The notes beneath the pieces were generated by a model that saw only the letters and a list, made by a program, of their open reading frames with translations, made no database searches and was not told where the DNA came from. From Sphingomonas phyllosphaerae 5.2 (GTDB lineage: Bacteria > Pseudomonadota > Alphaproteobacteria > Sphingomonadales > Sphingomonadaceae), in assembly GCF_000419605.1 (NCBI RefSeq), contig NZ_ATTI01000001.1, positions 121,001 to 185,000 of the forward strand: a stretch of 64,000 nucleotides of DNA, given 5' to 3'. Shown here in pieces: positions 1 to 64,000 of this stretch (position 1 is the stretch's first letter; each line of letters starts with the position of its first letter). A program made the translations under genes and the position numbers.

Positions 1-356
1 ACTTCCAGGTGGAGAGCTACCTGCGACACCAGGGGCTGGCGTTCTCCGACCGCTTCGACGCGAACAGCTATCTCTACATCACCCGCGCGCTCGACTATTT
101 CGACCTTGCCGAGGAGCATGGCGGCATGCTGGCGAACGCCTTCCGCGGAGCGGCGACGCGGTTCTGCCTCGTCAGCTTCGATACCGACTGGCTGTACCCG
201 ACCTCCGAGTCGCGCAGTATCGTCCATGCCCTGATGGCGGCCGGCGCACCGGCGAGCTTCGTCGAATTATCGAGCCCGTTCGGGCATGACGCGTTTCTGC
301 TCGAGTCACCCGAGCTGGACCGGGTGATGCACGGCTTCCTGAGCGCCGCGGCATGA
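1..356 (+). CDS. metX: Homoserine O-acetyltransferase, C-terminal part (cut by window edge)
   Basis: This is the last ~118 codons of an alpha/beta-hydrolase-type homoserine acyltransferase, which acylates homoserine in methionine synthesis. The reading frame is open to the window edge: it is read from base 3, giving [11 protein letters not shown], so the GTG at 9 is an internal codon and not a start. The family signatures seen are [17 protein letters not shown], the FDTDWLYP segment that holds the catalytic Asp, and GHDAFLLE with the catalytic His. The nucleophile Ser lies upstream, outside the window. The stop overlaps the metW start (ATGA), the usual metX-metW pair of proteobacteria. Whether acetyl- or succinyl-CoA is the donor cannot be told from this fragment. 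Confidence 0.93.
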
Positions 357-946
357 GCCTGCGCCCCGATCTCGCGATCATCGCCGGGCATGTGCCCGCG
401 GGCGCGCGGGCGCTGGACGTCGGCTGCGGCGACGGCGAGTTGATGGCCGCGCTGCGCGACGAGGCGCGCGTCGACGTGCGCGGGCTGGAGATCGACGCTG
501 CGAACGTCGCCGCGGCGGTCGGGCGCGGACTGTCGGTCATCCAGGGCGATGCCGATATCGATCTCGCCGGCTATCCCGACCAGAGTTTCGACTATGCGAT
601 CCTGAGCCAGACGTTGCAGACGGCGCGCGCGCCCGATCGCGTGCTGGACGAGTTGCTGCGCATCGGGCGCTTCGCGTTCGTCAGCTTTCCCAACTTCGCG
701 CATTGGCGGGTACGGCTGTCGCTGTTGTGGGGCGGGCGGATGCCGGTGACGCGGCTGCTGCCGGAACGCTGGTACGACACCCCGAACATCCACCATGTGA
801 CCATCGACGATTTCCGCGCGCATCTTGCCGAGCGCGGCGTGATCGTGGAGCGCGCGTGGTTCCTGTCCGGCGACAAGCGGACCGGCGGCGCGGCGGCGAA
901 CATGTTCGCCGAACACGCGGTGTTCCTGCTGCGACGGGAACCATGA
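353..946 (+). CDS. metW: MetW, methionine biosynthesis protein (SAM-dependent methyltransferase fold)
   Basis: A 197-residue MetW protein. The class I methyltransferase motif [11 protein letters not shown] lies near residues 19-29, followed by the acidic end of strand 2 (RGLEID) and by [11 protein letters not shown]. MetW proteins partner MetX in homoserine acylation in proteobacteria. That is family knowledge; nothing here shows the reaction. It is translationally coupled to metX by a 4-base ATGA overlap, and the length is normal. The C-terminal half carries the family-typical [12 protein letters not shown] and [11 protein letters not shown] segments. Confidence 0.93.
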
Positions 947-970
947 CGTTTGATCTCGGTTAAGATCGGC

Positions 971-1384
971 GTGACCGACCATTCCGCACCCCCCACCGCG
1001 CTGATCGTCGAGGACGAGATTTTCGTCGCGCTCGATCTCGAGCGTATCCTGGAGGATGCCGGCTATACCGTCGTTGCGATCGCGGCGGACGCCGCATCAG
1101 CGCTGAGCGCAGCACCGGGATGTTGCTTCGCATTCGTCGACGTCAATCTGCGCGACGGCGCGACCGGGCCGGAGATCGCCGAGCGTATCGCGCGCGAACA
1201 CGGCGTGAAGGTCGTTTTCGTCACCGCCAATCCGGGTCAGATCACCAACCGCGACACCGCGCTCGGCTATGTTCGCAAGCCGTTCAACGAAGAGGCGATC
1301 CTCGCCGCCGCACACACCGCTTCACGCGCGGTCGACGTTGCCGGCGACAATATCGATTTCGTCAGGTGGTCGCCAGTCGGCTGA
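971..1384 (+). CDS. Single-domain response regulator (receiver only)
   Basis: A 137-residue CheY-like receiver. It shows the acidic pair (IVEDE), the phosphoacceptor Asp in FAFVDVNL, the conserved Thr in VVFVTAN and the Lys in YVRKPF. There is no output domain. I chose the GTG at 971 (MTDHSAPPTALIVEDE); an in-frame TTG at 950 would add seven residues. It follows metW by a few bases but is unlikely to be related to it functionally. Its 3' end overlaps the convergent HWE histidine kinase gene by 23 bp, so the kinase is the obvious candidate partner. Receiver-only regulators next to HWE kinases are common in Alphaproteobacteria. Confidence 0.85.
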   Translation: MTDHSAPPTALIVEDEIFVALDLERILEDAGYTVVAIAADAASALSAAPGCCFAFVDVNLRDGATGPEIAERIAREHGVKVVFVTANPGQITNRDTALGYVRKPFNEEAILAAAHTASRAVDVAGDNIDFVRWSPVG

Positions 1385-2924
1385 ACGCCTCGCGTGGGAC
1401 GCGCACCTCGACCCGCAGTCCGTCCGCATGCCATTCCCGCACCAGCGTCCCGCCCAGCTGACGCTTGGCGCTCATTTCGATCAATTGCGAGCCGAAGCCG
1501 TGCTGCGTCGGTGCGTCGTGAAGCGTCGGCCCGCCCTGTTCATGCCATAGCAGGACGACGTCCCGACCGGTGTCGGTGACGATCATCGTTACCCGCCCGT
1601 CGATGCTGGACAGCGCGCCATATTTGCTCGCGTTGGTCGCCAGCTCGTGGAAGATCAGCGCCAGCGGGGTGGCGGCGCGATCGTCGACCACGACATTGTC
1701 GCCCTTGATCGTGAAGCGCTCGCCGCTGCGCGACTGATAGGGGATGAAAAGCTCCTCGAGCAGGCCGTGCAGGCTGTCCTGTCGCACGCTCGGGCGCGAC
1801 TGGTCGCTGTGCGGGCGGACGAAATCATGCGCGCGGCCAAGCGCGGTGATGCGCTGACGCAGCTCGCCCAGCAGCCCGGCGAGCGGCGGGTGCGTGCGCC
1901 CGGTCAGGTGCACCAACCCCGCGACGACCGAGAAGATGTTCTTGATGCGGTGGCTCAGTTCCTGGCTGACGATCTCGCGCTCCTCCATCGCCAGCCTCTG
2001 CTGATGGATGTCGGTGCAGGTGCCGAACCAGCGCGTGATCGTGCCCGCGGCATCGCGGATCGGCAGCGCGCGGCCCAGCACCCAGCGATAGGTGCCGTCA
2101 TGGTGCCGCAGCCGATATTCGATCTGATACGGCTCGCCTGTTCCCAGCGCGTGGCGCCACGCCGCCCACGCACGCTCCTGATCGTCGGCGTGGAACATCC
2201 CGTTCCAGGCTTCGCCGTCCGTCGAGCCCTCCGGCGTGCCGGTGAAGGCGTACCAGCGCGCATTATAGTAATCGTGATAGCCGTCCGGCAGCGTCGACCA
2301 CACCATCTGCGGCATGGTGTCGGCCAGGATGCGGAAGCGCGTCTCGCTATCCTCGGCCTCGCGGCGCGCGACCTGCGAGACGGCGTGATCGCGCGAGCCG
2401 TGGACGCGCGCCATGACGGCGGCCCCCAGCACGCGCAGCCCGCCCAGCTGGAGCGCGGTCAGCCCGGCCGGGCGTGGCGACGTGCCGAGCACGCACAACG
2501 CCCCGAGCGGGACTCCTTCCTCGGTGACCAGCGGCGCGCCGGCATAGAAGCGCACGCCCGGATCGACGAGCAGTGGATTGTCGGCGAACCGCGGGTCCTG
2601 CGTCGCGTCGGGGACGACCATGATGTCGTCCTGCCACATCGCATAGGCGCAGAACGACATCGCGCGCGGCGTGCCGTCGAGGTCGGTGCCGGTCGCGGAG
2701 AGGAACGATTGCTCGTCCTCCTCGACCAGCGAGACCAGCGCGATCTCCGCCTCGCACAATCGTGCCGCGAAGTCGGTGATCTGCTTGAGCGCGGCGGCGC
2801 GGCGAAGCGCGACGAGATTGTACGCGTCGATCGTCGCACGACGCTGCCGCTCGTCGATCGGGCCGGCACCCGCGATCGTGGCTGGCGCGGCATCCGCGGG
2901 GCAGAGGGGTGCGCTCACCGGCAC
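1362..2924 (-). CDS. HWE-family sensor histidine kinase (GAF-PAS-HWE_HK)
   Basis: A 520-residue cytoplasmic sensor kinase without evident membrane segments. An N-terminal GAF domain (about residues 25-170, with FCAYAMWQDDIMVVPDA) is followed by a PAS domain (about 190-310, with MPQMVWSTLPDGYHDYYNARW). The HWE transmitter has the phosphoacceptor His in ELSHRIKNIF, the N-box HELATNASKYG, and the WxE motif in LLWHEQGGP. GTG start. It begins 5 bp after the ssb stop, so it probably depends on read-through from ssb. The signal is unknown. GAF plus PAS in this family often means light, redox or general-stress sensing, but no chromophore Cys motif is obvious. Confidence 0.9.
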   Translation of the reverse strand: MPVSAPLCPADAAPATIAGAGPIDERQRRATIDAYNLVALRRAAALKQITDFAARLCEAEIALVSLVEEDEQSFLSATGTDLDGTPRAMSFCAYAMWQDDIMVVPDATQDPRFADNPLLVDPGVRFYAGAPLVTEEGVPLGALCVLGTSPRPAGLTALQLGGLRVLGAAVMARVHGSRDHAVSQVARREAEDSETRFRILADTMPQMVWSTLPDGYHDYYNARWYAFTGTPEGSTDGEAWNGMFHADDQERAWAAWRHALGTGEPYQIEYRLRHHDGTYRWVLGRALPIRDAAGTITRWFGTCTDIHQQRLAMEEREIVSQELSHRIKNIFSVVAGLVHLTGRTHPPLAGLLGELRQRITALGRAHDFVRPHSDQSRPSVRQDSLHGLLEELFIPYQSRSGERFTIKGDNVVVDDRAATPLALIFHELATNASKYGALSSIDGRVTMIVTDTGRDVVLLWHEQGGPTLHDAPTQHGFGSQLIEMSAKRQLGGTLVREWHADGLRVEVRVPREAFSRLATT

Positions 2925-2929
2925 GGACC

Positions 2930-3487
2930 TCAGAACGGTACGTCGTCGTCGAGATCGTCCGCGAAGCCGCCGCCGTAGCTGCCACCGCGCGCCGCACCGC
3001 CGCCAGCGGACCCGCCGCCGCTCGCGCCGCGCGAACCGCCCGCACCGCCGCCACGCGGGGCACCGCCGCCGTAACCACCACCGCCACCGAAGTCATCGCC
3101 GCCCATGTCGTCACGAGCGCCGCCGCCACCGCCGCCGGGGCCGTCGAGCATCGTCAGCACGGAGTTGAAGCCTTGCAGCACCACCTCGGTCGAATAACGA
3201 TCCTGCCCCTGCTGGTCCTGCCACTTACGCGTCTGCAGCTGGCCCTCGATATAGACCTTGCTGCCCTTGCGCAGGAACCGCTCGGCGACGTTGGCCAGCC
3301 CTTCGTTGAAGATCGCGACCGAATGCCATTCGGTCTTTTCCTTCTTCTCGCCGCTGTTGCGGTCCTTCCACGATTCGGACGTCGCGATCCGCAGGTTGAC
3401 GACCTTGCCGCCGTTCTGGAACGAGCGCGACTCGGGATCGCGCCCGAGATTGCCGACGAGAATGACCTTGTTGACGCTGCCTGCCAT
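2930..3487 (-). CDS. ssb: Single-stranded DNA-binding protein
   Basis: A 185-residue SSB. The N-terminal OB fold (about residues 1-112) starts [19 protein letters not shown] and includes [22 protein letters not shown] and [15 protein letters not shown] long Gly-rich flexible linker follows. The acidic C-terminal tip ends DDDVPF, the standard docking peptide for replication and repair proteins. The glycine linker (about residues 115-172) is compositionally extreme but usual for alphaproteobacterial SSB. The HWE kinase gene follows on the same strand with only 5 bp between. Confidence 0.97.
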
Positions 3488-3587
3488 CGAAACCTCTATC
3501 TGGCCGGTCCATGCCGGCGACGGTGCGGCCCGGCTTCTCGATCGACGGCGACGGGCCGGACGGGAAGCGGGCGGTGCGGCCCTTTAA

Positions 3588-5438
3588 TCAAAGCCCGGCG
3601 AGCACCGCCAGCCAATACGTGATCCCCGCCATCACATAAGCGGTCACGAACAGATAACCGAGCATGAACATCGGCCATTTCCAGCCGTTCGTCTCACGCC
3701 GGGTCACCGCGATCGTGCTGATGCATTGCGGCGCGAACACGAACCACATCAGAAAGGCGAGTGCGGTGGGCAGCGACCAGCGCCCGCGCAGGTGATCGAC
3801 CAGGCTTTTCGATCCGGCCGCATCCTCGGTATCGTCGATCGCATAGGCCGTGCCGATCGCTGCCACCGCCACCTCGCGCGCCGCCATCGCCGGGATCAGC
3901 GCAAGCGCGATGTCGTGATTGAAGCCGATCGGCCGCACCACGACCTCCAGCCCGCTGGCGATCCGTCCCGCGATCGAATATTCGACCTGGCTCTGTCCGC
4001 GCGGCGCCTGCGGGAAGCTGAGCAGCGCCCACAGCACGATCGTCGTCAGCGCGATCGTCGTGCCGGCGCGCTTCAGGAAGATCGCCGCACGGCTCCACAG
4101 CCCGATCGCGACGTCACGCAGGCGGGGCAGCTGATATTTGGGCATTTCCATCATGAAGCCCGACGATTCGCCCTTCGTCACCGTGCGGCGTAGCAGCAGC
4201 GCGGCGACGAACGCCCCGACGATGCCCAACAGGTACAGCGCGAGCAGCACCAGTCCCTGCAAGCCGACGAACGGCACCACCTCCCGCGCGGGAATGAATG
4301 CACCGATGATGATCGTATAGACCGGCAGCCGCGCCGAGCAGGTCATCAGCGGCGCGATCAGGATCGTCGTCAGCCGGTCCTTTTCGTCGTCGATCGTGCG
4401 CGTCGCCATGATCCCCGGCACCGCGCATGCGAAGCTGGACAGCAATGGGATGAACGCGCGCCCCGACAGCCCGACGCCAGCCATCAACCGATCCATCAGG
4501 AAAGCGGCCCGGACCATATAGCCCGAGGCCTCCAGCACGAGGATGAAGAGGAACAGGATCAGGATCTGCGGCAGGAACACCACGACCGCGCCGACCCCGG
4601 CGATAACGCCATCGGTCAGCAGCGAGCGCAGGAAGCCGGCGGGCAGCGCGCCCTTGATCGCCGTCTCCAGTGCGGCGAAGCCGTCCTCGATCCAGCCGAT
4701 CGGCGCTTCCGACCAGCTGAACACCGCCTGGAACATCACGAACAGCAGCGCGACGAGCAGGATCGGGCCGAACACCGGGTGGAGCGCGACTCCATCCAGC
4801 GCGTGGTGCCAGCGGCGCGTCGGCGTCTCGCTGACGGTCGCGGCCTTCGACAGGTCGCGTGCGCGGCGTTGCAGCGTCCGAATGTCCTCGTCGGGCGCGG
4901 CGGCGACCGCGGCATCGGGTGCGATGCCGACGATCCCGGTCAGCGCGGCGCGCAGCACGTCGATGCCGCGCCGCCGCACCGCGACGGTTGGCACCACCGG
5001 CACGCCTAGTTCGCGCTCCAGCACCGCCGCGTCCAGCACCAGCCCGTCGCGCTCGGCCAGGTCGACCATGTTGAGCGCGACCACCACCGGCAGCCCCAGC
5101 GCGATCAGCTGCATCGCGAAGCGCAGGTGATTGTCGAGGTTGGCGGCGTCGAGCACCACGACCAGCACGTCGGGGCGGCGTTCGCCCGCCTGTGCGCCGA
5201 GCAGCACGTCGCGCGTCACCCGCTCGTCAGGGGAAGAGGGGTCGAGGCTGTAGGCGCCGGGCAGGTCGACCAGCTCGACCGGGCGGCCATCGTCCAGCAC
5301 GAGCCGGCCGGAATGGCGCTCCACGGTGACGCCGGGATAATTGCCGACCTTCTGCCGCGCGCCGGTCAGCGCGTTGAACAGCGCGCTCTTGCCGGCATTG
5401 GGATTGCCGACCATCGCGACCAGCGGGGGCATTTCCAT
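3588..5438 (-). CDS. feoB: FeoB ferrous iron transporter, GTPase and membrane subunit
   Basis: A 616-residue inner-membrane Fe(II) importer. The N-terminal G domain shows G1 GNPNAGKS (residues 11-18), G3 DLPG (58-61) and G4 NMVD (123-126). A helical spacer follows, then the paired gate-type membrane domain from about residue 225, with FACAVPGIMATRTI and MTCSARLPVYTI motifs. It is shorter than the ~770-residue E. coli protein, as in many Alphaproteobacteria. It lies 22 bp downstream of feoA and should share its iron-regulated promoter. The reading frame is intact. Confidence 0.97.
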   Translation of the reverse strand: MEMPPLVAMVGNPNAGKSALFNALTGARQKVGNYPGVTVERHSGRLVLDDGRPVELVDLPGAYSLDPSSPDERVTRDVLLGAQAGERRPDVLVVVLDAANLDNHLRFAMQLIALGLPVVVALNMVDLAERDGLVLDAAVLERELGVPVVPTVAVRRRGIDVLRAALTGIVGIAPDAAVAAAPDEDIRTLQRRARDLSKAATVSETPTRRWHHALDGVALHPVFGPILLVALLFVMFQAVFSWSEAPIGWIEDGFAALETAIKGALPAGFLRSLLTDGVIAGVGAVVVFLPQILILFLFILVLEASGYMVRAAFLMDRLMAGVGLSGRAFIPLLSSFACAVPGIMATRTIDDEKDRLTTILIAPLMTCSARLPVYTIIIGAFIPAREVVPFVGLQGLVLLALYLLGIVGAFVAALLLRRTVTKGESSGFMMEMPKYQLPRLRDVAIGLWSRAAIFLKRAGTTIALTTIVLWALLSFPQAPRGQSQVEYSIAGRIASGLEVVVRPIGFNHDIALALIPAMAAREVAVAAIGTAYAIDDTEDAAGSKSLVDHLRGRWSLPTALAFLMWFVFAPQCISTIAVTRRETNGWKWPMFMLGYLFVTAYVMAGITYWLAVLAGL

Positions 5439-5460
5439 CAGGATCGACGCGGCGAGCCGC

Positions 5461-5724
5461 TCACTCGGCCGGCAGCGGTTCGACCGAGACGCGGATCGCC
5501 CCGGCGACCGCGCGGCGCAGCGCCACCGTCATCCGCCCGATCCGGCACGCCACCGGTCCGCCGCCGATCTGCGCACGGTGCAGCACCTGCACCGCGACGC
5601 CGGCGTCGAAGCCCAGTTCGCGCAACCGCCGCGCTTCGGGCGTGGCAAGGCGGGACCAGTCGATGGTGTCGACGATGGCGGCCTGATGCCGCGGGAGCGT
5701 TTCGAGGCTGATGGGCAGGGTCAC
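5461..5724 (-). CDS. feoA: FeoA ferrous iron transport accessory protein
   Basis: An 87-residue SH3-like FeoA protein with a GTG start. It shows the family pattern of a hydrophobic barrel: ARRLRELGFDAGVAVQVLHRA, then VACRIGRMTVALRRAVAGAIRV. FeoA is a small cytoplasmic partner needed for FeoB-mediated Fe(II) uptake. First gene of the feoAB operon; the promoter with a Fur-box-like palindrome lies directly upstream. Confidence 0.93.
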   Translation of the reverse strand: MTLPISLETLPRHQAAIVDTIDWSRLATPEARRLRELGFDAGVAVQVLHRAQIGGGPVACRIGRMTVALRRAVAGAIRVSVEPLPAE

Positions 5725-5730
5725 GCGGCT

Positions 5731-5760
5731 TGTATAATGGCAGTGCGATTGATTATCAAT
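5731..5760 (-). promoter_or_regulatory. feoAB promoter with overlapping Fur-box-like palindrome
   Basis: On the minus strand, TTGATA (5759-5754) and TATACA (5736-5731) are separated by exactly 17 bp, a good housekeeping sigma promoter. A perfect 13-bp palindrome, ATTGATTATCAAT (5748-5760), covers the -35 box. It resembles the core of Fur boxes. Iron repression of feoAB by a Fur-family regulator is the expected logic; the regulator's identity (Fur, Mur or Irr) is inference. Confidence 0.72.
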
Positions 5761-5772
5761 TAGCGATTGCCG

Positions 5773-6426
5773 TCACACCACCGGGTAGCGCAGCCGGCCG
5801 ATGAACCGGCTGAGGCTCGGGCGGTGCTGCGTCCGCCGCGTGAACTGTGCCTTGGCCTTTTCGAACCGCATGATCCCGTCGATGCGCCGCGACAGGAATG
5901 CGCGGGTATCGGCCTGCCCCTCGCTGTCGTCATCGAGGAACACGGTGGTCGTCGCGGTGTAGACGGCCAGCAGCATCGCGCGCTTGGTGTAATGGTTATA
6001 GTCGGTTGCGGTGTCGCCGGCCAAACGCCACATCCGGTCGACGCTGCGCCAGCCGAGCTTCGCGGCGCGCGCGACGTTGTTCGGCAGCGCCAGCACCGCA
6101 CGCGCCCGCCGCAACGCCTCGCGTTCGGGGGCGAGCACCGCCAGCCGCGCCTCGACCAGCGCGGTGATGCGTTGGCGGATCTTCATCGCCGTCAGTCCTT
6201 CGGGCGGAAGGGCACGCGCCATTTCCGCGTCGATATGCTCGAACCACGCATCGATCATCGCCACCGCGCCGTCCGCGAAGGCGAGTCGCGCCACGTCGGG
6301 GTCGATGCCCTCCAGCTCGGCGGCGAGATCGCGCGCGGCATCGCCCCAGCCGTCGAAGGCGGCATTGGCGGCGATCGCGGGCGCAAGGCGGGCGCGTACC
6401 TCGTCGAGCGTCAGGTCCTCGGTCAT
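5773..6426 (-). CDS. COQ9 family protein
   Basis: A 217-residue COQ9-like protein, starting MTEDLTLDEVRARL. The family features seen are AAFDGWGDAARDLAAELEG near the N terminus, FADGAVAMIDAWFEHID, and the C-terminal TATDYNHYTKRAMLLAVYTAT with FLDDDSEG. COQ9 binds lipid and assists COQ7 in ubiquinone synthesis in eukaryotes; alphaproteobacterial relatives are presumed to act in quinone metabolism. The frame extends upstream, but the start at 6426 fits the family and overlaps the transporter stop (ATGA), so the two are co-transcribed. It begins a TetR-like helical fold by family structure, without DNA-binding evidence here. Confidence 0.88.
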   Translation of the reverse strand: MTEDLTLDEVRARLAPAIAANAAFDGWGDAARDLAAELEGIDPDVARLAFADGAVAMIDAWFEHIDAEMARALPPEGLTAMKIRQRITALVEARLAVLAPEREALRRARAVLALPNNVARAAKLGWRSVDRMWRLAGDTATDYNHYTKRAMLLAVYTATTTVFLDDDSEGQADTRAFLSRRIDGIMRFEKAKAQFTRRTQHRPSLSRFIGRLRYPVV

Positions 6427-7349
6427 CGCATCTCCTCCGGCACGGGATTGGCGGGTGGCGGCTCCGTAGCATTGCGGCGGCGGTCGCGCACCAGCACCAA
6501 TGCCGCAGCGATCATCGCGATCCCCACGAAGTCGGGCGCGGCGAGCGCTTCGCCGAAATGCACCCAGCCGATCGTCGCCGCCACCGCCGGCTGGATCAGC
6601 AGCGCGAGCCCGATCACCAGCGGCGGCAAGCGGCCGAGCGCGTAGATCATGCAGCCCTGTCCGAGCAGCTGGCAGACCAGCGCCAGCGCGATCAACGGCG
6701 TCCAGTGCTGCGGCATGATCCGCTCGCCAAGGATCAGCGCGTAACCCAGCAGCGGCAGCAGCGCCGCCAGCGACGACAGCGCCAGTGCCGGCCAGGGGGC
6801 GAGCGCGCGCCGCACGTCGGACATCAGGATGAAATACAGCGCGTACAATATCCCGGCCAGTACGCACAGCAGGTCGCCGGCAAGGTGGCGCGGATCGAGC
6901 TGGTAGGACCGCCCCATCAACAGCGCGGCGCCGGCGGCGGCGAGCAGCAGCGCGACGCCCTGCATCCGCGTCGGCCAGGCGCGCGCGACGAGGAACCCCC
7001 AGAGTGGAAAGAGGAACGTCGCCGAATTGCCGAGCAGCGTGGCGTTCGCCATCGTGGTGTGCAGGATGCCGAGGTGCCATGTCCCCAGGTCGGCGGCGAA
7101 GGCGACGCCGGCGAGCCCCACGAACAACCATATCCGCGACGTGGGCGCGCTGCGCGAGGCCGGCCCCGGCAGCGCCAGCGCGGCGATCGCGAGCAGCGGC
7201 ACCGCCAGCGCCATCCGCCAGAACGCGGCGGCGACCGGGCCGGTGTCGGCGAGCCGCACGAACAGCGGCCCGAACGCCAGCGCGGCATTGGCGACGACCA
7301 CCGCGACGAAGGCGGCGGGATTGCCGGTGGGGGCAGGGGAACGGGGCAT
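6423..7349 (-). CDS. EamA/DMT-superfamily permease
   Basis: A 308-residue drug/metabolite transporter with about ten hydrophobic segments in two EamA repeats. The first starts AFVAVVVANAALAFGPLFVRL, the second follows the HLAGDLLCVLAGILYALYFI segment. I chose the ATG at 7349 (MPRSPAPTGNP); an upstream in-frame start at 7418 would add 23 polar residues unlike the family. The C-terminal tail is charged (RDRRRN). Substrate unknown. The stop overlaps the COQ9 gene start by 4 bp. Confidence 0.85.
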   Translation of the reverse strand: MPRSPAPTGNPAAFVAVVVANAALAFGPLFVRLADTGPVAAAFWRMALAVPLLAIAALALPGPASRSAPTSRIWLFVGLAGVAFAADLGTWHLGILHTTMANATLLGNSATFLFPLWGFLVARAWPTRMQGVALLLAAAGAALLMGRSYQLDPRHLAGDLLCVLAGILYALYFILMSDVRRALAPWPALALSSLAALLPLLGYALILGERIMPQHWTPLIALALVCQLLGQGCMIYALGRLPPLVIGLALLIQPAVAATIGWVHFGEALAAPDFVGIAMIAAALVLVRDRRRNATEPPPANPVPEEMR

Positions 7350-7574
7350 GCTGTCCGGGTGCTTTCGTTCGTCGTTCCTGGGCGGCTCGGCGCTCGGGCG
7401 GTTCGCCGTGCCGCCCATTTACGTCATTCCCGCGCGGCGCGGCGTCCAGTCTTCAGCCGGTCCCGCCCGCTTCGTCATCCCCGGGGCACCAAGAGGCCAG
7501 TTGCGCAGCTTCTCGAAAGGACCACGGGCTGGATTACCGTGCGCGTGAAGGACGCCTTTCCGGGAATTCGCCGC

Positions 7575-8177
7575 TTACGCCGCCTCGGCCAGCAGCTTCT
7601 TCGCCTCGGCGCCGGTCCAGTCCATGTCGCCGGTGACGCGCCAGATCTCCTTGCCGTCGGCGCCGTAGAGGATCGTCGTCGGCAGGCTTGCGCCATAAGC
7701 GGTGCTCAGCGCCAGCTTGGCGTCCAGATACGGCTTCAGGTGCGTGAACTTGCGCTCCGCCAGGAAGGCATTCGCCTTGGCCGGCTCCATGTCCTGGCTG
7801 ATCGCCAGCACCGGCACCTTGTCGCCCAGCGCCGCGGCGGCGGCGTCCAGCGTGGGCATCTCCTTCACGCACGGCGCACACCATGTCGCCCACAGGTTCA
7901 CCAGCACCGGCTTGCCCTTGAACGACGCCAGCGTTGTCGGGCCGCCGGTCCCGCCCGGCGCTGCGAAGGACACGGCGGGCGCGGCCTCGCCCTTGTGGCT
8001 GCGGTCGATCTTGTCGGCCTTCGGTGCGCCGGTCGCGGGTGCTTCGTCGCTGCTGACTTCGTCGCTGCCGGCGATGTCGGCGGCCGGCGCTTGCCCGTTC
8101 GACGGCGACCCCTTATCGCACGCCGCAAGGGCCAGCGCGGTGCCGAGGAGACAGACGATCGCGACGCGGGATGCCAT
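7575..8177 (-). CDS. TlpA-family thiol:disulfide oxidoreductase, lipoprotein
   Basis: A 200-residue protein with a lipoprotein signal ending LALAAC (Cys20), a disordered Asp/Ser/Pro-rich stretch to about residue 65, then a thioredoxin fold of the TlpA/ResA type. The active site is WATWCAPC (Cys100-x-x-Cys103), with the conserved QDM and TTILYGADG segment containing the cis-Pro region. Probably membrane-anchored in the periplasm, reducing disulfides, for example in cytochrome c maturation. The start at 8177 is preceded by GGAA. The codon overlaps the divergent argH start within one CATG. Confidence 0.9.
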
Positions 8178-9552
8178 GAGCGGTTCCAACCAGATGTGGG
8201 GTGGGCGGTTCGCCGAAGGGCCAGCCGCTGTCATGCGCGAGATAAACGCGTCCATCCCCTTCGACAAGCGGATGTGGCGGCAGGACGTGGCCGGCAGCCG
8301 CGCGCATGTCGCGATGCTGGGCGCGCAGGGCATCGTCTCCGCCGGGGACGCCGCCGCGATCGGCGCCGGGCTGGAACAGGTTGCGCAGGGCTATGCCGAT
8401 GGCGGCGTGCCCGATGATCTGGCGATGGAGGACATCCATATGCTGACGGAAGCGCGGCTGTCCGACGCGATCGGCGCCGCGGCCGGACGCCTCCACACCG
8501 CCCGCAGCCGCAACGATCAGGTCGCGACGGACTTCCGCCTGTGGGTGCGCGATGCGACCGACCAGGTGCTCGCCGCGCTCGCCGCGCTGGACGACGCGTT
8601 GCTGGCGCGCGCGGAGGAACACGCCGATAGCGTGATGCCGGGCTTCACGCACCTGCAATCGGCGCAGCCGGTGACGCTGGGTCATCACCTGATGGCCTAT
8701 CACGAGATGGTGGCGCGCGACGTGTCGCGCTTCACCGACAATCGCGCGCGCGGCAATCTCTGCCCGCTGGGCGCTGCCGCGCTGGCGGGCACGGGCTTTC
8801 CGATCGACCGCGCGGCGACCGCCGCCGCGCTCGGCTTCGACGGACCGACCCGCAACAGCCTAGATTCGGTCAGCGATCGCGACTTCGCGCTCGATTACCT
8901 GATGGCGGCGGCGCAATGTTCGCTGCACCTCAGCCGCCTCGCCGAGGAGTTCGTGCTGTGGGCGTCGCAGCCGTTCGGGTTCGTCTCCCTGTCCGACCAA
9001 TGGTCGACCGGCAGCTCGATCATGCCGCAGAAGCGCAACCCCGATGCCGCCGAGCTGGTGCGCGGCCATGCCGGGCGGATCACCGGCTGCCTCGTCAGCC
9101 TGATCGTGACAATGAAGGGGCTGCCGCTCGCCTATTCCAAGGACATGCAGGACGACAAGCCGCCGGTGTTCGAATGCCATGACCTGCTGGCGATCTCGAT
9201 CGCGGCGATGACCGGCATGGTGGAGAGTGCGACGTTCCGCACCGACCGGATGCGCGGCCTCGCCGAAAGCGGCTATGCCACCGCCACCGATCTGGCCGAC
9301 TGGCTGGTGCGTGAGGCCGACGTCCCGTTCCGCGAGGCGCATCATATTACCGGACGCGCGGTGGCGCGCGCGGAGGCGCTGGGCTGCACGCTCGACAAGG
9401 TGCCGCTCGCCGATCTGCAGGCGATCGACCCGCGGATCACCGACAGCGTTTACGGCGTGCTGTCGGTCGACGCCTCTGTCGCGAGCCGCAGGAGCTTCGG
9501 CGGGACCGCGCCCGACAACGTCCGCGCCGCCATCCGGGCGGCACGCGCGTGA
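8176..9552 (+). CDS. argH: Argininosuccinate lyase
   Basis: A 458-residue ArgH, the last enzyme of arginine biosynthesis (argininosuccinate to arginine plus fumarate). Seen: [12 protein letters not shown] at the N terminus, [17 protein letters not shown], the [13 protein letters not shown] fumarase-superfamily signature near residue 280, and [19 protein letters not shown]. The start ATG at 8176 shares its bases with the divergent tlpA-type gene's start. A later in-frame ATG (8194, MWGGRF) is an alternative start and would separate the two genes. The stop overlaps the small lipoprotein gene (GTGA). Confidence 0.96.
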
Positions 9553-9788
9553 GGGCGCTGCTGCTGCTGCTGCTCGCGACCCTGCCGCTCGCGGCCTGCG
9601 GTTCGACGCAGACGCTCAAGCCCGCCGTCGGGAAGTCGATGCCGGTGACGCCCTATGGCGCGCCGCAGCAGCCGGCCGTCGCCGATCTGCTCACCCCCTC
9701 CGTCCAGGCGCGCCCGCAGCGTACCGGCGAGGTGCTGAGAAGCTCGCAGGAACGCGCTCGCGACCCGTTCGACCTGCCGCCGCGCTGA
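9549..9788 (+). CDS. Small lipoprotein (LptM-like position and form)
   Basis: A 79-residue protein with a GTG start overlapping the argH stop. It has a Leu-rich signal and lipobox LPLAAC (Cys17), then a Pro-rich, low-complexity mature part ending DPFDLPPR. It sits between argH and lysA, the usual place of the short alphaproteobacterial lipoprotein annotated as LptM (YifL)-like, which in E. coli helps mature the LPS translocon. The functional link is inference; sequence evidence supports only a tiny outer-membrane or periplasmic lipoprotein. Confidence 0.8.
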
Positions 9789-9808
9789 CTCTTTTCGTTC
9801 GGGTGACC

Positions 9809-11065
9809 ATGGACCATTTTCATTATCGCGACGGTGCCTTGTGGTGCGAGGGCGTGCCGCTGACCCGGATCGCCGACGAGGTGGGGACGCCCGTCTACGT
9901 CTATTCCGCCGCCGCCTTCCGCGCGCAGGCGCGTGCGTTCCGCGACGCGCTGGCGGGGGTGCCGGACGTGCACCTCGCCTATGCGATCAAGGCCAACCCG
10001 AACCTCGCCGTGCTGCGCGTGGTCGCCGCTGAGGGTTATGGCGCCGACGTCGTCTCGGGTGGGGAGATGGCGCGTGCGGTGGCGGCGGGCATACCGGCGA
10101 GCGGGATCGTCTTCTCCGGGGTGGGCAAGACCCGCGCCGAGTTGCTGCGCGGGCTGGAGGCCGGGATCGGCCAGTTCAACCTCGAGCTGGAGGAAGAGGG
10201 CGTCGTGCTGGCGCAGCTGGCCCACGAGCGCGGGATGACCGCGCGCGCGGTGCTGCGCGTCAACCCGGACGTGGATGCCGGCACGCACGCCAAGATCTCG
10301 ACCGGGCGCAAGGAGAACAAGTTCGGCGTGCCGATCGATCAGGCACCTGGAATGTATGCGCGCCTGTCCACGCTGCCCGGCCTGTCGATGCAGGGCGTGG
10401 CGATCCATATCGGCAGCCAGTTGTTCGACCTCGCCCCGCTGGAGGCGGCCTATGTGCGCGTGAAGGCGCTGGTCGACGAACTCCGCGCCGCCGGCCATGC
10501 GGTGGCGCGGGTCGATCTCGGCGGCGGGCTGGGCGTGCGCTACAAGGCGGGCGACGACCCGCGCAGCCCGGCCGAATATGGCGCGATGGTGGAACGCGTA
10601 ACGAAGGACTGGGGCGTCCAGCTGATGTTCGAGCCCGGTCGCGTGATCTCGGGCAATGCCGGCGTGCTGCTGACGCGCGTGATCTGGGTGAAGCCGGGGG
10701 TGGTGCACCCCTATGTCATCGTCGACGCGGCGATGAACGACCTCGCGCGCCCGGCGCTGTACGATGCGTGGCACGATGTCGACGCGGTGGTGCCGACCGG
10801 CGAGCGGATGACCGCGAACGTGGCCGGGCCGGTGTGCGAGACCGGCGACACCTTCGCGATGGCACGCGAGATGGACGCGGTGAAGGGCGGCGACCTGGCG
10901 GTGCTGCGGACCGCAGGGGCGTATGGCGCGACGATGGCGTCGACCTACAACAGCCGCCCGCTGGTGCCCGAGGTGCTGGTCGACGGCGATCGCTATGCGG
11001 TGGTCGCGGACCGGATTGCGGCGGAAACGATCCTCGCCGCCGAGCGCGTGCCCGAGTGGTTGTAG
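9809..11065 (+). CDS. lysA: Diaminopimelate decarboxylase
   Basis: A 418-residue PLP enzyme converting meso-diaminopimelate to lysine. The PLP-binding Lys is in AYAIKANPN (Lys61). Other signatures are GADVVSGGEMARA, the VAIHIGSQ segment, VDLGGGLGVRY, EPGRVISGNAG and the catalytic Cys in GPVCETGDTFA. The frame is open far upstream, but the ATG at 9809 (MDHFHYRDG) fits the family length. Preceded by argH and the small lipoprotein on the same strand, 20 bp after the latter. Confidence 0.96.
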   Translation: MDHFHYRDGALWCEGVPLTRIADEVGTPVYVYSAAAFRAQARAFRDALAGVPDVHLAYAIKANPNLAVLRVVAAEGYGADVVSGGEMARAVAAGIPASGIVFSGVGKTRAELLRGLEAGIGQFNLELEEEGVVLAQLAHERGMTARAVLRVNPDVDAGTHAKISTGRKENKFGVPIDQAPGMYARLSTLPGLSMQGVAIHIGSQLFDLAPLEAAYVRVKALVDELRAAGHAVARVDLGGGLGVRYKAGDDPRSPAEYGAMVERVTKDWGVQLMFEPGRVISGNAGVLLTRVIWVKPGVVHPYVIVDAAMNDLARPALYDAWHDVDAVVPTGERMTANVAGPVCETGDTFAMAREMDAVKGGDLAVLRTAGAYGATMASTYNSRPLVPEVLVDGDRYAVVADRIAAETILAAERVPEWL

Positions 11066-11159
11066 GCAACAGATCTTTCTGCCGCCGCCCGGATCGCTGG
11101 CCGGTTTCCGACGGCGCTTGTGGCGTGGCGGGATGCTTTTTCGCTTCCGGGCGTAACGC

Positions 11160-11915
11160 ATGACGCTGCATAGCCTTCCGCTGTTCGTACGGCTGAACGG
11201 TCGCCCGGTGATCCTTGTCGGCGCGGGGGAGGCAGCCGAGCCGAAGCGGCGGTTGCTGGAGCGTGCCGGGGCGATCGTCGTCGGCGAGGATGACCCGGAA
11301 GCCCGGCTCGCGATCGTCGCTGACGACGACGCGGCGGTGGCGCGGCTGAAGGCGCGCGGCGTGCTGGTCAACGCGGTCGACCGGCCCGAGCTGTGCGACT
11401 TCACGTTGCCCGCGATCGTCGACCGCGCACCGGTGCTGGTCGCGATCGGCACCGGCGGCGTGTCGGCGGGGCTGGCGGCGGCGGTGCGGCAGCGGCTGGA
11501 GGCGGTGCTGCCGGCGTCGCTCGGCCGGCTGGCTGAGGCGTTGCACGGTGCGCGCGCCGGGTTGCGCGCCGCGCTGCCCGATGGCGGTGCGCGACGGCGG
11601 GCGATCGGCGCGGCGCTGGCGCCGGGTGCGGCGCTCGATCCGCTCGCCGACTACGACGGGCGCGATGCCGCGGCGGCGGTGCTGGCGAGTGCGGCGGCGG
11701 GCGGGGTGGTGCGGCTGGTGCTGGCGTCGCGCGATCCCGACGATCTCACGCTGCGGCAGGCACGGCTGCTCGCCGCTGCCGACCGCGTCACGCACCGCGC
11801 CGACGTGCCCGCGGCGATCCTCGACCGCGCGCGCGCCGATGCGCTGCGGATGCCGTGCGATGCTGCGCCGGTATCCGGCGAGGGGCTCACCGTCGACGTG
11901 GCGATGCACGCATGA
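11160..11915 (+). CDS. Precorrin-2 dehydrogenase-like protein (siroheme synthase N-terminal type) with SUMT-like remnant
   Basis: A 251-residue protein resembling the N-terminal dehydrogenase/ferrochelatase half of CysG. It has LPLFVRLNGRPVILVGAG (NAD-binding GxGxxA), NAVDRPELCDFTLPAIVDR and VLVAIGTGGVSAGLA. The last ~50 residues (VVRLVLASRDPDDLTLRQARLL) align by eye with the first strand and helix of the SAM uroporphyrinogen methyltransferase half, but the GAGPGD motif has become LASRDPDD and the rest is absent. So it is either a Met8/CysG-N enzyme with a vestigial tail or a repurposed relative. It overlaps the corA-type gene by 4 bp. A full SUMT must be encoded elsewhere. Confidence 0.8.
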   Translation: MTLHSLPLFVRLNGRPVILVGAGEAAEPKRRLLERAGAIVVGEDDPEARLAIVADDDAAVARLKARGVLVNAVDRPELCDFTLPAIVDRAPVLVAIGTGGVSAGLAAAVRQRLEAVLPASLGRLAEALHGARAGLRAALPDGGARRRAIGAALAPGAALDPLADYDGRDAAAAVLASAAAGGVVRLVLASRDPDDLTLRQARLLAAADRVTHRADVPAAILDRARADALRMPCDAAPVSGEGLTVDVAMHA

Positions 11916-12868
11916 GTGGCTTCGCGTGGCGCGTTGCGGCCGACGGCAAGACGACCCGCGTCTCGGCGACCGACTCCCTTCGCGACGAAGCACAGTTTCT
12001 GTGGGTGCATCTGGCCACCAATGCCGAACATGCGCAGGCATGGTTGCGCGACGAGGCGAAGCTGGAGCCGTTCACCGTCGACCAGCTGACCGCCGCCGAA
12101 ACGCGCCCGCGCGCCGACAAGATCGGCGCCGGCGCGTTCGTCAACCTGCGCGGGCGTACCGACGAGGAGCTCGATTCGTCCGACATGCTCGCCTCGATCC
12201 GGATCTGGGCGACCAAGGGCCGCGTCATCACCGTCTCTCGCAAGCGGCTCGTGGTGCTGGAGGATGTCGAGGAACAGGTGTCGCACGGCACGGTAAGCGA
12301 CCCGGGCGACCTGATCGCGGCGTTTGCGACGGCGATCACCGAGGATCTCGATCCCGTCGTCGCCGACCTTGGCGACGGACTTGACGATTGCGAGCAGGGG
12401 TTGAGCACGCACCGCGTGTTCGAACTGCGTCGCGAGGTCACGCGGGTGCGGTCGGAGGCGATCAACTATCGTCGCTTCCTCAGCCCGCAGCGCGCCGCGC
12501 TGGAACGGCTGGCGACGCTGCCGGGGGACTGGCTGGCCGAGGACGACCGCGCGCATCTGTCCGCCGCCGCCGACCGCGCCGCGCGCATGGCCGAGGAAGT
12601 CGAGGCGATCCGCGAGCGCGCCGCGCTGATGCACGAGGCGTTGACCGATCTGCGCGCCGAACAGCTCGACCAGCGCAGCCTGGTGATCGCGATGGTGGCG
12701 ATGATCTTCCTGCCGCTGACGTTCCTGACCGGATTGTACGGGATGAACGTGAAGGGGCTGCCCTATGCCGAGGCGCCGTGGGCGTTCGATGCGATCGCCG
12801 GCGTCTGCGCGTTGGTCGCGGCGGGCATCGTCATCTGGTTCGTGCAGCGGCACTGGTTCCGCGGGTAG
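11912..12868 (+). CDS. CorA/ZntB-family divalent cation transporter
   Basis: A 318-residue CorA-superfamily protein. A large cytoplasmic N-terminal domain leads to two C-terminal membrane helices, the first ending in the YGMNVKGLPY pore motif (GMN), the last followed by a basic tail. The length and the ADKIGAGAFVNLRG region recall the ZntB branch (zinc) rather than classic Mg2+ CorA, but this cannot be settled by eye. Start ATG overlaps the preceding stop (ATGA). Convergent with the flagellar fliS gene. Confidence 0.88.
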   Translation: MSGFAWRVAADGKTTRVSATDSLRDEAQFLWVHLATNAEHAQAWLRDEAKLEPFTVDQLTAAETRPRADKIGAGAFVNLRGRTDEELDSSDMLASIRIWATKGRVITVSRKRLVVLEDVEEQVSHGTVSDPGDLIAAFATAITEDLDPVVADLGDGLDDCEQGLSTHRVFELRREVTRVRSEAINYRRFLSPQRAALERLATLPGDWLAEDDRAHLSAAADRAARMAEEVEAIRERAALMHEALTDLRAEQLDQRSLVIAMVAMIFLPLTFLTGLYGMNVKGLPYAEAPWAFDAIAGVCALVAAGIVIWFVQRHWFRG

Positions 12869-12874
12869 CTCGCG

Positions 12875-12901
12875 GCTCACCCCGACGTTGCCGGGGTGAG
12901 C
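12875..12901. terminator. Hairpin between convergent corA-type gene and fliS
   Basis: Perfect inverted repeat GCTCACCCCG / CGGGGTGAGC with a 7-base loop, placed in the 43-bp gap between two convergent genes. There is no clear U-tract on either side, so it may be a weak bidirectional terminator or an mRNA-stabilising hairpin ending the fliK-to-fliS operon. Confidence 0.6.
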
Positions 12902-12911
12902 GATGCGGGCG

Positions 12912-13310
12912 TTACGCCGCGCGCGCCTGCCGCCATGCGCCGGCGATTTCCTCCAGCTCGGCGGCGACGGCGCGAAACGGTGCGCCGTCGGTGCCGACGC
13001 TGGCGTCGATCACTTGCCGGCGGCACCCGGCATAGAAGCGCGCGAGGACCCGCGAGACGTCGCCACCCTTTTCGAAATCGAGATTGGCCTCCAGCGCGAA
13101 CAGGATCGCGGTAGCGCGCGTGACGCGTTCGCTGCGGGTCGCGAACTGCTTGCGCTCCGCCGCCCAGGCCGCGACGCGCAGCGCCTGGGTCAATTCCTCA
13201 TAGAGCAACTGGACCAGTGCCGGGCCGTCGGCGGCGGCGGTACGACCGGCCAGGTCGATCTCGCGATAGGTGCGCGCCGGATCGCGCAGCAGGGAAGAGG
13301 CATAGGCCAT
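12912..13310 (-). CDS. fliS: FliS, flagellin export chaperone
   Basis: A 132-residue all-helical protein that binds the C-terminal D0 helix of flagellin and keeps it unpolymerised until export. Seen: the N-terminal YREIDL region, LVQLLYEELTQALRVA, and RATAILFALEANLDFEKGGD, the FliS core. Last gene of the long leftward flagellar operon, 19 bp after fliD, the usual fliD-fliS order. Confidence 0.87.
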   Translation of the reverse strand: MAYASSLLRDPARTYREIDLAGRTAAADGPALVQLLYEELTQALRVAAWAAERKQFATRSERVTRATAILFALEANLDFEKGGDVSRVLARFYAGCRRQVIDASVGTDGAPFRAVAAELEEIAGAWRQARAA

Positions 13311-13329
13311 GATGGGTCGTCCTTTCCCG

Positions 13330-14850
13330 TCAGTTCGACTTGTACCAGCCGTCGATCTGCTGCGTCATGAACGACTGGGTCGCCTTGTACGCCGAGACGC
13401 GGGAATTCATGCTGGCATATTGCTGCGTCAACCGCGCCGAGAAGCGCGTCGATTGATCGTCGATCTTCGAGGTCTGCTTGGTCAGGTCGTCCTGCGCCGC
13501 GCGCAGCCGCGTGTCGGTGGCGGTCAGGCCATATAGCGAGCTGCCCGACGAAAGCTTGAGCGACTGCATCGCGGCGTTGATGCCGGTCGCGCCGAAGCTG
13601 TTGGGCGTGAACATCGCCTGGATCGCGTCCGGCGTGTCCTTCATCGCCTTGGTCAGGGCGGCGTCGTCGATTTCCATCGAGCCGTCGGTCTTGTTGGTGC
13701 GGATGCCGATTCCGGCCAGCGTCGACGGCGTGCCGCCCGCGGCGTCGGGGAGCAGCGTCTTGCTCGCGAAACCCTGCAGGTTGCGCAGCAGCTGCCGCGC
13801 GGCCGGATCGGCGCGCAGCGGCCCGTCGATCGCATTGGTCTGTGTCTTCACCTCGGTGAGCAGCTGGTTGAAGGTCTCGACGAAATCCTTGACCGCGTTG
13901 GTCAGCGCCGCGTCGGGGCGCGTGCCGCTCAGCGTCATCGTGCCGATGCCGGCCAGCGTCAGCTTCACGCCGGGGACGAGATCGCTGATCTCGTTGCTGG
14001 GCCGTTCCACCGCGACGCCGTCGACCGACAGCCTGGCGTTGCCGGCCTGGCCGCCGACCGCCAGCTTCGTGGTGGCGGGCGCGTCCTTGCCGACGCTGAG
14101 CGTGTCGAGCGTGCCGCCGGTGCCGGTCAGCGAGAACGCCTGAGCGTTGCCGCTCTGCCCCTTGAGCGACAGGAACGCGCCGCCGTCGGCATCGGTGATG
14201 ACCGAGGCGGTGACGCCGGTGCCCCTGGCGTTGATCGCCGCGGCGATGCCGGCCGGCGTGTCGTTGGGCGGTGCGATCGCGATGTCGAACGACAGGTCGG
14301 TGCCGTCGTCGGCCTTGCCCGGCGTCAGGTCGGTCATCTTGCCGTTCGCGTCATAGGCGGCGGTGCCGATCTTCAGCGTCAGCGTGCCGGTGCCGAACGC
14401 GTCGGCCTTGCCCAGCTTGCTGCTGGTCACGGTCTGCACGGTGGCGAGCTTGTCGACCTTGACGGTCGCCGAGGCGCTGGCCGACATCGGCGCACCCGAT
14501 ATCGCGGTGGCGCCCGCGACCTTGGAGTCGCTGACGTTCGGCTGCGTGGCGAGCGTGCCGCCGCTGACCAGCGTGTTCACCGCCTTGGCGAAGTCGCTGA
14601 CGAAGCTCTTGAGCGTCGCGGCGCCGGAGATCTGCGCGGTCAGCTTCTCGGATTTGGCGGTGATCTGCGCCCGCTTGGCGGCGAATTGCGCATCGACCAG
14701 CTTGCCGACGAGCGAGTCGGTATCGACCCCGGAGCCTGACCCCAGCGAGGTGAGGATCGAGTTCGCCGCCGATTTGGTCGTTGCCGCCGTGCTGGCCGGC
14801 TTGGACGTGGTGGGCGTTGGTGTCGCCGTGCTGCTGGTGATCGTCGCCAT
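13330..14850 (-). CDS. fliD: FliD, filament cap protein
   Basis: A 506-residue hook-associated protein 2. The N-terminal domain begins after a Ser/Thr/Pro/Ala-rich leader with ILTSLGSGSGVDTDSLVGKLVDAQ. The C-terminal domain has SSLYGLTATDTRLRAAQDDLTKQTSKIDDQ and ends FMTQQIDGWYKSN with coiled-coil character. It caps the growing filament and folds exported flagellin. The family length is normal. It lies 34 bp after flhB and just before fliS. Confidence 0.94.
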   Translation of the reverse strand: MATITSSTATPTPTTSKPASTAATTKSAANSILTSLGSGSGVDTDSLVGKLVDAQFAAKRAQITAKSEKLTAQISGAATLKSFVSDFAKAVNTLVSGGTLATQPNVSDSKVAGATAISGAPMSASASATVKVDKLATVQTVTSSKLGKADAFGTGTLTLKIGTAAYDANGKMTDLTPGKADDGTDLSFDIAIAPPNDTPAGIAAAINARGTGVTASVITDADGGAFLSLKGQSGNAQAFSLTGTGGTLDTLSVGKDAPATTKLAVGGQAGNARLSVDGVAVERPSNEISDLVPGVKLTLAGIGTMTLSGTRPDAALTNAVKDFVETFNQLLTEVKTQTNAIDGPLRADPAARQLLRNLQGFASKTLLPDAAGGTPSTLAGIGIRTNKTDGSMEIDDAALTKAMKDTPDAIQAMFTPNSFGATGINAAMQSLKLSSGSSLYGLTATDTRLRAAQDDLTKQTSKIDDQSTRFSARLTQQYASMNSRVSAYKATQSFMTQQIDGWYKSN

Positions 14851-14884
14851 GATGCTCTCCTAAACGGCCGCGCGCGGCGATTCT

Positions 14885-16009
14885 TTATGATGGTTGGACA
14901 CCATTTTCGTCGAAACGTGCGGTCGGCGGCACATCGATCGGCGGCTGCGTGCCTCCGGCCGCCGCATTGAGCCCGAACACGAAGGCGAGAACGGTCGCGA
15001 TCGCGAGATACAGGTCGTCGCGGACTTCCTGCCCCTCGCGGCTGGTGTAGTAGACGGCACGGGCGAGTGCGGGGTATTCCAGGATCGGCAACGAGCGATC
15101 CTTCGCGGCCTCGCGGATCGCCAGCGCCAACGCGCCGCGGCCCTTCGCCACCACCACCGGCACCTCGTCGCGCCCGCGATCGTAGCGCAGCGCGACCGCG
15201 AAGTGGGTCGGGTTGGTCAGCACGACGTGCGCCTCGTCCAGCGCCTTGTGCATGCCGCCCGACATCATCTCGCGCTGCCGCATGCGCATGTGCCCCTTCA
15301 TCTCGGGGTTGCCCTCGCTCTCCTTGTGCTCGTCCTTCACTTCCTGCTTGGTCATGCGCAGCTTGCGCAGCAGCTGCATGATCTGCGTCGGCACGTCGAT
15401 CATGCCGATCGCGACCAGACCCATCGCCATCACGAGCAGCACGTGGGTCAGCGTCGCGCCCAGCCCGGCGAGCGCGACGGGCAGGTTGGAGGCGGCGAGC
15501 CCGAAGCTGAAATGCGCGGTTTGCCACAGCATCCACGCGCCGATCGAGCCGAGCAGCGTGACCTTCAGCAGCGACTTGCCGAGTTCGATCCAGCCCTGCA
15601 TCCCGATGATGCGCTTGATGCCCGAACCGGGATTGATGCGCGACGCCTTGGGGGCGAGCAACCCGGCGTTGAAGCCGAGCGAGCCGAGCCCGGCCTGGCT
15701 GGCGACCGCCGCGCCGATCGTGATCGCGAACAGCGTGCCGATCGGTGCGGCCAGCTTCCACCCCGCCTGGATAAGCGGGCGCCACGGCTGGAAATCCTCG
15801 ACATCGGCGCGCCCGAAGCTGAAGCTGGCCGCCATCACCTCCTTGCACGCGGCGAGCAGCGCCGGACCGAAGAACATCATCCACGAAATGCCTGCCAGCA
15901 CCACCAGGGCGGTGGCGAGATCGCGGCTCTTGAGGACGTCACCCTTCTCCCTGGCGTCGTCGCGACGCTTCTGGGTCGGGGCTTCTGTCTTGTCGCCACC
16001 CTCCGACAT
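14885..16009 (-). CDS. flhB: FlhB, export-gate protein and substrate-specificity switch
   Basis: A 374-residue inner-membrane protein of the flagellar type III apparatus. N-terminal SEGGDKTEAPTQKRRDDAREKG, four hydrophobic segments (about 31-215), then the cytoplasmic domain with the self-cleaving NPTH (266-269), almost the same position as in E. coli. Cleavage switches export from rod/hook to filament substrates together with FliK. Start overlaps the fliR stop by one base (TGATG). Confidence 0.97.
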   Translation of the reverse strand: MSEGGDKTEAPTQKRRDDAREKGDVLKSRDLATALVVLAGISWMMFFGPALLAACKEVMAASFSFGRADVEDFQPWRPLIQAGWKLAAPIGTLFAITIGAAVASQAGLGSLGFNAGLLAPKASRINPGSGIKRIIGMQGWIELGKSLLKVTLLGSIGAWMLWQTAHFSFGLAASNLPVALAGLGATLTHVLLVMAMGLVAIGMIDVPTQIMQLLRKLRMTKQEVKDEHKESEGNPEMKGHMRMRQREMMSGGMHKALDEAHVVLTNPTHFAVALRYDRGRDEVPVVVAKGRGALALAIREAAKDRSLPILEYPALARAVYYTSREGQEVRDDLYLAIATVLAFVFGLNAAAGGTQPPIDVPPTARFDENGVQPS

Positions 16010-16782
16010 CAGCCGAGCACCAGGCTTTTCGCCGCGGCGAGGCCTTCACGCACGATCACCTGCATGTAGTCGCCCATCGCGGGCAACGCGATCGCGAGGC
16101 TGACGACGCCGACCGCGAGGCTGGCGGGCAGGCCGATCGAGAACAGGTTGAGCGACGGCGCCGAACGCGACACCATTCCCATCACGAGGTTGAGGCACAG
16201 CAACAGGAAGCCGACCGGCAGCGCGAGCAGCAGCCCGGCCATGAAGGCATAGCCGCCGAACAGGGCGATGTCGCGCAACTGCCCGGCCGCTAGCCACGCC
16301 GCGCCGGGGGGCAGCGCGGTGTAGCTTTTCACCACCATGTCGACGAGCACGAGATGGCCGTCGAGCGACAGGAACAGCAGCGTCAGCAGGATCGACAGGA
16401 ACTGTCCGACCGCCGGGCTGGAGCGGCCGGAATTGGGATCGATCATGTTGGCGAAGCCGATCCCCATCGATCCGCCGATGATCTCGCCCGCGACCAGCGG
16501 GGCGGCGAACGCGATCTGGACGATGAAGCCCATCGCCAGCCCGACCAGCGCTTCGGCCGCGACCGCGACGAAGGTGGCCAGCGCGAAGATCGTCGGCGGG
16601 GTCTGGATCGTCGTGGTGCCGAGCACCAGCACGCCGACCGCACCCGACAGCGTGATCCGCGCGGGCAACGGTACGGAGACGTTGCCGAACACCGGCGCGG
16701 CGATGAACGCCGCCCCGACGCGGATCATGACGAAGATCAGCGCCCACAGCTGCGTCTCGATCGAGAGGCCAAAGCCTAGCAT
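16009..16782 (-). CDS. fliR: FliR, flagellar export-gate protein
   Basis: A 257-residue polytopic membrane protein of the FliPQR export channel. Several long hydrophobic helices are seen (for example FVMIRVGAAFIAAPVFGN and GYAFMAGLLLALPVGFLLLC), with the family-typical SRSAPSLNLFSIGLPASLAVG. I chose the ATG at 16782 (MLGFGLSIETQ) with GGGGAG eight bases upstream. The upstream in-frame start at 16818 would add a basic leader. Confidence 0.95.
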   Translation of the reverse strand: MLGFGLSIETQLWALIFVMIRVGAAFIAAPVFGNVSVPLPARITLSGAVGVLVLGTTTIQTPPTIFALATFVAVAAEALVGLAMGFIVQIAFAAPLVAGEIIGGSMGIGFANMIDPNSGRSSPAVGQFLSILLTLLFLSLDGHLVLVDMVVKSYTALPPGAAWLAAGQLRDIALFGGYAFMAGLLLALPVGFLLLCLNLVMGMVSRSAPSLNLFSIGLPASLAVGVVSLAIALPAMGDYMQVIVREGLAAAKSLVLG

Positions 16783-16899
16783 CGTGCCAGCTCCCCGCGC
16801 GCACGCGCGTCGCGGCACAGGGGCCAGCGCGGCCGGCCGGCGCCACGCGCCCGTCCGACGACGCGGCTTTGCCGCGGCGCTGATGCCCCCGTCGTCACG

Positions 16900-17181
16900 T
16901 CAGCGCACCAGATCCGGGATGCGCGCGAAGGTCTCGGTCGTGAAGTCGCTGAGCAAGCCCAGGATCATCGCACCGAACACCATGATCGACACCGCCACGA
17001 CGACCAGCTTCGGCACGAAGCTGAGCGTCTGCTCGTTGATCGAGGTCGCGGCCTGCACCATGCCGAGGATCAGCCCCGACAGCAAAGCCGGGATCAGGAT
17101 CGGCGCGGCGGCCAGCGCCAGCACCCACATGGTCTGGTTGGCGATGGTCAGGAAGTAATCGGCATCGACGAGCGGTTGCAT
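16900..17181 (-). CDS. fliQ: FliQ, flagellar export-gate protein
   Basis: A 93-residue protein with two membrane helices (LALAAAPILIPALLSGLILGMV and VVVAVSIMVFGAMILGLL), the normal FliQ size. Family motif QAATSINEQTLSFVPKL lies between them. The ORF is open upstream, but the ATG at 17181 (MQPLVDADYFL) is the family start. It lies 149 bp after fliP, an unusually wide gap in this otherwise compact operon, and the fliR start follows after 117 bp. Confidence 0.95.
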   Translation of the reverse strand: MQPLVDADYFLTIANQTMWVLALAAAPILIPALLSGLILGMVQAATSINEQTLSFVPKLVVVAVSIMVFGAMILGLLSDFTTETFARIPDLVR

Positions 17182-17330
17182 GGGATGGGCCTTGCGAGAA
17201 CTGGTTGCGCGAGAATTGGTGCCGTTCGGGGTGAGGGGCGCTGAACCTCTCAAAGCTTCGTCTCGAATCATCACGTCGTTCGGGATGCCGCTTGCACTTC
17301 GCCTGGCAGCGCCCCGGGGCGAACGGACCG

Positions 17331-18224
17331 CTACGTTGCGAAACTGTTCGCGAGGCTGCCCATCGTCAGCGCCCAGCCGTCGACCAGTACGAACAGCAGC
17401 AGCTTGAACGGCAGCGAGATGATCGTCGGGCTCAGCATCGCCATGCCCAGCGCCATCAACACGGTGGCGACGACCAGGTCGATCACGATGAACGGCAGGA
17501 ACAGGAGGAAGCCGATCTGGAACGCGGTCTTCAGCTCCGAGGTGACGAACGCCGGCAGCAGCACCGAATAGGGAATGTCGTTGGGCGTCGCATAGGGGCC
17601 GGACTTCGCCATCTCCGCGAACATCGTCACGTCCTTGATACGGGTCTGCTTGGCCATGAAGGCGTGGAGCGGCGCGGCGGCGGTCTGGATCAGCTGCGTG
17701 CCGCCGATGCGGCCCTGCGAATACGGCTGGATCGCGGTCGTGTTGATCTGGTTGATCGCCGGCGCCATGATGAAGAAGCTTAGGAACAGCGATAGCCCGA
17801 TCAGCACCTGGTTCGGCGGGGTCTGTTGCAGCCCCATCGCCTGGCGCAGAATCGACAGCACGATGATGATCCGCGTGAAGCTGGTCATCATCAGCACGAT
17901 GCCGGGCAGCACCGTGAGCAGGCCCATGATGATGAGGACCTGCAGCGACAGCGACAGCGATCCGGTGCCAGGCGTCGCGCCGGCGTCGCCGCGCGACAAT
18001 TGCCCGAGCGCGCGGTCCACCGCGTCGCCGACGCCCGGCGCCGGCGCGGCGGGTGCGCCTTGCACCGCCGGCTGCGACGGGGCGGGGAAGGTCTGCGCCA
18101 GCGCCGGCATCGCGACGCACAGCGCCACGACGATCGCCAGCAGCGCGAGGATCAGGTGCGAACGCCGCGTGCGCGCCCGGGGCGCGCGGATCAGCGTGCC
18201 GGTACGGATCGCCGAGACGCTCAC
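17331..18224 (-). CDS. fliP: FliP, flagellar export-gate protein
   Basis: A 297-residue FliP. A basic leader and cleavable-looking signal (residues ~22-44, ending ALAQ) is followed by a linker and the conserved core: LSLSLQVLIIMGLLTVLPGIVLMMTSFTRIIIVLSILR, PNQVLIGLSLFLSFFIMAP, and the C-terminal LPFIVIDLVVATVLMALGMAMLSP. It forms the pentameric heart of the export gate with FliQ and FliR. Start overlaps the fliO stop by 4 bp. Confidence 0.97.
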   Translation of the reverse strand: MSVSAIRTGTLIRAPRARTRRSHLILALLAIVVALCVAMPALAQTFPAPSQPAVQGAPAAPAPGVGDAVDRALGQLSRGDAGATPGTGSLSLSLQVLIIMGLLTVLPGIVLMMTSFTRIIIVLSILRQAMGLQQTPPNQVLIGLSLFLSFFIMAPAINQINTTAIQPYSQGRIGGTQLIQTAAAPLHAFMAKQTRIKDVTMFAEMAKSGPYATPNDIPYSVLLPAFVTSELKTAFQIGFLLFLPFIVIDLVVATVLMALGMAMLSPTIISLPFKLLLFVLVDGWALTMGSLANSFAT

Positions 18225-18499
18225 TGGCCGAGGTCCACCGGCACGCGCGCATCGGACTTGTCGACCAGCGTCACGCCCGCGCGATTGACCGAGACCAGCA
18301 GGCGCCGGCCCTCGAAATCGACCACCGCCAGCTTGACCCCCGGCGAGATCATCATCGTCTCGCGTACGGCGATCCCGCGTGCGCTCGGCTTGCCCGGCAT
18401 CCGCGATTCAAGGCGCCGCCACAGATAGAGGCACCCGATCATCAGCCCGCAGACCAGCGGGAGCATGACGACCAGCTTCAGGATATAGGTCCACATCAT
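18221..18499 (-). CDS. fliO: FliO, flagellar export assembly protein
   Basis: A 92-residue protein with one N-terminal membrane helix (ILKLVVMLPLVCGLMIGCLYLW) and a small cytoplasmic domain with the FliO-like pattern VRETMMISPGVKLAVVDFEGRRLLVSV. FliO is a scaffold for FliP assembly. Identification rests on this architecture and on its place between fliN and fliP. Confidence 0.85.
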   Translation of the reverse strand: MMWTYILKLVVMLPLVCGLMIGCLYLWRRLESRMPGKPSARGIAVRETMMISPGVKLAVVDFEGRRLLVSVNRAGVTLVDKSDARVPVDLGQ

Positions 18500-18513
18500 C
18501 GCCCGCGTTTCCC

Positions 18514-18804
18514 TCAGCCGCGCTTTTCGGGAGAGACCAGCTCGGTCATCTTCACGCCGTAGCGCTCGCCGACGGTCACGATCTCGCCGCGTCCGATCAA
18601 CGTGCCGTTGACCAGCACGTCGAGCAGCTCGCCCGCCTGCCGGTCCAGTTCGATCACGCTCGATTCGCCAAGTGCCAGCAGCTCGCGCAGCGACAGCGTG
18701 GTCGATCCGATCTCGACGGTCAGCCGCACGTCCACGCCCTGCAAAAGCCGCAGATTGCTGGCGACGGCGGCGTCGATCGCAAATCCGCCGGTCATGTCGT
18801 TCAT
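18514..18804 (-). CDS. fliN: FliN, C-ring switch protein
   Basis: A 96-residue SpoA-domain protein: LLQGVDVRLTVEIGSTTLSLRELLALGESSVIELDR, then VLVNGTLIGRGEIVTVGERYGVKMTELV, the textbook FliN fold. It forms the lower C-ring with FliM and the docking site for FliH. Start ATG at 18804 overlaps the fliM stop by 4 bp. Confidence 0.96.
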   Translation of the reverse strand: MNDMTGGFAIDAAVASNLRLLQGVDVRLTVEIGSTTLSLRELLALGESSVIELDRQAGELLDVLVNGTLIGRGEIVTVGERYGVKMTELVSPEKRG

Positions 18805-19739
18805 TGCAGGGGTCCTTCGAACTTGGAGATGCGGATGGCCGCGCGGCCGTTGGACGTGCCGACGGTGCCCAGGCCCAGTGCGACGCCGCCGATCACGATC
18901 GGCACGTCGACCCCGAAGCTGATCGGGATGACGTCGCCTTCCTTGAGGTCCATCAGCCGCGACAGCGTGATCGTCGGCTCGGCGAGTACCGAGCGCACCG
19001 GCAGCCGCACCGCCATCGCCGCACGCGTCAGCTGCGTGCGCCATTCGGCGTCGACCTCGGCCGGCTTGGCGACGACCTTGCCGGTCAGCGCCACGGTGTG
19101 CGGCTTCAGCGTCGCGACGGGGTAGAGGATGTCGACGAACGCCGGCTTGGCGGTGCCGCGCGCGATCGCGAAGCGGGTGGCGATCACCACCTCGTCGCCC
19201 TCGACGCCGGGGATCATGCTGGAGCCCAGCTCGCATGGCTCGGCGGCGAAACGCGCGCGCGCCAGCGGCTCCCACGCGGTCTCCAGCGCGCGTGCCATGC
19301 CCTTGGCGACGCGCGCGACGATCACGTCGGCGGCGGGGGTGAATTCCAGCGCCAGCATCGGCGAGACGTCGCCGGTGCCGCCGAAGAACAGGTCGATGAT
19401 CTCGACGACGAACTGGCTGTCGAGCACGCACAGCGCCGGGCGGCCATCCATCGACAGCGGAAGCCACGCCGTCAGCTTGTCGCCGCGCGCAGCCCGGTAA
19501 TCGGCGAGGCGCAGCACCTCCAGCGGCTCGGCCCAGGCGCGCGTCTCGGCGCGCCAGTAACCCTCGAACGCCTGCCGCACCCCGCGCGCCGCGCGCGCGG
19601 ACAGGTGCTGCAACGTGTGCAGGTCGCCGAACGGATGCAGCTTCGCGGGCGTCGCCGGCCCCCCACCCAAAGCGGCAGCGGCGCCGATCGGCGTGCCGGT
19701 GTCGAATCCGGTTTCGAGGGAGGCGGGCGTGTTAACCAT
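18801..19739 (-). CDS. fliM: FliM, C-ring switch protein
   Basis: A 312-residue FliM. Middle domain CheC-like (about residues 45-220) with LQHLSARAARGVRQAFEGYW and VVEIIDLFFGGTGD; C-terminal SpoA domain with LMDLKEGDVIPISFG and VIVGGVALGLGTVGTSNGRAAIRI. The N-terminal CheY-binding motif (LSQDEIDALL in E. coli) is not visible: the N terminus reads MVNTPASLETGFDTGTPIG. It follows fliL by 6 bp. Confidence 0.94.
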   Translation of the reverse strand: MVNTPASLETGFDTGTPIGAAAALGGGPATPAKLHPFGDLHTLQHLSARAARGVRQAFEGYWRAETRAWAEPLEVLRLADYRAARGDKLTAWLPLSMDGRPALCVLDSQFVVEIIDLFFGGTGDVSPMLALEFTPAADVIVARVAKGMARALETAWEPLARARFAAEPCELGSSMIPGVEGDEVVIATRFAIARGTAKPAFVDILYPVATLKPHTVALTGKVVAKPAEVDAEWRTQLTRAAMAVRLPVRSVLAEPTITLSRLMDLKEGDVIPISFGVDVPIVIGGVALGLGTVGTSNGRAAIRISKFEGPLQ

Positions 19740-19745
19740 CTATCT

Positions 19746-20426
19746 TCACTGAACCACGAAATTGGTAAAGTAGACGTTACTGATCCCCCCAAAGCCTTCC
19801 TTTTCGCGCAGAATCTGGTTGATCGTCGCGGCGAGCCGCTTCTGGAGCCGGATCTTGCCGTCGCTGGTGAATACCTGATCCTCGGGCGTGTCGCCGAGCG
19901 TCAGCAGGATCGCCGAGCGAATCGCGATGTCGTTGGTCTTCAGGTTGGTGATGACCTTGTCGTCGTACGGCGTCGACACCGCGAGGCCGACCTGGACGAA
20001 GTGGACCGAATCCTGGAGGTTGGAGGTGAACTCCTTCTCCATCGCGAAATAGTTGGAGGCATAGGGCTCGCCGCCGTGCCCTTCCGGTGTCGGCGCCCCC
20101 TTGGCCTCGCCGCCGGCCTCGCCTTCGCCGCCTTCGGCCGCGGCCTCGCCGCCGCCATGGCCGCCTTCGCCACCTTCGCCCTCGGCACCTTCGCCGGCGT
20201 GCTTCTGCTCGCTCTTGGGAACGAGCTTGGGCTTGTTCGGGTCGGCGTGTTCGGCACCTTCCTCGGCCTTGGCGTGGCCGCCGACCATGCCGGAACCGGC
20301 GGCGTACAGGCCGGCGCCGACCCCGCCGCCCAGCAGGACGACGACGCCGACGACGCCAATGATGATCATTTTCATCTTGCCCTTTTTCTTGGGCGCGGCC
20401 GCTGCGGCGTCGGGGGTGTCACTCAT
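19746..20426 (-). CDS. fliL: FliL, stator-associated basal body protein
   Basis: A 226-residue single-pass protein. A Lys-rich N terminus precedes a membrane helix (IIIGVVGVVVLLGGGVGAGLYAA). A long low-complexity Glu/Gly/Ala/His linker follows (about 45-110). The periplasmic FliL domain has YFAMEKEFTSNLQDS and FVQVGLAVSTPYDDKVITNLKTNDIAIRSAILLTL. FliL surrounds stator units and supports motor torque. The linker is longer than in E. coli FliL (154 residues). Confidence 0.93.
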   Translation of the reverse strand: MSDTPDAAAAAPKKKGKMKMIIIGVVGVVVLLGGGVGAGLYAAGSGMVGGHAKAEEGAEHADPNKPKLVPKSEQKHAGEGAEGEGGEGGHGGGEAAAEGGEGEAGGEAKGAPTPEGHGGEPYASNYFAMEKEFTSNLQDSVHFVQVGLAVSTPYDDKVITNLKTNDIAIRSAILLTLGDTPEDQVFTSDGKIRLQKRLAATINQILREKEGFGGISNVYFTNFVVQ

Positions 20427-20442
20427 CGTCGTGGTTCCTCAA

Positions 20443-22821
20443 TCAAGCGATTCGCTGGTCGGTGTCGTCGGCCTCCGCCGCGGCGGCGCGGCGCGCCGAC
20501 ACGGGGGCGGCGGGAAGGGGGGCGCCGCGCTGCTGCTGCTGCTGCTGGCGGTCGCCCTGCGGGGTCGCGCCACCGCTGCCGGTGCCGGCCGGGGCGTGCT
20601 GCAGCTTCAGTCCGCGCGCCTCGGCCATCTCGGTCAGCCGCGGCTGCGCATCGGCGAGCAGCGCGCGGGTCTGCGGCTGTTCGGCGGTCAGTTGCACCTG
20701 CACGCTGTCGCCGTCGCGACGCAGCGCGACGTCGATCGTCCCCAGTGCGTCGGGGACGACGCGGATGCGCATGTCGTTCGCGTCCGCCATGTCGCGCAAC
20801 TTCTCGATGTGCTGGATCATCGCACTCGGCCAATGCGGCTGGCGCATATCGAGCGTTTGCTGCTGCGCCTGGCCCGTCGCGGTGACGGCGGCGGTGGTGA
20901 GCGCCGCGGTCGCCTGCGGCTGCCCGACCGGCGCGGCGGCGTCGGCCGGGCGCGCGTGGTCGTCGGCAGTGACGGCACGGTGGATCGCCTCCGCAAAGGT
21001 GCGCGCGGCGCTCGCGATCACCGGCGCGGGCGGCTCGCCGGGCAGCGGCGCGGTCGCCGGCGTCGGCACGCGGCCTGGTTCGCGGGTGACCGCGGGCTCG
21101 GGCGCGACGATCGCGGCCTCCGGCGCAGCGGCGATCGGCGCCGCCGCTTGTGGCGTGACCGGCAGCGGTGCGTCGACGCGTAGCGGGGCGGCGGCGGCGA
21201 TCACCGGTGCGGCGGGCGCGGCCGGCACCGTCGCTTCGTGCGGAGCGGCGGGGCGCAACGGGGCTGCTGCGTCGGGTGCGATCGGAGCAGGCGTCGCGAG
21301 AGGAACGTCGGCGCGCAACGGTGCGGTCGTCGCGCGTGGCGCGGCGCTCGGCGAGAGACTCGCAGCCGCCGTGCCGTCCGTGCTCGCAACCGGGGCCGGC
21401 GCGGCGAGCGGGGCCGTCGTGGCGATCGGGGCGGTGGCCGCGAGAATCGTGCCGGCCGGTGCGGCGGCAGGGACGCCGGCGGCAGGCAGTGTCACGGCCG
21501 CAGCGGTGGCCGGGGGCAGGTCGACCACGATCGGCGCCGGTGCAACGCGGGCGGCAGTCGGAGCGGTGCTCCGATCGGTGACGGCCGGCGTCGCGCGTGT
21601 CGGACGCGAGGCGTCGGGGGTCGGGCGGCTGTCCACTGCCACTGCGGGAACAGGAGCGATGTCGGCCACGGCGACGATCGGCGCCCCCGCGATCTCCGGA
21701 CCGATCGGTGCGGTGGTCGGACGAGCGACCACGGTCGCGGTCGGCTCCTTCGGCGCAGGCCTGGCGCGATCGCTGCGACCTGCCACTGCCGGCGCCTCGG
21801 TGCGCGGCGTCGGCGAGGATGGCGTGCTCGCGCTCGTTGCAGTTCGCGGCGCGGTCGACGCCGCCGGGGCGTCGATACGGACCGGCGTCACCGGTGCGGG
21901 CTCGATCGCTGCCGGTGCCACCGCATCGGCCGGTTTGGGGAGCGGCGCGGAACCTCCAACAATTTTCGGCGTCACGGAAGCGTGGGCTGCGGGCGTGGGC
22001 GATGCCGCAATCTCCGCTGCCGGCGGCGTCCGGCTCGAGCGCACAGCGGCGGGCTGTTGCGGCACATCGGTCGCGGGCCGCGACGCGACGGCGGGGGCGG
22101 TGATCGGATCAGCGGGAGCGTCCGCCGGCGCGGGCGCCCGCGACAAAGTCGTCGCGTCGATCGCGACCGTGGCCGGGCGCGCGGTGGCGGGTGCCGGCAC
22201 GCCGGCATGCGCAGGCTTGTCGACGGCATCGATCGACTGCGACGATGCCAGTTCGGCAGCGACCGGTGCGTCGGGCGCTGTCGTCGGTCGCGGTGCCGGC
22301 GGGATCGTCACGTCGGCCATCGGCGGGACGGGAGCGGGGACGACCTCGGCGGTGTCGCGCGACGCTGGCTCGGCGGCGGCATCGTCCTTCACGGAGGGCG
22401 CGTCCTTCGCGGGCGCAGTGGCCGGCACGTCGGTCGCCGACACCTCCTTTTCGTCGGCCGGCAACTTCGCCACCAGCCGCAGCCGCGGCGTCACCGGTGT
22501 CGGCGCCATCGGCCGCTCGGGTATAACCGCCGGCGTCGGCGCCGGCGGCACCTCCACCCCGGTCGCGTCGGCGAGCCAGGCGAGCGCGGCGTCGCCGGCC
22601 GGGATCTCGGCATCGGCAAGCGGCAGGCCGGTGCCGGGGGCGGCAAGTTCCTGCCGGGCCGGGTCGGTCGCGCTACCAGCGGCAAGACCGTCGCCACAGC
22701 CGGGTACCAGCAGCTTCAGGAAGTCGCCCGCCGCGCCACCTGCGCCCGGCGCGTTGCCCGGGGCACCCGGCAGCATCGCGCCCGGCGCCGTCGTCGTCAG
22801 AAGGCTTGCGATCGTGGTCAA
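20443..22821 (-). CDS. fliK: FliK, hook-length control protein
   Basis: A 792-residue, strongly Ala/Pro/Thr-rich protein with a TTG start (MTTIASLLTTTAP). The centre is low complexity, as expected of an extended molecular ruler. The C-terminal switch domain is visible near residues 675-750: WPSAMIQHIEKLRDMADAND, IRVVPDALGTIDVALRRDGDSVQVQLTAEQPQTRALLADAQPRL. FliK measures the hook during export and triggers FlhB switching. At nearly twice the E. coli length (405) it is large, though its identity is clear. A sigma-54 promoter lies 28 bases before the start (predicted leader). Confidence 0.93.
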   Translation of the reverse strand: MTTIASLLTTTAPGAMLPGAPGNAPGAGGAAGDFLKLLVPGCGDGLAAGSATDPARQELAAPGTGLPLADAEIPAGDAALAWLADATGVEVPPAPTPAVIPERPMAPTPVTPRLRLVAKLPADEKEVSATDVPATAPAKDAPSVKDDAAAEPASRDTAEVVPAPVPPMADVTIPPAPRPTTAPDAPVAAELASSQSIDAVDKPAHAGVPAPATARPATVAIDATTLSRAPAPADAPADPITAPAVASRPATDVPQQPAAVRSSRTPPAAEIAASPTPAAHASVTPKIVGGSAPLPKPADAVAPAAIEPAPVTPVRIDAPAASTAPRTATSASTPSSPTPRTEAPAVAGRSDRARPAPKEPTATVVARPTTAPIGPEIAGAPIVAVADIAPVPAVAVDSRPTPDASRPTRATPAVTDRSTAPTAARVAPAPIVVDLPPATAAAVTLPAAGVPAAAPAGTILAATAPIATTAPLAAPAPVASTDGTAAASLSPSAAPRATTAPLRADVPLATPAPIAPDAAAPLRPAAPHEATVPAAPAAPVIAAAAPLRVDAPLPVTPQAAAPIAAAPEAAIVAPEPAVTREPGRVPTPATAPLPGEPPAPVIASAARTFAEAIHRAVTADDHARPADAAAPVGQPQATAALTTAAVTATGQAQQQTLDMRQPHWPSAMIQHIEKLRDMADANDMRIRVVPDALGTIDVALRRDGDSVQVQLTAEQPQTRALLADAQPRLTEMAEARGLKLQHAPAGTGSGGATPQGDRQQQQQQRGAPLPAAPVSARRAAAAEADDTDQRIA

Positions 22822-22859
22822 GGTGGGTCGCTTCCGTGCTCGGGGTCTGCGAGCATCTT

Positions 22860-22875
22860 TGCAAGGAGCGTGCCG
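22860..22875 (-). promoter_or_regulatory. Sigma-54 promoter for the fliK operon
   Basis: Minus strand reads CGGCACG-CTCC-TTGCA, matching the -24/-12 consensus TGGCACG-N4-TTGCW except for the first base. It lies in the 55-bp gap between the fliJ stop and the fliK start. Predicted transcription start is near 22849, giving a 28-base leader. It would restart transcription of fliK-L-M-N-O-P-Q-R-flhB-fliD-fliS independently of fliE-J. Confidence 0.87.
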
Positions 22876-22876
22876 T

Positions 22877-23284
22877 TTACCGCTTGGGGCGGGCGGGCAC
22901 GTCTTCCAGCGCCTTCATCTCGGCGCGCAGGTCAGCGGCGTGCTGCCGCTCGAGCAGCTTTTCGACCGCGCTCTGGTCCCGACGTGCGCCGCGCGTCGCC
23001 TCGGCGCTGCGCTCGACCTGCTGCTCGGCCATCCGTACGCGGTTCAGCGCCGCCTCGGCAGAGCGATGCAGCCGGTCGCGGAAGTGCGCGGCGGCGGCCA
23101 GATTGACCGCGCCAGCGGCACTATGGGGAGTCGGCGCGACGGCGCTGGCGAGCTGCGCGATGCGCTGCGCCAGTTGCGTCTCGCTGCTCAGCTGCGCCTG
23201 CGTGCGCGACTCCTCGGCGCGCGCCAGCCCCAGCTGGAGCGTGCGGACGCGGTGCAGGCGCTTCAGCCGCTTGGCGTCAGGCAT
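22877..23284 (-). CDS. fliJ: FliJ, export chaperone-like coiled-coil protein
   Basis: A 135-residue, highly charged helical protein (KRLKRLHRVRTLQLGLARAEESRTQAQLSSETQLAQRIAQL and AEAALNRVRMAEQQVERSAEA). It matches FliJ in size, coiled-coil character and position directly after fliI, with which it overlaps by 8 bp. FliJ is the stalk of the FliI hexamer and couples to FlhA. Confidence 0.88.
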   Translation of the reverse strand: MPDAKRLKRLHRVRTLQLGLARAEESRTQAQLSSETQLAQRIAQLASAVAPTPHSAAGAVNLAAAAHFRDRLHRSAEAALNRVRMAEQQVERSAEATRGARRDQSAVEKLLERQHAADLRAEMKALEDVPARPKR

Positions 23285-24608
23285 CGCCGAAGACGCCGGT
23301 CAGCTCCATCGCGGCGTCGGCGAGCGAGACCATCTGGTGCGTGTCCTGGCGCACGAATTCCATGATCGCGGGCTGATAGGCGATCGCGGCGTCGATCGCC
23401 GGATCGCTGCCGCTGCGATACGCGCCCATCAGCACGAGGTCGCGATTCTCTTCGTAGGTCGCGAGGTGCCGGCGCAGGATCCGCGCCGCCTGCTGGTGTT
23501 CGTGCGGCACGATGTCGTTCATCACGCGGCTGATCGACTTGGAGATGTCGATCGCCGGATAGACGGCGCGCTCCGCCATCGCGCGGCTGAGCACGATATG
23601 GCCGTCGAGGATCGAGCGTGCCGAATCGACGACCGGATCGTTGCCGTCGTCGCCGTCGGCGAGCACGGTGTAGATGCCCGTGATCGACCCGCCGGTGTTC
23701 ACGTCCGATCCGGCGCGCTCCAGCAGATTGGGGAGCATCGCGATCGCCGACGGTGGATAGCCGCGCGCCGAGGCGGGTTCGCCCAGCGCCAGTCCGATCT
23801 CGCGCCCGGCGTGCGCGACGCGGGTGAGCGAGTCGATGATGAGCAGCACCTTCTTGCCCTCGGCGCGAAAGCCTTCTGCAATGGCGGTGGCGCGCAACGC
23901 GCCGCGGATGCGCAGCACCGGCGAGTGGTTGGCGGGGACCGCGACAACGACCGAGCGCAGCCGCGCCGCCCCCGCCACCTTGGTCTCCAGGAAGTCCGCG
24001 ACCTCGCGACTGCGCTCGCCGATCAGGCCGATGACGATCACATCGGCCTGCGCCGCGCGCACCATCATGCCGAGCAGCACCGACTTGCCGACGCCCGATC
24101 CGGCCATGATGCCGACGCGCTGCCCCTGTCCGACCGTCAGCAGCCCGTTGATCGCGCGCACCCCGACGTCCATCGGGGCGAGCACGCGACCACGGTCCAG
24201 CGGCGACTGCATGTGTCCGGCCAGCGGCCAGCGTCCTGCGCCGCGGATCGGGCCGAGCCCGTCGATCGGATTTCCGGCGCCGTCGACGACGCGGCCCAGC
24301 ATCGCCGCACCGACCTCCGCCTCGCCCGGCGGGCCGAGCGGGCGGACGGGTGCATTGGGGAGGAGCGCGGCGGGGCCGCCGAGGTTCATCATCAGCGTGC
24401 GGCCGTTGCGGAAGCCGATCACCTCGGCCTCGACCTGGCCGCCGCCGTCCGCGCCGACGCGGCAGACGGTGCCCACCGGCAGCGTCAGCCCGACGGCTTC
24501 CATCAGCAACCCGTCATACGACGACAGCCGCCCCGACACGCGCGGCTTCGGCCGTGCGCCGGACAGTGCGATCGTGCCGAGGTAATCCTCCGCGAACTGC
24601 GTCAGCAC
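23277..24608 (-). CDS. fliI: FliI, flagellum-specific ATPase
   Basis: A 443-residue F1-beta-like ATPase of the export apparatus. Walker A AGSGVGKS lies at residues 169-176; VLLIIDSLTRVAHAGREIGLALGEP carries Walker B. GSITGIYTVLADGDD and the C-terminal IDAAIAYQPAIMEFVRQD are typical. I chose the GTG at 24608, which overlaps the fliH stop and gives normal length. The longer frame from 24656 adds a Gly/Arg leader translated from fliH in another frame. Confidence 0.96.
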   Translation of the reverse strand: MLTQFAEDYLGTIALSGARPKPRVSGRLSSYDGLLMEAVGLTLPVGTVCRVGADGGGQVEAEVIGFRNGRTLMMNLGGPAALLPNAPVRPLGPPGEAEVGAAMLGRVVDGAGNPIDGLGPIRGAGRWPLAGHMQSPLDRGRVLAPMDVGVRAINGLLTVGQGQRVGIMAGSGVGKSVLLGMMVRAAQADVIVIGLIGERSREVADFLETKVAGAARLRSVVVAVPANHSPVLRIRGALRATAIAEGFRAEGKKVLLIIDSLTRVAHAGREIGLALGEPASARGYPPSAIAMLPNLLERAGSDVNTGGSITGIYTVLADGDDGNDPVVDSARSILDGHIVLSRAMAERAVYPAIDISKSISRVMNDIVPHEHQQAARILRRHLATYEENRDLVLMGAYRSGSDPAIDAAIAYQPAIMEFVRQDTHQMVSLADAAMELTGVFGDA

Positions 24609-25372
24609 GCCGGCACCGCCGCGCGCTCGATCGCCGCGGTCAGCTGCTCCAGCCACATCGCCGGGCCGTCCTCGACGATCGTCGAGGCCGCTTCCATCAC
24701 GAAGCTGCCCGGCGCGACGTTCTCGTCACCGACCGGGAAGACGGTGCCGGGCACGCGGCCCTCCAGCAGCGGCAGGTCGTCGGGGTGCACGCGCAGCATC
24801 GCCGACTCGCTGGCGTCGGCGAGCAGTTCGGTCGCGGCTTCGACACGCGCGGCGAGCAGGGGCGCGGACACCCCGATCTCGCCGACCAATTGCGTCACCA
24901 GCATCGTGACCGTGCGGCGCAGCGATTCGGCCAGCGCGACGCGGTCGATCGCGCCGCCGCTCTTCATCGATCCCACCAGCGCTTCGAGCAGCTCGCGCTC
25001 ACGCGCGACCACCGCATCGGCGGCGATCGCGGCATCGGCGAGTCCGTCCTGATAGCCGGCGATCCGCGCGGCCTCGATCTGCTCGACGCAGGCCGGGATC
25101 GGCGCGTCGGCGTCCAGCATGTCCCAGCCAGCGGTCGGATCGGCGTCGCGATCGGCCGGCGAGAAGTGGCGCGGCTGTTCGCCGACCGGTTCCGACGCCG
25201 CGGCATCGCCCGTCGCCGGCGCGGGCGAACGGGCGCCGAACGCCTGCTCGATCCGCGCGATCAGGTCGGCGGGGGTGAAGCCCGGCGCGACCGAGGATTG
25301 CGCCAGGGCGCGGCTGGTGGCCGCGGCATTGGCGCGCGACGGCATCCCGATGACGAATTCCGCCTCAGACAT
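24602..25372 (-). CDS. fliH: FliH, regulator of the FliI ATPase
   Basis: A 256-residue FliH-like protein. The poorly conserved, acidic N-terminal half includes GYQDGLADAAIAADAVVARERELLEALV, a helical stalk. The C-terminal half resembles the vacuolar ATPase E/FliH fold (VTMLVTQLVGEIGVSAPLLAARVEAATELL, LRVHPDDLPLLEGRVPG). It anchors FliI to FliN. Position between fliG and fliI, with overlaps on both sides, supports the call. Confidence 0.9.
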   Translation of the reverse strand: MSEAEFVIGMPSRANAAATSRALAQSSVAPGFTPADLIARIEQAFGARSPAPATGDAAASEPVGEQPRHFSPADRDADPTAGWDMLDADAPIPACVEQIEAARIAGYQDGLADAAIAADAVVARERELLEALVGSMKSGGAIDRVALAESLRRTVTMLVTQLVGEIGVSAPLLAARVEAATELLADASESAMLRVHPDDLPLLEGRVPGTVFPVGDENVAPGSFVMEAASTIVEDGPAMWLEQLTAAIERAAVPAC

Positions 25373-26393
25373 AATCGTCGTCGCCCGCCCCGAGGTTGAT
25401 CGTCCCGTCCTTCGCCAGGTTGCGCGCGATCTGGATGATCGCCTTCTGCGCTTCCAGCACTTCGCTCAGCTTCATCGGTCCACGTGCTTCCATGTCGTCG
25501 CGGATGCCGGCCGCCGCGCGGGCGGACATGCAACCCAGCATCCGGTTGCGTGCCGCCTCGTCCACGCCCTTCAGCGCACGCGCCAGCGTGTCGCCGTCGA
25601 TGTTGCGGATCAGCGTGCCCAGGCCCTTGTCGTCCAGCTCCAGCAGGTTGTCGAAGACGAACATCGCCTCCTCGATCTGCCGCGCGATCTCGCGGTCCAT
25701 CTTGAGCAGCTTGGGCATGACGCGCTGCTCGACCGACTTGCGCGCGCCCTGCAGGATCTTGGCCGCTTCACGCGCGCCGCCCAGCTGGAGCGAGGTGGAC
25801 GAGCCGCCGCCGCTTCCGCTCCCGCCGCTGGTGCGGCTCGCGATCAAGGTGCGCAATGCCTCGACCGCGTCGGGCGTGATCGGGCCAAGTCGCGCGATGC
25901 GATGCAGGATGTCAGGCTGCACGATCTCCGGCAACAATTCGAGCACCTGGCTGCCGATCGCGGGATCGAGGTTGGCGATCATCACTGCGGCGATCTGCGG
26001 ATGCTCCTTGTCGAGCATCGCGGCGATCTCGCTGGCGTCGAGCCAGTCGAGCAGGTCGATCTCGCACACCGCCTCGGGCGGGGTGATCTGCGCCAGCACG
26101 CTCTCGGCCTTGTCGCGGCCCAGCGCGCGCGTCATCACCGCCTCCACCTTCGGGCCGGGGTTGAAGGTGATGCCGGTGCGCTCGCGCGCCTTGCCGACGA
26201 AATCGTCGAGCACCAGGTCGACCTCTTCCTCGCTGACGTCGGCGACCGCGAACATCGCGCTGCCCAGCTTGCGGACTTCCTCGGGATCCAGCTTCTGCAG
26301 GATCGCGGCGGCTTCCTCCTCGCCGAACAGCATCATCAGTACGGCGGCGCGCTCGACGCCGGTGAAGATGCGCGGGGTGGCGGCCTCGCTCAC
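25365..26393 (-). CDS. fliG: FliG, motor switch protein
   Basis: A 342-residue FliG with N-terminal RAAVLMMLFGEEEAAAILQKLDPEEVRKLGSAM. The middle domain has the EHPQ motif (DKEHPQIAAVMIANL). The C-terminal torque domain has the charged helix DEAARNRMLGCMSARAAAGIRDDMEARGPM. It joins FliF to FliM and meets the stator. Gene overlaps fliF by 4 bp and fliH by 8 bp. Confidence 0.97.
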   Translation of the reverse strand: MSEAATPRIFTGVERAAVLMMLFGEEEAAAILQKLDPEEVRKLGSAMFAVADVSEEEVDLVLDDFVGKARERTGITFNPGPKVEAVMTRALGRDKAESVLAQITPPEAVCEIDLLDWLDASEIAAMLDKEHPQIAAVMIANLDPAIGSQVLELLPEIVQPDILHRIARLGPITPDAVEALRTLIASRTSGGSGSGGGSSTSLQLGGAREAAKILQGARKSVEQRVMPKLLKMDREIARQIEEAMFVFDNLLELDDKGLGTLIRNIDGDTLARALKGVDEAARNRMLGCMSARAAAGIRDDMEARGPMKLSEVLEAQKAIIQIARNLAKDGTINLGAGDDDYV

Positions 26394-28141
26394 GGCTTGG
26401 CGTCCGCGCCGAGCATGTCACGCACCGCCAGCGCCGCACGCGCCGGGTTGTCGCGCGTGAAGCCGCGCACCGCGTCGATCCGCTCCTCGTAGCTCTGGCT
26501 GGTCTCGATCTGGTCGAGGCTGACGGGCGAATGGATCGCGATCTGCTCGCCATCGGGGCCGATGGTCGTCGCGCCGGCGGAAGCGGCGGTGCCGTCCGAC
26601 AGCGCCGCGGCATTGGCGGAAGTGCCGTCGCCCAGCGCCGCATCCTTCGCGCCCGCGGCGCCCGCATCTTCGCGCTTCTTCATCAGCGCCTTGGCGATCG
26701 GGCGCACGCCGAGCAGCAGCACGAGCAGCGCGATGACCACCGCGGTCAGGTTGCGCGCCATCATCGGGACCAGCGCATTGTCGTACCATTTCGGTCCGGC
26801 GGCGGCTTCGGTGGCGGTGTCGGCGAACTTGCGGCTGATGACGGTGACGTTGTCGTTGCGCGCCTGATCGAAACCGACGGCGCTCTTCACCAGGTCGTTG
26901 ATCTGGTTGATCTCCATCGCGGTGCGCTTGCCCTTGTCGGGATCGCGCAGCAGCACCGCGACCGACAGCCGCTTGATGTTGCCGGGTGCGGCGCGCGTGA
27001 CGGAGACTTCCTTGTTGAGGTCGTAGGCGCGCTGGAACGCGTCGGTCTGCTTGGCTGGATCGGGTGCGGGGCCGCCCGCGGTCGGCGCGGTCGGCACGCC
27101 GGGGTTGCCGGTCGCGGGTTGCGGGGTCGACAGCTGCGAGGCGGGCGGCGGTGTGTTGCTGAGCGCGCCGGGGATGCCGCCGGGCGTCTGGCCGTTCGCC
27201 ATGTTGCCGGTCCAGTTGCCGGTTTCGGCGCGCAGCCGGCCTTCCTTGTCGAAGCTCTCGCGCGTGGCGCTGGTCTCGTCGAGGTTGACGTCGGCCTGCA
27301 CCTCGGCGGTGAAATTGCCGGCGCCGACCAGCGGCGTCAGCAGCTGGATCAGCTGCTGGCGATACTTGTCCTCGACGCGGCGCTGGAAATCGATGCGCTT
27401 GTCGTTGGCGCTGTCCGCGCCGTCGCCCGACTTGGTGAGCAGCCCGCCCATCTGGTCGACGACGGTGACCGCGTCGGGCTTCAACCCCGGCACGGACGAG
27501 GCGACGAGGTTGACGATCGACTGCACCTGCGCGTCGCTCAGCGAGCGGCCGCCCTGCAACTTCAGCACCACCGACGCCGATGGCGAGGCGTTGTCGCGCA
27601 CGAACACGCTGGCTTCCGGCGTGGCGAGATGCACGCGTGCCTCGGCGACGGCGTCGATCTCCTGGATCGAACGCGCCAGTTCGGTCTCGCGCGCCTGGCG
27701 GAGGCGTTCGCCCTCGACCGCGCGGCTGACGCCCATCGGCAGCTCGTCGAGGATCGCATAGCCGCCCGGCGCCGCCTTCGGCAGGCCCTGCCCGGCGAGC
27801 AGCAGCCGCGCCTTCGAGAAATCTTCCTCGTTGACGGTCAGCGTGCCCGCCGAATCGTCGATGTGGCTGGTGATGTTGGCGGCGCTGAGCGCCGTGGTGA
27901 CCGCGGCCTTGTCCGAATCGGGCAATCCCGCGAACAGCGTCTTCTGCGGCGGGGTCGACAGCGCCGACCAGGCGAGCCCGGCAGCGCCGATCAGTCCGAC
28001 CATCAACGCCATCGGACCGGCGCGGCGCACGGCCGGCTGCGCCATGACGCCCTGGATCTGGCGCAGCGGATTGGCGAACTTCTCCGGCACGATCGTGACG
28101 GACGCAGGGTTCTGCGGCGAGGGGGAGAGAGCGTTGCTCAT
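26390..28141 (-). CDS. fliF: FliF, MS-ring protein
   Basis: A 583-residue MS-ring protein. First membrane helix near residues 42-62 (PMALMVGLIGAAGLAWSAL), then the YscJ/FliF ring-building motifs (TLFAGLPDSDKAAVTTALSAANI, EVDAVAEARVHLATPE, SIVNLVASSVPGLKPDAVTVVDQ). Second helix near 460-480 (NLTAVVIALLVLLLGVRPIA), then the cytoplasmic FliG-binding tail. Intact and of normal size. It lies 1 bp after fliE. Confidence 0.97.
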   Translation of the reverse strand: MSNALSPSPQNPASVTIVPEKFANPLRQIQGVMAQPAVRRAGPMALMVGLIGAAGLAWSALSTPPQKTLFAGLPDSDKAAVTTALSAANITSHIDDSAGTLTVNEEDFSKARLLLAGQGLPKAAPGGYAILDELPMGVSRAVEGERLRQARETELARSIQEIDAVAEARVHLATPEASVFVRDNASPSASVVLKLQGGRSLSDAQVQSIVNLVASSVPGLKPDAVTVVDQMGGLLTKSGDGADSANDKRIDFQRRVEDKYRQQLIQLLTPLVGAGNFTAEVQADVNLDETSATRESFDKEGRLRAETGNWTGNMANGQTPGGIPGALSNTPPPASQLSTPQPATGNPGVPTAPTAGGPAPDPAKQTDAFQRAYDLNKEVSVTRAAPGNIKRLSVAVLLRDPDKGKRTAMEINQINDLVKSAVGFDQARNDNVTVISRKFADTATEAAAGPKWYDNALVPMMARNLTAVVIALLVLLLGVRPIAKALMKKREDAGAAGAKDAALGDGTSANAAALSDGTAASAGATTIGPDGEQIAIHSPVSLDQIETSQSYEERIDAVRGFTRDNPARAALAVRDMLGADAKP

Positions 28142-28142
28142 G

Positions 28143-28505
28143 TCAGACCGGCATGCTCATGATGTCCTTGTACGCGGACAGGATCTTGTTGCGGACCTGC
28201 AAGGTCGCCTCGAAACCGACCGACGCTTCCTGACGCGCCAGCATCACCTTGGCGATGTCGACGGTCTCGCCGCGCTCATATTGTTCCGACAGCGCCGACG
28301 CCTTCTGCTGGCCGTCGTTCACCTTGGCGATCGCGGTCTGCATCGTGTCGGCGAAGCTGGTGGCGCTGGCCGCGCCGCCGGTGGCCGAGGCAGGTGCGCC
28401 GGGTGCGGCGTTGCCGACGCGGTTCAGCGCGGCGTTGCGCTCCAGGATCTGCGCGCGCAGCGCCATCACGCGGTCGACGCCGCCGATGCCTCCGACGCCG
28501 CTCAT
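28143..28505 (-). CDS. fliE: FliE, MS-ring/rod junction protein
   Basis: A 120-residue protein with the FliE C-terminal signature SVGFEATLQVRNKILSAYKDIMSM and helical SFADTMQTAIAKVNDGQQKASALSEQYERGE. FliE joins the MS ring to the rod. First structural gene after the activator; its start overlaps the activator's stop by 4 bp. Confidence 0.94.
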   Translation of the reverse strand: MSGVGGIGGVDRVMALRAQILERNAALNRVGNAAPGAPASATGGAASATSFADTMQTAIAKVNDGQQKASALSEQYERGETVDIAKVMLARQEASVGFEATLQVRNKILSAYKDIMSMPV

Positions 28506-29773
28506 GCCGACAGCATCCGGCTGCTGCCGGCCGCCAGGTCGTCACCCTGCTCGCGCGCCTTGGCGAGGCGGTAGCGCAGCGTCCGCTCGGAGATGCCGAG
28601 GCGCTTGGCGGTCTCGATCCGGCTGCCGCCGCATGCCGCCAGCGTCTCGCGGATCGCCGCAAATTCGGAGAATTGCACGACCTGGCCCAGCGTGGCGTCG
28701 TCGCTGCCGGTGCCGCCCGGCGCCGGCTTCGCTGCGGAAGGCCGGTCGAACACGATGTGGCTCACCTCGATCGTGTCGCCGCCCGCGAACAGCAGCGCGC
28801 GCTGGATCACGTTCTCCAGCTCGCGGACGTTGCCGGGCCAGTCGTGCGCGATCAACGTCGCGATCGCCTCGTCGCTGGGCCATGGCACCACGGCGCGGTT
28901 GCCGGCGTGGCGCAGGATCATCGTCGCGGCGAGCGCGGGGATATCCTGCGGGCGATCGGCCAGCGACCGCGTCGCCAGCGGGAACACCGACAGGCGGTAA
29001 TAAAGATCGGCGCGGAAGCGGCCGGCCGCCACTTCGGCTTGCAGGTCGCGGTTGGCGCAGGCGACGACGCGCACGTCGACCGGCTGCGGCATGGTCGCGC
29101 CGATCGGCACCACTTCGCGCTCCTGGAGCACGCGCAGCAGCTTGGCCTGGAGGTTGAGCGGCATTTCCGCGACCTCGTCCAGCAGCAGCGTGCCGCCGTT
29201 GGCCGCTCGGAAGAAGCCCTCGCCGCCCGACGACGCGCCGGTGAACGCGCCCTTCTGGTGGCCGAACAGCATCGCCTCCAGCATCGTCTCCGGCAGCGCG
29301 GCGCAGTTGATCGCGATGAACGGACCGTCGCGACGCTCCGAATTCAGGTGGATCGTACGCGCCAGCACTTCCTTGCCGGTGCCGGTCGGGCCGTTGATGA
29401 GCACCGTGATGTCGGCCTGCGCGACCCGCTCGGCGAGCGCCAGCAGCGCCAGCGACTCGGGATCGGCGGCGGTCGGCAGCTCGGGGCCGCCGATCAGCGC
29501 GCGGGCGAAGGCGTTGCCGACGTCGGCGTCCTCGTGCCCGTAGGAGACGCGGGCCGGCTGGCCGTCGCGGTGCGGGATGACCTGCCGCCCGCTGTTGCCG
29601 ACGATCAACGTGCGCGCCGGTGCGGGCACCGCCTCGCCGTCGCCGACGAGATAGGCGACGTTCGGCTGCGGCCGCGCGGCTGGCGCCTGCACGGCGAAGC
29701 CCTGCGCGCGCAACGAGGACACGAGCGTCAGGTGCGCGCGTTCCACGGTGGCTGTCGGCATGATCGAACGCAT
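28502..29773 (-). CDS. flbD: FlbD-like sigma-54-dependent activator of flagellar genes
   Basis: A 423-residue bacterial enhancer-binding protein. The AAA+ domain has Walker A GPTGTGKE (128-135), the sigma-54-contact loop GAFTGA (175-180), GTLLLDEVAEMPLNLQAKLLRVLQE and NVRELENVIQRALL. The C-terminal Fis-type HTH is RIETAKRLGISERTLRYRLAKARE. The ~120-residue N-terminal region has no recognisable receiver motif (no DD pair, acceptor Asp or Lys), so control is unlikely to be by ordinary phosphorylation. Co-transcribed with fliE-J. Natural activator for the four sigma-54 promoters in this locus. The symbol reflects similarity of role to Caulobacter FlbD, not proven orthology. Confidence 0.88.
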   Translation of the reverse strand: MRSIMPTATVERAHLTLVSSLRAQGFAVQAPAARPQPNVAYLVGDGEAVPAPARTLIVGNSGRQVIPHRDGQPARVSYGHEDADVGNAFARALIGGPELPTAADPESLALLALAERVAQADITVLINGPTGTGKEVLARTIHLNSERRDGPFIAINCAALPETMLEAMLFGHQKGAFTGASSGGEGFFRAANGGTLLLDEVAEMPLNLQAKLLRVLQEREVVPIGATMPQPVDVRVVACANRDLQAEVAAGRFRADLYYRLSVFPLATRSLADRPQDIPALAATMILRHAGNRAVVPWPSDEAIATLIAHDWPGNVRELENVIQRALLFAGGDTIEVSHIVFDRPSAAKPAPGGTGSDDATLGQVVQFSEFAAIRETLAACGGSRIETAKRLGISERTLRYRLAKAREQGDDLAAGSSRMLSA

Positions 29774-29947
29774 GGCGAGAATTTCCCTCGAATCAGTGCG
29801 ATCGTGATGCGGCCCAACTGGTTAATGCGCGGTATATTGCCGCTTTTGCCGGCAGGTTTTTTCCGGGCGCATGGGGGCACGCGCGCGCGTGTACGTATTG
29901 GGACGGGGGGCAGGGGGTCGGCCCGAAAAAAGCTTTGCGAAAAGCGC

Positions 29948-29974
29948 TAAAGGTCTTCCGCAGGCTGCCGTTTG
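29948..29974 (+). promoter_or_regulatory. Sigma-28 (FliA) promoter of flagellin
   Basis: TAAAGGTC (29948-29955), an 11-bp spacer, then GCCGTTTG (29967-29974). The FliA consensus is TAAAGTTT-N11-GCCGATAA, so the -35 core, the spacing and the GCCG of the -10 all match. Predicted start is near 29981, about 64 bases before the flagellin ATG. The cognate sigma gene (fliA) and anti-sigma gene (flgM) are both in this window. Confidence 0.82.
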
Positions 29975-30044
29975 ATGCGGTGACGGCACGGCCACCTGCT
30001 CATCGGGGGCGGCGGGACGGGCCGGGCAGATGGAGTTTTTTCCC

Positions 30045-31439
30045 ATGACCGTGATCAACACCAACACCGCAGCGATGCGCGCCACCAACGCTTCGACCAG
30101 CGCCAACAAGATGCTGTCGACCTCGATGGAGCGCCTGTCGACCGGCAAGCGCATCAACTCGGCCAAGGACGACGCCGCCGGCCTCGCGATCGCCAACCGC
30201 ATGGCGAGCCAGACCAAGAGCATGGCGATGGCCGTCCGCAACGCCAACGACGGCATCAGCCTGGCGCAGACCGCTGAAGGCGCGCTCGGCGAAGTCACCA
30301 ACATGCTGACCCGCATGAAGGAGCTGTCGACGCAGTCGGCCAACGGCACGCTGAAGGACTCGGACCGCAGCGCGCTGCAGTCGGAGCTGAGCCAGCTGAC
30401 GCAGGAAATCTCGAACGTGTCGAAGACGACCTCGTTCAACGGCGTCAACCTGCTCGACGGCAGCGCAGATGCGGTGAAGTTGCAGACCGGCATCAATTCC
30501 GACCAGACGATCAGCATGAAGCTGACCGACACCCGCACCTCGTCGCTGGGTTTGACCGCATCGGTCCAGGGCGGCGCCATTAACACCACCGCGATCGCAG
30601 CGAACGACGTCAAGATCAACGGTCAGGACCTCGGCATCATCGCGACGGGCGACAAGGATGCGGCGAAGATCGCGGCAGCCGTCAACGCCACGACCGCAAA
30701 CTCCGGCGTCGTCGCGACGGCGAAGAACACGGTCACCGCAACGCTTGACCCGACGAAGCTCGTCGCCGGCAAGAAGCTGACGGTCGGCACCACCGAAGTG
30801 ACGCTGACGGCCGCAGAGTCGGACGCCACCTCGGTCGCCGCCCGGATCAACGCCACGCTGAACGGCGTCACGGGCAACCAGATCACGGCAAGCGCCGACA
30901 AGGACGGCAAGCTGGTCCTGTCCAGCAAGGATGGCAGCAACATCGCCATCACTAACACCGACGCCACGATCGTCAGCGCATCGAGCCCGCAAAATGCGAC
31001 GTTGATCGCTGCCTCGGCGACCACCGCCGTTACCGCAGTTGGCGCCGTCGCGCTGGAGGATATGTCGGGTTCGGGTATCAACATCACCGGAACCGACCCG
31101 ACGAAGGCCGGCTTCACGGCAGGCAAGACGGCGGGCACGGTTTCGATCGCGACCCAGGCCGGTGCATCGGCGGCGATGGCGGTCATCGACAAGGCGCTGG
31201 ACACCGTGTCGGCATCGCGCGGCGATCTCGGTGCGGCGCAGAACCGGCTGGAATCGACGGTCAACAACCTGACCACCACCGCGACCAACCTGTCGGACGC
31301 CAAGAGCCGTATCGAGGACGCGGACTTCTCGACCGAGACGACCGCGCTCGCCAAGGCGCAGATCCTGAACCAGGCGTCGACCGCGATGCTGGCGCAGGCC
31401 AACCAGTCGCAGCAGGGCGTGATGAAGCTGCTCGGCTAA
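30045..31439 (+). CDS. fliC: Flagellin
   Basis: A 464-residue flagellin. N-terminal D0/D1 begins TVINTNTAAMRATNAS and includes RLSTGKRINSAKDDAAGLAIANRM and GALGEVTNMLTRMKELSTQSANGT. The C-terminal D1/D0 has RGDLGAAQNRLESTVNNL and IEDADFSTETTALAKAQILNQAS, ending MLAQANQSQQGVMKLLG. The middle (about 170-370) is Thr/Ala/Asp/Lys-rich and variable, as in surface-exposed domains. The start at 30045 follows the family; an in-frame ATG at 30030 would add five residues. Only flagellin gene in the window. No Cys. Confidence 0.97.
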   Translation: MTVINTNTAAMRATNASTSANKMLSTSMERLSTGKRINSAKDDAAGLAIANRMASQTKSMAMAVRNANDGISLAQTAEGALGEVTNMLTRMKELSTQSANGTLKDSDRSALQSELSQLTQEISNVSKTTSFNGVNLLDGSADAVKLQTGINSDQTISMKLTDTRTSSLGLTASVQGGAINTTAIAANDVKINGQDLGIIATGDKDAAKIAAAVNATTANSGVVATAKNTVTATLDPTKLVAGKKLTVGTTEVTLTAAESDATSVAARINATLNGVTGNQITASADKDGKLVLSSKDGSNIAITNTDATIVSASSPQNATLIAASATTAVTAVGAVALEDMSGSGINITGTDPTKAGFTAGKTAGTVSIATQAGASAAMAVIDKALDTVSASRGDLGAAQNRLESTVNNLTTTATNLSDAKSRIEDADFSTETTALAKAQILNQASTAMLAQANQSQQGVMKLLG

Positions 31440-31500
31440 GTCCGGCAGCCGATCACCGGCCTCTTGCCCCCGATCAGAGCGGGGCCGGTGCCGGACAAGG

Positions 31501-31532
31501 AACCCCCGTCAGCCCCGTGGCTGGCGGGGGTT
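31501..31532 (+). terminator. fliC terminator hairpin
   Basis: A 14-bp stem (AACCCCCGTCAGCC / GGCTGGCGGGGGTT, one G-T pair) with a CCGT loop, followed by TT. It lies 62 bp after the flagellin stop. A second, weaker hairpin (ACCGGCC...GGCCGGT) sits between them. Confidence 0.75.
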
Positions 31533-31880
31533 TCCCGTTGGCGGGTGAGGGGGCGGGCGGTGTCGATGCCGGGCCGGCGCGCCGCAGGATGTGGACATCG
31601 ATGCCGACCAAGGGACCGGCGCGCGGAGCCGATCGGCAGCGACGCATCGGGCCACGCATCGGGCCACGCATCGGATCGTCGCCCCGGATCAGGTCCGGGA
31701 TGACGGGAATGGGCGGAAGGTGACGGGTGGCGGCGATAGAGACGGTGGCGCGATGCAGTCGCGTCGCACGTTCCCCCACGATGATCCGGTGACCGCGCGG
31801 CGAGGCGGCCTCCGCCCGCTGCGACATAGCGGGACCAGCGCGGCGCGCGCCGCCTGGAATCGGATGACGTCGCGTTGCTC

Positions 31881-31957
31881 CGTCATTGCGAGCGCAGCGA
31901 AGCAATCCAGCGCCGGACCACGACGCCCTGGATTGCGTCGCCGCGCTCGCAATGACG
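31881..31957. repeat. Dispersed palindromic repeat, copy 1 (full length)
   Basis: 77 bp: left arm starts CGTCATTGCGAGCGCAGCGA and ends AGCAATCCAG; the right arm is its inverse, starting CTGGATTGCG and ending CTCGCAATGACG. It can form a long hairpin. Four related copies are at 38651, 47812, 53785 and 61564, all intergenic. Confidence 0.88.
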
Positions 31958-32052
31958 GACATCCGGTTCGACCTGATGTCATCCGATCCCAGGCCAGCGG
32001 TATCGGAAGGTCGCCAGCACGACCGCGCACGCCCGGCCGCCCCGCAAGCAAA

Positions 32053-32084
32053 AACCCCGGCGGCCGCATCCGGCCACCGGGGTT
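32053..32084 (-). terminator. Rho-independent terminator of the flhA-fliA operon
   Basis: 14-bp stem (32053-32066 / 32071-32084, one mismatch) with a 4-base loop. On the minus strand it is followed directly by TTTTT. It sits 4 bp after the stop of the small acidic ORF, so it ends the transglycosylase-flhA-fliA-small ORF transcript. Confidence 0.85.
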
Positions 32085-32088
32085 TCGT

Positions 32089-32223
32089 TCATTCGTCGCC
32101 CTCGATCGTCAGATCGTCGGGGTTGTCCTCGGGCGCGCTCGCCGGAAGCTCGTCGGGATCGGCGCCGGCGTCCGGATCGCGCTGCTCTTCGCTCAGCGCC
32201 GGGTGGCTGCGTGGTTCGGTCAT
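32089..32223 (-). CDS. Small acidic protein of unknown function, downstream of fliA
   Basis: A 44-residue ORF starting MTEPRSHPALSEEQRDPDAG and ending DDLTIEGDE. It is rich in Asp, Glu and Pro, with no membrane segment and no recognised family. The ATG at 32223 is preceded by GAGGAGGAAGCG, a strong ribosome site. It lies 52 bp after fliA and is followed at once by a terminator, so it is placed as the last gene of the operon. An upstream in-frame start at 32274 is possible but lacks such a site. No function can be assigned. Confidence 0.62.
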   Translation of the reverse strand: MTEPRSHPALSEEQRDPDAGADPDELPASAPEDNPDDLTIEGDE

Positions 32224-32275
32224 CGCTTCCTCCTCTAATCCGCGTGTAACGCACGCAGCGGGAGAAAGGCGCACC

Positions 32276-33049
32276 TCACCGCTGCGCCATCGCCTTCTTC
32301 AGCTTGGCATGTGCCGCGCTCTTGATCTGGCAGACGCGCGCGGCGCCGATGCCGAGCACCTGGCCGATCTCCTCCAGGTTCAGCTCCTCGACGTGGTACA
32401 GCTGGATCACCAGCTGCTCGCGCTCCGGCAGCCCGGCGATCGCCGCGACCAGCCGGGTGCGGGTCTGCGTGTCGGCCAGTTGCTCGAACGCGTCGGGCTC
32501 GTTGCTGGCGAACCACGGCTGATCGTCGGCATAGACCTCGTCGATCGATTCGTACTTCACCGCCTCGGCGCTGGCATATTCGGTGCGCAGCTTCTCGGGG
32601 CTGATCTCCAGCCTCGCGGCCAGCTCGCGCTCGGTCGGGGCGCGGCCATATTCATGGCTCAGCTGGTTGACCGCGCGCGTATATTCGCGCTTCCGGCGGA
32701 TCGCGCCGCGCGTCATCGCCGCGTGGCGGCGCAGTTCGTCGATCATCGCGCCACGCAGGCGCGTGACCAGATATTGCTTCAGCGTCACCTGCCCGCGATC
32801 CTCGAAGGCGGCGACCGCCTCGACCAGCGCGACCAGCCCGACCTGCACGAGATCCTCGACCTCGATCGCGGTCGAGACGCTGCCATGGACGTGCCACGCC
32901 AGTCGCCGGACCAGCGGCAGGTGCTCGCGCACCAGCGCATTCTCGTCGCGCGCGCGGGCGCGCGGCTTGTAGGTGAGCGGCGCGCCGCCCCCCGGCATGG
33001 TCAGCGACTGGCCGTCGGCGAAGGCGTGCGGCATCGGTTCGGCGCTCAT
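32276..33049 (-). CDS. fliA: FliA, flagellar sigma factor (sigma-28)
   Basis: A 257-residue sigma-70-family protein. Region 2 has LVREHLPLVRRLAWHVHG, VEDLVQVGLVALVEAVAAFEDR and YLVTRLRGAMIDELRR. Region 3 has VNQLSHEYGRAPTERELAARLEIS. Region 4 has LPEREQLVIQLYHVEELNLEEIGQVLGIGAARVCQIKSAAHAKLKK. It reads late flagellar genes; its predicted target fliC lies 1 kb away. Start overlaps the flhA stop (ATGA), so sigma-28 is made with the export gate. It is held by FlgM (36382) until hook completion. Confidence 0.96.
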   Translation of the reverse strand: MSAEPMPHAFADGQSLTMPGGGAPLTYKPRARARDENALVREHLPLVRRLAWHVHGSVSTAIEVEDLVQVGLVALVEAVAAFEDRGQVTLKQYLVTRLRGAMIDELRRHAAMTRGAIRRKREYTRAVNQLSHEYGRAPTERELAARLEISPEKLRTEYASAEAVKYESIDEVYADDQPWFASNEPDAFEQLADTQTRTRLVAAIAGLPEREQLVIQLYHVEELNLEEIGQVLGIGAARVCQIKSAAHAKLKKAMAQR

Positions 33050-35109
33050 GCCGCCAGCGCCTGCTGCGGGGCCTGATTGCCGATGATCGCGACGACCTCG
33101 ACGGCCTTGTCCTCGGGGACTTCGAAGAAGCTCATGACGGGCGTATCCGGAAGAACGGTGCGGATGAGTTTGCGGATCGCGACGCGGATCGCAGGCTGGA
33201 CGACCAGCGCGAACGGCTTGGCCTCCGCGATCAGCGGCTGGGCCGCGGCTTGCAGCGCGTCGACGATGCGACGGCCGAGTTCGGGTTCGATGACGTGGCG
33301 GCCCGGATCGTTGCGCGCGGCCTGGCCGAGCAATTGCTCCAGCCCGCCCTCCAGCGTCATCACGCGCAGCGGCTCGCGCACGCCGGCCAGCTTGGCGATG
33401 ATGAGCGAACCCAGCTCGGGGCGGATCAGCTCGACGATCTCGGCGGGGTCGTGGCTGCGCTGCGCGGCGATCGAGATCGCGGCGGCGATGCGGCGGAACT
33501 CGCGCAGCTGGATGCCCTCGCCGAGCAGCCCCTTGAGCACGGTCGCCAGCGCCGTCAGCGGCAGCGGCGCGAGCGCGCCGACCAGCTGCGGCGCCCGCTC
33601 CTTCAATTCGTCGAGCAGCGACTGCACCTCGTCCGCGCCCAGCAGGTCGCCGGCGTTGGCGCCCAGCGCATGGTTCAGGTGCGTGGCGATGACGGTGCCC
33701 GAATCGACGACCAGATAGCCCTGACCGGTCGCGACGTCCGCGTCGCCGATCGAGATCCACGTCGCGTCCAGCCCGAAGGTCGGGTCCTTGGCCTTCTTGC
33801 CGATCAGCTCGCCGAAGCCCTGCCCGGTGTCCAGCGCCAGCATCTCTTCGGGCGACACCTGGTCCTCGCCGACGCAAACGCCGCCCAGCATCACGCGATA
33901 CGTATAAGGCGGCAGGTTGATGTCGTCGCGGACGCGCACCTGCGGCACCACGAAGCCGAGCTCCTTCGACAGCTGGCGCCGGACGCCGGTGATGCGCCCC
34001 ATCAACGGCGCGCCGCGGCGCTCGTCGACCAGCGGCACGAGGCCGTAGCCGATGTCGAGGTTGACCAGCATCGTCTCCGACACCTCGTCCCAGCCGATCT
34101 TGGAAGGATCGGGCGCCTCTACCGGCGCCGGCGGCTCGACCACGGGGGGGCGCTTGGCGATCTGGTGCAGCTTCCACGCGGAGAAGCCGGCGGCGGCGGC
34201 GAGCGGCAGGATGACGAAGTGCGGCATCCCCGGCAGGACGCCGAGCAGCGTCAGGATCACCGCGACGGGCGTCCAGGTGCGCGCCGAGCCGAACTGGCTG
34301 CCGATCTGCCCGGCGAGATCCTTTTCGGATTTCACGCGGGTGACGATGGCGGCGGCGGCGATCGACAGCAGCAGCGCCGGCACCTGCGCGACCAGCGCGT
34401 CGCCGATCGCGAGCATGGTATAGGTCTGTGCGGCCTTGGCGATCGTCAGCCCGTGGCTGACGGGGCCGAGGATCAGCCCGCCGACGATGTTGGCGGCGAG
34501 GATCAGCAGGCCGGCGACCGCGTCGCCCTTCACGAACTTGGACGAACCGTCCATCGAGCCGTAGAATTCGGCCTCGGTGGCGACGTCGACGCGGCGCTTC
34601 TTGGCCTCGTCGGGGGTGATCAGCCCCGCGTTCAGGTCGGCGTCGATCGCCATCTGCTTGCCGGGCAATGCGTCGAGGGTGAAGCGCGCGGACACTTCGG
34701 ACACGCGGCCCGCGCCCTTGGTGACCACGATCAGGTTGATGATGACGATGATCGCGAACACGAACAGGCCGACGACATAGTCGCCGCCGATCACGAACGA
34801 TCCGAACGCCTCGATCACATGCCCCGCCGCCGCCGAGCCGGTGTGGCCATGGACCAGCACGATGCGCGTCGAGGCGACGTTCAGGCCGAGCCGGAACAGC
34901 GTGGCGAACAGCAGCACGGTCGGGAAGGACGAGAAGTCGAGCGGCTTCTCGGCGTTCAGCGCGACCATCAGCACCGCGAGGCTGATCGTGATGTTCATGA
35001 TGAAGAACACGTCGAGCATGAAGGCCGGGATCGGCACGATCATGAGCACGACGAGCAGCAGGATCGCGGTCGGCAGGGCGCCCTGGCGCGCGGCGGCGAG
35101 AATCTTCAT
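33046..35109 (-). CDS. flhA: FlhA, major export-gate protein
   Basis: A 687-residue FlhA. The N-terminal ~320 residues carry about eight membrane helices and the FHIPEP-type region: VFFIMNITISLAVLMVAL, FPTVLLFATLFRLGLNVASTR, VTKGAGRVSEVSARFTLDALPGKQMAIDADLNAG. The cytoplasmic domain forms the docking ring for export chaperones. No flhF or flhG follows; fliA is next, overlapping by 4 bp. It lies 4 bp after the transglycosylase gene. Confidence 0.97.
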   Translation of the reverse strand: MKILAAARQGALPTAILLLVVLMIVPIPAFMLDVFFIMNITISLAVLMVALNAEKPLDFSSFPTVLLFATLFRLGLNVASTRIVLVHGHTGSAAAGHVIEAFGSFVIGGDYVVGLFVFAIIVIINLIVVTKGAGRVSEVSARFTLDALPGKQMAIDADLNAGLITPDEAKKRRVDVATEAEFYGSMDGSSKFVKGDAVAGLLILAANIVGGLILGPVSHGLTIAKAAQTYTMLAIGDALVAQVPALLLSIAAAAIVTRVKSEKDLAGQIGSQFGSARTWTPVAVILTLLGVLPGMPHFVILPLAAAAGFSAWKLHQIAKRPPVVEPPAPVEAPDPSKIGWDEVSETMLVNLDIGYGLVPLVDERRGAPLMGRITGVRRQLSKELGFVVPQVRVRDDINLPPYTYRVMLGGVCVGEDQVSPEEMLALDTGQGFGELIGKKAKDPTFGLDATWISIGDADVATGQGYLVVDSGTVIATHLNHALGANAGDLLGADEVQSLLDELKERAPQLVGALAPLPLTALATVLKGLLGEGIQLREFRRIAAAISIAAQRSHDPAEIVELIRPELGSLIIAKLAGVREPLRVMTLEGGLEQLLGQAARNDPGRHVIEPELGRRIVDALQAAAQPLIAEAKPFALVVQPAIRVAIRKLIRTVLPDTPVMSFFEVPEDKAVEVVAIIGNQAPQQALAA

Positions 35110-35113
35110 CGCG

Positions 35114-35980
35114 TCAGCGCCCCATGCCTGCGAGCATCATATAGGCCAGCCGCGCATTGTCGGGCGACGGGCGCAGCAGGCTGCCCTGCGCCGCCCGGCC
35201 GATCCCGACCTGACCTGCACCGATCTGGCCCAGCGTCGATTTCGCCCAGTCCATCGCGTCGCTGGCGCTCTGCCCGGTGCCGGTGACGACTGTGGCGTCA
35301 TCGCCCATCGCCAGCGCCTGCGCGGCGAACTGCCACTGGTTGTTGGCCTTGGCCGTGGCGCTGGCGTCCGATCCGCCGCCCAGCTTGTCGGCGAAGCGCT
35401 TGTAGACCTCCGACAGCGAGCGGGCCGAGCCGTCGCGCTCGTAGAAGACGCTGCGGTTGGCGCGCGCGGCGGCCGGAAAGACCGCGGCGGCGCTGCGATC
35501 CGGGCTCGCCTGCATCGCGGAGAGAAAGTTGCGCGCGCCGCCCAGCCCCAGGAAGTGCGCCATGTAGAGGTCGGTGCCGGTCGCCTCGCGGCCGGTGACG
35601 GCCTCGATCGCGCCCTTGTTGTCGCTGGCGTGCTCGGCGGCCATCAGCGCGGAGACGTCGGGGTTGTTGCGCAGCCCGAGGATCGCATCGCGGTTGCCGC
35701 CCGACACGGTGTAGCGCCCGCCCGACTTCTGGATGCTGTCGGCGGCCCAGCCAAGCCCGTGCTCCGAGCCGTGCTTCTTGACCACCGCCAGCCAGCTCTG
35801 GTCGAGGAACTGGTACAGCCCGGTCGCCGAGGACGTGCCCGAGCGCGCGCTGGCGTTCAGCCCGCTCTCCAGCTTCGCCTGGCCCATCAGATAGTCGAAA
35901 TCGACGCCCGTGCGCTGCGCGGCGCGCTGGATCGCGGAAGTGACCCGCTGGGTGGTGGAGGCGATCGCGGAAACGGTCAT
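35114..35980 (-). CDS. Flagellar-locus lytic transglycosylase (SLT domain)
   Basis: A 288-residue protein with an SLT-type lysozyme-like domain: the catalytic-Glu motif GQAKLESGLNASARSGTSSATGLYQFLDQSW, then a LYMAHFLGLGGARNFL segment. No signal peptide is visible; it may leave through the flagellar export gate or be inactive until secreted. As FlgJ here lacks a muramidase domain, this is the probable rod-associated peptidoglycan hydrolase (compare SltF in Rhodobacter). First gene of the flhA-fliA operon. The sigma-54 promoter is so close that the predicted transcript starts one base before the ATG. Confidence 0.87.
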   Translation of the reverse strand: MTVSAIASTTQRVTSAIQRAAQRTGVDFDYLMGQAKLESGLNASARSGTSSATGLYQFLDQSWLAVVKKHGSEHGLGWAADSIQKSGGRYTVSGGNRDAILGLRNNPDVSALMAAEHASDNKGAIEAVTGREATGTDLYMAHFLGLGGARNFLSAMQASPDRSAAAVFPAAARANRSVFYERDGSARSLSEVYKRFADKLGGGSDASATAKANNQWQFAAQALAMGDDATVVTGTGQSASDAMDWAKSTLGQIGAGQVGIGRAAQGSLLRPSPDNARLAYMMLAGMGR

Positions 35981-35991
35981 GCCGGCATAGC

Positions 35992-36007
35992 AGCAAGAGG
36001 CGTGCCA
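35992..36007 (-). promoter_or_regulatory. Sigma-54 promoter of the transglycosylase-flhA-fliA operon
   Basis: Minus strand reads TGGCACG-CCTC-TTGCT, a perfect match to TGGCACG-N4-TTGCW. The C of the -12 GC is at 35994, predicting transcription from 35982-35981, just before the ATG at 35980: an almost leaderless mRNA. Confidence 0.92.
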
Positions 36008-36033
36008 AGGTGAGCCGCGCGCCTGGAATCACA

Positions 36034-36058
36034 ACGCCCCGGGGGTGGGCCGGGGCGT
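36034..36058 (-). terminator. Terminator hairpin after flgN
   Basis: Perfect 9-bp stem ACGCCCCGG / CCGGGGCGT with a 7-base loop, 25 bp past the flgN stop on the minus strand and followed there by a T-rich stretch (TTGTGATT). It would end the second-stator-flgAMN transcript just before the next sigma-54 promoter. Confidence 0.7.
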
Positions 36059-36083
36059 CGTCACGTCAGCGATGGGGCAGGCG

Positions 36084-36395
36084 TCAGGCGTAGGCGATCG
36101 TGCCGCGCTGATAGGAATTGCCGGGCTGACCGGAAAGAAGTTGCAGGCGGCGGCGGACATTTGCCGCCATCAGGTTCACGTAGATGCGGCACGTGTCGTT
36201 CAGGCGATCCGCCTCTTCGACCAGCCCGCGCAGCTCCGGCGTCGCCGGGCCGTCGCCGAGCATCTGCAGCTCCTCGATCGCGCGCAGCTTGTTGCCGGTG
36301 GCGCGCTCCAGGGCGTTCATGTCGTTGCTCTTCAGCGCGGCGATCTCGGCATGAAGCATGTCGATCACGCGCACCAGCGCCTCACGCCTGTTCAT
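36084..36395 (-). CDS. flgN: FlgN-like export chaperone
   Basis: A 103-residue helical protein (MNRREALVRVIDMLHAEIAALK, NALERATGNKLRAIEELQML, CRIYVNLMAANVRRRLQLL). It matches FlgN, the chaperone for FlgK and FlgL, in size, helical heptad pattern and in following flgM. Start chosen at 36395; the frame is open upstream but that part is flgM read in another frame. Overlaps flgM by 14 bp. Confidence 0.82.
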   Translation of the reverse strand: MNRREALVRVIDMLHAEIAALKSNDMNALERATGNKLRAIEELQMLGDGPATPELRGLVEEADRLNDTCRIYVNLMAANVRRRLQLLSGQPGNSYQRGTIAYA

Positions 36396-36690
36396 TCTGT
36401 GACATCCAATCGTAGCGCAGGGCGATGAACTGATCCGCGATCGTCGAAGGCGACAGCGGGAACGTGCCATTGGCGAGCGCGGTCTTGATCTCCTGCACGC
36501 GGTCGGCATCGACCGGCGGCGCGGCCGCCATCGCGCTGGCCATCGCGCCCGGCGCCTGCGTCGCATCCGTGCCCGTCGACTTCGCCGCGGTCGCCATCGA
36601 CGCGACCGGGGCCGCGGCGCCGGCGCGCTGCACGTTCGTGACGGGCGCGATGCCCGCCCTGATCGTCGCTGATCCTATTGATTCCACCAT
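36382..36690 (-). CDS. flgM: FlgM, anti-sigma-28 factor
   Basis: A 102-residue protein. The N-terminal half is Ala/Thr-rich and probably disordered. The C-terminal sigma-binding part is VQEIKTALANGTFPLSPSTIADQFIALRYDW, the FlgM signature. It inhibits FliA until exported through the finished hook. ATG at 36690 preferred (AGG seven bases upstream); a GTG at 36696 is also in frame. Part of the sigma-54-driven flgA operon. Confidence 0.92.
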   Translation of the reverse strand: MVESIGSATIRAGIAPVTNVQRAGAAAPVASMATAAKSTGTDATQAPGAMASAMAAAPPVDADRVQEIKTALANGTFPLSPSTIADQFIALRYDWMSQNEQA

Positions 36691-36758
36691 GTCCACACCT
36701 GTCGCTTTCCGCTGACACCGGCAGAAACGACCGTTGGGGGTGTGGCTTTAGCAATTTT

Positions 36759-37274
36759 TTATTCCGGCCAGCCGGGCAGGGTCGCGCGGCCGGCGTCGAC
36801 GGCCACCGCCTGCACCGGGCGAACGGCGTCGGTGACGCGCACCATCACGCGTCCGCCCGGTGGCGCATCGGCCATCGCAACCCCCTCGCGCGTGATCGAG
36901 AAGCCGTCCGATCCCGCCTCGATCGTCACCGGATCGCCGCGCCGGATCACCGCCTCGGCGCGTGGCGCGGGTGCGGCCCCGCCGCTGCGCACGACGGCCG
37001 GCGTGACGCCGGCACTGGCGGCGCGCGGCGGTGCGATGACGGGGACGAAGACCCGCCACGCCGGGTCGGCGCAGGCGACGACGACGGCATCGTGCGCATC
37101 GCTGCGCCATGACAGCGCCACCATCGTGCAGGTGGCGAGCCGCAGCCGCGTGTCGACGGGCGCACGCGCACCGCCCTCGCTGCCGATCGGGCGCGTGGTG
37201 AAGGCGGCGACGGCACGGTCGATCGCGGCGGTGTCCTGAAAGGACAGCGATGCGGCGGCGAGCAGGGCGATCAT
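36759..37274 (-). CDS. flgA: FlgA, P-ring assembly chaperone
   Basis: A 171-residue FlgA. A short N-terminal signal (MIALLAAASLSFQ) leads to the SAF/FlgA core near residues 105-170: EAVIRRGDPVTIEAGSDGFSITREGVAMADAPPGGRVMVRV, ending QAVAVDAGRATLPG. It is a periplasmic chaperone for FlgI. The signal is shorter than usual. Start overlaps the motB-like stop by 4 bp (ATGA). Confidence 0.9.
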   Translation of the reverse strand: MIALLAAASLSFQDTAAIDRAVAAFTTRPIGSEGGARAPVDTRLRLATCTMVALSWRSDAHDAVVVACADPAWRVFVPVIAPPRAASAGVTPAVVRSGGAAPAPRAEAVIRRGDPVTIEAGSDGFSITREGVAMADAPPGGRVMVRVTDAVRPVQAVAVDAGRATLPGWPE

Positions 37275-37816
37275 CGGGTGGTTCCTTGGGGCTTGGCCTC
37301 GCCGGCGAAGGCGAGCGTGACGAGCACGGTGCGCGGGCCGCGCACGGGATTGGTGGACAGCAGCAGCCGCGCGTCCGGGATGCCGCCGGCCGCCAGCGCC
37401 GCGGCGACCGCGCGCGCGCGATCGGCGGCGAGCACGGTGGCGCTGTGCGTGACGGGATCGACGTCCTGCGCACTGCCATCGGTGTTGGCGGTGACGGTCA
37501 GCCGCACGCGCGGGTCGCGAAGCTCGCCGCGTGCCCAGGCGAGCAACGTGTCGGGGCGTTCCGGCAGCACCGCGGAACCGGGCGCGAAACCGGCGACGCC
37601 GTGGCTGGCGACGGGCATCGCCGCGGGCGGCGGCGCGTCGCCGAACGTCTCGGCGCCGAATCCCTTGGCGATGCCGCGTGCCAGGTCGCGCGGGTTGAGC
37701 GTCTGGTTGGCCTGGAGCAGAACGAAGAAGCCGACCAGCAGCAGCGCGAGATCGGCGAGCGTGATCAACCACACCGGGCGCGACGGCTGGACGTCGAGCA
37801 GATCGTCGTCGCTCAT
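37271..37816 (-). CDS. MotB-like stator protein (second stator set)
   Basis: A 181-residue protein with one N-terminal membrane helix (about 15-34) that holds the ion-channel Asp (LADLALLLVGFFVLL, Asp22). A periplasmic OmpA/MotB-type domain follows (LTVTANTDGSAQDVD, ADRARAVAAALAAGGIPDARLLL). It is much shorter than the canonical MotB at 48872 (300 residues), and the peptidoglycan-binding part is compact. Paired by a 4-bp overlap with the MotA-like gene. Confidence 0.82.
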   Translation of the reverse strand: MSDDDLLDVQPSRPVWLITLADLALLLVGFFVLLQANQTLNPRDLARGIAKGFGAETFGDAPPPAAMPVASHGVAGFAPGSAVLPERPDTLLAWARGELRDPRVRLTVTANTDGSAQDVDPVTHSATVLAADRARAVAAALAAGGIPDARLLLSTNPVRGPRTVLVTLAFAGEAKPQGTTR

Positions 37817-38511
37817 GCTGCGGCACCGTGCGTCGCCACGATCGCGACCGGCGGCTCGGCCTCGTGCAGCCGTACGCGCCCGTCGCCGCGCGGCGCCTCG
37901 CGCTCGGCGAGGTCGGTAAGCGGCGCGACGAGGCGCTCGCGCTCCAGCAGTTCGGCGCGCGCAGCGATACGCAGCCGCGCGGCGATCGGCATCGCGACCA
38001 GGTTGGCGAACAGCGCGCCATATAAGGTCGCCAGCAGCGCGACCGCCATCGCCGCGCCGATCGCCTGCGGATCGCTCATCCGCGTGAACATCGCGACCAG
38101 CCCGATCAGTGTGCCGACCATGCCCATCGCGGGCGCGGTCTCGGCCATGCCGGTCCAGCATTCGACGACGATGCGGTGGCGTTCGGCACGCTGGCGACGC
38201 GCGGTGTCGAGCGTCTCGCCAACCGTGCGCGGCGATGCGCCGTCGACGATCAGGGCGATCGCGGCGGCGACGTCGCTGTCGCGGATCACGCTGCGGTCCA
38301 GTGCGTGGACGCCGTGGCGCTGCGCGATCCGCGACAGCGCGGTGATCTGTTCCAGCCGCGGATCGGCGCGGAAGCGGCGGCGCGGCAGCGTCGCCAGCGC
38401 CAGCACGGCATGCGCCAGGTCGCGCAGCGGCGTGCGCAGGATCGTCGCCAGCATCGTGCCGCCCAGCACGATCGCCAGCGCGACGGGGTCGAAGAGAAGC
38501 GCGGGAGTCAT
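37813..38511 (-). CDS. MotA/PomA-like stator protein (second stator set)
   Basis: A 232-residue MotA/TolQ/ExbB-family membrane protein. It starts MTPALLFDPVALAIVLGGTMLATIL. The pore helices are in ETAPAMGMVGTLIGLVAMFTRMSDPQAIGAAMAVALLATLYGALFANLVAMPIAARL, which looks like the PomA/MotP branch rather than the E. coli MotA type encoded at 48003. Together with the MotB-like protein it could be a second stator of different ion preference. Driven by its own sigma-54 promoter, with the ATG at predicted +2. Confidence 0.85.
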   Translation of the reverse strand: MTPALLFDPVALAIVLGGTMLATILRTPLRDLAHAVLALATLPRRRFRADPRLEQITALSRIAQRHGVHALDRSVIRDSDVAAAIALIVDGASPRTVGETLDTARRQRAERHRIVVECWTGMAETAPAMGMVGTLIGLVAMFTRMSDPQAIGAAMAVALLATLYGALFANLVAMPIAARLRIAARAELLERERLVAPLTDLAEREAPRGDGRVRLHEAEPPVAIVATHGAAA

Positions 38512-38522
38512 ACCCTCGCCTG

Positions 38523-38538
38523 TGCAAGCGGCGGGCCA
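38523..38538 (-). promoter_or_regulatory. Sigma-54 promoter of the second-stator/flgAMN operon
   Basis: Minus strand reads TGGCCCG-CCGC-TTGCA, one base off the TGGCACG-N4-TTGCW consensus. The -12 C is at 38524, so transcription should start at 38512, one base before the ATG at 38511. The spacing to the ATG is identical to that of the site at 35992-36007. Confidence 0.85.
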
Positions 38539-38855
38539 AGTGCCTTTGCGGCGGCGGGGCGGCAGGCGACGGGGCCGGACGGCAACCGGATTGCCGGCAA
38601 CCGGCAAGCGCTTGCCGGTCGTCGGGGCGCCGTCTGGTTGACCCCGTAGCCGTTATCGCGAGCGCAGCGAAGCAATCCAGAGCCGGCTCGGGACGCCCCG
38701 GATTGCTTCGCTGCGCTCGCAATGACGGGCTGGTGCTCCGGTGGCGGACGACAAGACAGGACGGCGGCACGGTCGCCGGAGCCCCTGCCGCTACCGCCGT
38801 TCATGATCGCCATCGATCCGCCGGAATCGCGGCCGCCCCTGATCGCCGCGCCACT
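38539..38855. other. Gene-free spacer between divergent flagellar operons
   Basis: About 320 bp between two divergent sigma-54 promoters. It contains one full-length palindromic repeat (38651-38727). The remaining GC-rich sequence is where activator (FlbD-like) binding sites would be expected, but I could not identify a convincing repeated site by eye. Confidence 0.6.
38651..38727. repeat. Dispersed palindromic repeat, copy 2 (full length)
   Basis: 77 bp, same length and layout as copy 1. Left arm begins CGTTATCGCGAGCGCAGCGA; the right arm ends GCTGCGCTCGCAATGACG. Arms pair almost perfectly around GAAGCAATCC / GGATTGCTTC. Confidence 0.88.
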
Positions 38856-38871
38856 TGGCACGCACCTTGCT
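38856..38871 (+). promoter_or_regulatory. Sigma-54 promoter of the flgB-L operon
   Basis: TGGCACG-CACC-TTGCT is a perfect match to the -24/-12 consensus. Predicted start 38882, giving a 31-base leader that contains the AAAGGAG ribosome site of flgB. Confidence 0.93.
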
Positions 38872-38912
38872 GACATGTCCCGTGCACCTGTCGTGCAAAG
38901 GAGTTCGGGTCG

Positions 38913-39266
38913 ATGGCCGAGGGATTGTTCGGAGTTCACGCTGCCGCGCTGGAGGTGCGTTCACAGCGCATGGGCGTGCTGGCGTCGAACATCGCCAATG
39001 CCTCCACCCCCAATTTCAAGGCGCGCGACATCGACTTCACGACCGCGCTGAACGCGGTCGAAGGCCAGCCCGCCGGCACCGTCGGCGCCGATCTGGGCGG
39101 GGCGGTGAAGTATCGCGTGCCGACCAGCCCGTCGATGGACGGCAACACCGTCGAGCTGTCGACCGAGCAGACCGCCTTTGCCGAGAATGCCGTCCAGTAT
39201 CAGACGACGCTGTCGTTCCTGAACGGGCGCATCGGGCAGATAACCCGCGCGCTGAAGGGGGAATAA
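38913..39266 (+). CDS. flgB: FlgB, proximal rod protein
   Basis: A 117-residue rod protein. The shared axial-protein motif is VRSQRMGVLASNIANASTPNFKARDIDF near the N terminus; the C-terminal helix is ENAVQYQTTLSFLNGRIGQITRALKGE. It is preceded by a clear AAAGGAG site. First gene of the rightward rod-hook operon. Confidence 0.96.
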   Translation: MAEGLFGVHAAALEVRSQRMGVLASNIANASTPNFKARDIDFTTALNAVEGQPAGTVGADLGGAVKYRVPTSPSMDGNTVELSTEQTAFAENAVQYQTTLSFLNGRIGQITRALKGE

Positions 39267-39269
39267 GCG

Positions 39270-39680
39270 ATGTCGAATTCTCCCATGACGATCTTCCAGG
39301 TCGCGGGCCGCGCGATGTCGGCGCAGCTGACGCGGATGAATACCACCGCGTCGAACCTGGCGAACGCGGGCGGCGTCGCCGGCACCGAGGACGGCGCCTA
39401 CAAGACGATGAAGCCGGTGTTCCGCACCAGCTTCGACGACGCGAGCGGCCTGTCCACGGTCGACGTGCAGCAGATCGTGGCCGCGGGCGAGAAGCCCACC
39501 AAGCGCTACGACCCCAATCATCCGCTGGCTGACAAGGACGGCAACGTCTTCGATGCGGCGGTCGATGAATCGCGCGAGCTGGTCGACATGATGGAGACCG
39601 CGCGCAGCTACCAGAACAACGTCGAGGTCATGCAGACCGCCAAGACGCTGATCCTCGACACCATCAAGATGGGCCGCTGA
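39270..39680 (+). CDS. flgC: FlgC, proximal rod protein
   Basis: A 136-residue rod protein: AQLTRMNTTASNLANAGGVAGTEDGAYK at the N terminus, YDPNHPLADKDGNVF, and the C-terminal DESRELVDMMETARSYQNNVEVMQTAKTLILDTIKMGR. Three bp after flgB. Confidence 0.96.
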   Translation: MSNSPMTIFQVAGRAMSAQLTRMNTTASNLANAGGVAGTEDGAYKTMKPVFRTSFDDASGLSTVDVQQIVAAGEKPTKRYDPNHPLADKDGNVFDAAVDESRELVDMMETARSYQNNVEVMQTAKTLILDTIKMGR

Positions 39681-39682
39681 CT

Positions 39683-40390
39683 ATGGTCGACATGATTTCA
39701 GGTACCGACAGGGCTGCGCAGGACGCGATCTATCAGGCGGCCGGCGTCGCGCAGGCGAAGCCGCAGACGAACGCCACCGTCACCACCGGCCAGTCGCAGC
39801 TGGGCCAGAAGGACTTCGTGCGCCTGATGACAGCCCAGCTGCAATTCCAGGATCCGTTGAGCCCGCAGGACAACACGCAGATGGTCGCGCAGATGGCGAC
39901 CTTCTCGCAGGTCGCGGGGATCAGCGAGATGAGCAGCACGCTGCAAGGCATCGCCAGCCGGCTCGGCACGACGTCGTCGAGCGACGCGATGAGCTTCGTC
40001 GGGCGCACCGTGCTGACCGAAGGCAAGACCGCCTACGAGCGGACCGCCGGCGGGATCATGGGCGGCGTCGAGCTGGCCAATTCGGCAACCGACGTGAACG
40101 TCTCGATCACCGACAAGAACGGTCTCGCGGTCAAGGACATCCAGCTCGGCAAGCAGGACGCCGGCATGATCGATTTCAGCTGGGACGGCAAGGATGCCGC
40201 CGGCAACAAGGTCGAGAACGGCCCCTACACCGTCACCGTCGATGCCGCGAACGGCGGCACGATCGTCGGCGCCAAGCCGCTGGTGTGGGCGCCGGTCGAA
40301 ACCGTCAGCCTCTCGGCCGGCACCGAACCCGTCCTCAACGTCACCGGCCTTGGCAAGGTCGATCCGTCCGCAGTCCGCAAGGTCGCCTAA
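39683..40390 (+). CDS. flgD: FlgD, hook cap/scaffold protein
   Basis: A 235-residue hook-assembly scaffold. N-terminal signature LGQKDFVRLMTAQLQFQDPLSPQDNTQMVAQMATFSQVAGI; C-terminal FlgD Ig/Tudor-like part with FSWDGKDAAGNKVENGPYTVTVDA. It is exported and caps the growing hook, then discarded. Two bp after flgC. Confidence 0.96.
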   Translation: MVDMISGTDRAAQDAIYQAAGVAQAKPQTNATVTTGQSQLGQKDFVRLMTAQLQFQDPLSPQDNTQMVAQMATFSQVAGISEMSSTLQGIASRLGTTSSSDAMSFVGRTVLTEGKTAYERTAGGIMGGVELANSATDVNVSITDKNGLAVKDIQLGKQDAGMIDFSWDGKDAAGNKVENGPYTVTVDAANGGTIVGAKPLVWAPVETVSLSAGTEPVLNVTGLGKVDPSAVRKVA

Positions 40391-40414
40391 CCCCTTTTCC
40401 CAGGAGTACCCCCC

Positions 40415-41719
40415 ATGTCCTTCTTCACCTCGCTTTCGGGCCTCCAGGCCATGCAGACCGACATGTCGGTCATCAGCCACAACCTCGCCAACGTCTCCAC
40501 CAACGGTTTCAAGAAGAGCCGCACCGCGTTCGCCGACGTCATCTCGTCGAACGTGTCGACCGATCCGCGCAAGATGGTCGGCTCGGGCGTGTCGGTTAAG
40601 GGCACCGTGCAGCAATTCTCGGACGGCTCGTCGAACCAGACCAAGAGCGCGCTGGACATGCAGATCCTGGGCGAGGGCTTCTTCGTCGTGAAGTCGACCG
40701 GCCTGTCGGATCAGGTCAACTACACCCGCACCGGCGCCTTCACGGTCGACGACAGCCGCAACGTCGTCGATGCGCAGGGCAGCTACATGATGGTCTATCC
40801 GGTCGATAACGACGGCAACGTCACCGCGACCGGCGACAAGTCGCTGACCAACCTGCAGATCCAGCCGACCAGCGGCACGCCGAAGAAGACCGAGAACGTC
40901 GCCACCAAGGTGCAGATCCCGTCGACCGCCACCGTCAAGGATGCGACCGCGTTCAAGCGCACCGACACCTCGACCTACAACAACTCGGTCGCGACGCGTG
41001 TATACGACGCCAACGGCAATCCGATGACGATGACCAGCTATTACGTCCGGACTGCGGAGGGCGATCCGAACGCGAAGGATCCGAACGATCCGACCAAATT
41101 GAAGCCCAATACCGGGACGTGGCAGGTCTTCACCTATGTCGGCGAGACGATGCTGACCCCGGCCGGTCAGCCTAAGGCCGGCCCGGTCACCCAGACCTAC
41201 GACACGACCGGTGCGCTCGTCGTCCCGACGGCGATCCAGTTCGAGCCGTTCATCCCGGCTTCGGGCGCGGCGCAGCAGTCGATCAAGCTCGACCTGACCG
41301 GGTCGACGCAGACTGCGGCGGCCTCGGCGGTCAGCGCGCGCACGCAGGACGGCGTCGCGGTCGGCCAGCTGGTCGGCATCACCGTCGACGACGCGGGGAT
41401 CATCAAGGCGAGCTATTCCAACTCGGACATCGTGCCGCTCGGCAAGGTGGCGATCGCCAAGTTCTCCGCGCCGACCGGGCTGCGCCAGGCAGGCAGCAAC
41501 TATTGGCAGGCCACCGGCATCTCGGGGAAGGCGACGCTCGGCTTCGCCGCCGCCGAGGGGTTCGGCAGCCTGAAGTCGGGCCAGCTCGAGGGGTCGAACG
41601 TCGACATCACCGAGGAGCTGGTCAATTTGATCGCGGCGCAGCGCAACTTCCAGGCGAACTCGAAGGCGCTCGATACCGCGACGCAGGTGTCGCAGTCGAT
41701 CTTCAACATCCGCGCCTGA
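40415..41719 (+). CDS. flgE: FlgE, hook protein
   Basis: A 434-residue hook protein. N-terminal SFFTSLSGLQAMQTDMSVISHNLANVSTNGFKKSRTAFAD; C-terminal FGSLKSGQLEGSNVDITEELVNLIAAQRNFQANSKALDTATQVSQSIFNI, the standard rod/hook ends. Preceded by CAGGAG. Typical length. Confidence 0.97.
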   Translation: MSFFTSLSGLQAMQTDMSVISHNLANVSTNGFKKSRTAFADVISSNVSTDPRKMVGSGVSVKGTVQQFSDGSSNQTKSALDMQILGEGFFVVKSTGLSDQVNYTRTGAFTVDDSRNVVDAQGSYMMVYPVDNDGNVTATGDKSLTNLQIQPTSGTPKKTENVATKVQIPSTATVKDATAFKRTDTSTYNNSVATRVYDANGNPMTMTSYYVRTAEGDPNAKDPNDPTKLKPNTGTWQVFTYVGETMLTPAGQPKAGPVTQTYDTTGALVVPTAIQFEPFIPASGAAQQSIKLDLTGSTQTAAASAVSARTQDGVAVGQLVGITVDDAGIIKASYSNSDIVPLGKVAIAKFSAPTGLRQAGSNYWQATGISGKATLGFAAAEGFGSLKSGQLEGSNVDITEELVNLIAAQRNFQANSKALDTATQVSQSIFNIRA

Positions 41720-41751
41720 TCGTCGCGTCGGGTCCGTCGGAGAGGATGTAA

Positions 41752-42504
41752 GTGGACAAGCTGGTCTATACCGCGGCGACGGGCCTGCGTGCGCACATGC
41801 AGTCGCAGGCCGCGATCGCCAACAACATGGCGAACGCCTCCACCACCGGCTTTCGCGCCGACCGGGTGGTGTTCGACCGGATCATCCTGTCCGACGGAAC
41901 GACGCAGATGTCGGCGCGCCAGCCGACCTCCGAAGAGGTGCGCGACGCCGATCGCGCGCCGGGCGTCATCCAGCAGACCGGGCGCCCGCTCGACGTCGCG
42001 ATGGGCGATCGCGACCAGTGGCTGGCGGTGCAGGCCCCGGACGGTTCCGAGGCCTATACCCGGCGCGGCGACCTGTCGGTCTCGGCCTCGGGGGCGCTCC
42101 AGACCGGCGACGGCTTCCTCGTCATGGGGCAGGGCGGCCCGATCACGCTGCCGCCCTACGATTCGGTGGCGATCGGCGCCGACGGTTCGATCTCGATCGT
42201 GCCGCAGGGCGACAAGACCGGGCAGACGACCGTCGTCGACCGGCTGAAGGTGGTGTCGGGCAAGGGCACCGATACCGTGAAGGGGCTCGACAACCTGATG
42301 CGCGTTCGCGGCGGCGGCACGATGCCCGCCGACCTCGACGCCGGGGTGACCAGCGGCGCGCTGGAGGGCTCCAACGTCAACATGACCCAGGCGCTGGTCG
42401 ACATGATCGAGAACCAGCGCAGCTACGAAGTGCAGGCCAACTTGCTGAAAGAGGCCCGCTCCATGGACGAATCGAGCGCATCGGTGATGCGCCTGCCGGG
42501 CTGA
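41752..42504 (+). CDS. flgF: FlgF, distal rod protein
   Basis: A 250-residue rod protein with a GTG start after GAGAGG. N-terminal KLVYTAATGLRAHMQSQAAIANNMANASTTGFRADRVVF; C-terminal GALEGSNVNMTQALVDMIENQRSYEVQANLLKEARSMDESSASVMRL. Confidence 0.95.
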   Translation: MDKLVYTAATGLRAHMQSQAAIANNMANASTTGFRADRVVFDRIILSDGTTQMSARQPTSEEVRDADRAPGVIQQTGRPLDVAMGDRDQWLAVQAPDGSEAYTRRGDLSVSASGALQTGDGFLVMGQGGPITLPPYDSVAIGADGSISIVPQGDKTGQTTVVDRLKVVSGKGTDTVKGLDNLMRVRGGGTMPADLDAGVTSGALEGSNVNMTQALVDMIENQRSYEVQANLLKEARSMDESSASVMRLPG

Positions 42505-42519
42505 GGAAGGATCTGACCG

Positions 42520-43311
42520 ATGACCACTGCCGCCATGCACATCGCGCGCACCGGACTGGATGCCCAGGACACCCGGATGCGCGTCATCTCGAACAACCTC
42601 GCCAACGTCAGCACGACCGCCTTCAAGCGTGACCGTGCGGCGTTCGAGACCTTGTCGTACCAGGTCGTCACCGCGCCGGGCGCGCAGTCGACCGCCGAGA
42701 GCCAATATGCCACCGGCCTCAATCTCGGCACCGGCGTGCGCGTGCAGGGCACGTCGCGCACCGAGACGCAGGGCTCGATGAACCAGACCGGCAACAGCCT
42801 CGATCTGGCGCTGGACGGCGACGGCTATTTCCAGGTGCAGATGCCCGGCGGCCAGCTCGGCTACACGCGGGCCGGCAATTTCTCGCGCTCGCCGGAAGGG
42901 CTGCTCATCACCAGCCAGGGCTATCAGGTGATGCCGGGCATCACCGTGCCGACCAATGCGACGCAGATCACGATCGGTACCGACGGCACCGTCACCGCGA
43001 CCGTAGCGGGGCAGGCCGAGGGGCAGAATCTGGGTCAGATCCAGGTCGCCAGCTTCCCCAATCCGGCCGGGCTGGAATCGAAGGGCGACAACTTCCTGCT
43101 CGAAACCAGCTCCAGCGGGGCGGCCAATATGGGCGTCCCGGGCGAGGACGGCCGCGGTCGCGTGCGGCAGGGCACGCTGGAGGCGAGCAACGTCAACGTC
43201 GTCGAGGAACTGGTCGACATGATCGAGACGCAGCGCGCGTACGAGGTCAATTCGAAGATGATCTCCGCCACCGACGACATGCTGAAATACGTTAACCAAA
43301 ATCTGTCATGA
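42520..43311 (+). CDS. flgG: FlgG, distal rod protein
   Basis: A 263-residue rod protein. N-terminal MHIARTGLDAQDTRMRVISNNLANVSTTAFKRDRAAFE; the C-terminal QGTLEASNVNVVEELVDMIETQRAYEVNSKMISATDDMLKYVNQNL is the classical FlgG end. Stop overlaps the flgH start (ATGA). Confidence 0.97.
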   Translation: MTTAAMHIARTGLDAQDTRMRVISNNLANVSTTAFKRDRAAFETLSYQVVTAPGAQSTAESQYATGLNLGTGVRVQGTSRTETQGSMNQTGNSLDLALDGDGYFQVQMPGGQLGYTRAGNFSRSPEGLLITSQGYQVMPGITVPTNATQITIGTDGTVTATVAGQAEGQNLGQIQVASFPNPAGLESKGDNFLLETSSSGAANMGVPGEDGRGRVRQGTLEASNVNVVEELVDMIETQRAYEVNSKMISATDDMLKYVNQNLS

Positions 43312-44051
43312 TTCGAATCATGACGACGATCCCTTCCTTCCGCCGGCTGCGCATGGTGCTGGGCAGCATGCTCGCCGCCGCCGCCGCCGTCGCGCTGGTG
43401 CCCGCACCCGCGCACGCCAGCATCTTCGGCAAGATCCTCAAGAAGAAGCCGGCGGAGGATTTCAGTGCCGCACGCGTCGAGCCGCTGGCGCCGGTCGCGA
43501 CCGTGCCGGTGGCGAACGGCGCGATCTTCCAGGCTGCGGACGGCTATGCCGCGCTGTACGAGGGGTGGCGCGCGCGCCGCGTCGGCGATCCGCTGACGAT
43601 CGTGCTGGTGGAGCGGACCGCGGCGTCCAAATCCTCCGCCTCGAAGATCGATTCGAAGGGATCGTTCGGGCTGACTCCGCCGAGCACCGGGCCGTTGAGC
43701 GGCATCCTGAACCCCAGCGACGTCGGCATGGAAGGCCGCCGCGGCTTCAACGGCACGGGCAGTGCCGATCAGGCCAACTCGCTGTCGGGCGAGGTCTCGG
43801 TGACGGTCGCCGAAGTCTATCCCAACGGCACGATGCTGGTGCGCGGGCAGAAGCGCGTGACGCTGAACCGCGGCGACGAATTCGTGCAGATCAAGGGCAT
43901 CGTCCGCACCGCCGACGTCGACCGCGACAATCGCGTGCCGTCGACGCGCGTCGCCGATGCGCAGATCGCCTACACCGGCAAGGGCGACGTCGCCCGCGCC
44001 AGCCGGCAGGGCTGGCTGTCCCGCTTCTTCCAGGTGGTGAGCCCGTTCTGA
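43308..44051 (+). CDS. flgH: FlgH, L-ring protein, lacking the lipoprotein cysteine
   Basis: A 247-residue L-ring protein. N-terminal signal (RRLRMVLGSMLAAAAAVALVPAPAHAS) appears cleaved at AHA-S by signal peptidase I. The core matches FlgH: EGWRARRVGDPLTIVLVERTAASKSSASKI, NSLSGEVSVTVAEVYPNGTMLVRGQKRVTLNRGDEFVQIKGIVR, and the C-terminal GDVARASRQGWLSRFFQ. FlgH is normally a lipoprotein, but this one has no Cys anywhere, so it cannot be lipidated. An alternative ATG at 43320 exists. Confidence 0.95.
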   Translation: MIRIMTTIPSFRRLRMVLGSMLAAAAAVALVPAPAHASIFGKILKKKPAEDFSAARVEPLAPVATVPVANGAIFQAADGYAALYEGWRARRVGDPLTIVLVERTAASKSSASKIDSKGSFGLTPPSTGPLSGILNPSDVGMEGRRGFNGTGSADQANSLSGEVSVTVAEVYPNGTMLVRGQKRVTLNRGDEFVQIKGIVRTADVDRDNRVPSTRVADAQIAYTGKGDVARASRQGWLSRFFQVVSPF

Positions 44052-45145
44052 TGCTTCGCACGCTCTTCATCGCGCTCGTCGCGCTGCTCGTCTCGGTGCC
44101 CGCATATGCCGACCGGATCAAGGATCTCGGCGGCTTCCAGGGCATCCGTTCGAACCAGCTGACCGGCTACGGCGTGGTCGTCGGGCTGCCGGGCACCGGC
44201 GACGACAACCTCGAATATACCGTGCAGTCCGTGAAGGCGGTCGCCTCGCGCTTCGGGCTGCAATTGCCCGCCGGCGCCAATCCGGGGCTGAAGAACGCCG
44301 CGGTCGTGCTGATCACCGCCGATCTGCCGCCGTTCGCGAAGCCGGGCCAGCGGATCGACATCACCGTCGCCTCGATGGGCAAGGCCAAGTCGTTGCGCGG
44401 CGGCGCGCTGGTGCTCACCCCGCTGCTGGGTGCCGACGGGCAGGTCTATGCGATGGCGCAGGGCAACCTCGCGGTCGGCGGGCTGGGCGCGGAGGGCGCG
44501 GACGGGTCGAAGATCGTCGTCAACATCCCCTCCACCGGCCGCATCCCGGAGGGCGCAACCGTCGAGCGCGCGGTGGCGACCGGCTTCGCCGACACGCCGT
44601 TCCTCACCTACAATCTCGCCCGCGCCGATTTCACCACCGCGCAGAACGTCGCCGCCGCGATCAACCGCAAGCTGGGCTTCGGCACCGCGCAGGCGACCGA
44701 CGGCGTGTCGGTCGCGGTGCGCGCGCCGGTCGGCGCCGACGTCCGCGCCACGTTGATGAGCGAGATCGAGAATCTGAGCGTCGATTCGGCGGAACCGCCC
44801 GCCAGGGTGATCGTCAACGCGCGCACCGGCACGGTCGTCATCAACTCCGCGGTGCGGCTGGGTGCGGCGGCGGTGACGCACGGCAAGCTGACCGTGCGTA
44901 TCGACGAGAGCCAGCGCGTCAGCCAGCCCGCGCCGCTCAGCAACGGGCAGACCGCACTGGAAAACCGCTCCAACGTGCAGGTGAGCGAGGAGAAGAAGCC
45001 GATGTTCCTGCTGTCGCCCGGTCCGAAGCTGGCCGATGTGGTGAAGGCGGTGAACGCGATCGGTGCCTCGCCGGCCGATCTGGTCGCGATCCTGGAAGCG
45101 CTGAAGGAAGCCGGCGCGCTCAAGGCCGAACTGGTGGTGCTGTAA
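44051..45145 (+). CDS. flgI: FlgI, P-ring protein
   Basis: A 364-residue periplasmic P-ring protein. Signal MLRTLFIALVALLVSVPAYA, then DRIKDLGGFQGIRSNQLTGYGVVVGLPGTGD, IDITVASMGKAKSLRGGALVLTPLLGADGQVYAMAQG, and C-terminal LADVVKAVNAIGASPADLVAILEALKEAGALKAELVVL. Needs FlgA for assembly. Start overlaps the flgH stop by one base (TGATG). Confidence 0.97.
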   Translation: MLRTLFIALVALLVSVPAYADRIKDLGGFQGIRSNQLTGYGVVVGLPGTGDDNLEYTVQSVKAVASRFGLQLPAGANPGLKNAAVVLITADLPPFAKPGQRIDITVASMGKAKSLRGGALVLTPLLGADGQVYAMAQGNLAVGGLGAEGADGSKIVVNIPSTGRIPEGATVERAVATGFADTPFLTYNLARADFTTAQNVAAAINRKLGFGTAQATDGVSVAVRAPVGADVRATLMSEIENLSVDSAEPPARVIVNARTGTVVINSAVRLGAAAVTHGKLTVRIDESQRVSQPAPLSNGQTALENRSNVQVSEEKKPMFLLSPGPKLADVVKAVNAIGASPADLVAILEALKEAGALKAELVVL

Positions 45146-45525
45146 TGGCCGACGCGGTCACCGCACCCACCGGCGCCATCACCCGCGGCATCACCGGCCA
45201 GACCGGGATCGACAGCGGGCTGGGCCGCGCCGCGACCAAGGAGAACCTCGACAAGGCGTCGCAGCAATTCGAGTCGGTGTTCACCGGCATGATGCTGAAG
45301 TCGATGCGCGCGGCAAAGCTTGCCGACCCGCTGATCGACAGCAAGGCGATGGAGACGTTCCGCGACATGAGCGACCAGAAGGTCGTGCAGCAGATGGCGG
45401 AACACACGCCGCTCGGCATCGGTGCGGCCATGAGCAGGTTCCTGGCGCAATCGCAGCCGGAGATCGCGGCGAAACCCGCATCTAAACCTGATCTTAACCC
45501 GAATCGTGCCACCCTGCGTGAATGA
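45145..45525 (+). CDS. flgJ: FlgJ, rod-cap domain only
   Basis: A 126-residue protein matching only the N-terminal rod-binding half of E. coli FlgJ: LDKASQQFESVFTGMMLKSMRAAKLADPLIDSKAMETFRDMSDQKVVQQMAEHTPLGIG. The C-terminal muramidase domain is absent, as in many Alphaproteobacteria, so another enzyme must open the peptidoglycan. Start overlaps the flgI stop by one base (TAATG). Confidence 0.93.
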   Translation: MADAVTAPTGAITRGITGQTGIDSGLGRAATKENLDKASQQFESVFTGMMLKSMRAAKLADPLIDSKAMETFRDMSDQKVVQQMAEHTPLGIGAAMSRFLAQSQPEIAAKPASKPDLNPNRATLRE

Positions 45526-46865
45526 GTGATCTGCTCTCCATCGGCGCTTCGGGCGTGCGCACGTACCAGACGGCGCTGACGACGACGTCGGAGAACATCG
45601 CCAATGCCGGCAACACGTCTTATGTCCGGCGCACGCCGAGCATCAACGAGATCGTCGGCGGCAATGGCTGGAACACCTCCTCGCCGAACGGCAAGGGCGC
45701 ATCCGCCTCCACCATCCTGCGCTCCGGCAACGAATATGCCGACCAGTCGCTGCGCACCGCCTCCGCGGATCTGTCGCGCACGCAGACCGGCTCGGTCTGG
45801 CTGGAGCGAATCGAGAGTGCGCTGGGCAGCGGCGGTCTGTCGTCGCGGATGACCGCATTCTTCGCGGCCGGCACCGCGCTTCAGGCCGATCCGTCCTCCA
45901 CCGCGCTGCGTGCCGGTATGCTGAGCGCCGGCTCGTCGGTCGCCGATGCGTTCGGCGTCACCGCGCGCGCGCTCGACGGCGCCGCGGCCGAGCTCGACGG
46001 TCAGGCCGGACAGGCCACTGCCGAGCTGACGCGGCTCAACCAGGCGATGCTGAAGGTCAATCAGGGGCTGGTGCGCACCGCGCCCGGCACCTCGGCGATG
46101 GCCGGGTTGATGGACCAGCGCGACGACATCCTCCAGCAGATGAGCGCGCTGAGCGATATCAGCGTCTCGATGGACACTGCCGGGCGCGCCACCGTGCGCG
46201 CCGGCGGTGCCAACGGCCCGGTGCTGGTCGATCCGCGTGACGCCAGCGAGGTCGTCTATGGCCGCACCGGCGGCAACGTCGGGATCGCGGTTCGCCGTCC
46301 CGGCGCCGACGTGGCCCTCTACGATCCCGATGGCGGGTCGCTTGCCGGCATGGTGGAGGGCGCACAGCGCATCGCTGCCAACCGCGATGCGCTCCAGCGT
46401 GTCGCCACCGACCTGACGACCACCGTCAACGACCTGCAGGCGCAGGGCGAAGACCTGAAGGCCGTCAAGGGCACCGACTTCTTCGAGGCGAATCCGAAAG
46501 ACGCCACCGACTTCAAGGTGAAACTGGGCAGCGGCGACCTGATCGCGGCGGCGCGCACCGGCGGCGGCTCGCGCGACGCGTCGAACCTGGCGCAACTGAA
46601 CACCGCGCGCGCGACGAAGGGTTTCGAGGGCAGCGTCCAGGCGCTGGTCACCGACAATGCCGCGACGCTGAAGCAGCGCCGGCTGGTCGGCGATGCGCAG
46701 ACCGCGATCCGCGACGGCGCGATTACCACACGCTCCGAGCTGACCGGCGTCAATCTCGACAACGAAGCCGTCGACCTGCTGAAGTTCCAGCAGGCGTATC
46801 AGGCGTCCAGCCGCGTCATTCAGGTCGCCAAGGAAACCTTCCAGTCGATCCTCGAGATCAGGTAA
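45522..46865 (+). CDS. flgK: FlgK, hook-filament junction protein 1
   Basis: A 447-residue HAP1. N-terminal SIGASGVRTYQTALTTTSENIANAGNTSYVRR; the C-terminal GVNLDNEAVDLLKFQQAYQASSRVIQVAKETFQSILEI is diagnostic. Somewhat shorter than E. coli FlgK (547). Overlaps flgJ by 4 bp. Confidence 0.96.
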   Translation: MSDLLSIGASGVRTYQTALTTTSENIANAGNTSYVRRTPSINEIVGGNGWNTSSPNGKGASASTILRSGNEYADQSLRTASADLSRTQTGSVWLERIESALGSGGLSSRMTAFFAAGTALQADPSSTALRAGMLSAGSSVADAFGVTARALDGAAAELDGQAGQATAELTRLNQAMLKVNQGLVRTAPGTSAMAGLMDQRDDILQQMSALSDISVSMDTAGRATVRAGGANGPVLVDPRDASEVVYGRTGGNVGIAVRRPGADVALYDPDGGSLAGMVEGAQRIAANRDALQRVATDLTTTVNDLQAQGEDLKAVKGTDFFEANPKDATDFKVKLGSGDLIAAARTGGGSRDASNLAQLNTARATKGFEGSVQALVTDNAATLKQRRLVGDAQTAIRDGAITTRSELTGVNLDNEAVDLLKFQQAYQASSRVIQVAKETFQSILEIR

Positions 46866-46870
46866 CCGTC

Positions 46871-47767
46871 ATGCAGATCGCCAGCAGCCTCATGTTCGAT
46901 CGGTCCGCGGCGCGGATGGGATCGCTGATGTCGACCGCGGTCAAGCTGCAGACGCAGATCGCGACCGGCAAGAAGTTCACCTCGCCGTCCGAGAACGTCG
47001 CCGTCGGGCAGCAGCTCGCCGAGTTCGACCGCAAGAACATCGATGCGGCTGCCTACAGCTCGAACATGAAGACGGCGTCGTCACTGCTGTCGCAGGCCGA
47101 CACCACGCTCGATTCGATCACCACGCAGATGCAGCGCGCGACGGAGCTGACGGTGCGTGCCGGCAACGGCACGCTCAGCGTGCAGGACCGCAAGGTGATC
47201 GGTGACGAACTGAAGGCGGTCGTCGACACGCTCGTCGGGCTCGGCAACGTCAACGATTCGAACGGCCGCCCGCTGTTCGGCAGTGCGTCCGGCACCGCGG
47301 CGGTGGTCAAGAACACCGACGGCACCTTCACCTACAATACCGCGCCGTCGCTGTCGGAAGTGCCGATCGGCGACAACATGACGATCCAGCCGGCCGAGAC
47401 CGCGGCGCGGGTCTTCCAGAGCCCGGCTGGCGACACGCTCGCGATCCTGACGCAGCTCGCCTCGGCATTGCAGGCCGGCGACGCGACCGGCGAATCGGCA
47501 CGCGGCGCGCTCGACAAGGTGAATGCGGCGACCGATCAGGTGTCGATCGTCCAGGCGTCGGTGGGCGCGCGCGCCGCGCGGGTCGATCTGCAGGAGACGT
47601 TGCAGGATAACGTCTCGGCCAGTCGCGAGGAACTGCGCTCGTCGCTGGAAGATACCGATCTCACGTCGGCGGCGGCCGAGTTCGCCAAGACGATGACGAT
47701 CCTCAACGCGACCCAGTCGAGCTTCTCGAAGCTGTCGCAGCTGTCGCTGTTCAGCTACCTGCGCTGA
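46871..47767 (+). CDS. flgL: FlgL, hook-filament junction protein 3
   Basis: A 298-residue HAP3. N-terminal LMSTAVKLQTQIATGKKFTSPSENVAVGQQL; middle SLLSQADTTLDSITTQMQRATELTVRAGNGTLS; C-terminal LEDTDLTSAAAEFAKTMTILNATQSSFSKLSQLSLFSYLR. Last gene of the flgB operon; a palindromic repeat follows 44 bp later and may act as a transcript end. Confidence 0.95.
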   Translation: MQIASSLMFDRSAARMGSLMSTAVKLQTQIATGKKFTSPSENVAVGQQLAEFDRKNIDAAAYSSNMKTASSLLSQADTTLDSITTQMQRATELTVRAGNGTLSVQDRKVIGDELKAVVDTLVGLGNVNDSNGRPLFGSASGTAAVVKNTDGTFTYNTAPSLSEVPIGDNMTIQPAETAARVFQSPAGDTLAILTQLASALQAGDATGESARGALDKVNAATDQVSIVQASVGARAARVDLQETLQDNVSASREELRSSLEDTDLTSAAAEFAKTMTILNATQSSFSKLSQLSLFSYLR

Positions 47768-47811
47768 TCTCCCTCCGTCGCGCGCCTGAGTAGCCCGACA
47801 CCCGATCTGTT

Positions 47812-47887
47812 CGTCATTGCGAGCGTAGCGAAGCAATCCAGGGTGTCCGATCCGGCTCTGGAGCGCTTCGCTGCGCTCGCAACGACG
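47812..47887. repeat. Dispersed palindromic repeat, copy 3 (full length)
   Basis: 76 bp: left arm CGTCATTGCGAGCGTAGCGA, ending AGCAATCCAG; right arm ends GCTGCGCTCGCAACGACG. Lies between flgL and motA. Confidence 0.87.
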
Positions 47888-47927
47888 TATGGTGAACGCG
47901 GTAAACCCCGCATAAACCGCATCGCGG

Positions 47928-47954
47928 TAACCACTTCTCCACCGCTGCCGGGTT
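47928..47954 (+). promoter_or_regulatory. Possible sigma-28 promoter of motAB
   Basis: TAACCACT, 11-bp spacer, GCCGGGTT: the spacing and GCCG core match FliA promoters and the fliC site, but the -35 half matches only TAA and one further base. Position 49 bp before the motA ATG is right. Weak by sequence alone. Confidence 0.35.
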
Positions 47955-48002
47955 AACCACTCCCCTCGAGAATCATCCCGCCAGCGTATTGGGGAAAAAC
48001 GC

Positions 48003-48866
48003 ATGTTCCCGGCCATCGGCCTCGTCATCCTGCTCGGCATGGTGTTCGGCGGTTTCGCCATCACCGGCGGCAACCTCGAACCCGTGTTCGAGGCGATCCC
48101 GCATGAAATGCTCATCATCGGCGGCGCCGCCGCCGGCGCGCTGGTCATCGGCAACTCCGGCAAGGAACTGAAGGCGATGGGCGGCGGCCTGGGCAAGGTG
48201 TTCAAGGGCCCGAAGTACAAGAAGCAGGACTATCTCGACGTCATCTTCCTCGTCAGCAAGCTGATGAAGATGCTGCGGATGGAAGGGCCGATCGCGCTCG
48301 AGCCGCACGTCGAGGATCCGAAGTCCTCCGCGGTGTTCGCCGAATATCCGCGGCTGCTGAAGGACCATACGCTCATCAACCTGATCGCCGACACGCTGCG
48401 GCTGGTGGTCGTGTCCTCGGGCACGCTCGACGTCCATGCCGTCGAGGAGGTCATGGATAACGCGATCAAGACCCACCACCACGAGGTGGAGGGGCCGGAG
48501 CACACGCTCCAGAGCCTCGCCGACGCGCTGCCCGCGCTCGGCATCGTCGCCGCGGTGCTCGGCATCGTGAAGACGATGGGCTCGATCGACAAGCCGCCGT
48601 CGGTGCTGGGCGGGATGATCGGCTCGGCGCTGGTCGGCACGTTCATGGGCGTGTTGCTGGCGTACGGGATCGTCAATCCGTTCGCGGGCCGGCTGAAGCA
48701 GGTGATCGATGCCGACGCGGCGATCTACCACGTCGTCAAGCAGATCATCATCGCCTCGCTCCACGGTCACCCGCAGCCGCTGGTGATCGAGGCGGCGCGC
48801 TCCGGCATCGACCACAAGAACCAGCCCGGCTTCGCCGAGGTCTTCGACGGTCTGCGCGGTAAGTAA
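48003..48866 (+). CDS. motA: MotA, flagellar stator (canonical set)
   Basis: A 287-residue stator membrane protein of the E. coli MotA type: IGLVILLGMVFGGFAITGGNLEPVFEAIPHEMLIIGGAAAGAL at the N terminus, GIVAAVLGIVKTMGSIDKPPSVLGGMIGSALVGTFMGVLLAYGIVNPFAGRL for the pore helices, and the basic/acidic cytoplasmic loop between. Proton-type motor by family. Followed 5 bp later by motB. Confidence 0.96.
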   Translation: MFPAIGLVILLGMVFGGFAITGGNLEPVFEAIPHEMLIIGGAAAGALVIGNSGKELKAMGGGLGKVFKGPKYKKQDYLDVIFLVSKLMKMLRMEGPIALEPHVEDPKSSAVFAEYPRLLKDHTLINLIADTLRLVVVSSGTLDVHAVEEVMDNAIKTHHHEVEGPEHTLQSLADALPALGIVAAVLGIVKTMGSIDKPPSVLGGMIGSALVGTFMGVLLAYGIVNPFAGRLKQVIDADAAIYHVVKQIIIASLHGHPQPLVIEAARSGIDHKNQPGFAEVFDGLRGK

Positions 48867-48871
48867 GCGCG

Positions 48872-49774
48872 ATGGCCAAGGCTCCGCACGGCAACAACCT
48901 GCCGCCGAAGATCGTCATCGTGAAGAAGATCACGGTGGTGGCCGGCGGGCACCACGGTGGCGCCTGGAAGGTGGCCTATGCCGATTTCGTGACCGCGATG
49001 ATGGCGTTCTTCCTGCTGCTGTGGCTGCTCGGCGCGACGACCGAGAAGCAGCGCAAGGGCATCGCCGATTATTTCGCGCCGACGCTGATCGACAAGAAGC
49101 GCGTCGGCATCGGCGGTAACGGCATGTTCGGTGGCGAATCGCTGACGTCGAAGGAGAAGATCGGCCCGAAGGCGGGCACGTCGGATCTCCACGCGCTGGC
49201 GCTGGTCACCACCGATCCGGTCGGCGAGATGAAGGGCTTCGGCAGCAAGGGCTCGCTGCGCAGTTCGTCGCAGATCGCCAAGGAGGATGCGAAGAACTTC
49301 GCCCGGTTGCGCCAGCAGGTGATGAAGAAGATCGTCGAGAACAAGAACCTCGCGAAGCTGGCCAAGCACATCCGTTTCTCGATGACCTCGGACGGGATGC
49401 GCATCGATCTGGTCGACGACGCCGATTATTCGATGTTCGCGCTGGGCACGACCGCGCTCGCCACCGATGCCTCGGCGCTGATCGGGCTGGTTGCGCAGGG
49501 CATCCGCGAAACGCCGAACCCGCTCATGATCCGCGGCTATACCGACAGCCTGCCGTTCGGGGATCCGCGTGCGATGAACAACTGGATGCTGTCTTCGGGT
49601 CGCGCCGAATCGACGCGCCGCCGCCTCGCGCTGGGCGGCATCCCGGAGAACCGCTTCAACCGTATCGAGGGGGTCGCCGATCGCGAGCCGATGATCGCCG
49701 ACAATCCGCAGGATCCGCGCAACCGCCGCGTCGCGATCACCTTGCTCTACCGCGCCGGCAGCTTCGGCCAGTAA
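48872..49774 (+). CDS. motB: MotB, flagellar stator (canonical set)
   Basis: A 300-residue stator protein. The N-terminal helix carries the proton-binding Asp (AWKVAYADFVTAMMAFFLLLWLL, Asp38). The periplasmic OmpA-like domain has LMIRGYTDSLPFG, WMLSSGRAESTRRRLALGGI and RNRRVAITLLYR, and anchors the stator to peptidoglycan. Convergent with the acyltransferase gene, 12 bp apart. Confidence 0.96.
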   Translation: MAKAPHGNNLPPKIVIVKKITVVAGGHHGGAWKVAYADFVTAMMAFFLLLWLLGATTEKQRKGIADYFAPTLIDKKRVGIGGNGMFGGESLTSKEKIGPKAGTSDLHALALVTTDPVGEMKGFGSKGSLRSSSQIAKEDAKNFARLRQQVMKKIVENKNLAKLAKHIRFSMTSDGMRIDLVDDADYSMFALGTTALATDASALIGLVAQGIRETPNPLMIRGYTDSLPFGDPRAMNNWMLSSGRAESTRRRLALGGIPENRFNRIEGVADREPMIADNPQDPRNRRVAITLLYRAGSFGQ

Positions 49775-49786
49775 TCCGTCCGGTCA

Positions 49787-50953
49787 TCAGGCGATCGCCG
49801 GCCGCGGGTCGACATGCGTCCGTCGCGACGCATGCCGCCGCAGCCCGATCAGCGGACGCAGCGGCCCGATCGCGCGCCCGACGAAGTAGAAGGCGCAGCA
49901 CCCCGCCACGGTCGCGGCCACCAGCGCCGGGAACGCCAGCCAGCCCGGCCAGCCGAGCGGCGCGATCCAGAATGCGACCAGCACGATGATCGACTGGTGG
50001 ACGATGTAGAACGGGAACACCGCCTCGGTCAGCAGGCGCCGCGACGGGCGGTCGCGGTTCCAGTGGCCGTCGGCATAGCCGATCAGCGCCGCGATCGCCG
50101 CCCATGCCTCGACCGCGCGCGCCGCCGAGAAGACGATCCCCCACGGGTGCGGCATGGTGCTGCCGGGCCAGCGGATCTCGATCCCGGCGACCAGCGCATA
50201 GGCGGCGACCGCCAGCGCCGCCGACGGCTTCCACCACCTGACCAGCGCGGCCAGCGTCTGCGGCGCGCAGGCGAGCGCATAGCCGAACAGGAACGCCGGG
50301 AAATAGCTGAAGTGCGCGACCCAGTCGCCGGCCAGCGCATGCGTCTCGCGCGCGCCGGGGAACAGCTGGAAATTGACCATCACCATCCACGCGATCGGGA
50401 CGGCGAGCAGCGCCGGCCCGCGCATCGTCCATGCGAACAACGCCTGTAGCGCCTGCCGCACCACCTGCGGCAGCAGCAGCGCGCCCGCCGCCAGCGCCAG
50501 CGTATAGGCCCAGAGGTAGCCGACGAACCACAGATGGTTCCAGGCCGGCAGGAACAGCGGCCCGATCGCGCCGAAACGGAAATAATCGTGCACCCAGAAG
50601 TGCCCGAACCCCGCCGGATAGCCATATTTCTGGCACAGCTCGACCCAGGGCTGCACCGGTACGATCACCGCGATCCCGAAGGCGAGCGGCACCAGCAGCC
50701 GCAGCGAGCGTTGCCGCGCGAATCGCCACGCCGCCTTGTTGCGCAGCATCAGCGCGCGGCTGGCATAGCCGGATACGAGGAACAGCAGCGACAGTCGCCA
50801 CGGGTTGGACGCCATCATCGGCACCGCCACCCACCACGCGCCGGGCAGCTTGGCGTGAAAGTCCCACGGCACGAACACCATGCCGACATGGTAGAGGATC
50901 AGGATCGCGAACGCCCCGATGCGAAGCCAGTCAAGTCCATAGTGCCGCTGCAT
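49787..50953 (-). CDS. Acyltransferase 3 family membrane protein (OpgC-like)
   Basis: A 388-residue protein with about ten membrane segments and the acyltransferase-3 N-terminal motif YGLDWLRIGAFAILILYHVGM. Family-typical stretches are RQRSLRLLVPLAFGIAVIVP and the C-terminal VFPFYIVHQSIIVLVAFW. Such enzymes add acyl or succinyl groups to sugars or glucans at the inner membrane; the substrate is unknown. The reading frame is intact, with no evident link to the flagellar genes beside it. Confidence 0.87.
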   Translation of the reverse strand: MQRHYGLDWLRIGAFAILILYHVGMVFVPWDFHAKLPGAWWVAVPMMASNPWRLSLLFLVSGYASRALMLRNKAAWRFARQRSLRLLVPLAFGIAVIVPVQPWVELCQKYGYPAGFGHFWVHDYFRFGAIGPLFLPAWNHLWFVGYLWAYTLALAAGALLLPQVVRQALQALFAWTMRGPALLAVPIAWMVMVNFQLFPGARETHALAGDWVAHFSYFPAFLFGYALACAPQTLAALVRWWKPSAALAVAAYALVAGIEIRWPGSTMPHPWGIVFSAARAVEAWAAIAALIGYADGHWNRDRPSRRLLTEAVFPFYIVHQSIIVLVAFWIAPLGWPGWLAFPALVAATVAGCCAFYFVGRAIGPLRPLIGLRRHASRRTHVDPRPAIA

Positions 50954-51025
50954 TTCCCGCCGCCTAGCACCAGTCGCGCAACGGGGCGACTTTGAACTGA
51001 CGCGTCACCGGCGTATAGGGCGGGC

Positions 51026-52150
51026 ATGTCGATCCGTCCGTGGCGCGATATCGCGCGTCGTCCCAGCCGCCAGATCATGGTCGGCAATGTCCCCGTCGGC
51101 GGGGACGCCCCCGTCACCGTGCAGACGATGACCAACACTCCGACCGACGACGCCGCGGCGACGATCGACCAGATCCGCCGCTGCGAGGAGGCGGGCGTCG
51201 ACATCATCCGCGTCAGTTGCCCCGACGTCGCCTCCACTGCGGCGCTCGGCCAGATCGTGCGCGCAGCCAATGTGCCGATCGTCGCCGACATCCATTTCCA
51301 CTACAAGCGCGCGCTGGAGGCGGCGGACGCCGGCGCGGCCTGCCTGCGCATCAACCCCGGCAACATCGGTTCGTCCGATCGCGTCGCGGAGGTGGTGCGC
51401 GCAGCGAAGGCCAACGGCTGCGCGATCCGCATCGGCGTGAACGCCGGCAGCCTTGAGAAGGACCTGCTCGAGAAGTACGGCGAGCCGTGTCCGGAGGCGC
51501 TGGTTGAAAGTGCGCTCGATCATATCAAGCTGCTCCAGGATCACGACTTTCACGAATATAAGGTCGCGGTGAAGGCGTCCGACGTCTTCCTGGCGGTGGC
51601 GGCGTATCAGCAGCTGGCAGAGGCGGTGGATTGCCCGCTGCACCTCGGCATCACCGAGGCGGGCGGGCTGATCGGCGGCACGGTGAAATCGTCGATCGGC
51701 ATGGGCTCGCTGCTGTGGTTCGGGATCGGCGACACGATCCGCGTCTCGCTGTCCGCCGAGCCGGAGGAGGAAGTGCGCGTCGGGTTCGAGATCCTGAAGG
51801 CGCTCGGCATCCGCAACCGCGGCGTGCGCGTGGTCAGCTGCCCGAGCTGCGCGCGACAGGGCTTCGACGTCATCCGCACCGTGCAGGCGCTGGAGGAACG
51901 GCTCCAGCACATCCGTACCCCGATGAGCCTGTCGGTGCTGGGCTGCGTCGTCAACGGACCGGGCGAAGCGCGCGAGACCGACATCGGCATCACCGGCGGC
52001 GGCAATGGCAAGCACATGGTCTATCTGTCGGGCGTCACCGACCACCATGTCCAGGACGCCGACATGATCGAGCATATCGTCAGGCTGGTCGAGGGCAAGG
52101 CCGCCGAGCTGGAGGCGGCGGACGCGGCCGCGAAACTGGCGGCTGCCTGA
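51026..52150 (+). CDS. ispG: 4-hydroxy-3-methylbut-2-enyl diphosphate synthase (IspG/GcpE)
   Basis: A 374-residue iron-sulfur enzyme of the MEP isoprenoid pathway. N-terminal TIM barrel with [24 protein letters not shown] and [13 protein letters not shown]. The C-terminal domain holds the 4Fe-4S ligands: CPSC (about residues 271-274) and GCVVNGPGE (about 306), positions matching the E. coli enzyme, plus [10 protein letters not shown]. Intact. Confidence 0.97.
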
Positions 52151-52154
52151 ACGA

Positions 52155-52691
52155 ATGGGTTTTCGCATCAGCCTGCTCGCGGCGAGGGCGGACAAGGGCA
52201 TCGTTCTCTCGCGACTTGGCTTGACCGATACCGGGAAGGCAGACGAGGCGAACGAGACACCATTGTCGGCCGGCGAGCTGCCGAACGGCTGGACGATCAT
52301 CTGGTCGAGCGACTGCGATTGGGCCGGCGTGGAGCGACTGGACGGACTGACGCCGCGCCCGCCGGTCATGTCGCTGATGGTGCATGAGGGCGTGATGGCC
52401 TGCCGCCTCGTCGTGGCCGACGATACCGCGCGGTGGAGTGTCGGCTATGGTGACGAGCGGGAGGGTGAATTGACGGGCGATTGGCCCGCGTCCCTGGCGC
52501 CCATCGTCGCGCAAGCCCGCGATCGCGCGAGCAAGGACGACGATGGTGAGGTCGACTACCTCTTCGAGGTGCCGGTCCTGATGATGGAGGCCATCACCGG
52601 GTACCGCTATGATGGCGCTGGCGACGTGACCTTCACCGCGGTCGAGGGTGGTGCGCCCATGCAGAGGAGGGCGTGGTGGAAGTTCTTCTGA
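52155..52691 (+). CDS. Hypothetical protein downstream of ispG
   Basis: A 178-residue soluble protein starting MGFRISLLAARADKGIVLSR, 4 bp after ispG on the same strand. It is mixed alpha/beta by composition, with acidic stretches (KDDDGEVDYLFEVPVLMMEAITGYRYD) and no signal peptide, membrane helix or Cys cluster. I do not recognise the family. The WTIIWSSDCDW and MVHEGVMACRLVV segments recall small cytoplasmic immunity- or SMI1-like folds, but that is only an impression. Confidence 0.75.
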   Translation: MGFRISLLAARADKGIVLSRLGLTDTGKADEANETPLSAGELPNGWTIIWSSDCDWAGVERLDGLTPRPPVMSLMVHEGVMACRLVVADDTARWSVGYGDEREGELTGDWPASLAPIVAQARDRASKDDDGEVDYLFEVPVLMMEAITGYRYDGAGDVTFTAVEGGAPMQRRAWWKFF

Positions 52692-52833
52692 TGATGGCGC
52701 GATCACTCTCCCGCCCGCTCCTTCGCGCGACATCGGCGTCGTCGAAAGCCGACTGGGCGACGATCGAGGTATGCGGCCGGGGACTCCTTGTCCGTCGTCG
52801 CGAGCAGGACGACGCCATGGCAGCTACGGGTAC

Positions 52834-53736
52834 GTGAAGCCCGCGCACGCCCTGTCACCGGCGCTCGCGCTGGGTGTCGCGGCGGGCGGGATCGGGCTGT
52901 TCTCGATCATGGATGCGTTCATGAAGTCGCTCGTGATCGCGATCGGCGTCTACAATGCGCTGCTGTGGCGGACGACGCTGTCGAGCATCATCGGCGGCGT
53001 CGCGTGGCGTGCCGGCGGAGGGCGGCGGATCGGGCGGCGCGCGCTGCGACTGCATCTGGCGCGCGGCACGCTGACCACCGCGATGGCGCTGCTGTTCTTC
53101 TGGGGTCTGGCGCGCGTGCCGATGGCACAGGCGATTGCGCTCACCTACATCGCGCCGCTGCTGGCGCTGCTGCTCGGTGCGTGGCTGCTGGGCGAGCGGG
53201 TCGGCGCGCGCGTGGTCGGCGCATCGTTTGCGGCGCTGGCCGGGGTGGCGGTGATCCTCGCCGGGCAGGCTAGGATGACGCTGGGGCCGGATGCGTTGGC
53301 GGGGGCTGGCGCGATCCTGCTGTCGGCGATCCTCTATGCCGCCAACCTGATCGTCGCGCGGCTGCAGAGCCAGGTCGCCGCGCCGCGTGAGATCGCGTTC
53401 GTGCAGTCCGCGGTCACCGCCACGCTCCTGCTGTGCGCGGCGCCATGGCTGGCGATGCTGCCGCCCGCGGAGCAATGGTGGAAGATCGCGCTGTCGGCAT
53501 TGCTGGCGACGGGATCGCTGTTCCTGCTCGGCTGGGCCTATGCGCATGCCGAGGCGGGGTTCCTGGCGACCACCGAATATACGTCATTCGTCTACGCGGC
53601 AGTGCTTGGCTGGGCCTTCTTCGGCGAGATCGTCGCGCCGACGACGTTGGCAGGGGCAGGCGTGATCGTCGCGGCGTGCCTGTATGCGGCGCGGCGCCGC
53701 GCGATACCGCAAGGTGCGCTGGAGGGCGCGGCGTGA
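52834..53736 (+). CDS. EamA/DMT-superfamily transporter
   Basis: A 300-residue permease with two five-helix EamA repeats: ALALGVAAGGIGLFSIMDAFMKSL, then MAQAIALTYIAPLLALLLGAWLLGERVGARVVGASFAALAGVAVIL (EamA end of repeat one), and ATTEYTSFVYAAVLGWAFFGEIVAPTTLAGAGVIVAACL in repeat two. I chose the GTG at 52834 (VKPAHALSPA), after which membrane-type sequence begins; the longer frame from 52648 adds a basic, unrelated leader. Substrate unknown. Confidence 0.85.
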   Translation: MKPAHALSPALALGVAAGGIGLFSIMDAFMKSLVIAIGVYNALLWRTTLSSIIGGVAWRAGGGRRIGRRALRLHLARGTLTTAMALLFFWGLARVPMAQAIALTYIAPLLALLLGAWLLGERVGARVVGASFAALAGVAVILAGQARMTLGPDALAGAGAILLSAILYAANLIVARLQSQVAAPREIAFVQSAVTATLLLCAAPWLAMLPPAEQWWKIALSALLATGSLFLLGWAYAHAEAGFLATTEYTSFVYAAVLGWAFFGEIVAPTTLAGAGVIVAACLYAARRRAIPQGALEGAA

Positions 53737-54082
53737 CATCCGGTCCAGGGCCGATCGACATCCAGCCGGTTCCCCTCCAAGCGCCGTCATCGCGAGCGTA
53801 GCGAAGCAATCCAGCGTTCCGCACTGCCTCGGCACCTCGAATTGACGCGTGGGGGGGCAAGACTGCCGGGGGGAGCGCGGTTCGCCCGAACAGATCGACG
53901 ATCTTCATTTGCGCGCAGTCCGGCACCCACGGAAGCACTGGTTGTCGATCCCGCCTGGATGGGCTGCGTGCCCGGCGTCGTGGGCGGATCGTGCGGGGCT
54001 GACCGGTCGCCGTCGTCGCGTGGCATCGCGATCAAGGCCGGGGCGCTTCGCTTGGCCGGCAATGGCGGCTAGGCTCCCGGAC
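53737..54082. other. Gene-free spacer with repeat copy 4
   Basis: About 346 bp between the DMT transporter and the GNAT gene. It contains a decayed palindromic repeat (53785-53847). The rest shows no credible ORF, hairpin or promoter that I could recognise. Confidence 0.6.
53785..53847. repeat. Dispersed palindromic repeat, copy 4 (right arm decayed)
   Basis: Left arm complete (CGTCATCGCGAGCGTAGCGA...AGCAATCCAG). The right arm is reduced to fragments ending TCGAATTGACG, so this copy can no longer form the full hairpin. Confidence 0.75.
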
Positions 54083-54565
54083 ATGACCGTCACGATCCGC
54101 CCCGCCACGCCCGAAGACGTTCCCACGATGCTCGGCTTCGTCCGCGATCTCGCCGCCTTCGAGAAGGCGCCCGACGCGGTGGAAGCCACCGAGCCGATGC
54201 TCCACGACGCGCTGTTCGGCACCACGCCCGCCGCGGAGGCGCTGGTCGCCATGATCGACGGGCGCGCGATCGGCTTCGCGATCTTCTATCTCACCTTCTC
54301 CACCTGGACCGGCAAGCGCGGCATGTGGCTCGACGACCTCTATATCGCCCCCGAAGCGCGCGGGCATGGCGCAGGCGCCGCGCTGCTGAAGGCGCTGGCG
54401 GGGATCGCGATCGATCGCGGCTATGCGCGCTTCGAATGGTGGGTGCTCGACTGGAACACGCCCGCGATCGACTTCTATCGTGCGAAGGGCGCAGTGGTGC
54501 AGGACGAATGGACCGTCCAGCGTGTCGACGGCGCGGCGCTCCGCATGCTGGCGGGGCGCGGTTGA
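54083..54565 (+). CDS. GNAT-family N-acetyltransferase
   Basis: A 160-residue GNAT protein: TVTIRPATPEDVPTMLGFVRDLAAFEK at the N terminus, the acetyl-CoA-binding motif in MWLDDLYIAPEARGHGAGAALLKALAGIA (R/Q-x-x-G-x-G/A type: ARGHGAG), and WWVLDWNTPAIDFYRAKGA. The family member resembles diamine/thialysine acetyltransferases (LFGTTPAAEALVA), but the substrate is unproven. Start at 54083 chosen over a longer frame. Overlaps the SMR gene by one base. Confidence 0.88.
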   Translation: MTVTIRPATPEDVPTMLGFVRDLAAFEKAPDAVEATEPMLHDALFGTTPAAEALVAMIDGRAIGFAIFYLTFSTWTGKRGMWLDDLYIAPEARGHGAGAALLKALAGIAIDRGYARFEWWVLDWNTPAIDFYRAKGAVVQDEWTVQRVDGAALRMLAGRG

Positions 54566-54885
54566 TGGCGTGGGTCTGGCTGATCGTCGGCGGACTGTTC
54601 GAGGTCGGGTTCACCACCTGCCTGCGCAACGTCGACGGTTTCCGGCACATCGGCTGGACGCTCGGCTTCCTCGCCGCGGTCTCGCTGTCGATGCTGTTGC
54701 TGGAGGTCGCATCGCGCAGCATCCCGATGGGCACCGCTTATGCCGTCTGGACCGGCGTCGGCGCGCTGGGCACGGTGCTGATCGGGATCTTCTTCTATGG
54801 CGAGGCGGCGACGCCGCTCAGGCTGCTGCTGATCTTCGGCGCGGTGGCGTGCATCGCCGGGCTGAAGCTGACCGCGGGGCATTGA
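54565..54885 (+). CDS. sugE: SugE/Gdx-type SMR transporter (guanidinium exporter-like)
   Basis: A 106-residue four-helix small multidrug resistance protein. The essential Glu is in WLIVGGLFEVGF (Glu13), and MGTAYAVWTGVGALGTVLIG with FGAVACIAGLKL matches the SugE/Gdx subgroup rather than EmrE. That subgroup exports guanidinium ion. No guanidine riboswitch is visible upstream; the gene is coupled to the GNAT gene (TGATG). Confidence 0.87.
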   Translation: MAWVWLIVGGLFEVGFTTCLRNVDGFRHIGWTLGFLAAVSLSMLLLEVASRSIPMGTAYAVWTGVGALGTVLIGIFFYGEAATPLRLLLIFGAVACIAGLKLTAGH

Positions 54886-54895
54886 GCGGGCGGCG

Positions 54896-55261
54896 ATGGC
54901 GCTGGATAATGGGCTGGTCGACTGGATTGCGGAGGGGCTTGCCGCGGACGGCGCGGTCACGCACCGGCGGATGATGGGCGGCGCGACGCTCTACCTCGAC
55001 GGCATCGTCTTCGCGATCGTCGACGGTGACGGCAGCCTGTGGTTCAAGGGCGATGCCGAGAGCGATGCGACATGGGATGCGGCGGGCTGCGCGCGCTTCA
55101 CGTACGAGCGTGGCGACGGGCGCGTGGCATCGATGAACTACCGGCGCGCGCCGGAGGATTGCTACGACGACGTGGAGACGCTGCGCGAATGGGCATTGCT
55201 CGGTGCGGCGGCGGGGCGACGCGCGCCGGCGAAGCGCAGGAAAAAGCCCTCTCCCGGCTAA
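54896..55261 (+). CDS. TfoX N-terminal-domain protein
   Basis: A 121-residue protein with the TfoX/Sxy N-terminal fold: THRRMMGGATLYLDGIVFAIVDGDGSLWFKGD, then FTYERGDGRVASMNYRRAPEDCYDD. A basic tail follows (RAPAKRRKKPSPG). The C-terminal TfoX domain is absent, so it is unlikely to be a full competence activator; such stand-alone proteins have no established role. Its stop lies in the loop of a terminator hairpin. Confidence 0.85.
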   Translation: MALDNGLVDWIAEGLAADGAVTHRRMMGGATLYLDGIVFAIVDGDGSLWFKGDAESDATWDAAGCARFTYERGDGRVASMNYRRAPEDCYDDVETLREWALLGAAAGRRAPAKRRKKPSPG

Positions 55262-55271
55262 GGGAGAGGGC
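55246..55271 (-). terminator. Terminator with U-tract on the minus strand
   Basis: Perfect 10-bp stem GCCCTCTCCC / GGGAGAGGGC around the TfoX-gene stop codon. On the minus strand it is followed by TTTTT, so it best fits ending the 53-residue zinc-ribbon gene 40 bp upstream (minus), though it may also act on the plus strand. Confidence 0.82.
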
Positions 55272-55311
55272 GGCGCCTCGCTTGCGCTCACCGCGAACCG
55301 TCGATGCCACC

Positions 55312-55473
55312 TTACTTGCGGCAATCTCCGTCATCATCCTTGGAGCGACACTGATTGCAAAGTTCGCCGGTGGTCGGCTTGGTAGCCTGCTCCTTGTGAT
55401 CGGCCGTCGGCCACAGTGAGCAGTTGCTACAGAAATGCCACGTGTCGCTGCCGGTGCGTCTGCGATAAACCAT
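55312..55473 (-). CDS. 53-residue zinc-ribbon-like protein
   Basis: A short ORF, ATG at 55473 and TAA at 55312. It begins MVYRRRTGSDTWHFCSNCSL and has two CxxC pairs (Cys15/18 and Cys39/42), plus Cys51 near the end. The pairs could bind one zinc ion. The KPTTGELCNQCR segment with the TWHFCSNC segment resembles small conserved bacterial proteins of unknown function. A strong terminator with a U-tract lies 40 bp after the stop in the same direction, good support that it is real. It is easily missed because of its size. Confidence 0.8.
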   Translation of the reverse strand: MVYRRRTGSDTWHFCSNCSLWPTADHKEQATKPTTGELCNQCRSKDDDGDCRK

Positions 55474-55568
55474 CGTAAATCCAGTCAATTGCTTGGGAGT
55501 GCCAAGCTAATGGACTGTTCGATGGGCGCTATCGCAGACGCGTCCCTTACGGAGGATATGCTGTAACC

Positions 55569-56144
55569 TCAGCGACCCGGCACGTCGTGGTCGTGCGGCT
55601 CTTCGCCCTCGGCCTTGGCGGCGTCGTAGCGTTCGATCGCCTCCAGCGTGATGCGGCGTGCTTCGTCGCGGTCGCCCCAGGTGCCGACGCGCACCCACTT
55701 CTTCTTCTCCAAGTCCTTGTAGTGGGTGAAGAAGTGCTCGATCTGCTCGAAGACGATCTCGGGGATGTCCTCGCGCCCGGCGACGTTGGAGTAATAAGGG
55801 AAGGTCGAGTCGACCGGCACGCAGACCAGCTTCTCGTCGCCGCCGGCCTCGTCCTCGAGGTTCAGCACCGCGATCGGCCGTGCACGCACGACGCAGCCGG
55901 GGATGAACGGCGAGCGCGCGATCACCAGCGCGTCGAGCGGGTCGCCGTCGGGCGACAGGGTGTGCGGCACGAAGCCGTAATTCGCCGGATAGCGCATCGG
56001 CGTGTGCAGGATGCGGTCGACGAACAGCGCGCCCGATGCCTTGTCGAATTCGTACTTAACCGGCTCGCCGCCGGTCGGTACCTCGATCACCACGTTAAGG
56101 TCGTCGGGCGGGCTCTTGCCCACCGGGATCAGGTCGATACGCAT
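55569..56144 (-). CDS. ppa: Inorganic pyrophosphatase (family I)
   Basis: A 191-residue soluble Mg-dependent pyrophosphatase. VVIEVPTGGEPVKYEFDKASGALFVDRIL starts the fold; the active-site Asp motif is DGDPLDALVI, with FFTHYKDLEKKKWVRV near the end. It removes pyrophosphate from biosynthesis. Start at 56144. Intact; C terminus slightly extended by an acidic EEPHDHDVPGR tail. Confidence 0.96.
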   Translation of the reverse strand: MRIDLIPVGKSPPDDLNVVIEVPTGGEPVKYEFDKASGALFVDRILHTPMRYPANYGFVPHTLSPDGDPLDALVIARSPFIPGCVVRARPIAVLNLEDEAGGDEKLVCVPVDSTFPYYSNVAGREDIPEIVFEQIEHFFTHYKDLEKKKWVRVGTWGDRDEARRITLEAIERYDAAKAEGEEPHDHDVPGR

Positions 56145-56177
56145 GCTCTTCCCCTATTGAGGTACGAACGCCCCGCG

Positions 56178-58100
56178 TCAGCGTGGCGCAAGAAGCCGGT
56201 CGAGACCGGTTTCCCCGGTGCCGATCTTCTGAAGTCGCGGGTAACGCAAGCCATTGTGATAGTCGAGTGCTGCACTGCGGAAACGCGTTCCCTGCTTGAC
56301 GGTCAGCGCGATCGGCGTCTTGCCGCCCTTCGCCGCGGTGATCGCCGCCTTCAGCTTGTCGGCGCTATACGCCTCGCCGTCGACCGCGACGATCTGGTCG
56401 CCGACGGCGAAGCCCGCCGCGAACGCCGGGCTGTTCCAGGTGACGCCGGTCAGTTCGCCCGATCCGTCGAGCACCATGCCCCCCGAATAGGTGAGGTTGG
56501 TGGCCTTGGCCGCGGTCTCGGCCGCCTTGAACGATGCCGTCGGTGTGTCGGTATAGGTCAACTGATAGCCGTTGCGTGCAAAGCCCGCGATCGGCGCGCC
56601 GCTGCCATGTTCGGTCAGGCGTCGCTGGAGATAGCCCGCCCAGTCCCACGGCACGATCGTGTTCAGCGTCCTGGCGACTTCGTCGAAGGTATAGGTCACC
56701 TCGCCCCAGTCGCCGTCGCGGATCCCGAAGAACGCTTTGGCGAAATCGTCGATCGACTTCGCGCCGCCGGATTTCTCGCGCAGCATCGAATCGACGTCCA
56801 TCCAGACGAGCAGCCCCTCGTTGTAATAATCCTCGCTGCGCTGCCAGCTGGTCCAGCCCTTCGGCCGGCGCGCGGAGATCACCGGATCGTTGGTGGTGTC
56901 CACCAGCGCGCGCCATTGCCGGCCCGGCTGGCTGTCGTACAGCGCCATGATCGCGGCATATTGATCCAGCGTGTCCTGCTTGCTGACCAGCCCGGATCGC
57001 GCCTGGAGCACATAGCCCCAGAATTGCGTCTGCCCCTCGTACACCCACAGCAGCGAGTTGCGCATCGGCGTGCGGAAGTCGGGGGTCCACAGGTCGGCGC
57101 CGCGCCGGAACTTGCCGTCCCAGCTATGCGTGAATTCGTGTGGCAACAGGTTGCGGCGACCCGGGCCGTCGTTCCACTTCGTGAAGTAACCCGGCGTCAC
57201 GCCGTTCTCGCTCGAACGATGGTGCTCCAGCCCGATTCCGCCGAGCTGGTCGGTGATCGACAGCAGGAACTCGTATTTGTCGTAATGCTGCGCGCCGAAC
57301 GTCTTCACCGCCTGTTCGACCAGCCGCGCGTGCCCGGCGACCTGCTCCGGGGTGGCGGCGAGCTCGGCGGGATCGTCGGCAAAGACGTTCAGGTTGACGC
57401 GCGGGCTCAGCGGCCAGACCTTGCCGTACTTGCCCGCCAGCACCGGCGAATCGACCAGCACCTCGTAATTGGTCGTGTCGTAGCTGTAGGTCGACCCGGC
57501 CTTCTTCGCCGGAATCGCCCCCGCCGCCGTCCAGCCGTCGGGATATTTCACCGTCATCTGGATCGGGATCTGCCGCGTGAACCAGCCGGCCGGGTACAGG
57601 CTGACCGAATTGGGCTGCAGCGAGATCATCGTCGGGGTCATGACGATCCGCCCCTGATTGCCCTGCGTCGCGGAGATGAACTGGAACTGCGCCTCGATCG
57701 CCTTCGCGCCGGCGGGCACGTCGATATGGAAGGCGAAGACGTCGACGGGGTCGCGCGTCCATTCGACGCGCTTGCCGTTCGCGGTGATGATCAGCCCGGC
57801 CAGCTTCTCGATCTCGCCGCGCGGGCTATGTGCGCCGGGCAACCACTTCGGGAACAACAGCACCATATGCCCGGCCTGCGGCACCGGGATCGTCTCGGTC
57901 ACGCGGAAGATGCCCTGCTCGGTCGTGCTGGCATCCACGTTCAGCCGGATCGTGCCGGGGAAGCGCGTGTCGCGGGCTGCGGGGATCGTGTCGGCGAACG
58001 GCACCGGCTGCGGTGCGCTGTTGCCGGCGGGAACCTGCGCGACGAGTGGCGCGGCGGCAACGGAAACGAGAAGGGCGGCGGACGCAAGGCGACGGATCAT
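56178..58100 (-). CDS. M61-family glycyl aminopeptidase with PDZ domain
   Basis: A 640-residue exported metallopeptidase. Signal peptide MIRRLASAALLVSVAAAPLVAQ; an N-terminal beta domain; then the zinc motif HEFTHSWDGKFRRG (HExxH) with the glutamate region WVYEGQTQFWGYVL. A PDZ domain lies near residues 540-620 (ELTGVTWNSPAFAAGFAVGDQIVAVDG). The ATG at 58100 has GGAG six bases upstream; an upstream ATG at 58112 adds four residues. It probably trims glycine- or alanine-rich peptides in the periplasm. Confidence 0.93.
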   Translation of the reverse strand: MIRRLASAALLVSVAAAPLVAQVPAGNSAPQPVPFADTIPAARDTRFPGTIRLNVDASTTEQGIFRVTETIPVPQAGHMVLLFPKWLPGAHSPRGEIEKLAGLIITANGKRVEWTRDPVDVFAFHIDVPAGAKAIEAQFQFISATQGNQGRIVMTPTMISLQPNSVSLYPAGWFTRQIPIQMTVKYPDGWTAAGAIPAKKAGSTYSYDTTNYEVLVDSPVLAGKYGKVWPLSPRVNLNVFADDPAELAATPEQVAGHARLVEQAVKTFGAQHYDKYEFLLSITDQLGGIGLEHHRSSENGVTPGYFTKWNDGPGRRNLLPHEFTHSWDGKFRRGADLWTPDFRTPMRNSLLWVYEGQTQFWGYVLQARSGLVSKQDTLDQYAAIMALYDSQPGRQWRALVDTTNDPVISARRPKGWTSWQRSEDYYNEGLLVWMDVDSMLREKSGGAKSIDDFAKAFFGIRDGDWGEVTYTFDEVARTLNTIVPWDWAGYLQRRLTEHGSGAPIAGFARNGYQLTYTDTPTASFKAAETAAKATNLTYSGGMVLDGSGELTGVTWNSPAFAAGFAVGDQIVAVDGEAYSADKLKAAITAAKGGKTPIALTVKQGTRFRSAALDYHNGLRYPRLQKIGTGETGLDRLLAPR

Positions 58101-58171
58101 CGTGGCTCCCATAGGACAGGCTGGCTGACCTGAGTAATCAGCCGGCGCCCCCCGCGTCCACCCCTATCCGG

Positions 58172-58834
58172 TCAGTTCGCGCCCAACACGTTGATGCTGA
58201 ACGCAATCACGCCCAGGTTGAAGACGAACCCCGCCAGGCATTGTCCGAGCACCGCGCGCCGCACCGTCGTCGCCCGGATCGTCACGTCGGAGGTCTGGAA
58301 CGTCATTCCCAGCGTGTAGCTGAAATACAGGAAGTCCCAGTAATCCGGCGTGTCGGTGCCCGGAAAGTCGATCCCGCCGGCGTCGCGCCCCTGCGCGTCG
58401 GGCATGTAGAACAGATGCGCGTAGTGCAGCGCATAGACCATGTTCGAGAAGAGCCATGCGAGCACCAGGGTCGCGATGACCAGCAATCGCGCGGTGCCGT
58501 TCTCCGGCCCGGCCAGTTCCTCGCGCACCGCGGTCAGGATCACCAGCATGACCGCCGCCGTGATCGCCAGCAACAGGGTACGGTTGGCGTCATTGGCCTG
58601 CGCGGTGGCGCGCAGTTGCTGCGGGGTGCCGCGCCGGAACAGCCCGGTGATGCTCAGCAGGAAGACGATCGCGGCCAGATCGAAGCCGCCCATCATCGCG
58701 CGCCCACGCCCCAGCACGGGCCACAGCGCCGCGACCGCGCCCGTCAGCATCAGCGCGAACAGCACGAAGCGCGGCGGCGCGATCCGTTGTCCCAGCCGCC
58801 ACCCCGATTCGCCGCGGCGCCGTCGATCGTCCAT
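58172..58834 (-). CDS. DUF1345 membrane protein
   Basis: A 220-residue protein with about five membrane helices and the DUF1345 motifs GGFDLAAIVFLLSI, LLVIATLVLAWLFSNMVYALHYAH and DYWDFLYFSYTLGMTFQTSDVTI. The function of the family is unknown. Divergent from hisS with a 53-bp gap, which must hold both promoters. Confidence 0.9.
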   Translation of the reverse strand: MDDRRRRGESGWRLGQRIAPPRFVLFALMLTGAVAALWPVLGRGRAMMGGFDLAAIVFLLSITGLFRRGTPQQLRATAQANDANRTLLLAITAAVMLVILTAVREELAGPENGTARLLVIATLVLAWLFSNMVYALHYAHLFYMPDAQGRDAGGIDFPGTDTPDYWDFLYFSYTLGMTFQTSDVTIRATTVRRAVLGQCLAGFVFNLGVIAFSINVLGAN

Positions 58835-58887
58835 GCGAACAGCCGCTAGCGCTTGGGCGACGCGCCGACTAGATAGCGCACCTTCCT

Positions 58888-60111
58888 ATGGCCAGAATTC
58901 CCACACCCCAGCGCGTGCGCGGCACGCAGGACATCTTCCGCGACGAACAGCGTCGCTTTGCGCACGTGCTCGACACGTTCGATCGCGTGCGCCGCCTCTA
59001 TTGCTTCGAACGCGTCGAGGTGCCGGTGTTCGAGGACACGCAGGTCTTCGCGCGCTCGATCGGCGAGACCACCGACGTCGTCTCGAAGGAGATGTACACC
59101 TTCCCCGACAAGGGCAACGATCTGCTGACGTTGCGGCCCGAATTCACCGCCGGGATCGCGCGCGCCTATATCAGCAACGGCTGGCAGCAGTTCGCACCCT
59201 TGAAGCTGGTCACCAGCGGCGCGGTGTTCCGCTACGAACGCCCGCAGAAGGGCCGTTACCGCCAGTTCCATCAGATCGATGCCGAGATCCTCGGCGCACC
59301 CGAGCCGGCGGCCGATGTCGAATTGCTGACGCTCGCCGATCAATTGCTCCACGAACTCGGCGTCGCCGACGGCGTGACGTTGCAGCTCAACACGCTGGGC
59401 GATGCCGCCACCCGCGACGCATGGCGCGACGCGCTGGTCGCGCACTTCGAGGCGCATCGCGGCGAACTGAGCGAGGACAGCGTGGCGCGGCTCGACAAGA
59501 ACCCGCTGCGCATCCTCGACAGCAAGGACCCGCGCGATCGCCCGATCGCCGATGCCGCGCCGGGGATCGACGCATACATGAGCGCCGAGGCGGGCGCGTT
59601 CTTCGACAGCGTGCAAAAGGGTTTGCAGGCCGCCGGCGTCGCGTTCCAGCGCAACGAGCGGCTGGTGCGCGGGCTGGATTATTACCGCCACACCGCGTTC
59701 GAGTTCGTCACCGACCGGCTGGGTGCGCAGGGCACGGTGCTGGCCGGCGGGCGCTACGACGGGCTGGTCGAGTCGCTGGGTGGGCCGGCGACGGCCGGTG
59801 TCGGCTGGGCGGCTGGCGTCGAGCGGCTGGCGATGCTGCTGGAGGAGCCTACGGCGGCGCGGCCCGTGGTCGTGCTGGTGGTCGAGGACGATCGCGCGCG
59901 CACCGAGGCGGTAGCGACACTCGCGCGGTTGCGACGCGCGGGTGTCGCCGCCGAGCTGATCGCCACCGGCTCGCCGAAGAAGCGCTACGACAAGGCGCTC
60001 AAGCTTGAGCCCGACGAGACGCTGGTGTTCGCGATGGACGGCGATACCGTGGCGGCCCGCCCGCGCGTGCTGCGCGGCGACGTGTCGCGCGTGGCCGAGG
60101 TGCTCGCATGA
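58888..60111 (+). CDS. hisS: Histidyl-tRNA synthetase
   Basis: A 407-residue class II synthetase. Motif 2 region [21 protein letters not shown], the histidine signature [12 protein letters not shown], motif 3 region [14 protein letters not shown]...[11 protein letters not shown]. The C-terminal anticodon-binding domain begins near residue 325. Starts the hisS-prfA-prmC cluster common in Alphaproteobacteria. Confidence 0.96.
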
Positions 60112-60118
60112 TCGCCTG

Positions 60119-60203
60119 CGTCGCTACCCCGGCGAAAGCTGGGGTTCTCCGGTTACCGAGGGCGCACCTTCTGCATCATACCCTAGCTTGCGCCGGGGTG
60201 ACG
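60119..60203. repeat. Imperfect palindrome between hisS and prfA
   Basis: Arms CGTCGCTACCCCGGCGAAAG and (inverse) CTTGCGCCGGGGTGACG, about 25 bp each around a 35-bp centre. Different in sequence from the 77-bp family but of similar size and also intergenic. It could be a second repeat family or a hisS terminator. Confidence 0.65.
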
Positions 60204-60217
60204 ATCGGCGGTCGGGC

Positions 60218-61297
60218 ATGACCTCCATCTCGATCGATCGCATCCGCCAGATCGAGGCGCGCCGCGACGAACTCGCCGCACAGATGGCGACCGGCAATCT
60301 CGACGGCGACCGCTTCGTCGCGGTGTCGAAGGAATATGCCGAGCTGGAGCCGGTCGCGCAGGCGGCGGGCGAGGTACGCCGCTTGCGCCAGGAGGCCGAA
60401 AGTCTCGCCTATATGGCGGGCGATGCCGACGCCGAACTGCGCGCGATGGCCGAGGAGGAATTGCGCGAGAACCGCACCGCGCTGGACGGCGCCGATCGCC
60501 GGCTGGCGCTGGCGCTGTTGCCGCGTGATGCCGCCGACCAGCGCTCGGCGATGCTCGAGGTTCGCGCCGGCACCGGCGGTGACGAGGCGGCGCTGTTCGC
60601 GGGCGACCTGTTCCGCATGTACCAGCGTTATGCCGAGACGCAGGGCTGGCGCGTCGAGCTGATCTCCGCGTCCGACAGCGATGCCGGCGGTTACAAGGAA
60701 GTCGTCGCCAGCGTCACCGGGACGGGGGTGTTCGCGCGACTGAAGTTCGAGTCGGGCGTCCACCGCGTCCAGCGCGTACCCGCGACCGAAAGCGGCGGAC
60801 GGATCCACACCTCCGCGGCGACCGTCGCGGTGCTGCCGGAGGCCGAGGACGTCGACGTGCAGATCGACGAGGCTAAGGACCTGCGCATCGACGTCTACCG
60901 CTCGTCCGGTCCGGGCGGCCAGTCGGTCAACACCACCGACAGCGCGGTGCGCATCACCCACCTGCCGACCGGGCTCGTGGTGATCCAGCAGGACGAAAAG
61001 TCGCAGCACAAGAACAAGGCCAAGGCGTTGAAGGTGCTTCGCACGCGGCTCTATGAGGCGGAACGCGAGCGACTGGCGGCCGAACGCTCCGGCACGCGCC
61101 GCGCGATGGTCGGCTCCGGCGACCGCTCGGAGCGGATCCGCACCTACAATTTCCCGCAAGGGCGTGTGACCGACCACCGCATCAACCTGACGCTGCATCG
61201 CCTGCCGGAGATACTGCAAGGCGAGATGGGAGAATTGATCGGGGCCTTGATCGCGGAGGACGAGGCGGAGCGACTGGCCACGCTGGACGCCGCGTAG
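60218..61297 (+). CDS. prfA: Peptide chain release factor 1
   Basis: A 359-residue RF1 recognising UAA and UAG. The stop-codon tripeptide P-A-T is at 188-190 (VPATESGG), and the GGQ that enters the peptidyl-transferase centre at 233-235 ([18 protein letters not shown]). The GGQ glutamine is the target of PrmC, encoded downstream. Start ATG at 60218 chosen over a longer frame. Confidence 0.97.
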
Positions 61298-61563
61298 CGC
61301 GGCGTGTGCAGGCCGGCCGCTCGCGCCACCCGCCCGAAGTCAGCCAGGCGGGACCGGCGGTGCGCAGCCTCCGTCCGACGACGCGGCTTCGCCGCGGCGC
61401 TATCCGGCGCAGCGTGGTCCGACGCGGCATGCATCACGACTCGCCAAAGCGTGGGCGGCGATGCGCAGCCCCCACCCCCGAAGCGCTCTGCCCGCGAAGC
61501 TGTCCTACACGCCCCGCTTCACGCTATCCGTTCCTCTGCGTAAAGCCGCCGCGAAGACCCTGC

Positions 61564-61641
61564 CGTCATTGCGGGCGAAGCGAAGCGATCCAGTGCGTCC
61601 GGGTCATGGCCCGGACGCACTCCGCTGCACCCGCCATGACC
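61564..61641. repeat. Dispersed palindromic repeat, copy 5 (diverged)
   Basis: Left arm CGTCATTGCGGGCGAAGCGA, then AGCGATCCAG; the right arm is diverged. An inner hairpin GTGCGTCCGGG...CCCGGACGCAC is perfect. Related to copies 1-4 but the most distant. Confidence 0.72.
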
Positions 61642-61675
61642 GGCACGACGACCGCCGGCAAATTCGAGGACCTTC

Positions 61676-61835
61676 AATGTTGAGCCACTACACCACCGTC
61701 TCAACATTCGCAGCGGCCGACCCCGCCACTCTGGCTGCGCGATTGCGCATAACCATCTCGAATCCGCAGATGTTCTTCGCAATTAACCTATCCACCCCCG
61801 CGCCGCGAAAACGCGCCATCGTCTCAACATTCGCA
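61676..61835. repeat. Direct repeats upstream of prmC
   Basis: GTCTCAACATTCGCA occurs at 61698-61712 and 61821-61835, 123 bp apart, the second ending 17 bp before the prmC ATG and followed by another AACATTCGC. AATGTTGAG at 61676-61684 is the inverse of CTCAACATT and can pair with the first copy. Confidence 0.7.
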
Positions 61836-61852
61836 ACATTCGCGCGTCGCAC

Positions 61853-62674
61853 ATGACCCCCGCCCGCCACGCGCTCCGCGACGCCGCGGCCCGCTTCGCC
61901 TTCTCCCCGACCGCGCGGCTCGACGCCGAGCTGCTGCTCGCCCACGCGCTCGGCATCACGCGTGAACGGCTGCTCCTCACGCTTGACGATCAGCCGGTGC
62001 CGCCGGGGTTCGCCGCGCTGGTCGATCGCCGCGCGCGTCACGAACCGGTTGCCTACATCACCGGCACCCGCGCCTTTTGGACGATCGATCTGCTGGTCGG
62101 CCCCGGCGCGCTGGTTCCGCGTGCCGACAGTGAGACGCTGCTGGACGCGGCGGTCGCGCATTTCGCGGGCCGCGCCGCGCCGCGCCGGATCCTCGACCTC
62201 GGCACGGGCCCCGGCACGCTGTTGCTCGCCGCGCTCGATGAGTGGCCCGCGGCCGAGGGATGGGGCGTCGACGCCTCGCCCGACGCGCTCGTCTGGGCGC
62301 ATCGCAACGCGGCGGCGCTGGGGATGACGGAACGGTCGCACTTCGTGATCGGGAACTGGGCGAGCGGGATCGACGCGCGCTTCGACCTCGTCCTCGCCAA
62401 CCCGCCCTATATCGAACGCGATGCCGCCTTGCCGGATGAAGTGATCGGCTACGAACCGCGCACGGCTCTTTTCGCCGGTGCGGACGGGCTCGACGATTAC
62501 CGCGCCATCGCGGTGCAACTTGGCGCGCTGTTCGCACCCGGCGCGCTGGCATGCGTGGAGATCGGCGCGACGCAGGGGCAATCGGCCGCAGACCTGTTCC
62601 GTGCGCAGGGCCTGTCGGTCACCGTACGGCGTGATCTCGGCGATCGCGACCGGTGCCTGGTCGTCACCGCTTGA
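61853..62674 (+). CDS. prmC: Release factor glutamine methyltransferase
   Basis: A 273-residue PrmC (HemK). SAM motif I DLGTGPGT (115-122) and the glutamine-binding NPPY (183-186) in VLANPPYIERD; N-terminal helical domain with LDAELLLAHALGITRERLL and HEPVAYITGTRAFW. It methylates the GGQ glutamine of RF1 and RF2; RF1 is encoded just upstream. Confidence 0.96.
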   Translation: MTPARHALRDAAARFAFSPTARLDAELLLAHALGITRERLLLTLDDQPVPPGFAALVDRRARHEPVAYITGTRAFWTIDLLVGPGALVPRADSETLLDAAVAHFAGRAAPRRILDLGTGPGTLLLAALDEWPAAEGWGVDASPDALVWAHRNAAALGMTERSHFVIGNWASGIDARFDLVLANPPYIERDAALPDEVIGYEPRTALFAGADGLDDYRAIAVQLGALFAPGALACVEIGATQGQSAADLFRAQGLSVTVRRDLGDRDRCLVVTA

Positions 62675-62920
62675 ACTTGGCTGCGCTTCACCCAATATTT
62701 CTCTTTGAGAACGGCGGTCGTGCGTCTAGAGACGGCGTAGGGGCACGCCAACTCACCGACATGCGTTGGATGGCACGCCTGCCCTCCCTTCGTCATTAGC
62801 CGCTGCGGTCCGGCGGCCATGGCAGGCCCGCGACACGCATGTGATCGCGGCGCCGGGGACAATTGCAACCCGTGCTTCGGGAGCGAGTGCCGGTTTTGGT
62901 TCCAGGACGAGGACAGTGAT

Positions 62921-63814
62921 TTGATCAACAACCGTCAGAACGGCCGCCGTCGCGGCCGTGGTGGTGGCCAGCAGCGTCAGGGCGGCGGCGGTGGCCAGGG
63001 GCAGCGTGACAGCGGCAATCGCATCGACAGCCGCGCACGCGGCAACGCGGCCCAGCTGCTCGAAAAGTACAAGAACATGGCCCGTGACGCCCAAATGTCC
63101 GGCGACCGGGTCAACACGGAATATTATCTGCAGTTCGCGGATCATTATTTCCGCGTTCTTGCCGATCAGCGCGGTCGTACCGACGACCAGCCGATGCGCC
63201 GCCAGCGTGACGACTTCGATCAGTTCGACGACGGTGACGACTTCGGCGACGAGGGCGATCCGATCCGCGCCGAGGAGCAGCCGCGGTTCAACGAGATCGA
63301 GGCGCGCGGTGATCGCTTCCGCGACCAGCGTCCGCAGCGCGACGACCGTCCGCAGCGTGAGGAGCGTGCGCAGCGCGACGACCGTCCCCAGCGTGAGGAG
63401 CGCGTCCAACGCGACGACCGTCCCCAGCGTGAGGAGCGTGCACAGCGCGAAGATCGGCCGCGTGCCGACCGCAGCCGTGACGATCGCCCGCAGCGTGACG
63501 AGCGTCCCCGCGAGGATCGCCAGCAGCAGGTCGAGGACCGGCGGCCGGTACAGGCCGCAGCCGCGACCAGCGATGGTCCGCCGGTCATGAACGACGCCAT
63601 GGCGGAGGACGATGCGGCACCGCGCCGTCGTCGTGCCCGCAAGCCGCGCGAAGAAGCACCGGTCGAGCCGGCCCCGGCGTTCGACGCCGATCGCCTGCCG
63701 CCCGCACTCGGCGTGACCAGCGCCAGTGAGCCGACCCCTGGCGAAGACGAGGCTCCCAAGCCGCGCCGCCGTCGCGTCCGCGCGGCGTCGTCCGAGGCCG
63801 CTGCCGCCGAGTAA
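62921..63814 (+). CDS. DUF4167 protein with Arg/Asp/Gln-rich repeats
   Basis: A 297-residue protein. The N-terminal DUF4167 domain (about 1-85) is INNRQNGRRRGRGG then RIDSRARGNAAQLLEKYKNMARDAQMSGDRVNTEYYLQFADHYFRVL, almost invariant in Alphaproteobacteria. A 12-residue repeat QRDDRPQREER- follows from about residue 139; the C-terminal half is charged and ends in KPRRRRVRAASSEAAAAE. The TTG start at 62921 matches the family N terminus and has GAGGA upstream. RGG-rich N terminus and Arg repeats suggest RNA binding, but no function is known. Confidence 0.87.
   Translation: MINNRQNGRRRGRGGGQQRQGGGGGQGQRDSGNRIDSRARGNAAQLLEKYKNMARDAQMSGDRVNTEYYLQFADHYFRVLADQRGRTDDQPMRRQRDDFDQFDDGDDFGDEGDPIRAEEQPRFNEIEARGDRFRDQRPQRDDRPQREERAQRDDRPQREERVQRDDRPQREERAQREDRPRADRSRDDRPQRDERPREDRQQQVEDRRPVQAAAATSDGPPVMNDAMAEDDAAPRRRRARKPREEAPVEPAPAFDADRLPPALGVTSASEPTPGEDEAPKPRRRRVRAASSEAAAAE
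63335..63454 (+). repeat. 36-bp tandem repeats inside the DUF4167 gene
   Basis: Units beginning CAGCGCGACGACCG (or near variants) start at 63335, 63371, 63407 and 63443, an exact 36-bp (12-codon) period. They encode QRDDRPQREER plus one variable residue. Copy number may vary between strains. Confidence 0.88.
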
Positions 63815-63838
63815 GCACATCTGCCCGACGGCGCATCG

Positions 63839-63873
63839 ACGGCCGGCGTTCCCCTTGCGGGAGCGCCGGCCGT
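63839..63873 (+). terminator. Terminator after the DUF4167 gene
   Basis: 15-bp stem ACGGCCGGCGTTCCC / GGGAGCGCCGGCCGT (one mismatch) with a 5-base loop, 24 bp past the stop, followed by TTGTCGTTTG. Confidence 0.8.
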
Positions 63874-63939
63874 TGTCGTTTGCGCGCGGACGTGGGATGA
63901 TCCCCGCACGACAAAGATCGTGCGACTAGGGAGAGGATC

Positions 63940-64000
63940 ATGACGATCGCCGCCATTCTCGGCCACAAGGGCGCCGAGGTATTCTCCGTTTCCTCCGACA
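63940..64000 (+). CDS. Probable CBS-domain protein, first 20 codons (cut by window edge)
   Basis: ATG at 63940 with a strong AGGGAGAGG site. The visible residues are MTIAAILGHKGAEVFSVSSD. They resemble the start of short alphaproteobacterial CBS-pair proteins (MTVxxILxxKG-x-V-x-V). Too little is visible for certainty. Confidence 0.5.
   Translation, partial: MTIAAILGHKGAEVFSVSSD

Follow-up and report, generated by a model that had tools for sequence, protein, structure and literature searches.

The flagellar gene cluster of Sphingomonas phyllosphaerae 5.2 raises the question whether sigma-54 promoters can produce mRNAs that lack a 5' leader. In an earlier note on the 64,000 nucleotides analysed here (the window), two minus-strand sigma-54 sites were described, one before a gene for an SLT-domain protein (slt) and one before a MotA-like gene (motA), in which the C of the -12 element lies exactly 13 bases before an ATG. 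Recounting on the sequence gave the same 13 bases for both the slt site (TGGCACGCCTCTTGC, ATG at 35980) and the motA site (TGGCCCGCCGCTTGC, ATG at 38511). In the following, C+n denotes the position n bases after the -12 C, and d is the value of n for the first base of the start codon. We consider it likely, on the sequence comparisons described below, that both operons are transcribed from sigma-54 promoters, that their mRNAs would start at the AUG or one to two bases before it, and that translation would begin by leaderless initiation.

Sigma-54 sites and genes of the window

With a weight matrix derived from relatives, four high-scoring sigma-54 sites were found in the window, with the -12 C at 35993 (slt), 38870 (flgB), 38524 (motA) and 22861 (fliK). 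The sigma-54 hallmark, the GG and GC dinucleotides of TGGCAC-N5-TTGC at fixed spacing, is present, and the motA site reads TGGCCCG, in which C replaces A in 85% of 79 loci. Pattern matches with at most one mismatch numbered 30 against 25.3 expected, which is weak evidence taken alone; the sites are credible because they are conserved among relatives. An independent count agreed with the leaders of 28 bases at fliK (TTG at 22821) and 31 bases at flgB that had been reported before.

Both window genes with short spacing start with ATG, and the assignment of these codons as starts withstood a check of the upstream in-frame codons. In the slt frame no ATG, GTG or TTG was found from the last stop to the assigned ATG, and the sole earlier in-frame start of motA is a TTG at 38607, which lies upstream of the promoter and would therefore be absent from the sigma-54 transcript. 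Residues D8 and A11 of the MotA-like protein are invariant in an alignment of 20 homologues, and a later motA start is therefore disfavoured.

The earlier note had these promoters drive flhA-fliA and flgA, flgM and flgN; this needs correction, the operons being slt-flhA-fliA and motA-motB-flgA-flgM-flgN (Table 1). RpoN is encoded in the genome. Since further sigma-54 activators are encoded elsewhere in the genome, the one in the window is a probable activator of these operons. Palindromes of the form CGGCA-N4..8-TGCCG, which are candidate enhancer sites, occur in 78 of the 79 motA-flgB intergenic regions. No match to this pattern was found in the window from 22641 to 38580, so that none lies near slt.

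Table 1. Promoter elements, genes and predicted transcription starts of the two operons and their surroundings (window positions)
Feature	Position	Strand	Basis
Sigma-54 -24/-12 element of slt operon (TGGCACG-N4-TTGC)	35993..36007	-	at most 1 mismatch in 81/81 loci
Sigma-54 -24/-12 element of MotA-like operon (TGGCCCG-N4-TTGC)	38524..38538	-	at most 2 mismatches in 79/79 gene-holding loci
Leadered control: flgB sigma-54 element (d=43)	38856..38870	+	
Leadered control: fliK sigma-54 element	22861..22875	-	weight matrix
Probable activator, a sigma-54 enhancer-binding protein with AAA+ and HTH_8	28502..29773	-	
Putative enhancer-like palindrome, CGGCAA-N4-TTGCCG	38602..38617		class found in 78/79 motA-flgB intergenic regions
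Second putative enhancer-like palindrome, about two helical turns off	38580..38596		
MotA/ExbB-family protein, 232 aa, first gene of operon	37813..38511	-	Pfam PF01618, 3.3e-22
MotB-like protein, start overlaps preceding stop (ATGA)	37271..37816	-	MotB_plug 5.3e-5, OmpA 1.7e-4, both under cut-offs
FlgA, start overlaps preceding stop	36759..37274	-	profile match
FlgM, anti-sigma-28	36382..36690	-	profile match
FlgN-like	36084..36395	-	30.4 bits against cut-off of 30.5
First gene of operon, lytic transglycosylase-like protein with SLT domain	35114..35980	-	Pfam PF01464, 1.1e-4, just over cut-off
FlhA	33046..35109	-	profile match
Sigma factor resembling FliA, start codon overlapping the stop of flhA	32276..33049	-	sigma-70 regions 2-4; FliA name from context
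FlgB	38913..39266	+	profile match
Predicted transcription start, MotA-like operon (A of ATG = 38511, -12 C + 13)	38511..38512	-	promoter geometry
Predicted transcription start, slt operon (A of ATG = 35980)	35980..35981	-	promoter geometry

Spacing at motA and slt among relatives

Loci were taken from 80 of 265 relatives with an slt match, among which the nearest ones are over-represented. For motA and flgB, 79 of the 81 loci were used, since L031 runs into a contig end and the gene could not be located in L067. The start codon was taken to be the first ATG in frame from C+11 onwards, and GTG only if ATG was absent, a rule that skips any ATG before C+11 and some GTGs. At flgB the rule hits spurious upstream ATGs, and its output for that gene plays no part in the counts.

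The motA start was assigned to C+13..16 in 78 of 79 Sphingomonas loci (d=13 in 36, 14 in 34, 15 in 4 and 16 in 4), the sole exception being G283 with an ATG at C+33. If ATGs are counted regardless of frame, 78 of 79 loci again have one at C+13..16, against 2.6 in shuffles; the sequences are related and the comparison is a guide only, but chance was rejected on it as the source of the motA spacing. The spacer sequences themselves vary (73 distinct among 79), as does the length of the MotA-like N-terminus, with seven values of 7-15 residues ahead of the invariant D in 20 aligned proteins. In a second, named collection d was 13-15 in all 17 Sphingomonas-type loci, at least six of which are also in the first set. 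Whatever the frame, the 79 motA loci have no ATG at C+7..12, while ATGs are present at C+2..6; in L101 a GTG lies in frame at C+12, and one short-spacing motA starts with GTG.

At slt the spacing has two states, d=13-17 in 25 of 81 loci and 30-47 in the other 56, and the short state requires six changes on the tree, or three if only well-supported branches are counted. The question whether the 13-base spacing is conserved in sphingomonads is thus answered differently for the two operons. It is kept at motA, whereas at slt a spacing of 13-14 is confined to the clade of the window and a few other lineages, so that the loss in related genomes which the earlier note had named as speaking against its reading is found there for most relatives. 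No any-frame ATG was found at C+9..12 of the slt loci compared; any-frame ATGs occur at C+3..8, and seven close relatives carry an extra in-frame ATG at C+5 beside the one at C+14. That these early ATGs of both motA and slt lie outside the transcripts is true only under the start rule. In five loci with leadered slt a GTG in frame also falls at C+24..26, inside an otherwise empty zone.

The leaderless geometry described for the window is supported, and its conservation at motA carries much more weight than a pair of sites in a single genome. Leaderless mRNA would be the usual state at motA in the Sphingomonas loci examined and would alternate with a leadered state at slt.

Among 20 MotA-like upstream regions from other genera and families, a site at d=14-15 was found in three (G525, G534 and G570) and no site in such a position in the remaining 17; an order-wide trait was rejected on this sample. 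These three are the best-matching MotA-like proteins outside the genus and belong to three other genera. The MotA-like gene adjoins flgB in 17 of the 20 loci; L202, L204 and L206, in which it does not, may hold other MotA-type genes. A general sigma-54 habit was rejected as well, as class-wide no peak at d=13-14 was seen among the 150 matches listed of a larger total (9 against about 10 for a flat distribution); this is a weak control, made on TGGCACG sites only, promoters or not, in 114 genomes.

Start codons, ribosome sites and the first transcribed base

ATG is the start codon of 102 of the 103 short-spacing genes (motA and slt). With G283 included the count is 103 of 104, compared with 113 of 134 for leadered slt and flgB (Fisher p 5e-5, kinship ignored); flgB start codons were assigned by a nearest-codon rule, and one of 79, being unclassified, is not among the 134. 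A Shine-Dalgarno sequence of -4.5 kcal/mol or lower was detected before 94% of flgB genes and 0% of short-spacing slt genes, and before 14% of motA genes (region -18..-5), against 17% in shuffles. Short-spacing genes lack Shine-Dalgarno sequences beyond chance, a feature which the comparison establishes together with the sites, the start codons and the fixed motA spacing. In the window, motA has a GAGGG one base 5' of its ATG, outside the scored region; a ribosome site would normally not lie so near the start codon, yet it counts somewhat against the leaderless reading. At the leadered promoters (flgB, fliK, and slt elsewhere) the leaders measure about 18-43 bases among the loci compared; most flgB genes have a strong ribosome site, and a 5' hairpin is frequent there.

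By geometry the mRNAs would begin at the start codon, as had been claimed; the first base is probably the A of the AUG itself and not the base before it. This is suggested by a common C-G step in flgB of relatives, with C at C+12 in 66% and G at C+13 in 70%. The flgB of the window has its CG at C+11/C+12 instead.

An earlier start than the +12 rule gives, at about C+3 to C+8, would leave a leader of 5-10 bases without Shine-Dalgarno sequence. We regard this as quite improbable, even though leadered slt loci carry an inverted repeat over +1 with covarying arms (stems of at least 5 in 29 of 56, compared with 4.1 in shuffles). Of the 31 loci that have such a stem, 28 have the 5' arm beginning at C+3..C+9, so that a start upstream of C+12 would be needed for both arms to be transcribed if the repeat is an RNA hairpin, and the seven slt loci with an ATG at C+5 point the same way. 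Against it, a stem is present at flgB in 42 loci, and in 30 of these the hairpin begins at C+12..15, as if it were 5'-terminal; moreover, ATG positions jump at C+13 after the empty C+9..12, which fits a start at C+12/13. At sigma-54 promoters the distance from -12 to +1 is fixed by the polymerase.

An upstream promoter, or read-through of flgN into slt, might instead supply the translated mRNAs, and the sigma-54 geometry would then matter little for translation. The position of slt, on the same strand as flgN and about 100 bases downstream of it, would allow this, but the upstream neighbour of motA, flgB, is on the opposite strand, a longer transcript would still have no Shine-Dalgarno sequence before motA beyond chance, and an upstream promoter leaves the fixed motA spacing unexplained; we consider this explanation improbable. 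That the start codons are misassigned, and that translation begins at a later codon preceded by a ribosome site, is highly improbable. An in-frame GTG does exist at C+55 or C+56 of motA in some loci, the window included, but in some only; the invariant D8 and A11 lie upstream of it, and the SLT protein of nearer relatives begins MTV at the corresponding ATG.

Predicted leaderless expression and known systems

Leaderless flagellar mRNAs are thus a supported prediction, short of demonstration, in which we infer the start point, leaderless initiation, coupling and the identity of the activator. Sigma-54 RNA polymerase would transcribe motA-motB-flgA-flgM-flgN and slt-flhA-fliA upon activation by a flagellar enhancer-binding protein, probably the one listed in Table 1, which at motA would probably act from the CGGCAA-N4-TTGCCG palindromes. 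The first RNA base would be the A of the AUG of the first gene, or lie at most one to two bases earlier, and a ribosome-binding site would therefore not be transcribed. Ribosomes would bind the 5'-terminal AUG directly and start translation, which could pass on through the ATGA stop-start overlaps of motA/motB, motB/flgA and flhA/fliA. More speculatively, and rather doubtful at present, the sigma-54 flagellar operons of the genus might be permitted two states, either a leader that fits a 5' hairpin or ribosome site or none, with intermediates selected against. Leaderlessness would then be kept at motA and reached repeatedly at slt because leaderless translation, with 70S entry and sensitivity to initiation-factor balance and growth state, would be a control step of flagellar assembly.

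In Caulobacter, ftr sites are the activator sites of the flaN/flbG promoters, and to our knowledge the sigma-54 flagellar mRNAs of this organism carry leaders, in contrast to the two predicted leaderless operons of Sphingomonas. The leadered promoters of flgB and fliK, and of slt in other Sphingomonas, have the same element in the same cluster and probably the same activator. According to the available text on flaN/flbG and FlbD-type activators, the Caulobacter system likewise combines a -24/-12 promoter, an AAA+ activator and divergent units, with activator sites also downstream of promoters (PMC3096577).

Leaderless mRNAs were mapped in Caulobacter crescentus (375) and Sinorhizobium meliloti (171), and those of Caulobacter are described as translated as efficiently as leadered ones (PMC4117421, PMC3616915). 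With the leaderless mRNAs of alphaproteobacteria the Sphingomonas operons would share the 5' end at the start codon (predicted here), the AUG and the lack of a Shine-Dalgarno sequence; unlike these operons, none of the Caulobacter and Sinorhizobium mRNAs is tied to a sigma-54 promoter in the available text (PMC4117421, PMC3616915). For Bradyrhizobium an extended -10 motif (TGnTA) was reported upstream of leaderless mRNAs, and its authors state in the text available that no specific promoters had been described for leaderless genes (PMC4842269). Start-site mapping in Leptospira found both leaderless mRNAs and sigma-54 motifs, with no link between them in the accessible part of the report (PMC5243855). 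No report of a leaderless mRNA from a sigma-54 promoter was found in the literature as far as its text was available, and supplementary tables may hold single cases.

Leaderless translation is known but unusual, and a sigma-54 promoter would be a new setting for it. Where the available start-site maps name a promoter, they tie leaderless mRNAs to the extended -10 motif; here a sigma-54 promoter, rigid in its start point, appears to fix the leaderlessness of one operon throughout a genus. The prediction also bears on the annotation of start sites in Sphingomonas flagellar genes. The orthologous neighbour slt, which would be leadered in some close relatives and leaderless in others, offers a natural experiment on the purpose of leaderless translation, in a flagellar system with motility as an easy read-out.

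Flagellar operons and sigma-54 sites

The window belongs to a Sphingomonas genome; relatives matched by its MotA-like protein bear this genus name, among them Sphingomonas sp. Ag1 (L112). Two flagellar operons follow one another on the minus strand of the window, headed by a MotA-like gene (motA) and an SLT-domain gene (slt), with ATGA overlaps at the motA/motB, motB/flgA and flhA/fliA junctions. With a weight matrix trained on relatives, four high-scoring sigma-54 sites were identified in the window, before slt, motA, flgB and fliK, and the next-best matches reached roughly half the score of the lowest-scoring of the four. The earlier note had placed the ATGs of motA and slt each 13 bases from the C of the -12 element, which is exact in the sequence. 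Since pattern counts by themselves are no proof of promoters, the sites were compared with those of relatives. Positions downstream of this C are given as C+n, and d is the distance to the A of the start codon; genes with d of about 13 to 17 are termed short-spacing and those with longer d leadered, with flgB and fliK as leadered controls.

Promoter motifs also differed in detail: at motA, TGGCC replaces TGGCA in 85% and A follows TTGC in 75% of 79 loci; at flgB and slt, TGGCA is found in all and T follows TTGC in 86-90%.

Features of the window and their positions
Feature	Position	Strand	Remark
Operon 1: motA-like, motB-like, flgA, flgM, flgN	38511-36084	minus	Pfam; motB and flgN just below cut-offs
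Operon 2: slt, flhA, fliA	35980-32276	minus	Pfam
flgB	38913		divergent from the motA operon
motA promoter motif	38524-38538		
Activator gene	28502-29773		inside the cluster
CGGCA-N-TGCCG palindromes	38580-38596, 38602-38617		
CGGCA-N-TGCCG palindromes	22621, 22641		inside fliK, downstream of the fliK promoter
Inverted repeat in fliK leader	near 22837-22855		by eye; similar to that at leadered slt
Dispersed palindromic repeat	38658-38720, 31888-31950, 47819-47880, 53792-53811		

Spacing at the motA and slt promoters

Regions of 4.7 kb (1.4 kb in one case, where the contig ended) from 80 of 265 relatives with an slt match, together with the window, gave 81 loci, and 79 of them contained the MotA-like gene. 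Upstream of motA, all 79 carried a sigma-54 site when up to two mismatches were allowed. The earlier note had hoped for a spacing conserved among relatives, and at motA this was borne out, as the assigned start codon lies at C+13 to C+16 in 78 of 79 loci (C+13 in 36, C+14 in 34, C+15 and C+16 in four each). An ATG in any frame was found at these positions in 78 loci vs 2.6 in shuffles; the two counts of 78 differ slightly, as one short-spacing gene starts with GTG and the C+13 ATG of genome G283 is out of frame. In this sole outlier (locus L059), a natural test case, a repeated stretch puts the motA ATG at C+33. The spacers comprise 73 distinct sequences among the 79 loci, and an alignment of 20 MotA-like proteins shows between 7 and 15 residues ahead of the first invariant position; what is conserved is therefore the distance, neither DNA nor protein.

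In a second, named collection, d was 13-15 in 17/17 loci of Sphingomonas type; two lack the Sphingomonas label, and at least six are contigs shared with the first set. Outside the genus, d=14-15 before motA was seen in the three genera whose proteins match best, and in 17 further regions of other genera or families a sigma-54 site so placed was absent. In loci of other Sphingomonadaceae genera (L194-L201, L203, L205, L207-L210), flgB and motA are divergently oriented, the layout also found in the window, without a sigma-54 site before motA; by eye, the CGGCA-N-TGCCG palindromes adjoin the start codon there, often with a Shine-Dalgarno-like sequence. This arrangement suggests a promoter swap at motA.

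At slt, where a sigma-54 site was present in 81/81 loci, the spacing was conserved in part only (d=13 in 11 loci, 14 in 12, 16 and 17 in one each, 30-47 in 56). In a tree built by a quick method from MotA, FlgB and the SLT N-terminus, in which 24 of the 76 inner branches are weakly supported, the short slt state requires at least six changes, three of them forced by well-supported branches alone. The tree holds 24 short rows, of which 20 group with the window's own lineage in a single mixed clade of 25 and four (G099, G003, G016 and G259) lie elsewhere; the five leadered rows within this clade have d=39-40. Five leadered slt loci carry an in-frame GTG at C+24 to C+26 in addition to the ATG at 39-41, and the gap in slt spacings therefore hinges on preferring ATG.

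Transcription start and initiation

At flgB, 66% of the 79 loci have C at C+12 and 70% have G at C+13, which suggests a transcription start at C+13; in the window, the CG lies one base earlier. With a start at C+13, the first base would be the A of AUG for d=13. Among the 70 MotA-like genes whose d is 13 or 14, 54 have a C directly ahead of the ATG, giving a pyrimidine-purine step. ATGs in any frame were absent from C+7 to C+12 of motA and from C+9 to C+12 of slt, and their count leaps at C+13, the pattern to be expected of start codons confined to a transcript beginning at C+12 or C+13. This edge is not absolute, as ATGs closer to the -12 element exist: seven slt loci have an in-frame ATG at C+5 plus another at C+14. 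If the start rule is valid, such ATGs must be untranscribed.

Leaderless initiation is reported to be dependent on AUG (PMC3616915). ATG is the start codon in 102/103 short-spacing genes and, with G283 included, in 103/104 vs 113/134 for leadered slt and flgB (p 5e-5, a guide only, the rows being related). A pairing energy of -4.5 kcal/mol or lower with the 16S tail was obtained in 94% of flgB leaders, in 14% of regions before motA vs 17% in shuffles, in 0% of short slt and in 45% of leadered slt vs 33% in shuffles. In ribosome-site signal leadered slt is therefore barely above chance, and the contrast between short-spacing and leadered genes depends on flgB.

An inverted repeat spans the predicted start in leadered slt relatives, its arms changing yet staying complementary. 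Stems of at least 5 occurred in 29/56 vs 4.1 in shuffles, the 5' arm lying at C+3 to C+9 in 28/31 and the 3' arm ending at C+20 to C+29. If this repeat works as RNA, transcription would begin earlier than proposed, or the hairpin would matter in read-through RNA. The repeat was not above chance at short slt (1/25 vs 2.8 in shuffles) or at motA (6/79 vs 6.7), and the flgB hairpin begins at C+12 to C+15 in 30/42, as for a 5'-terminal hairpin. A GAACA-like loop is frequent in the slt repeat (relatives among L056-L110).

Sigma-54 flagellar promoters are classical. Among the rows of a class-wide list there was no general preference for d=13-14, so short spacing looks special to this lineage. In a literature search covering titles, abstract openings and text passages, no report of a sigma-54 promoter making a leaderless operon mRNA was found. 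Leaderless mRNAs and sigma-54 flagellar promoters are both known, and new would be the leaderless operon mRNA predicted here from a sigma-54 promoter. Leaderless mRNAs are frequent in Alphaproteobacteria, with 375 in Caulobacter (PMC4117421), 171 in S. meliloti (PMC3616915) and 192 exact cases in Bradyrhizobium (PMC4842269).

Activator, palindromes and a dispersed repeat

One match to RpoN was found, and further activators are encoded elsewhere in the genome besides the one in the cluster. CGGCA-N4..8-TGCCG palindromes occur in the motA-flgB intergenic region of 78/79 loci, at 5.4 per kb vs 0.13 in nearby DNA, and none was found near slt. They are probable activator sites, which the protein encoded in the cluster may bind. 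The palindromes are often paired about 21 bases apart.

A dispersed palindromic repeat with GATTGCTTCGCTGCGCTCGC arms, in pairs about 43 bases apart, gave 8 matches with at most three mismatches vs 0.05 expected; one copy lies inside the motA-flgB intergenic region.
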